Assembly: GCF_963169125.1 (NCBI RefSeq)
Contig: NC_084801.1
Location: 115,843,061 to 115,907,060, forward strand
DNA from: Humulus lupulus
Lineage: Eukaryota; Streptophyta; Magnoliopsida; Rosales; Cannabaceae
DNA length: 64,000 nucleotides
Direction: 5' to 3'
Made by a program: the position numbers and the translations under genes. Under the pieces are notes generated by a model. It worked only from the letters and a program-made list of their open reading frames with translations, did no database searches and was not told the origin of the DNA. Positions 1-64,000 of this stretch are shown here, piece after piece (position 1 is the first letter of the stretch; every line of letters begins with the position of its first letter).

Positions 1-1232
1 GTCTCTTCGGGTGTGACCTCATCTAATGGTTTCGGGGTGGTTGGTGGTGACTCCATTTGAGGGCTGCCCTCCTCCTCGTCCATCAACAAAATCATCTGCA
101 AGAATTTCTGCTCACACTCATGCCCTCTATTCCACTTCTTTTCACATTTGAAACACAGTCCTCTTGCCTTTCTATCTTGATATTCTGCCTCGGTAATCCT
201 TCTCGTGTGCTGGCTCTTCATGTGAGCTGCTGTAGTGTTCGGTATCGTCGTGGAAGCCGATACAATGGAGGAGTTGGAGTTGAAAGTCGATGGTGGTTTA
301 GGAGTCCAACCCGAGATGGAGGATCGGGTTGGGACGATAGGGCTCAAAGGCTGTTTGTGAAAAACTGAACGGGTTGTTGTCGCCGGCCCACATAGCATCT
401 GATGGCCTTCTTCCACTCTTTCAGCCACGTCCATCACTTGGGCCAAGCCCAATGGCTTAAGGATGTGAATAGCACTCTTAATCTCCTCTTTCAGCCCTTT
501 GATAAAAGTCCCTTCCAAAATATGTTCTGGGGTATCGGATACCCGAGAAGCCAGCCCTTCCCAACGCAGCCTATACTCCTTCACTGTCGATTCCTGCTTC
601 ACCGACAAAAATTCTTCAGATATCGATCCTACTAGCTGAGCACGAAAACGAGAGAGAAGCAGAGTCTTGAGAGTTGCCCACGATGTAATTGGTCTTCGAC
701 GATGCTCCCACTGAAACCATGTTAACGCGTCTCCTTCTAGGCCGATGATGGCCGTCTCGAGCATGTGGGTTTCGGACATGCGGGATAGCAGGAAGTATCG
801 TTCAGCTCTGTATATCCAGCCTTCGGGGTTGTCACCGGAAAACAACGGTAGTTCCATTCTTGGTGGCCGATATTCACGATTACTCCAAGGACCAGAGGAG
901 AAAGTTTCGTATGGTTCCGAATGTGGGATCTGTGTTGCTCGATCCTCCTGCAACCCAGTTGGCGGCCCGCCTGTCGCCGTATCCCCATCGACGACTCTCC
1001 GTGTCTGGTCGGCACTTACGGCGGAGGACTCGCTCACGTCTCGGCGGATGGGTTGGTTCATTTGGGCGACAATCATCTGTAAGGCTTTCTCCATGGCTGG
1101 CATGTGAGCTATCCCTTCCTTCAGTGACCCCAATTCTGCCCTAACCGCTGCTAGTTCCGACTGAACCTCCTGCTGGAGTTCTGAGAACTTGCTATCCAAA
1201 GTTTCCACCACCGCTTCTAGCTTCTTAGCCAT
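1..1232 (-). CDS. Ty3/gypsy gag polyprotein, N-terminal part, open at left edge
   Basis: From the ATG at 1232-1230 the minus strand is open for about 410 codons to the edge with no stop. The start lies 13 bp after the primer-binding site, as expected for gag. Residues about 1-40 are a predicted coiled coil, MAKKLEAVVETLDSKFSELQ. A retrotransposon gag domain follows, with ALTWFQWEHRRR and typical Trp/Phe spacing. A zinc knuckle CFKCEKKWNRGHEC lies near residue 370, in the CX2CX7HXC form seen in many plant Ty3/gypsy gags. The protein would form the virus-like particle and bind element RNA. Frames on the opposite strand here are shadows. No frameshift is visible, so the copy may be young. Confidence 0.85.
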   Translation of the reverse strand, partial: MAKKLEAVVETLDSKFSELQQEVQSELAAVRAELGSLKEGIAHMPAMEKALQMIVAQMNQPIRRDVSESSAVSADQTRRVVDGDTATGGPPTGLQEDRATQIPHSEPYETFSSGPWSNREYRPPRMELPLFSGDNPEGWIYRAERYFLLSRMSETHMLETAIIGLEGDALTWFQWEHRRRPITSWATLKTLLLSRFRAQLVGSISEEFLSVKQESTVKEYRLRWEGLASRVSDTPEHILEGTFIKGLKEEIKSAIHILKPLGLAQVMDVAERVEEGHQMLCGPATTTRSVFHKQPLSPIVPTRSSISGWTPKPPSTFNSNSSIVSASTTIPNTTAAHMKSQHTRRITEAEYQDRKARGLCFKCEKKWNRGHECEQKFLQMILLMDEEEGSPQMESPPTTPKPLDEVTPEE

Positions 1233-1244
1233 GATGGATCGGAT

Positions 1245-1256
1245 GCTCTGATACCA
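1245..1256 (-). other. Primer-binding site (initiator Met-tRNA) of element K
   Basis: The minus strand reads TGGTATCAGAGC, the usual complement of the 3' end of plant initiator methionine tRNA. It lies 2 bp inside the LTR, which ends in CA at 1259. Confidence 0.9.
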
Positions 1257-1258
1257 AT

Positions 1259-1643
1259 TGATAGGGTAATCCTGCCAAATTGGTTATTTCACAGAGCACA
1301 ATAACAGATATCCAGTAGACAAGAGAGAGAAGAACATGGAAAATTGATATTTAACAGGATGTCCGAGAGCTTTTATCTCTCCAAGAAATAATACTCAGCT
1401 ATTCCATACATCAATAAAAGACCAACTTAGTATTTATTCTACTACTTCTGAGGAGTATACAACATACTCTATTCCCTCCCATAGGCTAACACAGCTCAAC
1501 TACCCGATTCCCACTACTAAACCCCTGCTGTCATACTTGTTGCTGACTTGTCTTTCTCTGGTTGGTTTCCTCTCTTCCGAGCGTACACATAGGTCAAAGG
1601 TGGCCTATCATTGATCTGCTGACCAAATTATTTATTCCAACCA
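1259..1643 (-). repeat. 5' LTR of element K, about 385 bp
   Basis: The inner end is fixed by CA next to the primer-binding site. The outer end should start with TG on the minus strand, and candidates lie at 1638 or 1643. The right flank, from 1644, already looks like intron sequence of the RCC1 gene, with a T-rich tract. Confidence 0.7.
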
Positions 1644-1891
1644 TGGTGAAGGCTCTTTTTTTTTTCTTTCTACAAATTGTGTTTGAGACTTAAGTACTCT
1701 GCTGCTTTTCAGGTAAATTGTACTTGTTGCAACTTGATTGATATTTTTGTGGCTAAGCTATATATGATTTAGTCATATGCATTGGAGATAACAAAGAAAG
1801 ATAAAATTCTTTCTTTTTCTTTTTTTTTTTAAATAAGGGTTAGAGATGATTTTCTGGTTGTTTTATGATCTGTTCTTAATTCTAATGGCAG

Positions 1892-3539
1892 ATGATGGAT
1901 CAATTTGGTCATGGGGCTACAATCTCTGTATCCTTCAATAGTGGAAGTATTTTATTATTCATGGAAAGTGCATTGCCAGTTTTTCTTTGTATTAATATCT
2001 TGCCTTGCTTGTTTATTCATATCTTACATCCTTGACTACTAAATGGATGGCCAACTTGGTTCCGATGGAGAGAACTCCGCTGTTCCCTGCTTAGTGGAGC
2101 AGTTTCTCAAGCCAGAAACGAAGAGTAATTCCTCACTTAAGGTTTTGACAAAATAAATTGTATTGCTTTGACATTCAAAAGAACCTAAAGGAAAACAAAA
2201 AACTAATAAAACTTATCTGCTTTCCTTATTTTGACATTTTTTTTTATCTCAGATATCTTATATCAAAGCTGGAGGAATGATGTCTTTAGCGATTGATAAT
2301 CAAGGAGGTGTCTGGATATGGGGAAATTATCCACAGCAAAGTAGTAGCCCCGAAGAGGGTTTATCTTTTATGAGCACTTTCACTCCAAGTCCTGTAAAGG
2401 ATTTACTCGGCCACACAGTTGTGAAGGTGGCATGTGGAACCGAGCATATTGTGGCGCTAGTTAGTACTGGAAAAGCAAATAAAGGAGACGATGTTCTATG
2501 TTACTCTTGGGGCAGCAACAAACACGGCCAGTTAGGCCTGGGGGACACACAGAGAAGGCATCACCCCGAAATCGTGGAAACATTTAACCAAAATTCCCCT
2601 TGGGAAATTTATGAGGTGGCATGCGGGTCTTTACACACAGCTTTGCTAGCTCGCAAGAAGCCACCAAGCGACACGCATGAAAGTACATGTTGGACATTTG
2701 GCCTCGGTGAAAATGGTCAACTTGGGCATGGAACCACAAAAAATGCCGTATCCCCTCAACAGGTCAAAGGATTACCTGATTCTTTAGCTCTAATCTCAGT
2801 TGACTGCGGTTTGTTTCATACCAGTGTTCTTTCATCTTCTGGAGAAGCATGGTCATGGGGAATGGAAAGGGGTCTTGGCCTATGCCCAGGTGCAAGAGTA
2901 AGTGCGGTTTCTGGGGATGCTGTTTTGCCCTTACTGATTTCATGTAGTGAACAAAATGCTAAATTTGACAAGCCAGTTCAAGTTGCTTGTGGAGCAGCTC
3001 ATACTGTTCTTGTAGCAAATGATGGGTATAAGATGTGGTCTTGGGGCAGGGGAAGGAGTGGGGTTCTCGGAAATGGAAAGACAGATGATTGTCTCTCTCC
3101 AACGCCGGTTTTGTGGCCTGAAGTAACAGAGGGTGACAAGCAAGTGGAAACAAAGACTGACAATGAAGAAGTCAAAACTGAGGAAAAAGATTCTAAACAA
3201 GTTGCTGAAACTGATGAAAACTTGCCTTCAGCTATGGAGAAGATGAAAGTTCTCGAGTCGAGACTCTCAACAATGGAACAGTATGCTAGCATACTTCATG
3301 GTTCAATTTTCGGGAAACCGTTTGAAGAGAGAGATATACCAATCTCATTGCAGTATTCAGGCACTTTTGACGTTGCGAAGGAATGGGAGAACATGTTAGA
3401 GTTAGCAGACCGAGCTAAGCTGGTGAGATTGGAGATGTTCTACCGAAACATGCTTGCGGGCGTTAAGGATCAGCTGATGAAGAAAAGGATCCAGGAGGTT
3501 ATGAAGGAATGTCTTAATCCTTCAGCCAGGGGAAACTAA
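1892..3539 (+). CDS. RCC1-repeat family protein, C-terminal exons
   Basis: RCC1 repeats form a seven-bladed propeller that often acts as a guanine-exchange or chromatin-binding platform; the partner of this protein is not evident. Three exons are visible: 1892-about 1927 (DDGSIWSWGYNL), about 2046-2141 (DGQLGSDGENS and onward) and 2253-3539, which ends in TAA. The last exon has further blades with SWGSNKHGQLGLGD, GLGENGQLGHG and WSWGRGRSGVLGNG. It then has a charged Glu/Lys linker and a short coiled coil (MEKMKVLESRLSTMEQY). The architecture resembles plant TCF1-like RCC1 proteins, which is a family-level guess. The first intron looks U12-type, and its 3' border with exon 2 is unresolved because an ATGG duplication disturbs the expected frame. 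The 5' exons lie beyond element K or are lost. Confidence 0.85.
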
Positions 3540-4326
3540 GGTGAAAAAAATAGGTGTAGAACAGTATGCATTGTGTTCCAAATCCAATGGGAATGCATGT
3601 AGTTGACAGTAGTTTCTTTCTGCTAAAAAGTATTTGGTGGTTTTTGGATGTTTTTCTTGATATGATTCACTTCCATAATAATAATACCAATAAGGACATT
3701 TCCTCTAAATAAGTGGAGCCTTGTAAGGTGGCTCGAATGACAGTTTGTAATAATATGGAGTGGTAATGCTATATTCAATAATATTTTTTATTTTTTGTTT
3801 CCAAAGAATTATAAACAACATAATTGTATATGATATTTCCCTTCTTTTTTTCTGCCCTCATTCTCACTGATTGGCCGCCTCAAACTCTCATTCGCATAAT
3901 ATACATATTGAATTAGTCTGTAATAGTGAGCATAAAATGTCGATGAGGTAACATGAGAATGGAGCTAATGTGAGAATAATACTAAGATAATGTTGAGTGA
4001 AAATCATGCAAACTAATAATATAATTATCCTCTATAAAATTATTAACCCCCCATAAAAAAAAAGACGATCATTTTGTCTATCCAATCATATTCTTAATAA
4101 TAAAGTTTACAGAGTGAAAGTTGACCAGAACAAATGTGTTTAGGAAAAAACAAAAACAAAGTATATGATAACCACAAACATAGTATATGCGCATGTGACA
4201 AGGAGTCACAACACAACCAAGGGTGACCCCTCAAAACAAAACATAGCAAATTATTAAAAGAAGAAAAATCTCATCAGCCCAACTGAGCTGAGGTATAGCA
4301 CTAGCAGCAGCGACCACCGAACAAAG
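3540..4326. other. 3' flank of the RCC1 gene and promoter region of the next gene
   Basis: This is AT-rich, non-coding DNA. It should hold the RCC1 3'-UTR (AATAATAATACC near 3677 and other polyA-like motifs) and the upstream region of the phosphatase-like gene. I see no ORF or repeat of note. Confidence 0.6.
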
Positions 4327-7018
4327 ATGGTTTTTTGTGGAATTCTGACCCCAACAACAGCAACCACTTATTTATGTTCAAGTTCCCATAGCAGACCTCA
4401 TAATAAGCAGCTCCAGTACCAGGCTCTTTCGTTTGTTAAACATAGGATTCACTGCTCAAATTCTAACCCAGATATGCCTCTAATCTCATCTGGTAACTTT
4501 ATCAATTTTCTCATTATGTTATTAAACTTCACAAAACACGAGTTTCCCTTGTGATGGGTTTTGCTTCAACATTTCAGAATTCTCACTCTACTCCATAATA
4601 TATAATATAAGCAATGGGTTTTTGTAACAGATGAACTACTACTTCAGAACAACATACCTCCCATGACTGGTGGTGCATTTGATTTCAAGAGAGCCACAAC
4701 ATCTCTTACCGATCAAATCATCTCTTCACCAAAGAGGGTTACACTTGTACGCCATGGACTTAGCACCTGGAATGAAGAGAGTAAAATTCAGGTAATGTAA
4801 TAATCTTCTCTTATGCTATAATCAAGTTTTGGTTCCCTTTTTTTTTAGTGGGACATGACCAATTATTTCTTTACCATGTAAGGTTTTCATTTGTATTTAT
4901 GTGTCAACTTATTTACATTATTAAAATAAATAGGAATGAAAACAGGTTTAAGAAATTAGGAGTTTTTGTGTGTTAGAGAAGTATATTAGGTATATGGTGA
5001 ACTAGCAATAGGCTTGAGTTACATGGCAGCTTTTAACTATTTTAGTGTTCAATGGGAGTGTTATTTCCAAATTGAGTTTGAGATATTTGTGGCATATAAA
5101 GGAAAGGCAATAAAATATTTATCTAAAATTATTTGAGACAATGACTTTTTCTTTAGAATTATTATCATATCATTGAACTTGCGGGTACTTATTAACTTGA
5201 CCATTATGACTATATAGAAGTTTTATTGTATAAGGTATATGAGGACCTAACCTAGCAAGAGGCTTGAGTCCATGGCTCCTAGCGATTTTAGTGTTCAATG
5301 AAAGTGTTAGTTCCAAATTTAGAGGATGAGATATTTGTGGGATAAAAGGTAAGGCAATGAAAATGATGGGGAAAAAAAATTATCTTTTTATACAACTTAA
5401 AGTTTTAATACTACTTTTGCAAACATCAAGTTGAAATCTTTACTTTTTAGATGTCTTTGTACGTATAGGGGAGCTCAAACATGTCTGTCCTAACAGATAG
5501 GGGAATCAATCAAGCAGAGAGGTGCAAAAAAGCCTTGGCCAATATCTATTTCGACGCCTGTTTCTCAAGTCCGATATCTCGAGCAAAGGTTAGAGAAGGT
5601 TGCTCAACTATGCAATTAGCCTATTATTAATACTTCCTGCTTTATGATATCTCTCACTCTCACTCTCACCTGTTCATGTTTTCTAATTTTTATGCAGTCC
5701 ACTGCTGAGATTATGTGGCAAGGGAGAAAAGAGCCATTGATTTATCTCGATTCACTTAAGGAGGCCCATTTGTTTTTCCTTGAAGGCATGAAAAATGGTC
5801 TGTTATGTTCTGTTCTGTCTTCTCTTGTTTAACTTTGTTGTTATTCATGCTTATATACTTAGTCAAGTTAATGCTTGTTTTATACCCTTGTAAGTCATAC
5901 ATTATGGAAAATCTTAACAAATTATACTCAGAATTTGGAGGCAGTGGATGCGAAGAAGATATATCCGAAAGAGTATAAAACATGGAGAGAGGATCCAGCT
6001 AGCTTTCATGTGAATGGAATTTACCCTTTAAGAGAAGTATGGAGAACAGCACGAGATGCTTGGAAGGAGATCTTGTTAACTCCTGTGAGCTTTTTTCCCC
6101 CCTGCTCTCTCTTCCATGTTTTATTTTGGAATTTTACCTTCAAGAAAACTATGGAGTGTTGCAAGAGATGCTTGGAAGAGAACTCGTTAACTTGTGAAAC
6201 CTTTCGCATTTATATTATGTCGAAAAATAATGTCATACTTAGAGCACTTCCATTGACTTCTTTAATACATCATCAAATTATTACTTTTCTATTTTATTCA
6301 CTTCAGTCACACACACACACCTATATATATATATAAAGGAATGATGAAAATTGAGGATAAAGGAGGAAAAAAATTAATTAAAAAAATTATAATTAAGAAT
6401 AGTTATTATGTAAATGTAGGGAGAATAGTGTAACAAAATGTAAAATATTTCTAAAATACAAGTTGTGATGAGTCCTTTTTTAAGACCATTTCTTTATATT
6501 TTGAATAGAAATCTAATTTAGTTCTTATCACAAACAGTATATTCTACTTTGGAAATGCTCAGTGCTGCTAGATATCAAGATATAGAATTTTCATGTATGC
6601 ATCTTGAATGACATGTGAAATATGACCCTTTTTTTCTTTAATAGGGGGATCAGTTCTTGATTGTCACTCACAAATCAATTTTGAGAGCATTGATCTGCAC
6701 GGCTTTGGGGCTAGGCCCAGAGAGGTAAGTATTGCTGCTCTATAAACTAAAATGTAATAAATAGTCTTAGTTATGAGTTTTAAAGTAAAAAATTTCTAGT
6801 ATTCCCTCCCAATAAATTGAAACTCTTTATATGTATAGTATCATGCATGGTCAAGAATAAATGGATGTAAAAAGTGAGGTTCATGGTTCAGGTTCCGTGC
6901 AACTGACGTGAATAATGGCGGAGTAACAGTATTCAAATTTAACACGAGAGGAGAAGCAATGCTTCAGTCATTGAATATGACTTCCCATATGTATAGTGAC
7001 CATGTCTATTTGATCTAA
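4327..7018 (+). CDS. Histidine-phosphatase (PGM-like) family protein, probably plastid; 2-carboxyarabinitol-1-phosphatase-like
   Basis: Seven exons join in frame with GT-AG introns: 4327-4492, 4631-4791, 5469-5588, 5698-5797, 5945-6084, 6645-6724 and 6892-7018, giving 297 residues. Exon 1 is Ser/Thr-rich and poor in acidic residues, like a chloroplast transit peptide. Exon 2 has the catalytic RHG motif (LVRHGLSTWNEES), exon 3 the phosphate-pocket segment FSSPISRAK, exon 4 a probable catalytic Glu in LKEAHLFFLEGMKN, and exon 6 the second catalytic His in IVTHKSILRAL. The pattern resembles plant CA1P phosphatase, which removes the Rubisco inhibitor carboxyarabinitol-1-phosphate. I recall those proteins as longer (near 480 residues), and no second domain is visible downstream. 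Another PGM-like phosphatase therefore remains possible. The splice model is inferred by eye. Confidence 0.82.
4985..5359 (+). repeat. Imperfect direct repeat of about 128 bp in intron 2
   Basis: Copies at 4985-5112 and 5232-5359 share the ordered blocks ggtatatg, gaggcttgag or taggcttgag, tttagtgttcaatg, agtgtta and gagatatttgtgg. They lie about 247 bp apart within intron 2 of the phosphatase-like gene and have no coding capacity. Confidence 0.75.
6145..6200 (+). repeat. Degenerate duplicate of the 3' end of exon 5 inside intron 5
   Basis: The segment matches 6033-6090, the end of exon 5 and its splice donor, including agatgcttgga and gttaact. It lies about 110 bp downstream in the following intron. 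The donor gtgagc has become gtgaaa, so it is unlikely to act as an exon. Confidence 0.75.
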
Positions 7019-7911
7019 AAACAACAAGAGGAATAAATGTCAGCCCTGCCTCTGCTACATAGGTACCTCAAACATTCAAAACTATGATCAGAGTTTGTAC
7101 TGTATGCTTTCGACTTTGCAGTTTCATTTTTTTTAAATGAATGGTTCAATTTTATTTGGAAGACAATAATTGTGGCATCTCAAACTTATTGAATTAGTTT
7201 ATAGCTTTAAACTCTTTTTTCAACTTCAAAAATATATGAAGCCAATGGTATCGAAAAGACTTGAAATAGATAATGGAAGAAAACTTGTCCAATATGTTTT
7301 ATGCATTTCTTGAAAACAGAATTTGATGAGCTGCTGGATGGATAAACTCACCAGCACCAAGAGCTAAGAAAGGAAAAACCAAATGATGAATGTGGCTGTC
7401 AAAGAGGTATTCTATTGCCACCTAATTCTGGTTACAATGCACACAAGCCCATATGTCATACACAACCATGATCTATAATGGTTTTGAAAGAGGTTTTGGA
7501 AGCAATTTTGTGTATAAAAACAGGAAAGGGAAACTTTTCTAGAGCAATTATCACCATATTCATCATCTATTCGCATATAACGGTTACATGAAAAGACTGT
7601 AAAGCCAAAGCGGTAATCATAGCTGGTTTGTAGTTATGGTGTTCAGCCAAAGATTCCTACACATAAAGTCGGTCTTACAAAATAAGATCTATTGCTGAGC
7701 TCTATTAGTTTGTGTAGAGCAGAAAACATTTGAATATTCTATATTGACTGTCGAGAATTGTTAATGGAAATTAACTATGGACAGTTTAAGTTTTTCCTAC
7801 TATATCTAGAGACAGTGTAATAAGGAAGATATTAGAGGACATATCTTGAATCAGGTTGAAAGAGTGGTCAGTTTTGCCTTTTTTCTGAGATGCCAACACT
7901 GAAGCAAAGCT
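7019..7911. other. Convergent intergenic region
   Basis: This holds the 3' flanks of the phosphatase-like gene (+) and the coiled-coil gene (-). It is AT-rich. I found no exon-like continuation of the phosphatase gene here. Confidence 0.6.
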
Positions 7912-9436
7912 TTAATCATCAGGTGGGAAATCCTCATCCGAGGCATTCTCAAAAAGGGAACCCAAAGTTTTCCTCAAAATGCTGAAAGTTTTGTCGTCCT
8001 GAATCCAAATAGGAATGCTAATTAGAACTGGCAGAAAGAGACCCAAATGGCTTGAGCTCAGAAAACCTGAAGTTTATGATTAGTAATTTAGTATATACCT
8101 GAGTTTTCCTTTTCAGAGACTCCTCCAATCGAGTAATTTTATCTCCGCAAGCTTTCTCATGTTCTGACATCATACTCTTTTCTTTCTTCCCTGATGTCAT
8201 TTATTTACAACAAGACTACTGTAATTACATTTCTCTACAAGGGAATGAAAAGAGTAGTGCCCTGTAAACTTACTCATTTGTTCATATCGCTTTAAAAGCC
8301 TTTCCTTCTCTTCTTCAAACTTGGAAATGATATCTGACACCAGAAAATGAATCTATTTACCTTATTATTGTCACTAATCTTACCCATATATCATGTTGGT
8401 AAGTAAGAAAATATAGAATAAGAATAAAAAAAATGTGGAACTAACTAATGTATTAGAACATGAGCCAGTACAATTTCAGAAACAAAATTTAAAGAGTTCA
8501 ATCCAAATCACATGTCCATTTTTTTGTCTCCGTAATCATTGAATGGAGAGCATATCATGTTATGAATTGAAACACCAAATGTGGAATTTAATTTAAATTT
8601 AAATAAGAGAGAATACCTTTCAACACCTGCAAATGGGTTGCTTTTTCCTTGCAAAATTGCTGATAAAGTGTTTGGAACTTGGAAGTTTCATTTTTCAAAC
8701 AGTTCTCAAACTACAAATACAAAAAACACGTGATCAAGAGGTCAAAAAAATTGCAATACACTAACAACAAATAATGAAATCGAAATTTTCATACTCAGAC
8801 CTCTTTTGAGCTCTTCGAAAGTGCTTTAGAAAAACCTTGTCTGTGGACATAACAACTATCTGAATCAAACTAGAAAAACACATTTCGACTTCAATGTGGA
8901 CATTATTTATAGATGATCATACCTATCTTTGTCAAATTTGGACTTCAATTCATCAATCATAGACTTAATCTCAGCAGCCACACTATCACCGCAATAAAAA
9001 ACTAACTAGCAAATTAGAAACCAGACCAGAATTTAATTCATAATCACGAATTAATTATTCGATCATATAGTGTGTTAAAAGATCGGAATAACCTTGAAAT
9101 GGTCTCTTCGTTCTTCTTCTGGCCATCCTTATGAGCTTTCTCTCTGATTTGTTGAAGCGCAGAAACGATGCCTTTGATATCGCTAAGTACAAACAATCAA
9201 AGAACCATTCCACAGATTCTCAATCTCAGATCTTCATTGAAAATTTGGAAGAAGAAAGAGAGAAAAAAAAAAAAAGGAAAAGAAGGAAGTTAGTGTATGG
9301 ATTAGAACCTGTCGAGGTCGAGGTCTAGATCAAGATCCTTGGGGGCTCGCTTTCTCTGATCGGATTTGGTGAGGTCCAGCTCCGGTTCCGGGCGGCGCTT
9401 CTTGGAGCTGGAGGTGGTGTTTTTGGCGGAGAACAT
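7912..9436 (-). CDS. Small coiled-coil protein, ASY4/ASY3-like meiotic axis candidate
   Basis: Eight minus-strand exons join in frame: 9436-9309, 9182-9093, 8982-8923, 8840-8801, 8710-8617, 8333-8274, 8190-8099 and 7998-7912. They give 216 residues with consistent phases and GT-AG introns. The N-terminus (MFSAKNTTSSSKKRRPEPEL) is basic, like a nuclear localisation signal. The rest is almost continuous heptad coiled coil, and the C-terminus is acidic (NASDEDFPPDD). The size, nuclear basic start and coiled coil fit plant ASY4, a small relative of the ASY3 C-terminus in the meiotic chromosome axis (about 212 residues in Arabidopsis, from memory). That assignment is an inference; another nuclear coiled-coil protein is possible. 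The exon structure is well supported. It converges on the phosphatase-like gene. Confidence 0.75.
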
Positions 9437-9755
9437 GGTTGAAGCTTCTCACTGGTTTTGGCGGGTAATGAAAGAAAGAAGAGAATTTTGAATAAATAAA
9501 TATTTCTATTTATATACTTTTTTTTAGAAAAAGAATATGAATAATGTGTTTTTCCTTAATTTTTAGGTAATTTTTAAAAAATATGGCATTTATATTATCA
9601 ATGTGTGCAAAAAATATGAGAATTATACATTTCTTAATTTGTATGGAAAAATTTATTAAAGAAAAATATGAGAAACACAATTAGTAGCTAACTAAAATAT
9701 GAAAGCTAAATTTAAACGAAAACACATTAGCCAACACAAGAGTACTATTGTCAAA
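9437..9755. other. Upstream region of the coiled-coil gene
   Basis: AT-rich non-coding DNA that should contain the promoter of the minus-strand gene starting at 9436. No distinct element is recognised. Confidence 0.5.
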
Positions 9756-10331
9756 TTAGCTTCCATTCTTCTCTCTCTCAAACCCTAGCCACACAAACCC
9801 ATTATCTCTCCAAAACCCAGCCGCATCATCCCCTCCAGCTTCGACCGGCGCAATCCCCTCCAGCTCTGGAGACCCCAACCGAACCCAACCGTTCGAGAGC
9901 CAAGCTTCGCCCGAGCCCCACCATCTGAACCCAGCTCCAAGCGTTTGAGACCCAACCGTTCGAGAGCCCAACTCCGCCCGAGCCCCACCCGTCCGAGACC
10001 CCAGCTTCGTTTGAGAGCCCCATTCAAGCGAGGGCCCAGGTGCGACACTACCATCTCCACGACAAACCACCTCTACCTTCGCCTGTGGTGTCAATGCACA
10101 CCTAAATCCAAAACGAAGGGACTCGCGTGCTGGGGATAAGGGGTTCTGGTGGTAGTCGGAGGCGAGGGAGAATGTGGTTCGTGGTTGGAGATGAAGGGAG
10201 GTGGCCTAGACACGAACCCAGGCGACGAAAAGGCAGGCAACGACTAGGGTTCTTAGTGAGGGAAGAGAAGAAGATGGGAGAGAAGGGAAATGGGGTGGTT
10301 TTGATATTTTTTTTTCTATCTTTAGATCTGT
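9756..10331. repeat. GC-rich block with internal repeats, probable transposon or leader fragment
   Basis: The block is far richer in GC than its flanks and begins with ctctctctcaaaccctagcc, typical of plant leaders. It contains two copies of ccaaccgttcgagagcc (near 9886 and 9952), each followed by a variant of cgcccgagccccacc, in units of about 64 bp. Short frames exist on both strands, but none matches a known protein. It could be a DNA-transposon fragment or the 5' exon of an unrecognised transcript. Confidence 0.45.
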
Positions 10332-10700
10332 GGTAACTGGTTACCTTCCCATTCTTTGTGTGTATATTTCTGGTGGTAACTGGTTACCTTTATGTTCTGA
10401 TGTGTGTGTATATATTTGGGTTCTTTAGGTAACTGGTTACATATGTTACTAAAATAATAGTTACTTCTTGTTCCTTTTTTAATGAAGTGTTCTTTCTATT
10501 TTTCCTTCAAATTTGATGTTTCTTTTCATATTTAATATGAGTAGCTCGTCACCCAACCTATGGTAACTGGTTACCCCTCATATAACAGAAAGTTACTCCT
10601 CTTAGGATAACTAGTTACCCCTCTCGGTACATATTATTTAACCTAGCTATATAATTTTTTTTTACATAACTGTCAAAGATCAATCAAGTATCTGGTTACC
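10332..10700. repeat. Cluster of GGTAACTGGTTACC near-palindromes
   Basis: The 14-mer GGTAACTGGTTACC is exact at 10332, 10375 and 10562. Near-copies lie at 10428 (last base changed), 10606 (gataactagttacc) and 10690 (half site). They are far more clustered than chance allows. Such clusters can be transposase-binding subterminal repeats or transcription-factor sites. Confidence 0.7.
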
Positions 10701-12275
10701 TTACATAAGATTTGAAAAAAGAAATGTACAATCTAAAAAAAAGAAAGATATATTTATAATAAATAAAAAATAATTTTCAATACAATTCACATTACAAAAA
10801 AAAAATTTGCAAAACAACCAAAGAAAAATTTAATATAGAAAAAAAATAAGCTAAAAAAATAATAATCAAATTACAAACATACCTTTCCAAATTAATAAAA
10901 CTTGATTAAGAATAAAACTATGATATAAACCAACTTTTATACAAATATATAGGAAAATAAACCCATAAAAGTGAAATTCTTAAAAAAAAAAAGCTATAGA
11001 TTAATTTTTTTTTTTAAAAAAAACATATTTTTGCACACTATTAAAAATCTCATATAAAATGTGATTTCCTCTAATTTTTATGTATACTTTTTCTAAATTA
11101 TTAGTAAAATATTGATGTAAAAACTAATAATCTAAAGAACATGTATTTATTATTAATTTAAATAATATATACAATATGGCAGGTAACGAAAGAAGAAGAA
11201 AATTTTGAATAAATACATAAATATATACTATTTTAAGTCTTCGTTTTTTTTTTAATATTGTGTTTATCTTAAATTTTTATTTATAATTTTTTTAATAATA
11301 TTACCTTCCCTTTATTTATCTATAATTATTTTCATGTATACTTTTTTTTTGTTACTTTTAGAGATAAAAAGCCATTCTAATAAGCATAATTAGTATATAA
11401 TTATATTTCAAAAAGTAAAATAATATTTTTTTAAAAATATTTTATTTTATTTAAATAATAAAGCATTTTATTTTTTTTATACAATGTTAGAAAACATAAA
11501 GTAATTGAAGTTAATAAAATAAGAGTGTCATTATCTTATTATTAAGAATAACCCCGACTAATCAATTTATAAAAGTTGAAACAAACTTAACTCCTATTTT
11601 TTTCTTTTTTATTCTCTATTTTTTTTAGTAACAAATGAAATATTATATATATATATATATATATTTTTATGTTTTTATCATTTTCTTGTCCCATGTTTAA
11701 ACAGAAGTTGCATTTTACTCATCTTGTGAAAATTGTGACATATATTTATATAAATTTGTGGGTTCCAAATAATTAATTATATTAAGATAGATATAATAAT
11801 TATGGAAAGAAATAGATGATAAATATTTGCCAACTATTAAATTACCTTTCTAATATTAAGCTATAAAATAGTATTTGGGCAAAATAGTAAGTTTAATTTT
11901 TTTTTTTAAAATAACAACCACTATAGATTTGTGATCTCCTTTCCAAGCTCCATAATACGTTGTCTTATCTCTTTTATTTTATTTGTCCAATCTCTTGTTT
12001 GAATTTTTCATTGCTTAGATTTTTTTTTTCTTCAAAGTGATTTAACTTGGGAAGACTTTAAAATAATTATGGTCAACACAACAATAAATTTTATGATAAA
12101 TGCAATTAATGATAAGGACTTTGTACATTCCTTCATGCAATGGACACCGCCATAGACCAAAATTTCAAGAGAGCATACAAATTTAACTAATATACTATCA
12201 ATAATTATTCAACATATAACCAATTATTGAGTCATTTTTATCAAATATTATATATATTTATATCAACTACAATAA
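10701..12275. other. AT-rich spacer
   Basis: Long A/T runs, a TA microsatellite at 11644-11664 and no coding potential. I see nothing else that can be supported. Confidence 0.6.
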
Positions 12276-13051
12276 TGTAACATCCAAACTAGCTAATAAG
12301 GCTTATGACCTTGATTAGAGGGTCAGGATAGCATTTTATGGAAAATTATGTGTTTATGTGATATATATGTGTGTTATTATGTGATTATGTGAGTTATATG
12401 ATAATATGACAAAATATGCATGTTTATGTATATTAAATATACATGTGGGCCCGTTTCTTATTAGAAGGAATTTTTTTCGTAATTTGGCTCGTTATGGGTA
12501 TATTTGGAATATATGTGCATATATGTGATATATGTGTGAGACTACATTATTATGTGGATATATTTGTGTTACTCGACACGAAACGATCATATGGAGCAAG
12601 TTAGCAAAAAAGCCACAACGAGACTCAATACCCGACTCGGGGTGAGTCAAGGGGTATTTTGGGTATCTAGTACATTGCTGGGTTATTGGGTAACGAGAAT
12701 GAATATTCGAGGATATATTCGGTATTAGTGAGATTATGAGGGAATTCCAGGAGTTTTGACCATTTTTCCATCGGAGATGTTTTTGGTACCTTGAGCCTCG
12801 AGATTTGCTTAAGGTTACTTAGAGTCTAAGTAAACCTCATAAACACCAAAAACAGATTGCTTGGGGAAAAACTCAGCATCATTCGGGGCAACTGAGGTAA
12901 CGATTTCCAGCATAGAATCCCTTTGTTTTTTTGGTTTTTAGCTAAGATTTGGAGTTTAGGAACTCCGTTCTGAATTTTGGGATTTGATGAGGTTTTGGCC
13001 AAGTTTAGGCTTGGGTTTTGTGTGTTTTGAGGTGCTGAGTTGATTGGAAAC

Positions 13052-16000
13052 TGTAACGACCCGAATTTGCTAATAAGGCTTAAGGGCCTTGATTAGTGCG
13101 TCGGGAGGGCATAATTGGAATATATGTGATTTAATGATTAAAAACATGTTATATGATTATTTGAATATTTGTGATGCATGACTATGTGTATTAGTATGCA
13201 TGTAGGCCTTGACTAGGTTAGAAAGACATATTCGTAATTTTGGCCCGTTGAGGGCATAACTGTATATATTTTTGATAAATTGATGAGACCACATTATTAT
13301 GTGGATATATTTGTAATCTGTGACCCATGGCGATCCTAGTGAGCGGTTCATCGAAAAAGTCCCGGCGGGGATTTATACCCGACTCGGGGCGAGCCTGTGG
13401 GTATTTCTGGGAACTTAGAGGATATATTGGAGTATATTTTGATATTGAGGAATATAATTGGTGATTAGTTAAGTGTCGAGAAGTAAGCGGTAAATATTAG
13501 AGACATTCGAGGAATTAGCGGGAATTGGGTGTAATGACCAAAATGCCCCTAGGTTGGTTTAAAGGCTTAGGAATAAAGGGAGGACAAATTGGTCATTTGG
13601 CTTATAAGGGATAAGAGTTAAATTTCTTTATGCCTTAGTGGAAAGTCTAGAATCTGAAGGAAGTTAAAAGAAAAGAAGAAGAAAAAGAAAGAAGGAAAAC
13701 AGAGGTCATTTCTTCTCCCATTCAGTTTAGGTTTCTTCCTCATTTCCTAAAGGAGTTTGGAGCTGTAACTTAGGGAGAGTCTGGGCAGGAGCTTCGGGCT
13801 AGGGTCCTTGGCTTGGCTTGAGGAGTTAACAAGAGTAGTCCATCCATTTGAGGTAAGGTCTAAGGTTGTTTTTTTTTTTTTTTTTCAGTTTCTGGTTCTT
13901 AATGTAAACATGGATTTTGAGCTAAGTTTTGATGGGGAATTCTAGGGAGTTGAGGCTGAAGCTTTGAGGAGGTGAGGCTAAGCTAGTGTGAAGGATAACC
14001 TAGGTTGAGCTCATCCATCAAAAGTAAGAAGCTTTGATCTTGGGCACTTGAATTATGTGGTTTCAGTTGTTGTTTTTATTGAGTTTCTGAGCTTTAGGTT
14101 CAGCTATGGTGGTTTCCTTGATTTGGGGTGCATGTGCTTGAATTTTGTGTGGTTAGGACTTATGGGATGAGTTGAGGATGTTGGGAGGCTTGTTTTAAAG
14201 TTTGGTTGAGGTTTGGTTGAGTTTTGAGAAGGTTTGGCTCGGGAAAATTCGAAGGAGAAAAAGTTGTTCAGGGTTGTGCTGTGACTAGCGCTACAACACT
14301 AGTCACTAGGCGCTACAGCGCTAGGTCCTAAAGTTCCTGAGCCTTTTGGCTCTGTTTGTAGCGCTATAACGCTCTCCTTAGGGTGATGTAGCGCTACCCT
14401 ACTTCCAGAAATGGGTTTTTGGGTTATTTCTAAGGGTTTTTGCCCAGGGGTTCGGGGTTTGATTCCACCACCCCGTTTGGTGGAATTAGGGCTTCCCGAG
14501 GGCTTGGGATTGGTCCCAAGGTTAGGTTTTGGATTTGAGGTTTGGTGATGATTTTGATCTGTGGCTGTGACTAGGTGTATGCTAGGGCTCGGACGGGATT
14601 GTGCTTGAGGATCGAATTGAACAAAGCTATCGAAATCTAAAGGTAAGAAAACTGCACCTGGTTATGTGTTTGTGATGGGACTAAGAGCTCCCTATATCTG
14701 TATGATGTCATAGATGGTATTATGCCATGGGACATGTGATAAACGGCCTAAGGGTGCCGTAAAAAATTCTTGCGCACAGGGCGCGGCTCGACCACTGGTA
14801 GCCGAGGACAGCTTAATATTCATTGAGTTCGGTTTAAGCGGGTCGGAGTCAGTGGGATAAATAGAGGGTGCGACCTAAGGGGAGTTAACCCTGGTTATCA
14901 TATGTGAATTGATTATTGGTATGAAATGATGTACTTAGTATGTTGAATGCTTGAATAACATGAATATTTGGACTGTAGAGTACATGTTTATACTGTATGA
15001 GTTATCTGGTTGTTTGTTTAATGAATATGCTCTGTTATTGTGTTTTCTTGCTGGGCCTTGGCTCACGGGTGCTACGTGGTGCAGGTAAAGGCAAAGGAAA
15101 GTTGGACCAATCCTGAGATGGAGAGCTGCGGGGCTAAATGTACATAGTCAGCTGATCGGCCGCCACGACCGATGAGTGATACAGGACAAGAAATGCTTAA
15201 TTGTCTATTTTGCCTTAGAATGGCTAATCACTGTAATTGTAACGCCCTACTACCTTAGAGCCGTTACTTAGTGAGTATAAAACAAAAGTCGTGCTTTTGA
15301 CTGACTCTAAGTGGTTTCTAAAACCAAAAGTGTGAATAAATCAGAATTTAGGGCTGTACTCTTTGAAAATGTTTAGTTTTATTGAAAGCGTTAAGTATAA
15401 AACATCTGGGATCCCAAAATAAGGTTTACAAAATATCTACAGCTCAAAAATAGATTTACACTTGATCAACTATCAAAAGAATGGTTTAATACAGCCATAT
15501 ACAAAATGCCCCCAACCAAAGCAGTCGGGCAGGCCAAACATGTACGCGCCGCCCCCACGCTCTCCATACTCATGGCCGGTTGACTGATTCCTTGCTTTTA
15601 CCTGCCACACGGAGCACCCGTGAGCCGAAGCCTAGCAAGAAAACCCAAATAGTACATAACATATGCAAATAATATAGCTGGCATAATTCACTGATAAATA
15701 GGAAAACCATCAGATTAAACAAGCACAGCCATGCCGCCCCAGAGGCCTTACCAAAGCTTGGGGTCTCGGTCCTCACCGTAGGATAACTCATGTATCCCTT
15801 GGGTCCCACCCTGACTATAGCATCCCATGTGCTGAGCGTTACTTCCGGCCCCAAGGCCGTACCCGGCCTTCGCCGCTCTCGGCCTTAGCCGTTCATTTCA
15901 TTATAGTCACACATATAATACATTCAGAAATAACCATTCAAACATATAATAGTTCATCTAAGATTACACATTTGCACATACTACAGTCTAGGGCCATGCC

Positions 16001-17820
16001 CTGCAATCACACAATGGGCCCATGCCCTATTCTCGGGTGTTACGATTTTCTTACCTTTAGATTCGGTAGCCTTGATCACCTGACTCCTTGAGCACGATCC
16101 TACCCGAGCCCTAGCGCTTACCTAAGCAAAATCCACAAGTCAAAGTCATCACCAACCTCAAGTCCAAAACCTAGCCTCAGGACTAATCCCGAGCCCCCGG
16201 GAAGTCCTAGATCCCCAAAACAAAGTGGCAGAATCGAGCCCCGAACCCTAGGTCAAAATCCCTTCATAAAAGCCCAAAAATCCCTTCTGTGAACAGTGCA
16301 GCGCTACAACGCTCTAAAGAGGGCGCTGTAGCGCTACAAGCAGAACCACCCCACCAGAACAGGGACTAGCGCTACAGCGCCCCCTGACTAGCGTTGTAGC
16401 GCTAGTTGCAGACCAGCACTACCCAAAAATCGCATCTTGCGATTTTCTCCTACCATTTCAACTCCAAACTTGCCCAAACCTTTTCCAAACCCAAAAACAC
16501 ACATAACCACACCTCACACTCATCCCAAGCATCCCATGAACTCAATCCCAAGCTCAAGCAACCCAAAACTCAAAATCTAACACAATGAACCCAAAAACCA
16601 GAAATTCACTCAAACAACAAGGATAGTTACTTAGAAATCATACCGTGGGTGGAATTTCGACCTTGAATCGAACCCTAGACCTCCTTAGCTTGCACCTTCA
16701 CAACCTTGATCTGTTTTCCCCAAAAACCCCATCCATTTAGCTCAAAAACACAATCCAAACCAGTCAAGCCCTAAAACAGAAAATCCCCAAGAACTTACCT
16801 CAATTTCTGATGTGATCTTGCTAACCTCTTGCCAATCCTCAAGTATAGCTTAGGATCCTTGATGCTCAGCCTACCCTAGCTCTCCACTGAGCTTGACTCC
16901 AAGAAAAATGAAGGAAAAAGGTTGGGAGAGCCACAAACCGTTCTTGGACAAAACCCCTCAGCTTTTCCTCACTTTTCTTTTCTCTTCTTTCTTTTCAGCC
17001 TATAACTTTTTCTCTACTAAATCCACTAAGTAAAAAGCCCTCCTTTAATTCATCTCTTACAATCCTAAAGACCAAAATGCCCTCCCTTACTAATTCTAAA
17101 CCTTTATGTCCATAAAGGGGCATTTTAGTCATATTACCCAAATTCCCACTAATTCCTCAAGTGTTCCTAATAATTCCCGCTCGCTACCCAATACCTGATA
17201 AATCATCAAATATACATTCCTCATCCTCAAGATTAACCTCAATATATTCCCAAATTCTCATTTAAACTCCCCAGGCTTAACCCAAGCCGGGTATAGATTC
17301 CCGCTTTGACTTTTCCGCTAACCCGCTCACTCTAGGATCGTCTCGAGTCATGGATCACCGATATCAACACAAAACATGCCCAAAATGGCCAGATTACAAT
17401 TATGCTAAATCAGGTCTACATGCATACTAATTCACATAGTCATGCATCACAAATAATCAAATAGTCAAATAACGTGCATTAAACCATAATCATGCATTAA
17501 ACTCATAAAAGTCACACACAGAATCCCATTATGCCCTCCAGGCACACTACTCAAGGCCCTTAAGCCTTAATAGTGAATTTGGGGTCGTTACAGTAATTTT
17601 GTCCTAAAATTTTGTAGACTGTCTTTTAAATTTACTACTTTTGGGATCCCATGTAAAGAAAATGTTTGTTTATAAGAAATGATGCTTTTGAGGCCAAAGT
17701 CTTTTAACCCTAGTTCAACTGTAGTTTCAGTGACACGTTTCAAATTAAACGACTTGATTAGCAAGTCTTGTCCCTTTATAAACACACAGTGTAATGGTCT
17801 TGGCTATGCAGGGCGTTACA
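13052..17820 (+). mobile_element. Solo LTR B inserted in the 5' LTR of A
   Basis: It runs from TGTAACGACC to GGGCGTTACA, and has itself been split by element C. Without C it is about 2.4 kb. The flanks are GAAAC on the left and GGAAC on the right, a 5-bp target duplication with one mismatch. The uninterrupted site in the 3' LTR of A confirms the boundaries. No internal region is present, so this is an LTR left by unequal recombination. It contains an LTR intron candidate (14643-15084) and a cluster of gcgctac palindromes near 14285-14395. Confidence 0.88.
15238..17592 (-). mobile_element. Inverted solo LTR C inserted in solo LTR B
   Basis: The 2355-bp unit is flanked by a perfect GTAAT duplication (15233-15237 and 17593-17597). 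Read on the minus strand it starts TGTAACGACCCC and ends GGGCGTTACA. It is the same family as B in opposite orientation, with conserved blocks in reversed order: LTR splice-donor-like site at 16054, acceptor-like site at 15602, gcgctac palindromes at 16302-16410. No coding region is present. Confidence 0.92.
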
Positions 17821-19285
17821 GGAACTTTACCTTGGGGATTTAGCTATGTTTAGAGAGGTTTTTGGTGGGTTTTTGCTTGAAGAAAATGGGGAAATTTATG
17901 AGTTTTCATGGTGAGTCGCGACCCTGTTCTTGGGGTGCCGCGACTCTCATGAGCAGGAAGGAGAAAGAGGTGTCAAACCTCCATTTGAGCCACAACGCAA
18001 GTAGAGGTGCGCTACGGCGTGTGTCTAAACAGAGAAGAGCCTTGGGCTCTCTAACTTGGGGTGGGCCGCTGCTCCTTTGTTTTGAGACGCAACGCTTGAA
18101 GGGTTTTTGAGCCCCGGGAAGGTTTTGAGTGCGGGAACTCAAACCTAAGGGCTCAAGATTGATCCTACTACCTGATTTAGTAGAATTCGATGTCTCGGAG
18201 GCTAGGACTTGGTCCGGAAACCTTTATTCGCTCGTTTTGACGAGATTCTCTATTGGTTGTGACTAGGTTATCGTTAGGGGCTCGGAATCGGGATCGTGCT
18301 CGAGGGTCATTCTTAATATACGTTGCACTCGGACCTAAGGTTAGAAAAATGTGCTCGAGGGTCATTCTTAAGGAACATGGTTATTACCGTGTTTGTGTTT
18401 GATTAGTTAAGATACCATGATTTATATGTATGCATACTTGTATGGTTTGAAGTATGCTTATCTGTATCTGTTTGTTTGGTTATTTGAATGTCCGATTAAA
18501 GCCTTGACTTATTAGTCAAGGGCGGCAATAGCGCGTTGCGCGCTAGTCGAGAGCCTTAGGCCTAATCAGGGACGTACTATTACGTTGGCCATCCCTAAGG
18601 TTGTTGGAAAAACAAAGCGCTTGCCTAGCTTTATGGCTAGTTACTCAGACCTAAGGGCAAGGGCCCCAAGTGACTCTATGGTCACATAGCTAGGGCACAA
18701 GGCCTCAAGTTGACTCTATGGTCATCTATTCAAGGCAGCGGGCCTCAAAATGATCTAATGATCATTTATTTGTAATTGTATGCATGCATGAGTAGGTTAT
18801 TATTGATGGACATGCTAGATATGTATTTGGAATCTGTATTTACTGTTCATGCATATATTTAAGTTTTGTTGCTGAGCATTGGCTCACGGGTGCTATGTGG
18901 TGCAGGTAAAGGGAAAAGAAAGCTAGACCATCCATGAGTTGAAGAGCTTCAGTGGCGGCGTGTACATATGCGACTGCTCGTCCACCACGGCCAAGGATAT
19001 CTTAGAGGAACTAGGGTTGCATCCCTTATTTTGCCGCTTAGGCCGGCTAGTTGTAACTTTTAATTGTATATACCTTTTCAAACACCTGTTTGTAACATTT
19101 TGGGATCCCATGTATGTATTAAACTTTTAAATGAAAAGTTAGCGTTTCCTTTGACCAAAATTTTTAACCCTAACCCTTGACATTAACCTTAGTTACACGT
19201 TTATAACCAAATAAATTGATTAGCAACTCTGTCACCATTTAAAGTACATAGTGTAACAGTTTTGGATTAGGAGGACGCTACAACT

Positions 19286-19297
19286 TGGTATCAGAGC
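19286..19297 (+). other. Primer-binding site of element A
   Basis: TGGTATCAGAGC lies 3 bp after the LTR end, complementary to initiator Met-tRNA. Confidence 0.9.
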
Positions 19298-20367
19298 TGC
19301 CAAGGTTTAAGAGCTCCTAAAGACTGGTTGGGCATGTACACTCGCCACTAAAGACAAGCTCGAGTTAGGGTTTGGTAACTACTTATGTGATTAAGTGTTT
19401 AACTATTTGAAATAAATGTTTACGCCTTATCTGCATGCCTTATTAGGGAGTATGAGATATTCTGATAGGGCCTGACCCTTGACTGTTGCATGAATGATAA
19501 AGAACATGCTTATTAGCATCATTATTTCTTGTGAATGCAAAGGAACTACTATCAGTATGCTTCCTTGAAGGTCAGAGAGGTTGGCTAGCCAAGAGATACA
19601 AGCCAGGGAAGAGAATGACTGAGGCCAAGCCCCACTGCCAACTCCAGAAAATTGGCAACATGTGCTTGCTGATATGCAAGCTAAGTTACAAAGGCAGGAA
19701 GATGAGATTCGCTTCTTGAGACAGCAATAGGTTCCAGCAGGGAACCTACCGCCCGCAGTACCAGCAGTGATACAGTCAGAGGTACCAGCGGTAGTATAAC
19801 CCTAGATAGAGGGAGATAGATGGGAACCCCTATATGAGAGGTTTAGAAAACAACACCCTCTAGTTTTTTAGGGCAGCTCAGACCCACTGAAGGCGGAGCA
19901 GTGGATAACTATGATAACCACCATCCTGGATTTCATGAGGGTAGGTGGTAATGAGATAGTGGCCTGCCCCACTTACATGTTTTTGGAGGATGCCTGAATA
20001 TGGTGAGAGGTGGTATCCTAGACCAGGGTAGTAAATATTATGGAATGGGAGGAATTCAGAACTCTGTTCAATGAGAAATACTACAATGACGCAGTTAAAG
20101 CTGCGAAGGGTGAAGAGTTCAGTAAGTTACTTTAGGGAAATATGTCAGTGACCGATTACACCTTGAAGTTTGACAGATTGGCAAAGTTTGCCAAGAATTT
20201 GGTGCCCACTGATGGGACCGAAGAGAGAGGTTTCTCCAAAGGACACAACCTATGATAGCTCAGGATGTTTGTATAACCACTATGCCAGGAGTGACTACCT
20301 ATGCATAGGCTGTGGAGAAGGCGCTTACAACTGAGAGCGCAAAGAACAAGATATGGCACGAGAATGA

Positions 20368-23300
20368 TGTAACGTCCCGCGTTTTCGGATACCTTTAAAC
20401 GACTCGGGTCGGGATTATTTCCCCGAGTTAAGAATACTATTTTAAATAATATTATATTTATTTGGAAATTATTCCATGAGTTATTGCTAGCCAAAATATG
20501 AATTTTGTGATTTAAAAGTCAAGATAAGACTTTCGGTCTTGGACCGACACAAAAACCCTGATCCGGTAAACTTCTCGGACAATAAAATGAAAATCTATGG
20601 AAAATATATTTTGGGCATAAATTACATTCATAAAAATTAAAGTTTGGTCAAAAAATAATAAACCTAAGAGAAAATAGAAATTTAGGGCATTTTGTGTTAG
20701 ATGCTTAATTTTACCGAAATGGGGAATTTTATTCCATGAATGGACCTTAGGTTAAATTTTATATTGTGATTAATTAAATTAAATGTGAGAGACATTTAAT
20801 TTAATTATTTAATATTAAGTTTTGTGATTTAAAACTTAATAAGAGTAAAAAAGGTGTAGAAAGTCAAATTGGGTTTTTCTTCTTAGGAAATAATTATTAA
20901 CCTTTATAAAAAAAAAATTGATCACATATATAATATATGTGGTGGCCGGCCATGTGTGAGGTTTTAAAATGGTTTGACCAAAATTTTTAATTAGTTTAAT
21001 CCCATTTATTTAAAAGTTTGGGATAATGTCAAGTGGGCAAGTGGGTAGTAAAGCACTTAAGTGATTTTAGGAATTTTAGAGTGTGATAAACTCTTCTAAC
21101 CCTCCCCAACCGACCACACCACTCTCCCTCATTCACTCTCATCTGATTTTTGAAGACTCTCTCAAGTGTTCTCTCCATTTTCAACACCAAGAACACCAAG
21201 GAAACTTGGAAGCTAAGTCTTGGTCTAGGAAGGGTTTTCCCTAAGGTAAAGTTTCATTAATCTAGACTTTTGTAAAGTTTTAATCATAGAGTTTGAAATA
21301 GCTAATTAACTATGTTGTTGGGGGAAGTTGGTTAGGATTTTTGAAAGGTTTTGAAGGAGTCAAAGCTAATAGGAAGGTCCAAACCTTAAGCAAGAACAGC
21401 AAGAGGTAAAAAGTTTACTTTTGATGATTTTTGTTGTAGGGTTTTTAGTTATAAGCATTATTTAGCATATTTAATGGTTAAAGTTTCTTATTGGTGATGT
21501 AATAAGGTTATGGTAGTTGTCTTATAATTTTTATGATGCTTTTGTATTGATTTTTGAAGATAGGAACCAAAACCCCCAAGGGTTTTGTAGGAAACCTTAA
21601 AACAAAATACATGTTTTGAGCTGTGACTTCCAAGGGGTCTAGCATCCACTCTATATTGATTTTATAAAATTTAATTATACTGTGATGTTTTTGAGATTGA
21701 GTACATAAGATTGAGCTTTTGAAACACTCAAAAATGTTTAGAAATGAGTAAGTTATGCTATTTCAAAGTTTAGGTAAAAAACTGTTTTTTTTTTCCGTAT
21801 TCTTATTTTTGGAACCAAGTTTGGACAGCCACTGTATAGGGAAAATAAATCCAGTTTTTTCTAAAATTTTGTGAAAATATTTTTGGCATAACCTAGTAGT
21901 CTACTGTAAAATTTGGTAAGAAAATATTGAATGTTTTGAAAGTTATTAACTGTCAAAGTTTGGTAAAAAATAAGGACTTGAAAATAATGTCATTTTTACC
22001 TCATTGTTGGAAAATGATTTCACCAATAAAAAATGCTCATTTTGACCTAAGATTTTACAAATACCTAAATGATATACCAAAAATGGAATTGGAAAATTTT
22101 GGTAACAATTGGGTAGGTAAATTTTATGTTATGAACTAACGAAGTATGTAGTTAAAAATGTGAAAAATAGGATTTTCACACTTAGTGTAAAAATGAGATT
22201 TTGAAACATAAGGTAAAAAGTAAAATTTTGCTTATTTCAAGATATAAACTTGGTAAGTCTTGAAAACATATTTTTACTAAAATTATCACTTTGAGTTTTG
22301 TGAATGATTTTTTATTCTTTTTAAAAATAAGAGATTTAATTTATTAATAGTTAATAAATTAAAAGAGGGTTTAAAACCCTATATTTTGATAAAATAATTA
22401 AGTGAATTATTTTTCTAGTAAGTAAAATTGATTAATTGATTTTAGAAAAATTAACTAGTCAAGAAGGGAAATTTTTAACGGTTTCCCTAATTAAGACAAA
22501 TTAGGCAATTTTCTTAAAACAGTTTTTAGAGATTAAAACCTTAAGAAAAATAAAAGGGAAAGTAAGAGTTTATTTTCTTTAAAAATAATTAAGAAATTTA
22601 TTAGTATTTTCTGGATATAATACCGGCTAAAATCTTACATATTTTAACCGGCTTGTTGAAAGTGCGGGTTAATAGCGATACCTTGAAAGAGTAAGATTTT
22701 TAGCGGATTGTGGGAAAATACTATTGTGATACCCGAGCCTAGGTATCGAGACCTTGGGATAGGTCTCCTTGAGACTTAGAGTGTAGTCTCAAATATTTTT
22801 GTATGAATTTCCTTAATGGGTTTAAAACCAAATAAGGATCATTAATCCTTACAAATGATTTTGAAAATGATCAAACTGCTCAAAATAATATTAATGAATT
22901 ATGTGCCATAATTAATCTGAGTATACTGTATGGATAGCTACAGTATTGGCTAAGCGTAACTGGACTGAACCTTGGAGGGTGAAAACCTGTTGAGTGCTAA
23001 GGACTCCAAGTAAGTCAACTTATATTGTATGGCTACAACATGAAACGATTATTGTATTGTATGTTAGTATAGGGATACATGCACATATATAGACTGTCAT
23101 AGAAAGTTTCTTAGAGACGTTAGTCTAGTGAGTGCTGATTTAGAAAATATGAACGATAGATATCCTTCATATCCTAGACGGTTGACCCCTGTCGCACTGC
23201 TTGATTTTATTATGTCCGACTCATTACTGCGACGAGTGGCCAAGAGGTGAGGATTAGCTGGTTAAACCCAGGGGCGCCAAAATAAATGGGACCTAGGGGC

Positions 23301-24428
23301 CCTCATTCTTCCTTAATCAGTAAATGGTTAGAACCCGAGCAAATGCTCTGATAAGCTATTCCCGGACAGCAGCCGTGAATATTGGCCATTCAGTGAGAGT
23401 GCCTAGAGATACTAGGGGTTGCCAGATTGAGTAAGGCTGAATACCCTAGGGGTAACTGCTCACCAGCACCACTGATTAGAATAGAAGTCCCTGTAAAACC
23501 GTGTAAATTCGATTTCACTCTTTGATAAGTAGTGATGCCCTAGGTAACGCGATAATTACCCTTGATGGAGATATCTATTGGCTAGATCATAGTGTTGAGA
23601 GTTGGTTCTCTCTTATAGATTAACAATTATGTTGGAGGGCGCATTACGCCTGAATTGTTGGAAATTATCGAGCGTTGGTCTCGAATTATATTGTGATATG
23701 ATATATCTGCTTGCTCTGGGATTTTCTGAGTGCAAGGATATATTTTTTGATAAGATATAGTTGTGAAATAATGTATCTGCTTGCTCTGGGATTTTCTGAG
23801 TGCATGGATATATTTGTTGATAAGATATAGTTGTGAAATAATATATCTGCTTGCTCTGGGATTTTCTGAGTGCAGGGGTATATTTGTTGATAAGATATAG
23901 TTGTGAAATAATATATCTGCTTGCTCTGGGATTTTCTAAGTGCGGGTTTTTATCTGTTTATAGGAAATAAATTATCATTGGTTATTAGGCATGACCATAA
24001 GTTTGCTAGGACGCTTTTGCGTTCTTTAAATTGATTGTGTAGGGTCCAGATGGATCCGAAACCCTAATTCTCTGCACGCTTTGTTTTAAGGTTGGACTTA
24101 CTAAGCGTTTTCACTTACCTAGTTGTTTCATATTGTAGGTAAGAGCAAGGGCAAGGGCAAGGGCAAGGCAGAGCAGTGAAAGCCGGAGTCTACCTTGCAA
24201 ATGTACATGTGGATCGACCTTTTGGGAAGCCGTTTTATTTTTGGAAATGTTGTGTAATTTTCCCAAACTAGGCTCACTCTACTCTTTATAAAATATGTTT
24301 GTAACTAAATGTTAAGTATGACCATACGACTTTTTAATTTTTTTTTTATAAAGGTTTTTATGATATTTTGTTAAATGAAAACATTTATATTTCCGCATTA
24401 TTGAGTATTGAAAATCTGGGTCATTACA
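20368..24428 (+). mobile_element. Solo LTR D, 4.06 kb, inside gag of element A
   Basis: It starts TGTAACGTCC and ends GGGTCATTACA. It is flanked by AATGA and AATGC, a 5-bp target duplication with one mismatch. Its 4-kb length is unusual. Contents include a 70-bp tandem repeat (23690-23944) and, near the 3' end, a gtag|gtaagagcaagg block followed by repeats of caaggg. No gag or pol is present. Its LTR ends resemble those of A, B, C and E, so it is probably a distant member of the same LTR group. Confidence 0.85.
23690..23944 (+). repeat. 70-bp tandem repeat in LTR D, about 3.6 copies
   Basis: The core tgcttgctctgggattttct begins at 23708, 23778, 23848 and 23918, exactly 70 bp apart. The copies are nearly identical. 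Confidence 0.95.
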
Positions 24429-24799
24429 AATGCAGCCAGAAGGGATTCTAGAAGGTCGAGACCTCAATTTCCAGGCTTTGGTAGGGGCGGAGGCCCTAGT
24501 GACCAAAAGAGAAAGAATCTAGATACAGTTTCAACTCCAAGGTCAGATAGGAGGCCACAGGGCATACAGATAGGCCGCTAGGGTGGCGGTGAGACTTGGA
24601 AAGTGTTCCTAGAGTGTACTCGATGCAGAAGGCACCATATTGGGGAATGTCGGGCGAAGGCCTGCTTTGTCTGCGGGAGTGTGGGACACCTGAAGAATGA
24701 CTGCTTGAAAGCCAGAAAGGAAGAGCCCAAAAAGGTGGATAGCCTGACGCTAGCTCGGGTGTTCACCTTGACCCAGGTAGAGGCCGAGGCTAGTCCCTC

Positions 24800-27655
24800 G
24801 GTGGTTACAGGTCAACTTTCTAGTACTGGGACCCTTTATACTGTTTTAATTTATTCGGGTGCTACACACTCTTTTTGTTGCTAGTAGGATTATTGATGGA
24901 TTGTGTAGACCTTGTGACTTTTATCCTATGGGGTTTGGTACTATGTTGCCTACTAGGGAGTTAGTAGTTTCCAGGAGAGGGGTCAGATCATTGCTAGTGA
25001 TAATGGATGGCAGGGAGTTGTCAGTTGACTTGGTATAGTTGGTTATGACTGATTTTGATATAATTCTGGGTATGGACTGGTTAGAGAAGTATGGGGCAAC
25101 GATAGATTGCAAGAAGAAGATGGTAACATTTGAGCCTGAAGGTGAGGACTCCTTTGTATTCGTTGGCACAGTGCATGGACCCCATATACCTATGATATAT
25201 GTACTTAGAGCTAGAGACTTATTGCAAGGGGGATGCATAAGATTCTTAGCTAGCAGGTGGATATCACTCAGGTCGTGCCGATGGGACCATGACATACCAA
25301 ATTAGTCTGTGAGTTTCTGGATGTGTTTCCAGAGGATCTGCCAGGGTTACCTCCACACAGGGAGATAGAGTTTGTGATTGAACTAGTGCCAGGGACAAAG
25401 CCAGTGTCTAGAGCACCTTATAGGATGGATCTGACAGAGCTGAAGGAGCTAAAGGTTCAATTACAGGAGTTGCTAGACTTGGTTTTATTAGGCCTAGTTT
25501 CTCACCATGGGGCGCACCAGTTCTCTTCGTGAAGAAGAAAGATGGTTCTCTGAGGATGTGTATCGATTATAGAGAACTGAACAAGTTGACTATCAAGAAC
25601 ATGTATCCTCTGTCAAGGATTGATGATGTGTTTGATCAGTTATAGGGTAGGAAGGTATTCTCCAAGAAAGATCTTCGATCCGGTTACACTAGCTAAGGAT
25701 CAGGGAGGAGTATATACCAAAGACAGATTTTCGCACCAGGTACGAACATTATGAGTTTTTGGTGATATCATTTGGACTGACTAATGCCCCAATACATTTA
25801 TGGATCCGATGAACAAGGTGTTCAAAGATCGGTTAGTGATCGTCTTTATCGAAGATATACTGGTATACTCTCAGTCAGAGACAGAGCATGTCAGCTAAAT
25901 GAGTATGAGCAGAGATACCCCACACATGATCTAGAACTTGCATCAGTGGTTTTTGCACTAAAGATGTGGCGACACTACTTATATGGTGAGAAGTGTGATA
26001 TATACACAGATCACAAGAGTTTGAAATACTTCTTCACTTAGAAGGATTTGAACATGAGGTAGAGACGCTGGTGAGCTAGTGAATGATTATGATTGTGAGA
26101 TCCTCTATCACCCAGGAAAAGCCAACGAGGTAGCATATGGCTTAAGTCGGAAGGGTCCGGGACAGTTGTATAGTGCTAGGCAGATATCCAGGAAGTTGGC
26201 TGTGGATATGACCAGAGCTGGTATTGAGTTAGTGGTGGGCCAGTTAACCAACATCACCCTGCAGTCTACTCTGTTGGAGAGGATTAAGGAGAAGAAATTG
26301 AGTGACCCATAGTTGGGTAAGATCAGAGGGGACTTCCTAGCTGGAGTAGCTAAGGACTATACAATGTCAAACATGGGTTTATTGAGATATAAGGATCGGA
26401 TCTGCGTTCCGATGGACACTGGGATAAGACGGGAGATTATGGATGAATCTCATTCTACCCCTTATTCTCTACATCCAGGCACCACAAAGATGTACCAGGA
26501 TCTGAAAGCCTTATATTGGTGGCCTGGGATGAACAGGGATGTGACTGAGTACGTGGCGAGGTGGAAGAGCATCAGAGACCAGCAGGGCTGTTGCAATCTC
26601 TGGATATCCCAGAGTGGAAATGGGAGGACATCACGATGGATTTCGTGGTAGGATTGCCTAGGACAGTGGTCCAGCACGATTCAATCTGGGTCATCGTGGA
26701 TCGATATGCGAAATCAGCTCACTTTCTACCAGTGAGGACAAACTACACTGTTGACCAGAATGCAGATCTCTATGTGAGAGAGATAGTTCGCCTTCATGGT
26801 ACTCTGAGAACTATCGTGTCTAATAGGGACCATATCTTTACTTCCAAGTTTTGGGGAAGTTTACAAAAGGCGATGGGTACACACTTGAAGTTCAATACAA
26901 CTTATCATCCTTAGACTGATGGTCAGTCTAAGAGGATTATCCAGATACTAGAGGACATGTTGAGAGCATGTGTATTGGACTTTGAAGGGTCCTGAAGTAA
27001 ATATTTGCCTCTGATAGAGTTTTCCTATAATAACAGCTACAAGTCGACTATTGGAGTGTCACCTTATGAGATGTTGTATGGTAGGAAGTGCAGATCTCCC
27101 ATTCACTGGGATGAGATGGGTGAGAGGAAATATTTGGGTCCTGAAGTAGTTCAGAGGACCACTGAGGCTATTGAAAAGATTAGAGCTCGGATGCTCGCGT
27201 CTCAGAGTAGACAAAAGAGTTATTCAGACCCAAAGTGGAGGAACGTGGAGTTTCAAGTGGGAGACTATGTCTTCCTTAGGGTTTCATCACTAAGAGAGGT
27301 GAAGAGATTTGGGAAGAAGGGCAAGCTGAGCCCTAGGTTTGTTGGACAATTTGAGATCCTGGAGAGGATCAGTCATGTGGTCTATAGGTTGGCCTTACCC
27401 CCTGCACTGCCTAGTGTGCACAACGTATTTCATATTTTCATGCTGAGAAAGTATGTATTAGATGGGACTCATGTATTGAGTTACGAGGATCTGGAATTGG
27501 AGACATATTTGTCCTATGAGGAGCAGCCAATTCAGATTTTAGACAGGAAGGAAAAGGTACTGAGGAACAAGACTATACCTTTAGTTAAGGTATCATGGAG
27601 GAACAACAAGGTCGAGGAAGTGACTTGGGAGTTGGAGGCAGATATGCAGAATTAG
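24800..27655 (+). pseudogene. pol of element A (protease, RT, RNase H, integrase, chromodomain), broken
   Basis: The protease motif reads LIYSGATHSF at 24846-24875, with the catalytic Asp changed to Tyr. RT remnants follow ([36 protein letters not shown]), with several stops and a degraded YVDD box, then RNase H pieces ([21 protein letters not shown]). Integrase appears as HPGTTKMYQDLKALYWWPGM, a catalytic-core stretch with WEDITMDFVVGLPR, and a GPY-like C-terminus. The last 216 codons (27005-27655) stay open and end in a chromodomain-like stretch (VKVSWRNNKVEEVTWELEAD), as in Tekay/Del chromoviruses, whose chromodomains can target integration to heterochromatin. At least five lesions are visible, so the copy is dead. 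Confidence 0.85.
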
Positions 27656-27698
27656 TATCCCGAGCTAATCAGGTAAAATTTCGAGGACAAAATTTCTA

Positions 27699-27713
27699 TG
27701 AGGAGGGGATAGT
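27699..27713 (+). other. Polypurine tract of element A
   Basis: The sequence tgaggaggggatagt lies directly before the 3' LTR, the usual plus-strand priming site of Ty3/gypsy elements. Confidence 0.85.
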
Positions 27714-28293
27714 TGTAACGTCCCAAATTACCTAATAAGGCTTAGGGCCATGATTAGGGGGCCAGGATGGCAGCTTATGGAAATTTATGTGTTTATGTGA
27801 TATATATGTGTGTTATTAATTGAGTTATATGATAATATGACCAGATATGCATGTTTAGGTGTATTAAATGTGCATGTGGGCTCGTTTCTTTTTAGAAGGG
27901 AAATTTTCGTAATTTGGCCTGTTATGGGTATATTTGGAATATATGTGCATATATGTATGAGACCACATTATTATGTGGATATATTTGGGTTGCTCGGCAC
28001 GAGACGATCATAGGGAGCAAGTTAGGGGGAAAGTCACAACGGGACCTAATACTCGACTCAGGGTGAGTTAAGGGGTATTTTGGGTATCTAGTACATTATC
28101 GGGTTATCGGGTAATGGGAATGAATATTCGAGGATATATTCAGTATTAGTGAGATTAGGAGGGAATTCTAGGAGTTTTGACCATTTTTCCCTCGAGGATG
28201 TTTTTGGTACCCCGAGCCTTGGGATTTGCTTAAGGTCACTTAGAGTCTAAGTAAACCTCACAAACACCAGAAACAGATGGAAAATCGTTCAGC

Positions 28294-28310
28294 TTTCTCT
28301 CTCTCTCTCG

Positions 28311-28351
<41 letters not shown>
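28294..28351 (+). repeat. (CT)n-(CA)n compound microsatellite
   Basis: About seven CT units are followed by about twenty CA units, separated by gtt. Confidence 0.95.
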
Positions 28352-28353
<2 letters not shown>

Positions 28354-28794
28354 AAATTCCCTGGGAATTCTTGCGATTTAGAAGGAATCGAGGCTAGCTT
28401 AGGCTTAGGATTGCTTGGGGAGAGCATCATTCAGGGCAACTGAGGTAACAATTTCCAGCCTTGAATCCCTCTGTTTTTCTGGTTTTTAGCTAAGTTTTGG
28501 AGTTTAGGAACTCAGTTCTTAAATTTTGGGATTTTATGGGGTTTTGGCCAAGTTTAGGGTTGGGTTTTGTGTGTTTTGAGGTGCCGAGTTAATTGGGAAC
28601 TTTACCTTGGGGATTTTGCTATGTTTGTATAGGTTTTTGGTGGATTTTTGCTTGAAGAAAACGGGGAAATTTATGAGTTTTCATGGTGACCAGCGACCTT
28701 GTTCTTGGGGCGCTGCGACTTTCATGAGCAAGAAGGAGAAAGAGGTGTCGAACCTCCATTTGAGCCGCGACGCAAGAAGGGGCACACCGCGACA

Positions 28795-30690
28795 TGATAA
28801 CTCTACAAAATAGAGTTATTTTACCACTATTTATAAGCTAATTAGTGTTAAGTTCTTACGTTTTTTATTAATTTATTAAATTTTTAAGTAATTTTGAATT
28901 TATTAGTCTTATCATGATTTTATAGATTTTTGTGTGTTTTTATAGTTATTTTATTGTAATATGTTATAGTTTAATTATTTGAAATTAGTATTATTAGATT
29001 AGAAGTTAAATTGTTATTTTATTGAACTTAATTGCCGAAGTAAATTAAATTTTAATTAATATTTTCATGGACTTAATATTATCTATTGTATAATTGAAAA
29101 TATTTGATTATGATTTAATTTATGCTGTAGGAATTATGTTGTATTTTTTTGTGTGTTTGAAAAAGAAAGAGAAAGAAAGAAAAATGGCATTTTTGAAAAG
29201 GAATAAGCAAACACATGGCACCAAGCCCACAAGACCAAGCCTCCCAGCTGCCTTCCCAGCCCGTGCCCCAGGCCCACGCCACCTGCCCAGCCAGCCCAAG
29301 CCTCCAGGCCCGCACGCCTCAGCATCCTCCAACTCCCCTAGGTCCACGATTTCCCTTCCCAATTGCTTGAACCTTCCCCAGCCACTTGGGCTTGCGCCCA
29401 ACTACCTCACCCATGGGCCGCCTGCCCTTTTCTCGGCCTAGTGGCCTCCTAAGATGGCTGCCAGCCCAGCAAACAAAAGGAGAAATGTGTCTTGAGCCCA
29501 ACAATGTCTCCTTGTCCCATTGTCCAAAAATGCCACATTTTTACCTAAACTTTTCTATACATTTTACCCCAAAATCATCATTACATCTTAAAATTTACCC
29601 CTATATGCCATATTATTCTTCATTTCAAATTTAATTTAATCAATTTAATTAATTTAAATTGATTATCTTAAACACTTTTTTGGCTATAAATATAGGATTG
29701 GAGTGCTTAATTTGGAGGGGGTTACACTACAAAAATTCTACACTTTCAATACCACTCCATTCTCTTCTTCTTTTTATTCTTTTTTGTCATTTTTTCTATG
29801 AGTTTTTAAAGGAAAATTTTGGGGGTTCATCCCCCAAATTTTCCTATTTATGTTTGTAATTTTTATTTTGTAATTTCCATTCTAGTTATGCGCTTCTAAT
29901 CTTTTTCATAAGATTATTAAGATCATGATGAAGCAACTTGTAACTAGATAATATTTATGTTGTATGTTGATTTCCCTTGTAATGCAACAAAGTTTATGGA
30001 TTTTTCTTCTTCATATATGTCTTTCATCTTTAATATCTCATATTTTGGATTGTTAGATAATATTGCACTTTATTCTTCATTTTTGCAAAACATAATATTA
30101 TTTGTGTAAGATGTGTCATTAAATTATACACATCCAATGCTTAGAACAAAAATATTATGTTTTGCCTTATAAATAATGTTATTTGATTATTTTTTTCCAT
30201 TAGGTTGATTCACATTAAATACTTTGAAATTATACTTTTTTTGAAAAGTGAAGAAAAATCCTATCTTTTTAGAAATAATTTGTGCTTAAAATTATAAATT
30301 TATTTGGAAAATGATAGTTTGACTTATTTTAACTATCACTAAAACTTGGGAATCAATATACTAATAATTATTATTAAACTTACATTTTGTGGATTCTAGT
30401 ATCTTAATAATCTTTCTTTTACAACTTATTTTCAAATCATAATTGTTTTATTTTTATTCTCTTAAATAGCTTTATTTTAAATCTTTTATTTTATGTTCAT
30501 GACATTAAATCTCATCAATCTTTGGAGCTAGGTTAGAGTCTATTAATTTTGGTTTAAAATAGTTGTCTTTTTTATTTTAGACAACTCCTTTGGATTCGAC
30601 ATCCTTGCTTACACGATCACTATTCTATATCAACGATTCGTGCGCTTACGAGTTATAAATATTTAAAACATACTCATTTTGGGTCCATCA
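28795..30690 (+). mobile_element. LTR-like insertion J (probable solo LTR), 1.9 kb
   Basis: It begins TGATAACTC and ends GGTCCATCA, so it has TG...CA ends. It splits the 3' LTR of A between accgcgac and gacgcgtg. Only a 3-bp match (gac) flanks it, so the duplication size is unclear. Inside are a C-rich, Pro-codon-rich stretch (29210-29480) and a TATA box (29685-29692) followed by a C/T-rich leader, which fits U3/R. An inverted second copy lies at 59688-60885. No protein is encoded. A DNA transposon with a 3-bp duplication cannot be excluded. Confidence 0.65.
29685..29692 (+). promoter_or_regulatory. TATA box in element J
   Basis: TATAAATA lies about 45 bp upstream of a CT-rich leader, consistent with an LTR promoter. 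Confidence 0.55.
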
Positions 30691-32244
30691 TGACGCGTGT
30701 CAAAACAGAGGAGAGCCTTGGGCTCTCTGACTTGGGATGGGCCGCAGCTCCTTTGTTTTGAATCGCGACACTTGAAGGGTTTTTGAGCCCCGGGAAGGTT
30801 TTGAGTGCAGGAACTCAAACCTAAGGGCTCGGGATCGATCCTACTACTCGGTTGAGTAGAATTCGACGTCTCAGAGGCTAGGACTCGGTTCAGAAGCCTT
30901 TATTTGCTCATTTTGATGAGATTCTCTATTGGTTGTGACTAGGTTATCGCTAAGGGCTCAGAACCGGGATTGTGCTCGAGGGTCGTACTTAATATACGTT
31001 GCACTCGAACCTAAGGTAAGAAAACTGCACCCAATACGTGATATATGTGATTAGGGCTTGACCCGGTTGTTGATTATAACTATGAATAGGGCTCAGCCCC
31101 TGAGAATGAATGTGATTTAGGTTATTCTTGAATGATTTGTGTCTGAATAATTGTCTAATGAATGCTTGCCCTGTCTGCAAAGGTAGGGCTCAACCCCGCT
31201 AAGGAACATGGTTATTACTGTGTTTGTGTTTGATTGGTTAAGATACCATGATTTATATGTATGCATACTTGTATTGTTTGAAGTATGCTTAGCTGTATCT
31301 GTTTGCCTAGTTATCTGAATGTCTGATTAAAGTCTTAACTTATTATTCAATGGCGGCAATAGCGCACTGCACGCTGGTCTAGAGGCTTAGGCCTAATTAG
31401 AGATGTACTATTATGTTGGCCGACCCTATGGTCGTTGGAAAAACAAAGCACTTGGCTAGCTTTATGACTAGTTACGCAAAGCTAAGGGCAAGGGCCCCAG
31501 GTGACTCTATGGTCACATAGCTAGGGCACAGGGCCCTGGGTTGACTCTATGGTCATCTATTCAAGGCAGCAGGCCCCAAAATGATCCAATGATCGTTTAT
31601 TTGTAATTGTATGCATGCATGAGTAGGTTATTACTGCTGGGCATGCTAGGTATGTATTTGGAATCTGTATTTACTATTCATGCACATGTTTAAGTTTTCT
31701 TGCTGAGCCTTTGCTCACAGGTGCTATATGGTGTAGGTAAGGGGAAAAGAAAGTTAGACCAGCCATGAGTTGGAGAGCTTCGGTGGCAGCGTGTACATAT
31801 GCAGCTGCTCGTCCACCACGACCAAGAATATCTCAGAGGAACTAGGGTTGTATCCCTTATTTTTCCGCTTAGGCGGGCTAGTTGTAACTTTTGATTGTAT
31901 ATACCTTTTCAAACATTTGTTTGTAACCTTTTGGGATCTCATGTATGTATTAAAATTTAAAATGAAAAGTTAACGTTTCCTTTGACCCAAATTTTTAACC
32001 TTAACTCTTGACATTAACCTTAGTTACACGTTTATAACCAAATGACTTGATCAGCAAGTCTGACACCATTTAAAGTACACAGTGTAACGATCTTGGATTA
32101 GGAGGACGCTACACATATATTAAAATGTTTGAATTCCAAAACATACTTCAAACATGTATTCAATTCTATACATGCACATAATGGGTCATTCATAATTTAG
32201 TGTTGGGATTCAAAATGATCATATATTTATCAATGGAATTTTTT

Positions 32245-32645
32245 AGTGTAGTGATTATTTTTTATCACTATCGATAGATACTTTTAGTATTTTCGGAATA
32301 TGATTAAGTTGTAACTCTATTTTTTTAGATGACGATGTATATTGTAGTTACAGGAGACCTCTCACAAATTTTCAGGAAATTCTAGATAATTTAGGATGCC
32401 AAAATCAAAATTTAAATAGCTTATTGCACACACGTATAAATATTGAAACAAGCATGCGTGCAACAAACTATTTGAATTATGATTTCGGCATGCTAAATTA
32501 TCTAGAATTTCTTCAAAATTTGTGGGAGGTCCCCTGTAACTACATTATACATCGTCATGTAAAAAAAATTAGATTTGCAGCTTATTTATGTACCAAAAAT
32601 ACTAAAAATACCTATAGGTAGTGATTAAAAATAATACTATAGTGG
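32245..32645. mobile_element. Foldback (MITE-like) element
   Basis: The left arm (from about 32245) and the reverse complement of the right arm (ending about 32645) match over most of their length. Matching pairs include tagtattttcgg with the complement of ccaaaaatacta, atgacgatgta with tacatcgtcat, and ctagataatt with aattatctag. It could form one long hairpin and has no coding capacity. Exact ends and target duplication are not clear. Confidence 0.75.
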
Positions 32646-32647
32646 TA

Positions 32648-32940
32648 CATGTTGATTACGTTTTTTGTCAACTAAAACAATAGGAAGAAAAGAAAGAACA
32701 AAGATTTTTTACGTGGCTCAGTAGTTAAATCTGCATACGTCCACGAGTCACTTTTATTGAATAAATAGTCTGCATTTAAAGATCTAAAAACAATTTCACA
32801 GAGCTTTGAGTACAAATTTGTGCGTCCAAAATAAATGACTAAATCCAGGCTATTTATAAACCCACTTTACAGAATATTATTCCCTTAATTTTAGGGAAGT
32901 TACAAGATATCTCATTTGAAATTGAAATACAACAGAGTAT
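32648..32940 (-). repeat. LTR fragment H
   Basis: It begins TGTTGATTACG and contains ttttttacgtggctcag...tccacgagtc, the same block seen in LTRs F and G. A ctatttataaa box is also present. It ends where the Cassandra LTR begins. It is probably a truncated LTR; its family and orientation are tentative. Confidence 0.5.
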
Positions 32941-33385
32941 ATGTAACACCCCACGTCACATTGGCTGCTTCCTGGAATGACAACTGGCCCTGTAAACCAA
33001 CATGAGTCTTTCAAGCGTGCTTTGTCCTCACTCGCACGCTTCCTGGGAAAACTTCCCAGGAGGTCACCCATCATGAGACTACTCCAGGTCAAGCATGCTT
33101 AACTTTGGGGTTCTCAAGTGATGGGCTACCGAAAAGAAGATGCATCTTGTTGGCATAGGTAGTACCCATCAACCCATTTAAGCCCTCTTCAACTGTGTAG
33201 TCCCATACCTACATAGTCTTAGAATCATCACACTTGACCTTCCCCAGGCAGTGTGGGATTGCACAACTTTACCCGGTTTTTCCCCTACAGATCATGGGAT
33301 ACTGACTGTCACAATCACCCTCCCTTAGGGGTCTGACGTCCCCGTCGGCCACACTTTCGACTGGGTCTAGGCTCTGATACCAAGT
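32941..33385 (-). mobile_element. Cassandra-type TRIM: 3' LTR, polypurine tract, short internal domain, primer site
   Basis: On the minus strand the order is TGGTATCAGAGC primer site (next to 33385), a roughly 70-bp internal domain, a polypurine tract (AAGGGAGGGTGAT) and a roughly 370-bp LTR ending GTGTTACA at 32941. The LTR contains a 5S-rRNA-derived segment, the hallmark of Cassandra TRIMs, which encode no protein. The expected 5' LTR is missing: a gypsy-type LTR (E) abuts the primer site instead. Confidence 0.8.
33052..33127 (-). repeat. 5S-rRNA-derived segment of the Cassandra LTR
   Basis: The minus strand matches the 3' two-thirds of plant 5S rRNA, including AGTTAAGCATGCTTG (box A region) and GGGTGACCTCCTGGGAAG (box C region). 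It is part of an LTR, not a 5S gene: the 5' part of the rRNA is absent and no 5S spacer follows. Confidence 0.9.
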
Positions 33386-33889
33386 TGTAACACCCTACTA
33401 CCTAGGGACCATTACACTGTGTATTTAAAATAGTGCTAAACTCACTAAACGAGTCATTTGGCCATAATCGTGTAACTAAATGTGATTAACGATTTGGGGT
33501 TAAAATTTTTGGTCAAGGATACAAACGTTTCACTAGAATGTTTATTGTATACATGGGATCCAAAAATACCTTTAAAAGGTTAATTACAATAAGAAGTTAC
33601 AACCTGCCGACCTAAGCGAGAAAATAGGGTTTAACCTTAGTTCGTCTTTAAACCCTCGGCCGTGGTGGTCGAGCAGCCGCATATGTACACATCATCACCT
33701 AAGCTTTTCAACTCAAAGATGGTCCAGCTTTCTCTTACCTTTACCTGCACCACATAGCACCCGTGAGCCGAGGCTTAGCAAGAAAACTTAAACATGCTCA
33801 TAAGCAGTTAATAGCATGTCACCAAATCATAATAAGCATGCCTAGTAGTAATATCCCTATTCATGCATGCAGGAAAGTACAAATAAATG

Positions 33890-34275
33890 ATTGTGGGATC
33901 ATTGTGGGGCTTTCAGTCCTAATCAGATGACCATGGGGTCAACCTGGGGTCCTTTGCCCTGAATAAATGACCGTGGAGTCATCCTGGGGTCCTGTGCTCT
34001 GAATAGACGACTGTGGAGTCAACCTTGGGTCCTTTGCCCTATTAGATGACCATGGAGTCAACCTGGGGTCCTGTGCCCTGGATAGATGACCATGGAGTCA
34101 ACCTGGGGTCCTATGCCCTGGATAAATGGTCGTGGAGTCAACCTGGGGTCATGTGCCATGGATAGATGACCATGGGGTCAACCTAGGGTCATGTGCCCTG
34201 AATAAATGATTGTGAAGTCATATTGGGGACTTGTGCCCTAAGCAATGTGACCATCAAGTCACCTAGGCCTTTTAG
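33890..34275. repeat. Minisatellite of 40-46 bp units in LTR E, 8-9 copies
   Basis: Units share gatgaccatgg(a/g)gtcaacctggggtcc followed by tgccctg. The same position in the LTRs of A has only two or three diverged units (near 18655-18760 and 31495-31595). Confidence 0.9.
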
Positions 34276-35716
34276 CCCTGGTTCTGAGTAACTAGCCATA
34301 GACTAGCCAAGCGCTTTAGTTTTCTTCGACTATAGGGTCGGACGAGTGTATAATGCTCTATTGATTGGATCTAATCATATGTGTTGCTCTTGACTAATAA
34401 CTCAGTGCTTTACGACCAGCGCTTAGCGCTATTGCCATCCTTGACTAATAAGTCGGTGCTTTCTCAATGAGGTAATGCAAATAGGCATATATCATGTGTC
34501 AAATATCTAGATATAAGGCACTCAACATGCTTAATCAACAATCACAAGCACAATCATAATTATGCACATTTACAGAGAGTCAAGCTCTGATCAATTCCAT
34601 ATTCAACATTCATGCCATGCCATAATCACATGTATCACATGCATCACATATTGGGTGCAGTTTTCTTACCTTTGGTCCAAGCACAGGTTACCAATAAACG
34701 ACCCTCGGGCACGATCTTGATTTTGAACCCCTAGCGTTCACCTAGTCACAACCATAATATAGAATCCCGTAAAAACTGAGTAAATAAAGACTTCCAGACC
34801 GGGTCCTAGCCTCCAGGACGTCGAATCCTACCAGATTGGGTAGTAGGATCGATCCTGAGCCCTTAGGTTTAAGTTCCCACGACTTAAAACCCAACCTGGA
34901 CAAAACTGCATAGGCGAGCCGTGACTTGGCTCTGGGGGTCGCAGCGCGCCTCCCAGACAACAGCCCTCTACCTAGGCTTTAGGGCACGGGCAGCGACTTG
35001 CCCTCTAGAGTCGCAGTGCGCCCCCCAGGCAGAACCCCTCCTGGTTCTGGGTTCACACAAGTCGCGACTTCCAAGAACAAGGTCGCGACCCAACCTTGAA
35101 CCCAACAATTTTCTTCATTTTTTCCCATTTAAATCCTCCAAAAACCTATCCAAACATATTCAAATCCCAAAAACAAAGTTCCCAAACATCCCAATGGCCC
35201 AAAACCATCAAAACATAAGCTTTAAACAACTCAAAAACTCATCAAAGCATAAAATCTAATCAAAGCTTAAAAACTCAAAATCTCAAAACTCAAAACTTAA
35301 AACTTGGATCACCTCTGATTGAGTTGTTTCCCAATTAAATCCTCCGGCTCATAAGCTTCTAGTATTCCCTAGAATCATTATGACTCTAACCTTGCTTGAA
35401 TCTGAGTCCTAAAACTCGAGTTTCCTTCAAAAATGCTAATGGCGTTAAAAAGAGAACGAGAGAGAGATAGAACATACTGAACATTTTTTTATGTTTCTGA
35501 CAGGTTACTTCGGGCTTAAGTAACCTCAAGCAAATCCTAATGCTTGGGGTCCCAAAAATTCCCCCTGGCGTAAAATAGTCAAAATTCCCATAATTCCCTC
35601 CTGATCTCACTAACTCCCAATATATCATCAAATAATCATTCCCATTACTCAATATCCCGGTAATGTGCTAAATACCCAATATACCCCTTGACTCACTCCG
35701 AGTTAAGTATGGGTCC

Positions 35717-36608
35717 TGTTTACCGAGTTTTTCGGAAATGAATACAAACAAAATAATAAAAAGATAAGAACTGTAGAAGTGCGGAAATATAAATAAACAA
35801 ACAGGTTTCTTACGTGGTTCAGGCGTTAACGAGCCCTAGTCCACGAGTCGATGTTATTATACTTGTAGTGGATTACAGTGAAATGGCTGGTGTATAAGAC
35901 CCTCACAAACTCACAATGTTTCTCTCGGGTTCTCTTGAAGAAGATGAAGCTAGAGAGATTTCAGCAGAGTTCTTGCTATGTAATCTTTTTGGCCGTCCCC
36001 TTTATCGTAAAATGAGGGGGTCTTTATAGCTAGGGTTTTGGATTAGGGTTTCACTCTGCCCCCCTGAGCCTTAATTACACCAGCCATAAATAGGGGATAC
36101 AATTACCGTAGTCGCCTGGCTACCAGACTCTATGTGGGTATATTTACATGAAAGTATGGGGAATGCACAAAGGCAGCTGTCTTTTCCAGGCTGTCAGCGG
36201 AACAGTAGGCGAAGTGGTACCTTTAGGCATGCTGGGATGTGTGCGGCCTCGACCTGTCAGGCGTGTCAGGCGGGATCCTGTGTCAGGTGGAGATCATTCC
36301 AACTATGCCTCCTCCATGACTCGGCCGCTTGGTCTTCTTTCGTGCGAGGCACGGGACTGTATCCGCGAAGGTAGCCTGAAGAGCTTCTCCTGGAAGAACC
36401 TTCCCCGAAGGATATCCCTTCGGGAGTCCGGGAGAATTGACGAGCTTCCGTGACCTTCGGTTGCTTGAAAGAGTAAGCTTGACACTAAACGGGAGAGGCG
36501 AAGCCTTTCTGTCCATCCGCGAGCTCTGGTCACTTTTCGTGAAAGACTTTGATAATTCTGCTTCCCCGAGGCTATCCATCTAAACGCTATCCGGAAATCT
36601 GGATAACA
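35717..36608 (-). repeat. 3' LTR of element F, 892 bp
   Basis: Begins TGTTTACCGAG and ends GGATAACA on the plus strand, next to the polypurine tract. Contains the ttacgtggttcagg...tagtccacgag block near 35812-35852. Confidence 0.95.
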
Positions 36609-36622
36609 TTTACCCCCCAAGG
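36609..36622 (-). other. Polypurine tract of element F
   Basis: The minus strand reads CTTGGGGGGTAAA directly before the LTR. Element G has the same tract at 61813-61825. Confidence 0.85.
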
Positions 36623-37075
36623 TCACGGAGCTTTGAGAGGTCCGGGAGCTTGTACAGCCCTCCGGGTATTCTGGTTTCTAGATTAGGCGAGGGGTCACCT
36701 CCTGTGTTCCTGGAAGGGTTCCTTTTTCCCGCCTGAGTGTTAGTATGAAAAAGAAAGGAAATTTCTTCTGTTTGAACTCAAGTACTCAAGTGTGGCAAGG
36801 GCCACGCGTCATGCCGGGAATGGCTCTGTGACCAAGACGTGTGCGTGAGGCGACTGGCTGAGTATGCGTGCGTCAGGCATCTGAGTAGTGATTTGACGGT
36901 ATTTAATGGTACACCGGGCCCGAGATGGTATAATGATGGGAAATAAATACTTTATTCCCATCCGAGGAGTCATAAATAGGACCGGCGCTTCATCTCCAGC
37001 CGTCGGATCTGATGCATGCGGTATGGGAAGATCAGGACCGTCCATTTGTAGAATTCGAAAGGACTTTGTTCCTGC
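36623..37075 (+). promoter_or_regulatory. Upstream region of the antisense gene of F
   Basis: About 450 bp of moderately GC-rich DNA lie between the polypurine tract and the TATA box of the antisense gene. No ORF is supported. It is the likely promoter region. Confidence 0.45.
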
Positions 37076-37083
37076 TATAAAAA
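37076..37083 (+). promoter_or_regulatory. TATA box of the antisense gene of F
   Basis: TATAAAAA is followed about 25-35 bp later by a CT-rich leader. A non-coding first exon runs to a splice donor CCA|GTAAGT at 37367. Element G has an equivalent TATA box and donor. Confidence 0.65.
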
Positions 37084-37365
37084 CGAGGGAACGGACCTTT
37101 CTTCCTCTTTACGCTCTCAAATTCTCAAGCTTTCAGATTTTCAGATTCCCAAATCTTCGAACTCTCAAGCTTTCAAGCTTCCTTTCCTGCGAATTCGCCA
37201 CTTCTTTTGGTAAGGAATCCTGAAACTTTTCTTTCGACTTGACCGTAGGTTTGTTCGCCGAAGCTCTAAGTCTGAATCGTTGCCTTGTCTTGGCAGCCTT
37301 TACTTCTCGTGTTCGTGCAGTGCAGTGACCCGGTTACTCCTTCAATCTTCAACTATCCGAACACC

Positions 37366-40300
37366 AGTAAGTATTTCTACTTTGCTCTTTCCTTCCAAAC
37401 CTTAGATTGTTGGTAGTTGTTAGGGTTGAGTTTTCTGCCGGTGTCGTCTATATGCATGCATGAATAGGGCTTTGATAGGCATGTGACTGATGTGAGTCAA
37501 TAAGTAATCTCTTTGCATGCTTTGACGATTTGCGTTTGGAAAGTCGTTCCTCGTCTTGCTTGTGCTGTTCTGGTTTGCTGTTTTAGGGCATAAGCATGAG
37601 CGCCTTTAGGGTGTCTTCCTCTGGAAAAACACTTCTCTTGGCGGGCTTAGGCTCGGAGTTTGAGTTTGGTTCCTTGCTGTCCTTCGGGTGGCATGGTGTC
37701 AACCCCTCGGCAAGCTCGGCGGGAGCCTCTCCAAGCAGTTTTCGGGGAGGGTCTACCCGACGCCTTTGATACCGTTAGGGTATGACAAGGGTGCTGACTG
37801 CTTAGAGTGTTTTCTTCTTTGTTTCTTTTGTGCAGTGACGAACACCTCAAAGGATCAAATCATCGCTGCGGTAGAGGCTGAATCTGCCCAGGAGCAAGGT
37901 TCCCCTGTCGCTGGCGCAAAGGGGAAAGGAAAAACTAAAGTGGTCGCGGCTAGCCCCCCGACTATCAACAATTCAATCTGGGAGATGGACCAGAAGCCGA
38001 ACCTGTTCAGGAACTATGGCATCCTGGAGCTGTACTCCTCAGAGGCTTGAAGAACATCCCAGGCCTGATGTGGCACCGTCTGTCGGTGCTGGGTGAGTCT
38101 GCTAGTCAGAGTCACAAGGGTTTTGGTGCCTGGAGCTGGGCACACATAGTGTGTGGGGCGCATTTCCCCTAAGAAGTTATTTTGCCAATTTCTGTGTAAA
38201 GGCGGGGATTGCCCCCATCCAGTTGATTCCCCCCAGCTACAAGCTCCTAGCGGGGTGGTACATCTTTTGCAAGTCCCGGGACCTGGAGGCTCCTACTCCG
38301 GAGGAGGTGCTATACTTCTATGGGCTGAAGTCTCAACCCATGAGAGGTCATCCAGACAAGGTGGGGTTTTATAGGCTGGAGAGATATCCGGACGTGATGT
38401 GCCCCACATGTCATACCGCGAGGGTTCCAGATCTCCGGGAGTACTGGTTCCTGACGACTGGCTTCCCATTGAAGAGGGTGCCAGCTCTATCTTTGGACTT
38501 CAAAGTTCCTGGTAAGTGCCCCTTCCTCTCTTCTTTAACTTTGTTTCTTTAAGTTTGGTCTGCCTTCCGAGAGGATCTCTAACACTCGTGTTTGGATTTT
38601 GCAGAAGCTGTCCCGCGAACACCTCGCTGTGCGGAGATGATAAGGAGGTCAAACTTCTACGAGGGGCTCTCGGAGGAAGAGCTGAAGGTGGAAGGACTTG
38701 TGACCACCGAATCTTTGAGGGAGTATGGGCTACTTGCCTCTTTCCAAAATATTGAGCCAGTGAGTGGCAGGGGGCAAAGTCAGGTGTCAGCTGACGTCCG
38801 GGAGCAGATTGCCCTGGAGCTGTCCAAGGTGATCTGCCAAGCGGCCCGGGACGAGAATAATTTATCTCCTAGTTGGGCGGAGAGGTTCCCCGCCCCCCAG
38901 CCGGAGGAAGAAGAGATCGAGGCTCGCCACGCCGCTGCTTACCCCAATGAAGGGACTCCGGGAGCTGGTACCTCCGGAAGAGGTAAGACTAGTTTTCGAT
39001 TGATCCACACCCCCAGCCTATCTGAGGTTTCCCGGACTTCTCAGGCGGGGTTCGATCCCCGCTTCCTTAGGCTAGATCCGCGTAGGATACCCTTTGACAG
39101 ATATTGCGATAGGGTAGATGAGCTCCTCGGGTGTTTGAGTGACGATAGTTCGCCAGAAGGTGTCACCATGGTTGACCCTTCTTCCCTCAGCATGTTATTC
39201 CCGGACTTCGAGGAGCACGGGAGCTTCCTGGAGCAGGAAGCGATGTTTTGTTTTGCTCGGGGAAGGCCATCCACGTTTCTCGTGCATGGTCGTCCCTTTC
39301 AAACTTTTCTCTTGCTTGTTTCTTGTTCCCCTCTGGTGGACTTGTTTGCGCTTTTATGTTGTTGCATGTGTTTGTTTTCTGCTTATCTTTCTTCACATCG
39401 CTTGCTGGTTGGTTAACTTTGCTTCGTGCATTGCTTGCAGAACATCCCGAAGCAAAGATGTTGGGGAGAGTCACCTCACTTATCAAGAAGGCCGCCACCA
39501 GCCAAGACCCGTCCAAGGGGAAAGGACGAAAAGCCAGAGTTGGTAGGGGAGGTAAAGCTGCCACATCCAAGAAGACAGGTGGCGAGGCGCAAGTGTCTCT
39601 GGCGGTGGAGAGGTCTCCTGCCAAGGGGCCTTCCGAGACCATGGCGGCCTCGAGTAATAGCAGCGACGGGGAAGGGCTTGTGTTCCCCGCGAAGATGACC
39701 GGGACGAGCAAGCGCCCCGGAGGAGAGGCTGAGGGCGACAAGAAGAAATGCCTCAGACATTCTTCTCCCGGAGGTGATGGAGACCTCCGGGCTGCGCGCA
39801 GTCCTCGCCAGACTACTGTCACCCAGCAGCAACCACAACAACAACAACAACAGCAACAACAAAGGCAACCACCACCGTCGCAGCACCAGCAAAAACAACA
39901 GCAAAATCAGCAGCAACAACAAAGGCAATTACCTCCGCCACCGCAGCAGCAAAAGCAACAGCAACAACAATAGCAACAACAAAGGCAATCACCTCCGCCA
40001 CCGCAGCAGCAAAAACAAAAGCAACACCAGCAGCAACAACAAACTGGGGCAGTAGTGTCTTCCCTACCGTCCCTGATGACCTTTTACCTCCTCCTCCAGT
40101 CCAAAGGGAGTCCACCCTTCCGGGGTCTCCTTCTTCTCCTTCTCTTCCACTTTCTCAACAAACAAGCCTTCCTCAGCCTGGCCTGAAGTTCCAATTTCCT
40201 CAGAAACCAACCCGTTTCTCCGCTGCCCTCCTAGAGGGTGTAAGACGGGCTGATAATTTTTTGAAGAGGCGGTTGGAGGCCGAGAAGGCTGTTACTCAGG

Positions 40301-41686
40301 GAAGGGCAGACAACCTGTCTGCCGTGAAGAGAGCTGAGCTGGCAGAAGGGGTGAGATCCCTTCACCCGACTGGAGCGGTTCTAGATGGCCCAGCCTTGGA
40401 GAAGAGGCTGGTGCCTAGACTCGGGCGTGCTTTGGCGCCGTTCAGGGCGGAGATGATGGAAGACATGGCCTTGAGCTTGTGCGAGCGCAATTCTGAGAAA
40501 TGGGCCATCAGTAGCAGTAAGGACCCGCTGTTGCTGACACATGCCGTAAAGCAGCAACTTACTGGGGTGAGCTATCAGTTACTGTGTTCTGGGGTCGTTG
40601 GTCTTAGTACATTTGGTTCTGCTTAACTTATTCTGCTGTTTTTCCTTGCAGGCCTCTCTTATCGCGGAACGCTCGTTCCGGGAGGTGGGTGCAGTTCTGG
40701 TTCAGCTGGAGGAGAGCCAGGCGGGTCGCCAGGCCTTGGAGGCGGAGAAGCAGAAACTGACTCAACAGGTCGAGGGCATGAAGGGGGAGGCTATGGAGAA
40801 GATTAGCCAAGCCCGGCGCACGGCTGAGGAAGAGGCGGATAAGAAATATCGTGCCAAATATCGAGAGTACCGGGCCAGCGCAGAGAATGAGTTCAAGCAG
40901 CGGTCGGATGACTTGAAGGCCGAAAACTCCAAGCTCCGGGAAGAGCTATCCCAAGCCAGGGAGGAGAAAGATACCTTGGAAGCCCGCTTGCAATCGAAAA
41001 ATGATCTCCTCCTTAAGCGGCAAGAGGAATATGCCACTCTTCAGAATAGGCTTCACAAGGAGGAGCAGGATCATAAGAGGAGCAAGGATCTCGCGTCTAT
41101 GCAGGAGTTGGGGCTTGCTGAGAAGGATAAACAGATTGGAGCCTTGCAATTCACCGTCAGGGGACATGTAACCGAGAAGCAATCCTTGCTGGGTCACAAT
41201 AAGGTGCAGCGCAAGGAGATTGATTCCCTTAAGGGAGAGCGGGATGCATCCAAGACCGAGCTGGAAAAACTGAGGGCTCAATTGGCTGTCGCGGAGGCAA
41301 AGCTGGCGACCTCTGAGGCGGAGCGCTTGAAGGAGAAGGAAGATGCCGAGGGGGTGCTGAATAGAACGATTAATTTATCCCACGTGGTCCTCATGCACCA
41401 ACTTTGGAAAATAAACCCGGAGGTAATAGGCTACCTGGGAGAGGACGCCGCCGCCATGAGGGAAAAGATACAGGTGTGGGATCAAAGCCCAGAGGCGTAC
41501 GCCCAGACTTATGACATTGACGAGCCTGCTGGAGCCCCTGAGGCAGAAGATCCCACAGAGGCAGGGACCTCTGGACCTGCCAGTGATGAAGTTCCACCTT
41601 CCAATGAGCCGACTCCGCCAGCCCCGGTTGAAATCGCTGATCTCGAGGCCCCGGACGTGGATGCCGCTGCCACCCCCAGCGCTTGA
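37366..41686 (+). pseudogene. Antisense gene of F: Transposase_28-like domain, poly-Gln linker, coiled coil; broken
   Basis: This gene is opposite to gag-pol. Exon 1 ends ...CCA at 37366 and exon 2 starts TG at 37836, so splicing would create the ATG (MTNTSKDQII). Exon 2 (to 38511) has NLFRNYGIL and FCVKAGIAPIQLIPPSYKLL, the signature of Pfam Transposase_28 ('putative gypsy type transposon'). A stop at 38048 and a second shift near 38150 break it. Exon 3 starts at 38605. Exon 4 starts at 39441 and carries Lys/Ser-rich sequence, then a Gln-rich tract (39823-40046) with TAG at 39971 and a frameshift behind it. Exon 5 (40652-41686) encodes a 250-residue coiled coil and an acidic Pro-rich tail. 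Function is unknown; the family is known from Tat-type elements. Exon borders are partly inferred. Confidence 0.78.
39823..40046 (+). repeat. CAA/CAG-rich poly-glutamine tract
   Basis: Runs of CAA and CAG with interspersed Pro and Arg codons form three diverged units of roughly 60 bp, each ending in aggcaa(c/t)(c/a)acc. One CAG has become TAG at 39971-39973. Confidence 0.9.
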
Positions 41687-42148
41687 AGGGGTCTTATCTT
41701 TTGTAAAAAATATTCTTTACTGATTATTATTTTTCATTTGTATTTTTCTTTGGGGCGAAGCTCCCTGTACTCTTTTCTCATTGCAGACATATTTGCCATA
41801 ATTATAGCATTTTTCTTTCCTTTTCTGCCGAGTTCTTTGTTTAACTTTGCGTTTAGGGTATGCTTTTATACGGTAGAAACTGCTGTAGGGGCGCATGAGG
41901 TTTTGGTTCCAACGGCCAGAACCTATGCATTTCCAACTTGAAGCTTCAAAAGCTTATGTCTTTTCCCACGTAGTTCCTAGGTTACGAAGGTTTCTTGGTT
42001 CCAACGGCCAGACTCCTTTCACCGTATTTCAGCTTTCCTAAGGCAAATAGCCAATCCCGGGACTTGTAGTTATACTGTTTGCTGGGATTGCTAAGGTGAG
42101 CCGTTCCATGGTGCCGGAACGGGAGTTCTTTTGGTGAGCGTCGTTAGA
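41687..42148. other. 3' flank of the antisense gene
   Basis: T-rich non-coding DNA after the antisense stop, probably its 3'-UTR and polyA region. ggttccaacggccaga is repeated at 41904 and 41998. Confidence 0.5.
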
Positions 42149-42159
42149 CTTAGGGTTAG

Positions 42160-42540
42160 ATCTTTGCGAGGCAAAACTAACTGTCGTTGCGAACCTCATG
42201 GTGGCTGACTTCAGGGACCTGACATGAAGCCCTGCGAGGCAAGGCTCGTTGCGGTCGGGGAAATTGCCACGCCCACCATGTGCGATCCCGGAGCAGGGGC
42301 TTTGCAAAGCAAGGCTTGCTGTAATTGGGAGATCGATCATATCTGCTCCTGGAGCTGAAGCTTGCGAAGCGAAGCTTGCAGTGGTCGAGGAGCTCACCAT
42401 GCATTATTTTGTGAGATCCGGAGCTGAAGCCTGCGAAGCAAAGCTTACAACGGTCGCGGATCTTGCCATCTTTCGCCTTGCGGGACCCGGAGCTGGAGCT
42501 TGCGAAGCAAAGCTTTACAGCGGTCGCGGAGTATTCTGCG
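42160..42540. repeat. Degenerate tandem repeat of 60-71 bp, six units
   Basis: The core tgcgaagcaaagctt or a variant occurs near 42166, 42233, 42302, 42362, 42431 and 42502, each followed by a g(t/c)ggtcg(c/a)gg-like block. A related copy lies inside gag at about 47760-47790, where the minus strand encodes FASQAPA. Confidence 0.85.
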
Positions 42541-42837
42541 AAGGACTTGTCAGGGAGTTGGGGGTGTTTCGGCGTAGCTCTCTGAATGTGCCTCAACCCC
42601 CAGTCATGTTCATCGCTGGGCTACACAGGAGATAATTTTCATGATGCATAATGGCAGACATTTGCATGGCAATTTTCACATAACCACATAAGGCACATAT
42701 GGCACGTAATGCATTTATGTTCATGGCAACAAATCAACTTAAGCTTAACAATTTAAAATTTTCAAACACAATGCTAACACATAAGTGGTGTTCTCTGTAT
42801 GTTTTGTTCAAGGGGCGTATGGCTATACCTTAGCCAT

Positions 42838-42855
42838 GTATACCCCCCCAAGTGA
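42838..42855 (-). other. Internal polypurine-tract-like site of F
   Basis: The minus strand has CACTTGGGGGGGTATACA about 215 bp after the pol stop. It resembles the terminal tract CTTGGGGGGTAAA and may serve as an extra plus-strand priming site. Confidence 0.5.
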
Positions 42856-43069
42856 GCGTTGGGTCCGGACGTCTCCGGACCGCGTGGTCACTTGTTAAAA
42901 CGCAACTTGGAACAAAGGGATAAAAAATGCAGTAAAAGCGGAGTGAATTTCTCCGTGTTTTATTAAATTAGCATGTTAGGCATGCGTTTTACAGCTGGGA
43001 GGATTATCTCCATATTTTACATTTTGGCTACGTCTACCAAGGACTTCCGACTAGATAGTCCGGGGCCTA

Positions 43070-46000
43070 CTAATAGTAATGGCGGAGGTGCTCCGCGTTC
43101 CAGGCGCGAGAGACTTTAGATCCGTCGAGTCTCTTTAAATGATATGTCCCATGGCCCACTTTTTCTTGGACTTCATAGGGGCCTTCCCAGTTGGGTCCGA
43201 GGACTCCCACTCCCGGATCCTGCGTAGCAGGAAATACTCTCCGTAGGACAAGGTCCCCAACTTCGAATGTACGGCTCTTGACTCTTGTGTTGAAGTGTCG
43301 GGCTATCTTGCCTTGGTACATTTTTAGTTGGACCTGCGACTGCTCCCGGAGCTCTTCGATCATGTCCAGGGACTCCTGGAGAAGGGCGTGGTTCCAGGTA
43401 GGGTCGTAGGTGTCCTGCCTGTGAGAGGGGATCATAGTTTCTACTGGGATGACGGCCTCGCAACCGAAGGTCATGGAATAAGGTGTGTGCCCCGTCGAAG
43501 TTCTCTCTGTTGTGCGATAGGCCCAAAGTACTCGCAGAAGCTCTTCCGGCCAGTGAGCCTTGCATGCTTGGAGTTTTTTCTTCAACGTGGTCTTTAAGAT
43601 TTTGTTCACTGCTTCCACTTGCCCATTGGCTTGAGGTCTGGCGACTGCGGAAAAGCTTTTGATGATTCCATGCGAAGCACAGAAGTCCGTGAAATGCTTA
43701 CTGTCAAATTTCTTTCCGTTGTCGGACACAATTTTTCGCGGAAGCCCGAAACGACACACTATATTCTTGATGACAAAGTCCAGTGCTTTCTTAGAGGTGA
43801 CCATGTTCATAGGTTCAGCTTCAACCCATTTGGTGAAGTAGTCTACTGCGACTATGGCATACTTCACTTCACCCTTCCCAGTTGGGAGGGAACCTACTAG
43901 GTCAATGCCCCAAACGGCGAACGGCCAGGGGCTGGTCATTAAGGTAATTTCTGTAGGCGGCGCACGCGGAACCTTGGCGTACCTCTGGCACTGCTCACAT
44001 TTTCTGACATAATCCACACAATCCTTCTTCATGGTGGGCCAGAAGTATCCTTGACGAAGGATCTTTTTGGAGAGGCTCAGACCGGAGGTATGGTCGCCAC
44101 AGAAGCCTCCGTGAATCTCATGGACGATGGTGCTGATTTCGGTTCCGGCAACACACCTAAGGAAGGGTATGGACAACCCCCTGCGGTAAAGCTTTCCATC
44201 CATAACCACGTATCGGGGAGCTTGATATTGGAGCTTTCTTGCGTCAGCTTTATCAGTGGGGAGCTCTCCGGTGGTGAGATATCTGAGGATGGGCCCTATC
44301 CAAGAATGGGAATGGTCGATGATGGAATTTACCCTCCGTGTCTCGGTACTAGGCGCTTCTAAGTGCCTGATGGGCACTAGGCCATATTGTTCAATTTCCG
44401 GGTCTGTTGCAAGCTTGGCCAGTGTGTCCGCGAGTGAATTCTGGTCCCGGGGGACCTGGCAGATTTGGTGGCCTTTGAAATGCTGCAGGAGGCCGCGGGA
44501 GAGAGACACGTAGGCAGCCATTTTTTCGCCTTTTGTCTGGTATTCTCCGGATATTTGGTTTACCACAAGTTGGGAGTCGCTGTATACTTCGATTTTTTGG
44601 GCTCCGACTTCCCTGGCCAGTTGTAATCCAGCTAGCATGGCTTCGTGTTCTGCCTCGTTGTTGGATGCTGGGAACGCGAAACGGATGGCGCTCTGGAGCT
44701 GATGTCCTTGGGGAGAAATTAGGATAACCCCTGCTCCAGCTCCTTTTTCATTTGAGGCTCCGTCTACATAGACCTTCCATGTGGGAAGTTCCGGGACAGG
44801 ATCTTCCGGGAGGTCATTCATTCCTGAGCATTCCACAATAAAGTCCGCGAGAGCTTGACCTTTTATGGAAACACGTGGCTGGTAGTGGATGTCAAACTGG
44901 CTCAGTTCCATGGCCCATTTAAGTAATCTGCCAGAAGACTCGGGCTTCTGCAGGACTTGCCGGAGAGGGTGGTTGGTGAGTACTCTGATGGTGTGCGCCT
45001 GGAAATAGGGCCTTAGCTTTCGCGAAGCAATTAGCAAGCAGAGGGAGAGTTTCTCGATCATTGAATATCTGGACTCGGCGTCCAGTAATCTCTTGCTCAC
45101 GTAATACACAGGGAGCTGGAGACGGCCGTCTTCCCGGACGAGAGCGGCACTTACGGCATGCTTGGTTACAGCTAAGTACAAGAACAATGCCTCTCCTTCG
45201 ACAAGTTTGGATAGTATGGGAGCTTGAGTTAGATGTTCCTTGAGGTGTTGGAAGGCTGCTTCGCATTCGGGGTTCCACTCGAACCTCATGTTTCCTCGCA
45301 AAACATTGAAGAAGGGGACACATTTGTCAGTGGCCTTAGATACGAAGCGGCTGAGAGCAGCTATCCTTCCCGTAACGCTTTGGACATCCTTATGCTTTTG
45401 GGGAGAAGGCATATCTATGAACGCCTGAATTTTCTCAGGGTTGGCCTCCACTCCGCGGGAGCTGACAATGAAACCGAGGAACCTCCCCGACGAGACCCCG
45501 AAAGTACATTTCTTCGGATTCAGTTTCATTCCATACTTTCGGATCACGGCGAAAGCTTCCTCAAGGTCGTCGCTGTGGTCCCCAGAGGTCTTGGATTTTA
45601 CCAACATGTCGTCTACATACACCTCCATATTCCTCCCCAGCTGGTCCTTGAACATCCTGTTTACTAGGCGCTGGTATGTCGCCCCAGCATTCTTCAAACT
45701 GAAAGGCATGACCACGTAACAGTAGACACCCTTGTCCGTGAGGAAGCTGGTGTGTTCCCGGTCCGCGACATGCATCTTGATCTAGTTGTACCCGGAGTAT
45801 GCATCCATGAAGGATAAGAGTTCATACCCGGAAGTAGCGTCTACCATTTGATCGATTCGCGGAAGAGGGAAACAGTCTTTTGGGCAGGCTTTGTTTAGGT
45901 CCGTGAAGTCAATACACATTCTCCAGGACCCATTGGGTTTCGGGACCAGAACCGGGTTGGCCAACCACACGGGATAGTGTGACTCCTGGAGAAAGCCTAT

Positions 46001-46978
46001 GGACATCAGCTTGTCCACTTCAGCTTTGACTGCTTCGACCCTCACTGGATCTAACGGCCTCCTCTTTTGGCGAACGGGAGTTGCAGATGGGTCGATGTTG
46101 AGTGCGTGGCACGCAACATTAGGATTAATCCCCATCATATCAGCGTGGCACCATGCCAGGATATCCTGATTTTTCTTCACAGTGGCCACGATCTTTTCTC
46201 GAATGGCCGATGGAAGGTTTTTCCCCACCTGAATGACTTTGGTGGGATCTCCCGGGTTGAGGATCACCTCCTCGACTTCCTCCATTGGCTCTATCGCCCT
46301 CTCGACCCCCAATCTAGGGTCGAGTTCGTCAACATATGCCCCTTGGGCACCCCCATTTTCTGGCAGATTCTCCGCCAAAGGAGCGGCAACAGTCGCCTCC
46401 TGGACCGTGTAGATGGATCGGACAGAGACGTTATAACAGCTTCGTGGACTTCGTTGGTCCCCTCTGAGGGTGCCGATACGCCCGTTGTCACATGGAAACT
46501 TCAAACATAAGTGGCGTATCGAGGTTACTGCCCCAAAATCGATTAGGACCGGTCGGCCTAGGATGGCATTATACGCCGTGGGACAGTCGACCACCACGAA
46601 TGTGCAGTGCCTGAAGGCACAAGCGTCGTTGTCTCCTCTGAGGGTGACTAGAAGTTGAATTTTGCCTAAGGGCATGAGTGCATCCCCATTGAACCCCTGA
46701 AGCTGGATGGGGCATGGGGTCAGATCAGTCTCGGTTAATCCGATCGCGTGGAAGGCAGCTTTGAAGAGGATGTTTACGGAGCTTCCATTATCGACGAGGA
46801 TCCGTGACACCTTCTTATTGGCAATCTGGGCTTCCACGACGAGGGGATCGTTGTGGGGGAAGTGCACATGTCGGGCGTCATCTTCCGTGAAGGTGATGGG
46901 AAGATCCATCATTCGGGGACGCTGAGCAGGTGACTGAACCAAGGCGCACATCTCCCCGGTGTGTTCTAACTCCCTCAA
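43070..46978 (-). pseudogene. pol of F: protease, RT, RNase H, archaeal-type RNase H, integrase; one nonsense codon
   Basis: The frame is open from 46978 to a TAG at 45782-45784, then open for 901 codons to 43070. Protease has ILVDNGSSVNILF, the Tat variant of the DTG motif. RT contains NGSWRMCIDFTDLNKACPKD upstream of the stop and YVDDMLVKS downstream (residues 53-61 of the second part). The stop replaces an expected Gln in the conserved GYNQIKM stretch. The first RNase H ends with LSQFDIHYQPR. The second, archaeal-type RNase H (WKVYVDGASNEKGAGAG, NNEAEHEAM, VYSDSQLVV) is diagnostic of the Tat lineage. Integrase has the HHCC region (CEQCQRY) and DDE residues in GIDLVG, VSDNGKKF and ANGQVEAVNK. 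Apart from the stop, catalytic residues look intact. Confidence 0.9.
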
Positions 46979-46987
46979 GTACCTTTT

Positions 46988-49293
46988 CTAGGAGTTGCGG
47001 GTGCTTCCGGCAAGGTGTGGTCCTCCGGAAATGGTGGCTACGTGTCCGTCAACAGATGGCGGAGCAAGGCCAGGCGGATATGGATTTCCGGGTCCGGGAG
47101 CCAACATGGCAATGGGTGCCGGAGAGGTCGGAGCAGGAAGCGCTGGGAATTGGGATCCAGGAGCTTGGGGGTGACTAGCTCCAGGAGCGCTAGCGGTCCC
47201 CCTCTGTCCCGGAGAGAACGCAGCTCCGTGAACTACTCCCTGTCCGGGATAGATTATGGGTATCCTCACCCATTGACCGAGGTGTCCCGCTCTTGCCAGG
47301 GACTCGATCTCATCCTTCAGTTGAAGGCACTCGTTTGTGGTGTGCCCCACGTCTCCGTGGAACTCACACCTTTTATTGGAGTCTCGCGGACGCCTTCCTC
47401 CGTGAGACACTTTCGGGGGCTTCCTGTAGTTGACCATATTACAGGTCGCTCGATAGACGTTCTCTCGTGAGTCTATCAAACTGGTGTACTCCGTGAACTT
47501 GGGCTCATAGTCCTTCCGGGGTTTCTTTGAATGGTCCCCCCGGTTGGAGTTTCTTCCTCCTCGTTTATTCCGCGATTGGCTCAGAATTTGTTCTGGGCCT
47601 TCCGCTTGCGGTTGCGACCGGCCGGGAGCGATACTACATCCGGTTTGTACAGCTCCGTACCCAGAAAAATGGGTTTGACTCGACGTCTGAGCAGACGCGG
47701 AAGGCCCATACACGCTTGGAGTGAACTGGGCTCCTGGAAACGTGAGGGCTTGTGCGGGAGCTTGCGAAGCAAAGCTCGGCGCAGTCACGGAGGGCGTCGG
47801 AGCTGGGGGAACTCCAAAGGCCTGTTGGTAGGCATCTTCAAGGTTGATGATTCCCTGAGCTTTCGACATGAATTCGGACAGAGTTTCTGCCCGTCTCCTT
47901 TGCATTTCCCCCCATAGCAGGGAACCGACGGTAAGCCCCGATTGAAGGGCGATCAGTTTCATATCATCGCTGACCTTGGTCTTAGCAGCAGCTTCCATCA
48001 TTCTTTGAATGAAAGCTTTGAGGCTCTCATTGGGTAGTTGCTTGATGTTGGTTAAGGAACCAACCTCCATGTCGTGGTCCCGGGCAGCAATGAACTGCCT
48101 CCTGAACGCGGACTGTAGCTCCTTCCAACTGTGGATGGATCCGGGAGCTAATCTTTTCCACCAGTCCTCCGCGGACTTGGTAAGGGTGAGTGAGAAGCAC
48201 ATGCATTTGGCATCCTCACTAACGCGCACCACTTGCATCATCTTGTTGTATTTAGCTAGATGGGTGCGCGGGTCTGTCCTCCCCTCATATAATTCTATAT
48301 GAGGCATTTTGAAGTTCTCCGGGAGGGGAGTTTCCGCGATTCTCCGAATACATGGTTCCGGGTCTTCCTCCTCAGAGTCTGACAGGGCCTCACTTTGCTT
48401 CCAGACCAGCTTGGTCAGGGCAGCTATCTGTTCCTCGAGCCTCTTTGTATTACTCTCCGGGAGGTCACGTCCCCGGATCTTGTCGTTGAGATGATTTCGC
48501 AGGTCATCTCCGCGAGGTCGGGCCTTTTCTCCTTTGGCCTTTTCATACTTGGCCTCCAACCTTCTTCTTAGGTCCACCGTGGACCAGCTATCCTCGGAGT
48601 GCGTGTCCGCAGCTCGACCGTCCTGGTTGACGGAATCACTGGGGCGGTTGTTCCTTCCCTTAGGCCTGGGTGCCTTAGCACCGGGCCCTTCAGGCACAGA
48701 GTGCCCCCTTGGGGCTGAAGGATGTCTGGGCTTAGGAGCGCCAGAGACCTTCTGCGCGCGGGGGGGGGGGGGGGGGGGCAGTTGGCCTGGTGATTCGCGC
48801 CTTTAGGAGGTGTAGGGGCGTTAGTGCGCACAGGCTCCCCAACTTTTTCTTTGCCCTTGTTAGGGGCGGCTTTGGATGGTCCAGCAACGGATGGATCCAG
48901 CATGGTGGCATCAGCACCACCTAAAACAGAGGCGTCCGAGTCCGAGTCGCCTAGATCTCCAAGCTTGCCTCGGAGGCGCTCCATCATGCGCTGCATTTTT
49001 TCGGAGACGCGCTCCTGCTCAGCAAGCTTGGCCTTAGTGGCCACCAGTTCCTCGGCTACTTGGACCAGTTCTGGATCCTTCTCGTAGTAGTAGCCGTCTT
49101 TGTAGTAACCGTCTCGGACATACTCTTCTTCGCTTTCTAAGTATGTCGTATCTTCAGTACTGACCCGATCCTGGCGGGATGTCGGGTCTTCACCTTGGTA
49201 GTCCGAGGGTTCGTTTCGCACCGCATCTTCCATCATAGTATCGGGGTTGACCCTAGCATTTTTGTCAACCGCGGATTTTCTCGTAGTCACCAT
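46988..49293 (-). pseudogene. gag of F, frameshifted at a G19 tract
   Basis: The first ATG after the primer site is at 49293 (MVTTRKSAVDKNAR). An acidic N-terminus with a coiled coil follows, then the frame is lost at a 19-base homopolymer (48760-48778). The main frame (48697-46988, 569 codons) has the retrotransposon gag domain ([32 protein letters not shown]). Its zinc-finger-like [20 protein letters not shown] is typical of Tat elements. It ends with TAG at 46990-46988, in the same frame as pol, with no other stop between. The frameshift could be real slippage or a sequencing artefact. Confidence 0.88.
48760..48778. repeat. G19 homopolymer within gag of F
   Basis: Nineteen consecutive G on the plus strand (C on the coding strand, encoding Pro) interrupt the gag frame. 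Confidence 0.95.
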
Positions 49294-49358
49294 CTTTTCA
49301 GTACGGAGCGAATTCAAAAAATGTACACAGAAAAAGAGCTGACTAACAACTCCCTATA

Positions 49359-49380
49359 GCTCTCAATGAAAGCACCAAAA
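49359..49380 (-). other. Primer-binding site region of element F
   Basis: The minus strand after the LTR reads TTTTGGTGCTTTCATTGAG. It is not the Met-tRNA site used by A, E and K. I cannot name the tRNA. Confidence 0.6.
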
Positions 49381-50272
49381 TGTTTACCGAGATTTTCGGA
49401 AACGAATACAAACAAAATAATAAAAATATAAGAACTGTAGAAGTGCGGAAATATAAATAAACAAACAGGTTTTTTACGTGGTTCAGGCGTTAACGAGCCC
49501 TAGTCCACGAGCCGATGTTATTATACTTGTAGTGGATTACAGTGAAATGGCTGGTGTATAAGACCCTCACAAACTCACAATGTTTTTCTCGGGTTCTCTT
49601 GAAGAAGATGAAGCTAGAGAAATTTCAGCAGAGTTCTTGCTATGTAATCTTTTTGGTCGTCCCCTCTATCGTAAAATGAGGGGGTCTTTATAGCTAGGGT
49701 TTTGGATTAGGGTTTCACTCTGCCCCCCTGAGCCTTAATTACACCAGCCATAAATAGGGGATACAATTACCGTAGTCGCCTGGCTACCAGACTCTATGTG
49801 GGTATATTTACATGAAAGTATGGGGAATGCACAAAGGCAGCTGTCTTTTCCAGGCTGTCAGCGGAACAGTAGGCGAAGTGGTACCTTTAGGCGTGCTGGG
49901 ATGTGTGCGGCCTCGACCTGTCAGGCGTGTCAGGCGGGATCCTGTGTCAGGTGGAGATCATTCCAACTATGCCTCCTCCATGACTCGGCCGCTTGGTCTT
50001 CTTTCGTGCGAGGCACGGGACTGTATCCGCGAAGGTAGCCTGAAGAGCTTCTCCTGGAAGAAACTTCCCCGAAGGATATCCCTTCGGGAGTCCGGGAGAA
50101 TTGACGAGCTTCCGTGACCTTCGGTTGCTTGAAAGAGTAAGCTTGACACTAAACGGGAGAGGCGAAGCCTTTCTGTCCATCCGCGAGCTCTGGTCACTTT
50201 TCGTGAAAGACTTTGATAATTCTGCTTCCCCGAGGCTATCCATCTAAACGCTATCCGGAAATCTGGATAACA
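49381..50272 (-). repeat. 5' LTR of element F, 892 bp
   Basis: Same length as the 3' LTR, with about 11 substitutions and no indels seen by eye. Followed by the second GGTCC. Confidence 0.95.
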
Positions 50273-50577
50273 GGTCCCGTTGTGACTTTTCCATTAGCTT
50301 GCTCCCAAGGATCGTCTGGTGCCAAGTAACCCAAACATATCCACATAGTAATGTAGTACCACACACATACCACATATATGCCAAATATACCCATAACGAG
50401 CCAAATTACAAAAATTTCCCTTTTTAAACAGAAATGGGCCCACATGCATATTTAATACACCTAAACATGCATATCAAGTCATATTTTAATATAAATCACA
50501 TAATGATGCACATATATCACATAATCCCATAATTTTCAATCTTGGCCCCCTAATCAAGGTCCTAAGCCTTATACTTG

Positions 50578-50660
50578 TAACGTCCCAACTTGTAACGTCT
50601 CAACTTATCTCAACTTGTAACGTCCTAGATTTCTTAATAAGGCTTAGTGACTTTAGGGCC
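50578..50660 (+). repeat. Scrambled LTR-terminus junction
   Basis: The LTR start motif cttgtaacgtc occurs three times in about 50 bp (near 50576, 50590 and 50618). The last copy continues as a normal LTR start up to ataaggcttag before copia sequence begins. An 18-bp segment (50645-50662) repeats at 50699-50716. Confidence 0.8.
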
Positions 50661-52085
50661 ATGTACTCAAATTCCGTTTGGGATCTTGTGGAAGCACCTA
50701 GTGACTTTAGGGCCATTGGGTGCAAGTGGATATACAAGAAGAAACGAGGTGTTGATGGAAATATCGAGACTTATAAAGCTCAATTAGTGGCAAAGGGTTA
50801 TACCCAAAGAGAAGGTGTGGACTATGAGGAAAATTTTAGTCCGGTGGCCGTGCTCAAGTCCATTTGCATCCTCCTATCCATAGCAGCCGCTCTTGACTAT
50901 GAGATCTAGCAAATGGATGTCAAGACAGCTTTTCTTAATGGAATGCTTGAAGAAGTCATTTATATGGATCAGCCAGAAGGATTTAAAGTAGCTGGACAAG
51001 AAAGAAAACTTTACAAGTTGAATAGGTTTATTTATGGACTTAAGCAAGCTTCTCATTCCTGGAACCTTAGGTTTGATGAAATAATCAAAACCTATGGCTT
51101 TGAAAAAAATATTGATGAGCCTTGTGTTTACAAACTAAAGGCAAATCAAATAGTGGTATTCTTGGTTCTTTATGTAGATGATATCTTACTCATTGGTAAC
51201 AAGAAATTATCAGATATGAAGAATTGGCTAAGCACTCAATTCCAGATGAAGGATTTGGGTGAGGTAAGTTATGTTCTAGGTATCCAGATCATCAGGGATA
51301 GAAAGGACAGAGTTTTTAGCTCTATCTCAAGCAGCTTACATAGATAAAGTGCTTGAACGTTTCTCAATGAAAAATTCCAAGAAATGACATTTACCGTCCC
51401 ACCATGGAATTCATCTTTCAAAGAAGCAGTCTCCCCAGAATCCCAAAGAAGAAGATGCAATGAGAAAAGTTCCTTACGCATCTGTAGTTGGAAGTCTAAT
51501 GTATAATATGTTGTGTACTGGACAAGATTTCTACTATGCAGTGGGAGTAGTGAGCAGGTATCAGTCAAACCCAGGACCAAAACATTGGATAGCAGTTAAG
51601 CATATCCTGAAGTACTTAAGGCGGCCTAGGAATTATAAGTTAGTCTACAAGGGTGGTGTTCTGAACCTTGTAGGCTACACTGATTCAGATTTTCAGACTG
51701 ATGTCGATGACAGGAAGTCTACTTCTGGAATGGTGTTTACTCTTGGGGGTGGAGCTGTGATATGGAGAAGCGTAAAGTAGTCTGTAATGTCAGATTCCAC
51801 CATGGAGGCTGAATACCTAGCTGGGTTAGAAGCAGCTAAGGAAATAGTCTGGCTAAAGAAGTTCTATTTAGATCTTGGTGTTATTCGATATGGATAAACT
51901 GCTTGTGTTGTTTTGTGACAATACAGGAGCGATAGCCAACTCGAAAGAACCTCGTAGTCACAAGAGGAGTAAGCATATAGAAAGGGAGTATCACATTATT
52001 CGAGAATATATGACCAAGGAAGATGTGAAGGTTATGAATATTGCATCTGAAGACAATCTTGCAGATTTATTTACAAAGACATGAC
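50661..52085 (+). pseudogene. Ty1/copia pol fragment (RT and RNase H), broken
   Basis: RT motifs are clear: [51 protein letters not shown] and LVLYVDDILLIGN with the catalytic YVDD. RNase H follows (YTDSDFQTDVDDRKSTSG, DSTMEAEYLAG, HIIREYMTKEDVKV). TAG at 50908-50910 and several stops or frameshifts between 51340 and 52085 inactivate it. Gag, protease and integrase are missing, so it is a 5'-truncated element joined to its 3' LTR. Confidence 0.88.
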
Positions 52086-52168
52086 CAGAAGCTACATTTG
52101 ATAAGCATTTCAAGGAAATGGGATTAGTAGAATTAAGACATTAGTTTCAATTAGTGCAAGTGGGAGTT

Positions 52169-54018
52169 TGTTGGGGTTTTATGCCCTAATTGAAACTCAA
52201 TTTCTTTGTAATCTCATTTATTATCAATAAAAGAATAGAAATCATATTTTGACCTAGTCAATCACTTTGCTCACATGTTTTATTTTCAAGATTATTTTTT
52301 TAATATAAACTTCTATTAAATCCCGAGCATATAGCTAATCATATTTATAGTGACGTAATCACAGTGGAATATAAATATGATTATATGTTCAAATATAAGT
52401 TAGTCCTAAGATTAGTCAGTGCACAGGATTTACACTAACTTGCCAATCTATGATATGATCTACTTACACATCGCAGTGTTATGTTCTTTCTAGAACATTA
52501 GCAAAATAGATAAGATCAGATGTATTTGTTACATTGGACCAGACCGATATTGACAATAGATAGGATAAGTAAACATACCTTTATTATCTATTCTAGTCAT
52601 ATTATATAGTTGACCATAGGTTAATTCAATCTCAATTCTGAGTGGTTAGTATTCTAACTGTTTGTATTATTTGAGTTCTTTGACTTGTTCATTACTAGCT
52701 TACCCTACGAACTAGCCCATACTTACATCTTGGGAACTCGGTAGTATAAATTGAGTGGGAGTGATAATCGTAGACATGAACATCTATAGCTTCTGATGAA
52801 GAAGTGAAACGATGGTTTCCTTTTAGTTTAGTTCAAGGTGCTAAATGATAGAGATCTCATTTCAATAATTAATATTAGTTTACTGAAATATCATTTACAA
52901 GGAACTAAGTGTTTTAAGGATAAAATAGAATGAGGGGTAAAACGGTATTTTAGTCCCATCTCATTGTAGACCATCTATAGAGGATTGAGTGATAATTATG
53001 GTTGTAACAATGGATAATTAATAACGTATGTATATTGCTTATTGAGCGTTCTATGAATTCAAGAGTGCAATTCTGAGTCTTTAGTGTAGTCATGAGGAAT
53101 TAATAACTTAGTATATTTATTTGTTAGATTTATGATAACTTATTGGAGCTTGATTTCATAGGCCCATGGTCCCCACTGTACCTTGGATAAAATCATCTAG
53201 ATAGTCTCAATTAATTGATTTAATTATCAATTAGAATTATCAAAGTTGACTAAGTTAATTTTGGATAATTTCACAGAGTTATACAATTTAGAGAAGAAAA
53301 GAGAAATTGGGGTAGATTTATTAATTAAGATAAATTGCTATCTAAATTAATAAAAAAAATTATATTAAGGTTCAAATTCTAAGTAATTAATTTGATAAAG
53401 GATTTGAATAATTATTTAATTGATTAAATCAATAGAAAATAATACATGCCTTGATTTTAAGTCCAACAAGCTTATAATCAAATGGGAAATTTCACGGGCC
53501 TAAAGCCCATGATAATTTCGACCTAGGGCTGATTATTGGCTATTATTTTATTTATTTTTTTAATTAAATAAGTGACCTAATTGAGTCTATTAAAGGAATG
53601 CTAAGTGAGAGATGAAAACACAAGTTTAATAAGTTGAATCACAAGTTTCTAATAGGTTTTAGATTCTCCCTACTGTATAAGTCATTTTCTAAGCCTCAAT
53701 GTTCTTTTCTCTTCTTCTCTCTGTATCTATCTCATGTGTTGAGAATTTCCTGTCCTAGTCTAGGTGATTCTAATGATACTTTGGAAGGCTGTGAAGAACA
53801 ATTCAGTTTCTTGGTAATACTATGTGATAGAAAGGATACAAGGGTTAGAGAAACTGAAGGAATGACTCATTCATTCCGCTGCGTATAATATAAGTATTCT
53901 TATCAGTATTTCTCTTTGAATTCAATTTTAGAAACATACTCTAGGTTGTCTCATATTAACTTTTTTATTATTAGATCTACATGAAAATAAATAAAGATCT
54001 CGTATAAGTTTCCCAACA
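52169..54018 (+). repeat. Copia 3' LTR, 1850 bp
   Basis: It follows a gtgggag polypurine stretch and begins TGTTGGGGTTTTATGCCC. It ends TTTCCCAACA. AATAAA-like signals lie at 52225 and 53980. The long AT-rich body has no ORF of note. Confidence 0.8.
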
Positions 54019-54628
54019 AAAGATACATGTGCCCACTTTCGACGTCAAATTACTGAGGTCGATGAAGGAAAAAGAAGAAGGTTGCAGTTCGCCGTTTATC
54101 CTGATCCCGACCTTGAAATTTGCCCAATTCCTTTGGACCCCAAGTTTAAAGTAATCATTGCCTACCATCCAGACGAACTCTCCTTCGAAATTATGGAGAG
54201 TTCTTCGAGCGAACCCTGTAAACCCTCAGCCCCAAAATTTACTTCCCTTCCTGCCTCAAAGAGCAAATTTTTCGAGGCTGATCATTATAAGACTTCCATT
54301 AACACCACAAGAAAGATTTCAGACATTCTGTCTTTCCATGGCCTCAAACTGTCTGGCGAATTAATGTGTTGAGTTCCAGATCCCAACGAAAGAAGTAGCC
54401 ATGCTCCGGGTGAAGCCGACCCGAAAAGGAAACTCAAGCTCGTGTCTTGGAGTCGCGAGCACATGCGAGCTGGGGCACTCCTGCCCTTAAATGATTATTT
54501 TAGGAAGTTTACCGATTGGATCGGTATTGCTCCCTTCCAACTCTAGTCCAACTCATATCGAGTTTTAGCACTACTGAGGTTGCTTTATCATGAGATGAAG
54601 TGGAAAGGACCCTCGCCCTATACGATTT
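54019..54628 (+). pseudogene. Fragment of a Transposase_28-like antisense gene
   Basis: Between two copia-like LTRs lies coding-like DNA. At about 54450-54545 the frame reads REHMRAGALLPLNDYFRKF and then WIGIAPFQL followed by TAG. That aligns with GIAPFQLLPQAYRLLAGW in G and GIAPIQLIPPSYKLLAGW in F. The upstream part (54082-54372) encodes an unrelated-looking Pro/Ser-rich stretch. No promoter, LTR or gag-pol of a Tat element accompanies it. Confidence 0.65.
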
Positions 54629-56415
54629 TGTTGGGTTTTTATGCTCTTATAAAATCACGTCAGACATGTAACACGATTTTATATTGTCTATAAAAGTAGT
54701 AGAAATCATTTAGTTTGACAACCATGTTGCTTGCTTGTTTTATTACATGATTATTGAAATAATACAAACACTTATAAAATCTCAAACATATAAATAGTTA
54801 CAATTATAGTGACTAGGTCACATTGGATTATAGTTGTAATTATATGTTCAAAAGAACGAATCCTAAGATTAGATCAATGCATTGGATTTTCAATGATTAG
54901 GCAATCTACGATATGGTCTACTTACACATTTGGGGTGTGATGTCTTGTCCAAGGCATTGACCAAGTAGATAAGATCAAATGTATTTGGTTACATCGAACT
55001 AGGACCGATATTGATTATTGATAGATAAATAAGTATCGTTGTTATCAAATGTAATCAAGTCCCAATGTTGAATGTAGGTCAAGTCGATCTTAATTTTGAG
55101 TGATAATATTATGCTAATTATATTATTTAAATATTTTGACTTGTTCATTACCTGCTTACCCTATGTTCTAGCCCATACTTGCATCTTGGAGATTTAGTAG
55201 TGTAATTGAGTGGAAGTATTATTCATAGATATGAAATCTATAACTTCTGTATGAGAAGTGAAAAGATGATTTCCTTAATTGATTTATTCAAAAGGTTAAA
55301 TGATTGATATCTCATTTCTGTGATTAAGTTTACAAAAATATCATTTATAAGGAACTTAGTGGGAGTTAAGGATAAAATACTAATGATGGGTAAAATGGTA
55401 ATTTGCACCCAACTTGTTAGTAAAACATCGATAGAGGATTGATAGAATATAATGGTTATAACAATGAATAATGTATTTGTGGTTTTGAAAATACGTTCTA
55501 TGAATTCAAGAGTTCAATTCTGAGCTATAGTGGAGTCACAATGAATTAATAAGGTAGTGAAATTATTCGTAAATAAATTCACAGTAACTTATTGGAACTT
55601 GATTTCATGGATCCATGGAGGGGCATCACCTTTGGGTAAATCACCTAGAATGTCTCAATTAATTGATTTAATTATCAATTAGGATTTTTAAAGTTGACTT
55701 ACAGAGATTTGAGATTTAGAGAATAAAAGAGAATCTTTGGACAAATTTATTAATATTGATAAATTGGTGTCAATATAAATAAATAATATTAAAACAAGTT
55801 TCAAATTAAAATTAGTTAATTTGAATAAGGATTTAATTAATTAATTTAAAGATAAATAAATAAAAAGGTTTTGAATTTAGGCCCAATTGGGAATTAAATT
55901 CAAAACAAAGAGATTGGACCCAAGTCCCTTTGTGGGAGCCCAAGACTTTGATTTTTTGTTTATTAAATTAAAATAAAGCTCATTAAGTTGCCTATATAAG
56001 GAATATGATATCTAGGGTTTTCATCAGTTAGTCTTAGTTGATTCATTGGGTAAGTTAAAACTTAGACAGTCTAATCATTTCTTGGCCACTCTCTTCTTCT
56101 TCTCTTCTAGATCTCTATCTCATGTGTTGAGAACCAACCCACACTAGTTCTAGGTTGATCAAAGGCTTAGTGAGGAAGATTGTGTTGCTGATCTAGTTCA
56201 ATCTCTTGATAATACTCTGCTACAGAAAGGAATCAAGGGTTAGAGAGATTGAAGGAAGGAGTTATTCCAGTTCCGCTGCGTAATGTAAGTTTCTTTACTT
56301 TACTCTGTTTTGTATCAATTTCATAGAAGCATGCTCTAGAAATTTACATGTTTGATTTATAATATGTAAATTACATGAAAATAAATAAAGATATTGTAAT
56401 ATGCAATTTCCTACA
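54629..56415 (+). repeat. Copia-like LTR I (5' LTR), 1787 bp
   Basis: It begins TGTTGGGTTTTTATGCTC and ends TTTCCTACA. A primer-site-like ctggcctcagagtc follows at 56417. It resembles the 52169 LTR at both ends but differs inside. The order LTR then internal DNA makes it the 5' LTR of a second element. Confidence 0.75.
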
Positions 56416-56639
56416 ACTGGCCTCAGAGTCATATGTTGCTAGTTTATTTTCATGAATGAACATATATGAAATTGATTGACATATTAGGGTGTCAATTGGA
56501 TGGTACATGTTTATTTTTTTTTTTATGTAAGTTTAGTAATAATTTGGTTGTTTTAGGATTGAAAAATTGCACAAATTTTTTTTTTTGGGACTGATTGGGC
56601 AGTTTGTTTGCCGGGCACTGTAAAAAGTCGCCGAGACCT

Positions 56640-56660
56640 CGGGGCCGTACAACGGCCCCG
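56640..56660. repeat. GC-rich perfect hairpin
   Basis: CGGGGCCGT and ACGGCCCCG pair perfectly around a 3-base loop, within a roughly 70-bp GC island flanked by A/T runs. Confidence 0.85.
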
Positions 56661-57449
56661 CGCAGCACCCGTAGCGGGTTTTTTCACAAAAAAAAAATTC
56701 TTTTTTATTTTTTAAAATTGGATATTTTGTCAGTTAAGTTTACAATATTTAAAATTGATTGTATGATTATTTTAGATGTTTTAGTTTTTTTAAAATATTT
56801 TGAATTGATTATATGATAATCATGATATTTTAAGATTTTTTTTTGTTATCATTGAAATATTGAAATTGGTAATCTGATTATTCAATATATTTTTATTGCT
56901 TAAAATATTTGAAATTGGTTATCTGATAATTCTGGATATTTTAAATTTGGTTAAAAGATATTTTGATATTTTAAAATTGGTTAAAATATTTTATCTTGTC
57001 ATTCCTAACAACTTAAAAACCTAGTTCAAATTAATTATTTAAAATTGAAGTTTGTTTGATAAATTCTATTTTAATTAACTTGATATTTTGCAACTTGTTT
57101 AATTAATTATATTGATTTTTTTCTGATGAATTCTATGTTAATTAATTATGGTATTTTTGAAAACTAGTATATTATTGTGATATATTTGCATAATTTAATA
57201 ATACACGCTCATATAGTAACATGTTAGATCCATCCAATTATTAACATATCAAACATTATTATTAATTTTTTCTCTTTTTGCATTTGGGCTTTAAATATAA
57301 ATATAATGATGACCCAATTTTGTTTTGAAAAATGTGGGAAAACTCAAATAAAACTTTCATAAAATGTTAGGTTTTATTTTTGCCCAACTGAACATGTAAA
57401 GTTTAAATTCCTCTCTTGTGAGTGATTCCGCTTGTGAATGCCCATTTTC

Positions 57450-57660
57450 TTTGCATTACTAGATTAGGCTTAATCAGTTGAATAACAATTAATAAAACAA
57501 AAGTTCAAATTCCTATCTTTTTGAGCTTTGTGTTCGACATACTGAACTTAGCTCTCCTCCATGCAAGCTCAAATTGTTAAGGTCTATTTACCTAAGTTGG
57601 ACTTAATTGTATTAGGTTATTCTTTTTAGTTGGACCTAATAATTTATTAGAAACAAATTA
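57450..57660 (+). repeat. 211-bp repeat, copy 1
   Basis: Identical in length to 58978-59188, with about seven substitutions. This copy has no flanking duplication, so it is the likely source. Confidence 0.92.
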
Positions 57661-58977
57661 ATTATAGTTTTTGGATTAATTTTCAATGGTAATTTTAGAA
57701 TTAATGGGAAAATTATAAACTATGGTTTATTGATTATTTTAATAATTTGGCAAATCTAAGTTGGTTTATTGATTATTTTGATAATTTGGCAAACCTAAGT
57801 TGGTTTATTAATTATTTTAATAATTTGACAAACCTAAGTTGATATTTTTCAAAAAGAATAAAATACTAAAAGATTTAATAATGAGTTTTAAAATTTGAAT
57901 TTGATCTACACCGTTGATTTAATAAGGTTAGAGTTCAGTGGGGCCTCATGGCGCTTTGATTTCGTCTCCCTATGGAAGTTGTTCACTGGACTTCTTAACA
58001 TGCTTAAAATTCTTAGGATAGATGAACCTTCTATAGATTCATCCCTACAGTGACTATAGGAATTAAGTCTATAATAATCAAAATTGTGGGTCAAACTCAT
58101 AAAGTAAGAAATATTTGTGACTCTTGCCTACCGGGACACATGGGTTATCGTTGCTTTGATCGGATGGATAAGTAGATGATAAATTCTAGGACGTTTTATT
58201 AATTGAAATGTTTCTCTATCTAACTAAGTGAATATTTGTGACTCTCGCCTACTGGGACACATGGGTTCATGACTAGTTAAAGTACCTACGAAATAGAAGA
58301 TAAGTGTTTTAGTATTTTACTTATCTCAAATTTTTTTGTATGTTATGCTATTTCTAAAACTTTTAATGAATAAATGTTTGTCAAGCAATGCGTTAATTTC
58401 TACTTAGTTGATAATCTTAGCTCTAGGCTTTCCACTCCATACTCTCTCTAATATCTACAAAATTTCTCTATGGTGAGAACCTCAGAAAATCTTTGTCCAA
58501 CATTAACACTGTGTTGATTATGGACAACATCAAGTTCGTGATAATAAAAGATATTCCTATTTTTCCTACGCAACGATCACCAAATCCTTCTAAGAGGGTT
58601 GTTGGGGGTGGACTGAGCAGATGAAAGAAGGTTAATACTACCAAACATGCTCAATGAGAAGCAGCCTTAAGCTTATTCTTCATAGAGCAAATGAGCAAGA
58701 AATTCAAACAAAAAGAACAAGAAAGCCACTGGCAAGGCACCAAATGCTGCAAAACATCATTGAGCATGGCCTGATTATAAGTACACTAAAGGGGAGTGTT
58801 AAACGGGAGTGTTTCCAACTGCAAGGAGACTTGGAATTGTGACAAGATTGCCCAGTACTCAAGGCATAAGAAACCCAAGATAATGAAATATTTATCTTGG
58901 ATACATATGATTTTAGAGGATGATTCTTCGGTTTTGGATTGCTGAATCAAGATCTACTAAACCTGCATGTACTTTTA

Positions 58978-59188
58978 TTTGCATTACTAGATTAGGCTTA
59001 ATTAATTGAATAACAATTAATAAAACGAAGGTTCAAATTCCTATCTTTTTGGGCTTTGTGTCCGACATACTGAACTTAGCTCTCCTCCATGCAAGCTCGA
59101 ATTGTTAAGGTCTATTTACCTAAGTTGGACTTAATTGTATTAGGTTATTCTTTTTAGTTGGACCTAATAATTTATTAGAAACAAATTA
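58978..59188 (+). repeat. 211-bp repeat, copy 2, flanked by a 28-bp duplication
   Basis: The copy is bounded by agatctactaaacctgcatg (from 58950) and agatctagtaaacctgcatg (from 59189), each extending to about 28 bp. Confidence 0.92.
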
Positions 59189-59687
59189 AGATCTAGTAAA
59201 CCTGCATGTACTTTTTTATACCTTTTTAGCATTAGGAAAGCCATGAAGGATAAAAATATAAAGCTTGAAATCCATCAAAGGTTGTTCGTATCAGAAAAGG
59301 CAAAAGGATAAGCTTGAATGAATTTTGGAAATAAACATATTGTTTTAAGACAATGTTTATTTTATTATGATTTTCAATGGAAATTTTAATTTCAGTTTTT
59401 CTTATTACATCAACAACAATTTGTAGTTACTTTCACAAGTAATAAAATCCTATTTCTTTAAATGGATGTGGATTGTGGGGTGGATGTATGGAAAACGAGC
59501 TATACTTATTGCAACCAAACAAACCCTATGTACTAACTATTGAGTTGTTTAAGATAGTTAAATCTAGGACCGTTAAACGACAAAAGGTCAATAATGTTAG
59601 AAATGACGTACCTTTGGCATTTTCGATTTGGTCATATTTGCTATGATAGGATTCAAAGACTAAAAATGGCTCGACCTTTGAGGGAAC

Positions 59688-60885
59688 TGATGGACCCAAA
59701 ATAGGTATGTTTTAAATATTTATAAATCGCAAGCGCACGAATCGTTCATATAGAATAGTGATCGTGTAAGCAAGGATGTCGAACCCAAAGGAGTTGTCTA
59801 AAATCGAAAAGAAAACTATTTTAAACCAAAATTAATAAATTCTAACCTAGCTCCAAAGATTGATGAGAATTTGTAACAATAAAATAAAAGATAATAATAA
59901 AGATATTAAAGACAATATATTTAACTAAATTAATAATTGTAAACAAGATAGTAAAAGAAAGATTATTAAGATAATAGAATCCGCAAAATATAAGTTCAAT
60001 AATATTTAAAAGTACATTGATTCCCAAGTTTTAGTAATAGTAGAAATTAATCAAACCATCACTTATTCAAATTAGATATTCTATTTAAGCACAAATTTTT
60101 ATAAAAATATAAGATCTATCTTCACTTTTAAAAATTATAATTTCAAAGCATTTGGTGTAAATCAATCTAATGAAATAACAAATAAATCAATGAACATTAT
60201 TTATAAGGCAAAACATAATATTTTTGTTCTAAGCATTTGATGTGTACAATTTAATGACACATCTTACACAAAAAATATTATATTTTTGCACTAATGAAGA
60301 ACAAAGTGTAAATATGTTCTAACAATCTAAAATACAAGATATTTAAGATGAAAGAAAATATTTGAAGAAGAAAATCCATAAACTTTATTGCACAAAATGG
60401 GAAATCAACATACAAAATAAACACTATTTAGTTACATATTGTTTCATCATCACCTTAATAATCTTAAAAAGATTAGAAACTCCTAACTAGAATAGCAAAT
60501 ACAAACTAAAAATTACAAACATAAATAGGAAAATTTGGAGGATAAACCCCCAAATTTTTCCTCTAAAAACACATAGAAAATTTACAACAAAGAAGAAGAA
60601 GAAAAAGAAAAAGAAGAAAATGGAGAGGTCTTGAAATGTGGTAAGTGTGTAGTGTAACCTCCTCCAAAATTTAGCACTCCTAAATGGTCTTCAAAACTCC
60701 CTATGTATAGCCAAATGAGAATATTAAAATAATCATTTAAATGAATTAAATTGATTAAATTAATTAAATTAATAATAATATGGCAAATAGGGGTAAATTA
60801 TAGGGTGTAATGATGATTTTGGGGTAAAATGTGTAGAAAAGTTTGGGTAAAAAGTTGGAATTTTTGACAAAGGGGACAATGGTAC
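59688..60885 (-). mobile_element. Inverted copy of element J, interrupted by G
   Basis: It begins TGATGGACCC and matches the reverse complement of the 3' part of J, including cgcaagcgcacgaatcgt and ggatgtcgaa. It stops where the LTR of G starts, so the remainder probably lies beyond the right edge. It is clearly diverged from J. Confidence 0.82.
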
Positions 60886-61825
60886 TGTTAACCGTGATTT
60901 TCGGTAACTATATTAATAAATATTATTTAAGGGTAATTGTAATGAAAGTAGAAGATTAACACGGGGTTTTTACGTGGTTGGGCGTTAACTAGCCTTAGTC
61001 CACGAGTCTATAGTATTAGAGCTTGAAAAACATTTTACAATGGAGTTTCTCTCTGTATTTTGACAGAGTAACTGTATCTTTGTTGAAGAGAGATCCATTT
61101 TGCAGTGTTCTATGGCCTGTATTTATAGGCTTATGGGAACACTAGGTTTGGGCCGGGTATGACCCGGGCCCATCAGAGACACGGGTATTCTTGGCCTTTC
61201 TAGTGGAAGCCCAATACAAAAGATACAACATACATGAATTCAAGATCAGCTACGGCCCAATACATTGGCTCAAGAGCTATATCTCGCCCGACAAAATGGC
61301 GCTTTTGGTCTGGACACTTCGAGTTACGAGGCAGATTCAGGAGACAAGACTAGTCAGAGTACTTGGCAGCGCAGACCTGAAACAACGGCGTGCAATCCCA
61401 AGGTGGCCTTTTCCGTAGGTGAAAAGTGGGGACAACGTCCACGAGGAGTGGGGCAGCTTCAGGTTCCTGGAAGCTTGGCCCCTCCAGCGGGGGACGATGT
61501 GATCCGGGTTTGTTTACCTTTGTCCCTCTTCATTTACCGCAGGCCCGGACCGTACCAGGGTCCGGGACCAGGACGCGTATGTCGTGGGGGTTCGAATGAT
61601 CTGCACGTCTCCCGGATGACCGTCCCGGAGGACGGAACCTGGAGGACCATGCCGGACCCCCCAAATGGGCCCAGACATGCACCCCCGGCCCATACCCCTC
61701 CTCTCGGACATTTCCGTACCAAGAGGACTTGGGTCGGGCCCGCATGCTTACACAACCCCTGATAATGGGCCTGGACGAAGGTCCCGAGTCCATGCAGGAA
61801 ATGGGGATAACATTTACCCCCCAAG

Positions 61826-62322
61826 CCTTCGCCTAGGCCTGCCAGAAGGAGGTTTGCATCGTTCCCAGGACGCTCGCATGGTTGCCTCCCCAGTTCCTGC
61901 CCGGGATCGCGGGTCCGTGACAGCGGGCCGTGGTACTGGCGGTATGCTTGGCCCGGACTGTTTACCAATATCCGGGGATGTTTACCATTGTTCCGCTTCG
62001 TGGCAAGGGTACACGTGTCACCAGGCGATTGCTGCACAGGTCTTGAAAGGTCGCCTAGCCCTCCCAAGAGTCGCTAGGCCTAGGCTAGTGTGTCAACGCA
62101 CATCACGAAGCGTCCCATCCGCACGGGGGTCCATCATTAATGTCCCTGGGATGAGGTGGACTGTAGGATGGGGCGACCTTTGGCATCCGCCCCTCCTGGG
62201 CCGTTAGATCTGAGATGGCGAGGATCCAACCTGAAAGGACTCATAAATGTCCCTGCGCGACTCCTGACCGTCCGATGAGGAGACACCTGTCCGTTGGATC
62301 AGAGGCCAGGACTTGGGGCCAT
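61826..62322 (+). promoter_or_regulatory. Upstream region of the antisense gene of G
   Basis: About 500 bp of GC-rich DNA between the polypurine tract and a TATA box. No ORF is supported; it is the likely promoter. Confidence 0.45.
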
Positions 62323-62330
62323 TATAAATA
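62323..62330 (+). promoter_or_regulatory. TATA box of the antisense gene of G
   Basis: TATAAATA lies at the same relative place as in F. A leader exon ends at a donor ACA|GTAAGT at 62617. Confidence 0.65.
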
Positions 62331-62933
62331 CCCCACGAAAGCAAATTTGGCACTTTTACGCCTTCGAACCAGTTTAAGAACCGATAAGCTTTGCTCGAGC
62401 CTTGCATGTCCGACATCGCCGACGGCATATACCACCATCTGCTGACTCTGCACCGCCGCCTGTTCCTCAGAACCCCAACTTCTGCCCTTCTACCTGAAGA
62501 CGCGTCTCGGGCCTATCCTGTCGACGAACTGCTAAACCGGCTACACCATTTCAAGAACGAAGTTCTTCCGTCCTTACAGTCGGACAACCACCACCTTCTA
62601 CGGCCGACAATTCACAGTAAGTCCTCCTGACTCTCTTGATGACTATATGAACTTATGATGTTCTTTTAATACGTGCGTTTAGGCTTTATATTTAGGAGTT
62701 GTTAGGAAGGCCGCCTGGTTCGGGTTGCTCTGTATCCAGATGCTTCCCGAACAGAGGGCGGGTCTTAGTAGTTTCCTTCTTTCCCGATCAGGGTCCCGTG
62801 ACTCTTCGATGCCCTAGACCTGATCCGAAGGGGCTCCAAGCAGTCCTTAGGAGACCCCCCATACCTGAACTGACTTTCTTGGGTTTAGGTACTGACTGCT
62901 TGGCTTTCTTTCTTTGTTCCCAGATCGTCAGCT

Positions 62934-64000
62934 ATGGCAACGGGCGTTACGCTCCATTCTGAAGAAGAGGTCAATAGGGCCCCTGTCGTCATTTTTGGAT
63001 CCCAGACGCCCAAGGGCAACAGGTGGGAAATGGACGTGACGCCCAACCTATTCAGAAATTACTGGATGATGCTGCTCCTAGAGCAGCGTCTGGGCATCGA
63101 ATCAACTCCTGGACTCTTTCACAACCGCATGGCCAGGATCGAGGAGCGGGCGCATACGTCCGTGGAAGGATTCGGGGCCTGGAGTGCCGGTCACATCAGC
63201 GCGGGAGCTACGCTACCGCTTCACGACTATTTCGTGCGGTTCTTGACGTACGTGGGAATTGCACCGTTCCAGCTTCTGCCTCAAGCGTACCGGCTACTTG
63301 CTGGATGGCGGGTGTTTTGCATCGCGAAGGAGGTCGTGAAGCCCACCCCTGCGGAGATCCTGCACTTCTACAAGCTGGAGCCGCAGGTCAACGTCAAGGA
63401 CAAGACCCTGGACGACTTTTATAGACTGAAGCCGCGGAGTGGCTATCCCGCTCCTACCAGCTCCTGGAGGCATCCCTCGGACGTCAGGCATTACTGGTTC
63501 CTGACGTCCGGGTTCCTCGTGGATAAGAACCCCACACTGCTGCTGGACTTCCAGCGAGTGGGTAAGTATTTTCCTGGTCCTCTCTTTTATTCCTTGTCCT
63601 TTTTAGTCGTCGCTTATCATATCTTCCGTGTGGCAGGGCCTTTCGCTCAAACTCCCCTTACCAAGTTCATTATGGAAAGGAGGAGGTTTTATTCCGAGTT
63701 GAGCGCGGAGGATCTGGACGTGGGTGGCTACGTCACGAACGACAATCTCCGACTGGTCGGGATGCTCGCGGCCACCCAAACCATTGTTATCTCGAACCTT
63801 CGGGGCATCCCCTGCGAGAAGAACGTCGACGTCCGGGAGCAGTTGGCCCTGGACCACATTGCCAGTGTGGAAAGAGTGGCGCGAGCCGACGCGGCCTGGC
63901 GCAAGAAGGACCAGGCCCCGACAGAGGCGGCCACCTCAGAGGAGCTGGAGGAGCTCTTCGAAGATGCCCTACTAAACATTGGGACTCCCGTGGCTAGCGT
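62934..64000 (+). CDS. Antisense Transposase_28-like protein of element G, N-terminal part, uninterrupted
   Basis: Exon 2 begins at 62924 after a T-rich acceptor, and its first ATG is at 62934 (MATGVTLHSEEEV). Reading is open to the right edge, over 350 codons. The domain includes MDVTPNLFRNYW, LPLHDYFVRFLTYVGIAPF and LPQAYRLLAGWRVFC, the Transposase_28 signature ('putative gypsy type transposon', function unknown). A GT-AG intron at 63562-63636 is 75 nt long and has no in-frame stop, so spliced and retained forms both stay in frame. Exon 3 (FAQTPLTKFIMERRRFYSEL) aligns with exon 3 of the F gene. The coding sequence is GC-rich, unlike the AT-rich surroundings. The missing 3' part should encode a linker and coiled coil, by analogy with F. 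Confidence 0.82.
   Translation, partial: MATGVTLHSEEEVNRAPVVIFGSQTPKGNRWEMDVTPNLFRNYWMMLLLEQRLGIESTPGLFHNRMARIEERAHTSVEGFGAWSAGHISAGATLPLHDYFVRFLTYVGIAPFQLLPQAYRLLAGWRVFCIAKEVVKPTPAEILHFYKLEPQVNVKDKTLDDFYRLKPRSGYPAPTSSWRHPSDVRHYWFLTSGFLVDKNPTLLLDFQRVGKYFPGPLFYSLSFLVVAYHIFRVAGPFAQTPLTKFIMERRRFYSELSAEDLDVGGYVTNDNLRLVGMLAATQTIVISNLRGIPCEKNVDVREQLALDHIASVERVARADAAWRKKDQAPTEAATSEELEELFEDALLNIGTPVAS

Follow-up and report, generated by a model that had tools for sequence, protein, structure and literature searches.

Within a 64,000-nucleotide stretch of the hop genome (Humulus lupulus, contig NC_084801.1, positions 115,843,061 to 115,907,060; the window) lies an LTR retrotransposon, E1, that most probably is a dead Tat-clade, Retand-like copy with the lineage's antisense accessory gene, a gene that would be spliced, driven by its own promoter and provided with an A|TG start by the removal of its first intron. 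The LTRs, the TSD and a gag-pol with a second RNase H before the integrase support this reading. So does the likeness to a second, diverged element in the window, E2, in TATA-to-donor distance, donor sequence, place and phase of intron 2 and a PF04195 match, together with the selection detected on the frame that both elements share.

Anatomy and classification of E1

The two LTRs of E1 differ at 11 of 892 positions, and its single-frame gag-pol is interrupted by two in-frame stops (46988-46990 and 45782-45784). In the Pfam matches RVT_3 occupies residues 340-458, preceded by RT and RT_RNaseH (to 296) and followed by Integrase_H2C2 at 548. The Tat clade of Ty3/gypsy is distinguished by a second RNase H (aRH), which in Ogre and Retand sits between RH and INT (PMC6317226); E1 has this arrangement and is a Tat-clade Ty3/gypsy element. 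Its pol-3'LTR region (6,461 bp) and internal region (12,772 bp) fall inside the Retand ranges of 2,933-6,566 and 7,380-12,869 (PMC11963269), and the long pol-3'LTR region holds antisense exons, as do the Retand elements with their antisense TRP28 ORFs between pol and 3' LTR. A dead Retand-like copy is the best explanation, the probable Retand placement being one by region layout. As expected for plant DNA, no relatives of E1 were found in viral_contigs, genome_contigs or plasmids.

Table 1. Features of E1 and E2 in the window; exons and introns are those of the proposed gene models
Feature	Coordinates	Strand	Remarks
E1, whole element	35717-50272	-	892-bp LTRs 98.8% identical, 5-bp TSD
E1 3' LTR, 892 bp	35717-36608	-	self-BLAST pair with 49381-50272, 98.77% identity, gap-free; TSD GGTCC 35712-35716
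E1 5' LTR	49381-50272	-	TSD GGTCC 50273-50277
E1 gag-pol, single frame	43070-48802	-	Pfam: gag, protease, RT, RNase H, second (RVT_3) RNase H, integrase
TATAAA, antisense gene	37076-37081	+	E2 counterpart 62323
Exon 1 (leader)	37105-37366	+	ATG-free; last base is A of putative start codon
Intron 1, 469 nt	37367-37835	+	nine ATGs, upstream of frame if message unspliced
Hairpin in intron 1	37729-37807	+	arms 37729-37739 and 37797-37807; E2 counterpart 62836-62903
Exon 2	37836-38511	+	TG of putative start codon, basic N-terminus, TRP28-like domain
Intron 2, phase 1	38512-38604	+	GTAAGT...TTTTGCAG; donor rank 2/1297, acceptor rank 4/1801
Exon 3	38605-39288	+	open, 227 full codons; identity of P0006-P0008 drops past exon edge
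Intron 3, phase 1	39289-39440	+	weak donor GTCGTC, rank 536/1297 GT sites; acceptor rank 22/1801
Exon 4	39441-40566	+	basic linker, poly-Gln, conserved helical part
Intron 4, phase 0	40567-40651	+	acceptor rank 1/1801, donor rank 165/1297 (middling)
Exon 5, 344 codons	40652-41686	+	coiled coil and conserved tail; stop 41684-41686
E2 TATA, antisense gene	62323-62328	+	counterpart of E1 37076
E2 intron 1, 307 nt	62617-62923	+	matches E1 plan
E2 exon 2	62924-63561	+	ATG inside exon at 62934; TRP28 domain
E2 intron 2, phase 1, 75 nt	63562-63636	+	same place and phase as E1 intron 2
E2 exon 3	63637-64000	+	cut by window end

The antisense gene and its exon-intron model

The first-pass annotation had placed a gene in the interval from integrase to the 3' LTR, antisense to gag-pol, and this is the layout seen in E1, where five exons and four introns are modelled. 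The TATA box it had named at 37076 is present as TATAAA on the + strand, one of two + strand matches among the four TATA-type hexamers in 36609-43070; the start of exon 1, about 30 nt past this box, is an assumption. The five-exon model is supported because the identity of several homologues falls at modelled junctions, because the annotated hop protein P0001 spans the intron 4 junction and because, judged by eye, the Cannabis protein P0012 seems to continue through that of intron 2. Several homologous ORFs read into the introns and lose identity at the modelled edges; for P0006, P0007 and P0008 it is 93, 84 and 79% on the exon 3 side vs 75, 36 and 44% beyond. The open lengths of exon 3 and exon 5 were approached by none of 2000 Markov-1 versions of either exon. 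The poor donor of intron 3 and the middling donor of intron 4 count against the model.

A complete gene, as had been claimed, it is not. Exon 2 is read successively in three frames (frame 1 up to TGA 38048, frame 0 in an open stretch ending at 38169, frame 2 to 38511), and exon 4 has an in-frame TAG (39971-39973) within the poly-Gln and changes frame again further on; the weak intron 3 donor adds to this. The exon 2 region is uninterrupted in the match clusters P0009 (19 members) and P0010 (8 members). The antisense gene of E1 is broken, and the whole protein cannot come from this copy.

A putative start codon assembled by splicing

The donor CCA|GTAAGT and an exon 2 beginning with TG are found as described, in the junction CCA|GTAAGT ... 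TGCAG|TGACG (37366/37836), with a good acceptor (score 6.36) and a donor ranking 54th of 1297. The A at 37366 joined to TG at 37836-37837 would form the first AUG of the modelled E1 mRNA, and the next ATG of exon 2 (37985) is in frame, 49 codons downstream. As a sequence-based model for E1, a start made by splicing holds up; as a general trait it does not stand, since the E2 gene model has its ATG within exon 2. The missing ATG in the leader is, taken alone, weak evidence and not rare for the leader's composition: 27% of 2000 self-shuffles also lack one, though among 262-nt windows from the E1 internal region only 2.2% (+) and 9.4% (-) are ATG-free. P0010 starts with 'MTNIS' at the A|TG codon, as would be expected if Met had been assigned to a genomic NTG start. 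Its initial Met was dropped as proof of an unspliced ATG, its other end entering intron 2 and a genomic GTG called Met being likelier. A literature search for precedents of a split start codon returned nothing relevant.

Intron 1 of both elements contains a common 7-bp arm pair, AAGCAGT/ACTGCTT, whose 3' arm lies over a branch-point-like CTGAC, the same overlap as that of the 3' arm of the longer E1 hairpin. It is conceivable, if improbable, that intron 1 splicing is a switch in which a hairpin kept between diverged elements controls the removal of an intron hiding nine AUGs, a removal that in the E1 subfamily also creates the start codon. Only correctly spliced antisense RNA would in that case yield protein, perhaps with feedback from the TRP28 protein or through base-pairing with the genomic RNA of the sense strand.

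The second element, E2, and the predicted protein

A regex built from part of the conserved TRP28 spacing in PMC11963269 matched P0009, P0010 and, unexpectedly, position 63204, which exposed E2; one further match, at 38390, is out of frame and due to chance. E2 is cut by the window end, and its 3' LTR is inferred to end at 61812 from likeness to the E1 LTR end. It follows the same plan of TATA, leader and intron, with 294 nt from TATA to donor vs 291 nt in E1 and a donor CACA|GTAAGT vs ACCA|GTAAGT. The signs of a putative own promoter consist of the TATA box and its similar spacing in E2. As read from the two elements, the exon-intron plan that they share, as far as the window reaches, is new.

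A Transposase_28-like domain had been proposed for E1. The E1 pieces gave no match to Pfam Transposase_28 (PF04195), those of exons 2 and 3 not even at E 10, and one frame change of exon 2 falls near the domain start. In E2 the stretch 62934-63560 does reach the gathering score (27.3 bits vs a cutoff of 26.2), and a longer read-through piece, 62889-63998, stays under it (24.9). Six homologues are also without a PF04195 match, three with the whole domain (P0009, P0010, P0012) and three with part of it (P0011, P0013, P0014). These misses in E1 and the six homologues, the position of the E2 start within exon 2 and an ATG that precedes it in the E2 leader count against the best explanation. The structure model of the exon 2 domain was too poor to interpret (mean pLDDT 43.6; no PDB matches at E <= 0.001), and DNA binding by the TRP28-like domain is hypothetical. 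The poly-Gln linker is as claimed (33 Q in the 49 residues up to the stop), and the long coiled coil predicted for the exon 5 product is supported by the hop homologue P0001, modelled as a single helix over residues 34-301. NCBIfam yielded weak SMC and other coiled-coil matches (exon 5 against SMC models: E 8e-4, 17 bits vs cutoffs above 560), which are usual for coiled coils. A profile protein search revealed no new families among the best 7998 candidates.

Neutral evolution of the frame had been set beforehand as speaking against a gene. Over 275 aligned codons the frame common to E1 and E2 gives a pN/pS of 0.59 (95% 0.50-0.68) and the shifted-frame controls 1.04 and 1.09; judged by this comparison it is under long-term purifying selection, in one frame only.

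Alternative explanations

Instead, the in-frame Met further downstream (37985) might be where translation begins, or the true first exon might lie elsewhere, with A|TG a coincidence, a possibility that we take seriously but do not favour. The ordinary exon 2 ATG of E2, a leader whose lack of ATG is not unusual and a frame 1 that is open from exon 2 upstream into intron 1, in E1 and P0009, would agree with it. However, Cannabis P0011 has Leu in place of the Met of WEMDQ, and a downstream start would lose 49 residues over which P0009 and P0010 remain open; in E2 the frame ahead of exon 2 breaks off just before 62889, and the splice sites of intron 1 speak for its use.

It is unlikely that the antisense transcript itself is the working product, as antisense or double-stranded RNA leading to siRNA silencing or self-limitation, and the frame a passenger. 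Antisense RNA and siRNA are raised as possible roles in PMC7264820, and the E1 copy is unable to make a whole protein, but neither the selection on one frame only nor the drop of identity at several modelled exon edges accords with an RNA product. Introns and a promoter-like TATA, in the fashion of a host gene, could also point to a host gene that the element captured recently and that has nothing to do with the antisense ORF of Retand. This we hold very improbable, since the gene agrees with the Retand plan in position and orientation and since, within the window, another LTR-like end is followed by a diverged relative that matches TRP28.

Relation to known antisense genes and implications

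The system had been called undescribed, which does not agree with the literature: the antisense TRP28 gene class is already known and marks the Retand lineage, and Grande gene23 of maize has been reported to be transcribed from a promoter of its own. Antisense TRP28 ORFs occur in 97% of recently active Retand clusters (Vicient 2025, PMC11963269), and their domain is common to the gene described here, by the Pfam match in E2. The same paper gives Smc domains for several clusters, finds no host orthologue of TRP28 outside elements and quotes copy numbers of 4,800 in Silene latifolia and 15,904 in maize. In contrast to its Retand TRP28 ORFs, the gene here is modelled with four introns, to which E1 adds the putative splice-made start; a term search of its text found no word beginning 'intron'. 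According to PMC7264820, maize Grande gene23 is an antisense accessory gene with its own promoter and a nuclear protein, and PvRetro13 ORF2 is an antisense protein with an SMC part, which may be set beside the weak SMC-model match of exon 5; both are likened to the E1 gene by description. PMC11963269 also names antisense genes of the HTLV-1 HBZ type, which are compared solely as antisense accessory genes that work alike, with no homology claimed.

From the sequence we infer that the gene is transcribed from its own TATA promoter and then spliced. Because its direction is opposite to that of the genomic RNA, retrotransposition would leave its introns in place, and they can persist. In the E1 subfamily the removal of intron 1 would assemble the A|TG start and take out nine upstream AUGs, so that, we propose, only the spliced message is translated well. 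The predicted protein would consist of a TRP28 domain, a linker with basic and poly-Gln parts and a long coiled coil; most likely it serves the element as a self-assembling accessory factor that acts in the nucleus in association with nucleic acid or chromatin.

In an abundant plant lineage, the antisense TRP28 gene has remained a puzzle. Two surveys of these genes count contiguous ORFs, PMC11963269 those of at least 600 bp, with shorter ones added solely for TRP28; if the coding sequence is split by conserved introns, such surveys underestimate the gene. Antisense orientation would account for the very retention of introns in a retrotransposon, and the putative splice-dependent start and the common intron hairpin make the expression of the antisense gene cheaply testable.

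The element and its lineage

E1, a minus-strand Tat-clade Ty3/gypsy LTR retrotransposon of 14,556 bp with GGTCC on either side, carries the antisense gene on the plus strand between its 3' LTR and pol. Self-comparison aligns its two 892-bp LTRs (35717-36608 and 49381-50272) without gaps at 98.77% identity; the 11 differing positions of 892 (K2P 0.0125), with substitution rates from general background, suggest an age of about 0.5-0.9 million years. Pfam recognises gag, protease, RT, RNase H, a second RNase H (RVT_3) and integrase, in a gag-pol frame with two internal stops. In angiosperms, an additional RNase H that follows RH and precedes integrase distinguishes the Tat lineages Ogre and Retand (Neumann 2019, PMC6317226), and from the antisense TRP28 (Transposase_28, PF04195) gene and the sizes, not from a tree, we infer Retand rather than Ogre. 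A 69-bp tandem array of 2.6 copies (42351-42531) lies between the antisense gene and pol; tandem arrays at this place are reported for roughly half of the Retand elements with recent activity (PMC11963269). Between the 5' LTR and gag a 261-aa open frame in another frame (48571-49353, minus strand) lacks a Pfam match at E 1.

Elsewhere in the window, an ORF for a 434-aa RCC1-repeat protein (2235-3536, plus strand) probably belongs to the host, as a gene or a piece of one, and 26996-27652 (plus strand) is perhaps a chromovirus-type remnant: it carries the C-terminal SH3 domain of integrase and, under the cutoff, matches a chromodomain. Repeat pairs of about 84-90% identity (18018-19282/30694-32113; 29512-30690/59688-60879, inverted) and a 40-bp tandem array (33844-34279) are perhaps remains of nested elements.

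A putative intron-containing antisense gene and its relative

Modelled layout of the antisense genes in E1 and in the diverged element E2
Element	Feature	Position	Strand	Remark
E1	TATA	37076	+	modelled
E1	leader (exon 1)	ends 37366	+	modelled
E1	intron 1	37367-37835	+	modelled; donor rank 54/1297; acceptor score 6.36
E1	exon 2	37836-38511	+	modelled
E1	intron 2	38512-38604	+	phase 1; donor rank 2/1297; acceptor rank 4/1801
E1	exon 3	38605-39288	+	open 227 codons
E1	intron 3	39289-39440	+	phase 1; donor rank 536/1297; acceptor rank 22/1801
E1	exon 4	39441-40566	+	modelled
E1	intron 4	40567-40651	+	phase 0; donor rank 165/1297; acceptor rank 1/1801
E1	exon 5	40652-41686	+	open 344 codons
E2	TATA	62323	+	matches E1 plan
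E2	intron 1 donor	62617	+	matches E1 plan
E2	exon 2	starts 62924	+	matches E1 plan
E2	intron 2	63562-63636	+	phase 1; residue matching E1
E2	exon 3	runs to window end	+	matches E1 plan

Ranks come from an approximate splice matrix applied to every GT (1297) and every AG (1801) in the E1 internal region, both strands included. For intron 1, the acceptor falls just short of the score at rank 4 (6.49), the donor is outscored within 37100-37830 by GT sites at 37210, 37780 and 37249, and the putative intron 3 donor is poorly supported. The openness of exons 3 and 5 was matched by none of 2000 Markov-1 versions each. GTAAGG at 37210 and TTGGCAG at 37297 could delimit a second leader intron within exon 1 (donor rank 27/1297, acceptor rank 83/1801).

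Where homologous ORFs continue into the introns, their identity drops at several of the modelled junctions. Past the edge of exon 3, P0006 falls from 212/229 identical residues to 21/28, P0007 from 192/229 to 13/36 and P0008 from 180/229 to 15/34; upstream of exon 5, P0003 falls from 205/327 to 7/16, and upstream of exon 4, P0015 from 114/150 to 22/40. Exons 4 and 5 are joined as modelled in P0001. The comparisons did not discriminate for P0009 at the start (56/70 inside, 30/43 upstream) or end (118/132 inside, 2/4 downstream) of exon 2, nor for junctions in P0010 (117/132 and 9/12), P0011 (54/93 and 6/11), P0004 (139/155 and 5/6) and P0005 (137/169 and 2/2).

E2, which also carries an antisense TRP28 gene, occupies 60886-64000 and continues beyond the window. 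Its LTR presumably starts at 60886, and an LTR-like end at 61812 is followed by TTTACCCCCC, as in E1. Within the window, which excludes introns 3 and 4 of E2, the plans agree, with a similar spacing from TATA to donor (294 nt in E2, 291 nt in E1) and the same placement of intron 2. At the DNA level the two elements match at only 58% across 605 alignment columns (E1 37979-38554, E2 63024-63607) that fall mostly in exon 2, which makes the shared exon-intron plan old.

The start codon

The first AUG of the modelled E1 message is formed by A 37366 and TG 37836-37837, as the first-pass annotation had proposed; intron 1 contains nine ATGs, and exon 2 has its next ATG, in frame, at 37985. P0010 agrees at its N-terminus with the same TG. 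An ATG-free leader alone is weak evidence for a splice-made start. E2, however, has an ordinary ATG at 62934, ten bases into exon 2, and an upstream ATG at 62406 in its leader. From this position of the E2 start within exon 2, the leader intron ahead of the start would be common to both elements and the splice-made ATG confined to the E1 side. The leader ATG of E2 opens a 70-codon stretch (62406-62616), and an alternative acceptor, CAG|62932, could possibly fuse that frame in frame with the main one as an N-terminal extension.

A hairpin near the end of intron 1

Both introns carry the 7-bp arm pair AAGCAGT/ACTGCTT near their 3' ends. In a test conceived after the motif had been seen, 5000 Markov-1 randomisations of the E2 intron yielded no 7-bp hairpin arm in common with E1; no 8-bp arm is common to the two introns, E1 having none. 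Looser tests were less striking: 20 of 300 shuffles shared an 11-mer, 25 of 300 a 16-mer with at most two mismatches, and 9 of 300 both. The whole 121- and 109-nt stretches have mildly low folding energies (z -1.55 and -1.87; 16/200 and 9/200 shuffles fold as low). Trimmed cores are lower on the plus strand (z -3.0 and -2.4) and, for the minus strand, reach -3.2 and -1.6, so that either strand may be the relevant one; in the E1 pol-3' LTR region, 15 windows out of 638 equal the E1 core in folding. Overlapping the 3' arm is CTGAC, which resembles the branch-point consensus, its A lying about 38 (E1) or 28 (E2) nt from the intron end; E2 has an additional CTGAC farther upstream.

Integrity, constraint and domain assignment

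The gene had been described as complete in E1, a reading that this copy contradicts: exon 2 is readable only by switching through three frames, and the frame of exon 4 is interrupted by a TAG inside poly-Gln and changes further on. Uninterrupted pieces of the gene exist nonetheless, as homologous proteins show. Three protein searches, the first and third scoring the best word-sharing candidates, returned at least five, ten and at least three proteins. The exon 2 domain is uninterrupted in P0009 (19 member sequences) and P0010 (8), the annotated Humulus lupulus protein P0001 is 87% identical across 73% of the 519-aa C-terminal query, and the Cannabis proteins P0011-P0014 are 48-62% identical across 18-40% of the 392-aa N-terminal query. 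These matches make hop, or a plant close to it, the likely host.

Neutral evolution of the frame, named beforehand as part of the grounds for refutation, was not seen over the long term. Over 275 E1-E2 codons (34 + 128 + 113, three pieces each in its own frame, excluding gapped columns and residues beyond the local alignments), pS is 0.72 and pN 0.42, a ratio of 0.59 (bootstrap 0.50-0.68) that rises to 1.04 and 1.09 when the alignment is shifted by one and two bases. Since dS (2.5) is close to saturation, the ratio reflects long-term constraint and not recent constraint in E1.

The Transposase_28-like domain stands by relation and not by E1's own Pfam score: E1 aligns through it with E2 (55/128 residues), whose domain passes PF04195 (27.3 bits, cutoff 26.2). 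A longer read-through piece of E2 falls under that cutoff (24.9 bits), and neither the E1 pieces nor the homologues reach it.

A putative accessory protein of Retand elements

Of the Retand clusters with recent activity, 97% are reported to carry antisense TRP28 ORFs, with DNA binding predicted and a regulatory role suggested (Vicient 2025, PMC11963269). For Grande gene23 a promoter and a nuclear protein have been described, in a paper whose Conclusion calls for study of antisense and spliced transcripts (Vicient and Casacuberta 2020, PMC7264820). Among the open-licence titles listed, none dealt with introns in these genes or with starts made by splicing, which does not prove that such work is absent. 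The proposed protein would comprise a TRP28 head, a basic/poly-Gln linker and a long coiled coil. In structure models, a hop homologue forms a single helix (34-301; mean pLDDT 76.9, pTM 0.26); the head model is too low in quality for fold assignment. The genomic RNA has the opposite polarity, which would let introns persist in the antisense gene, and the spliced message of this gene would encode a protein that probably serves the element as a nuclear accessory factor.
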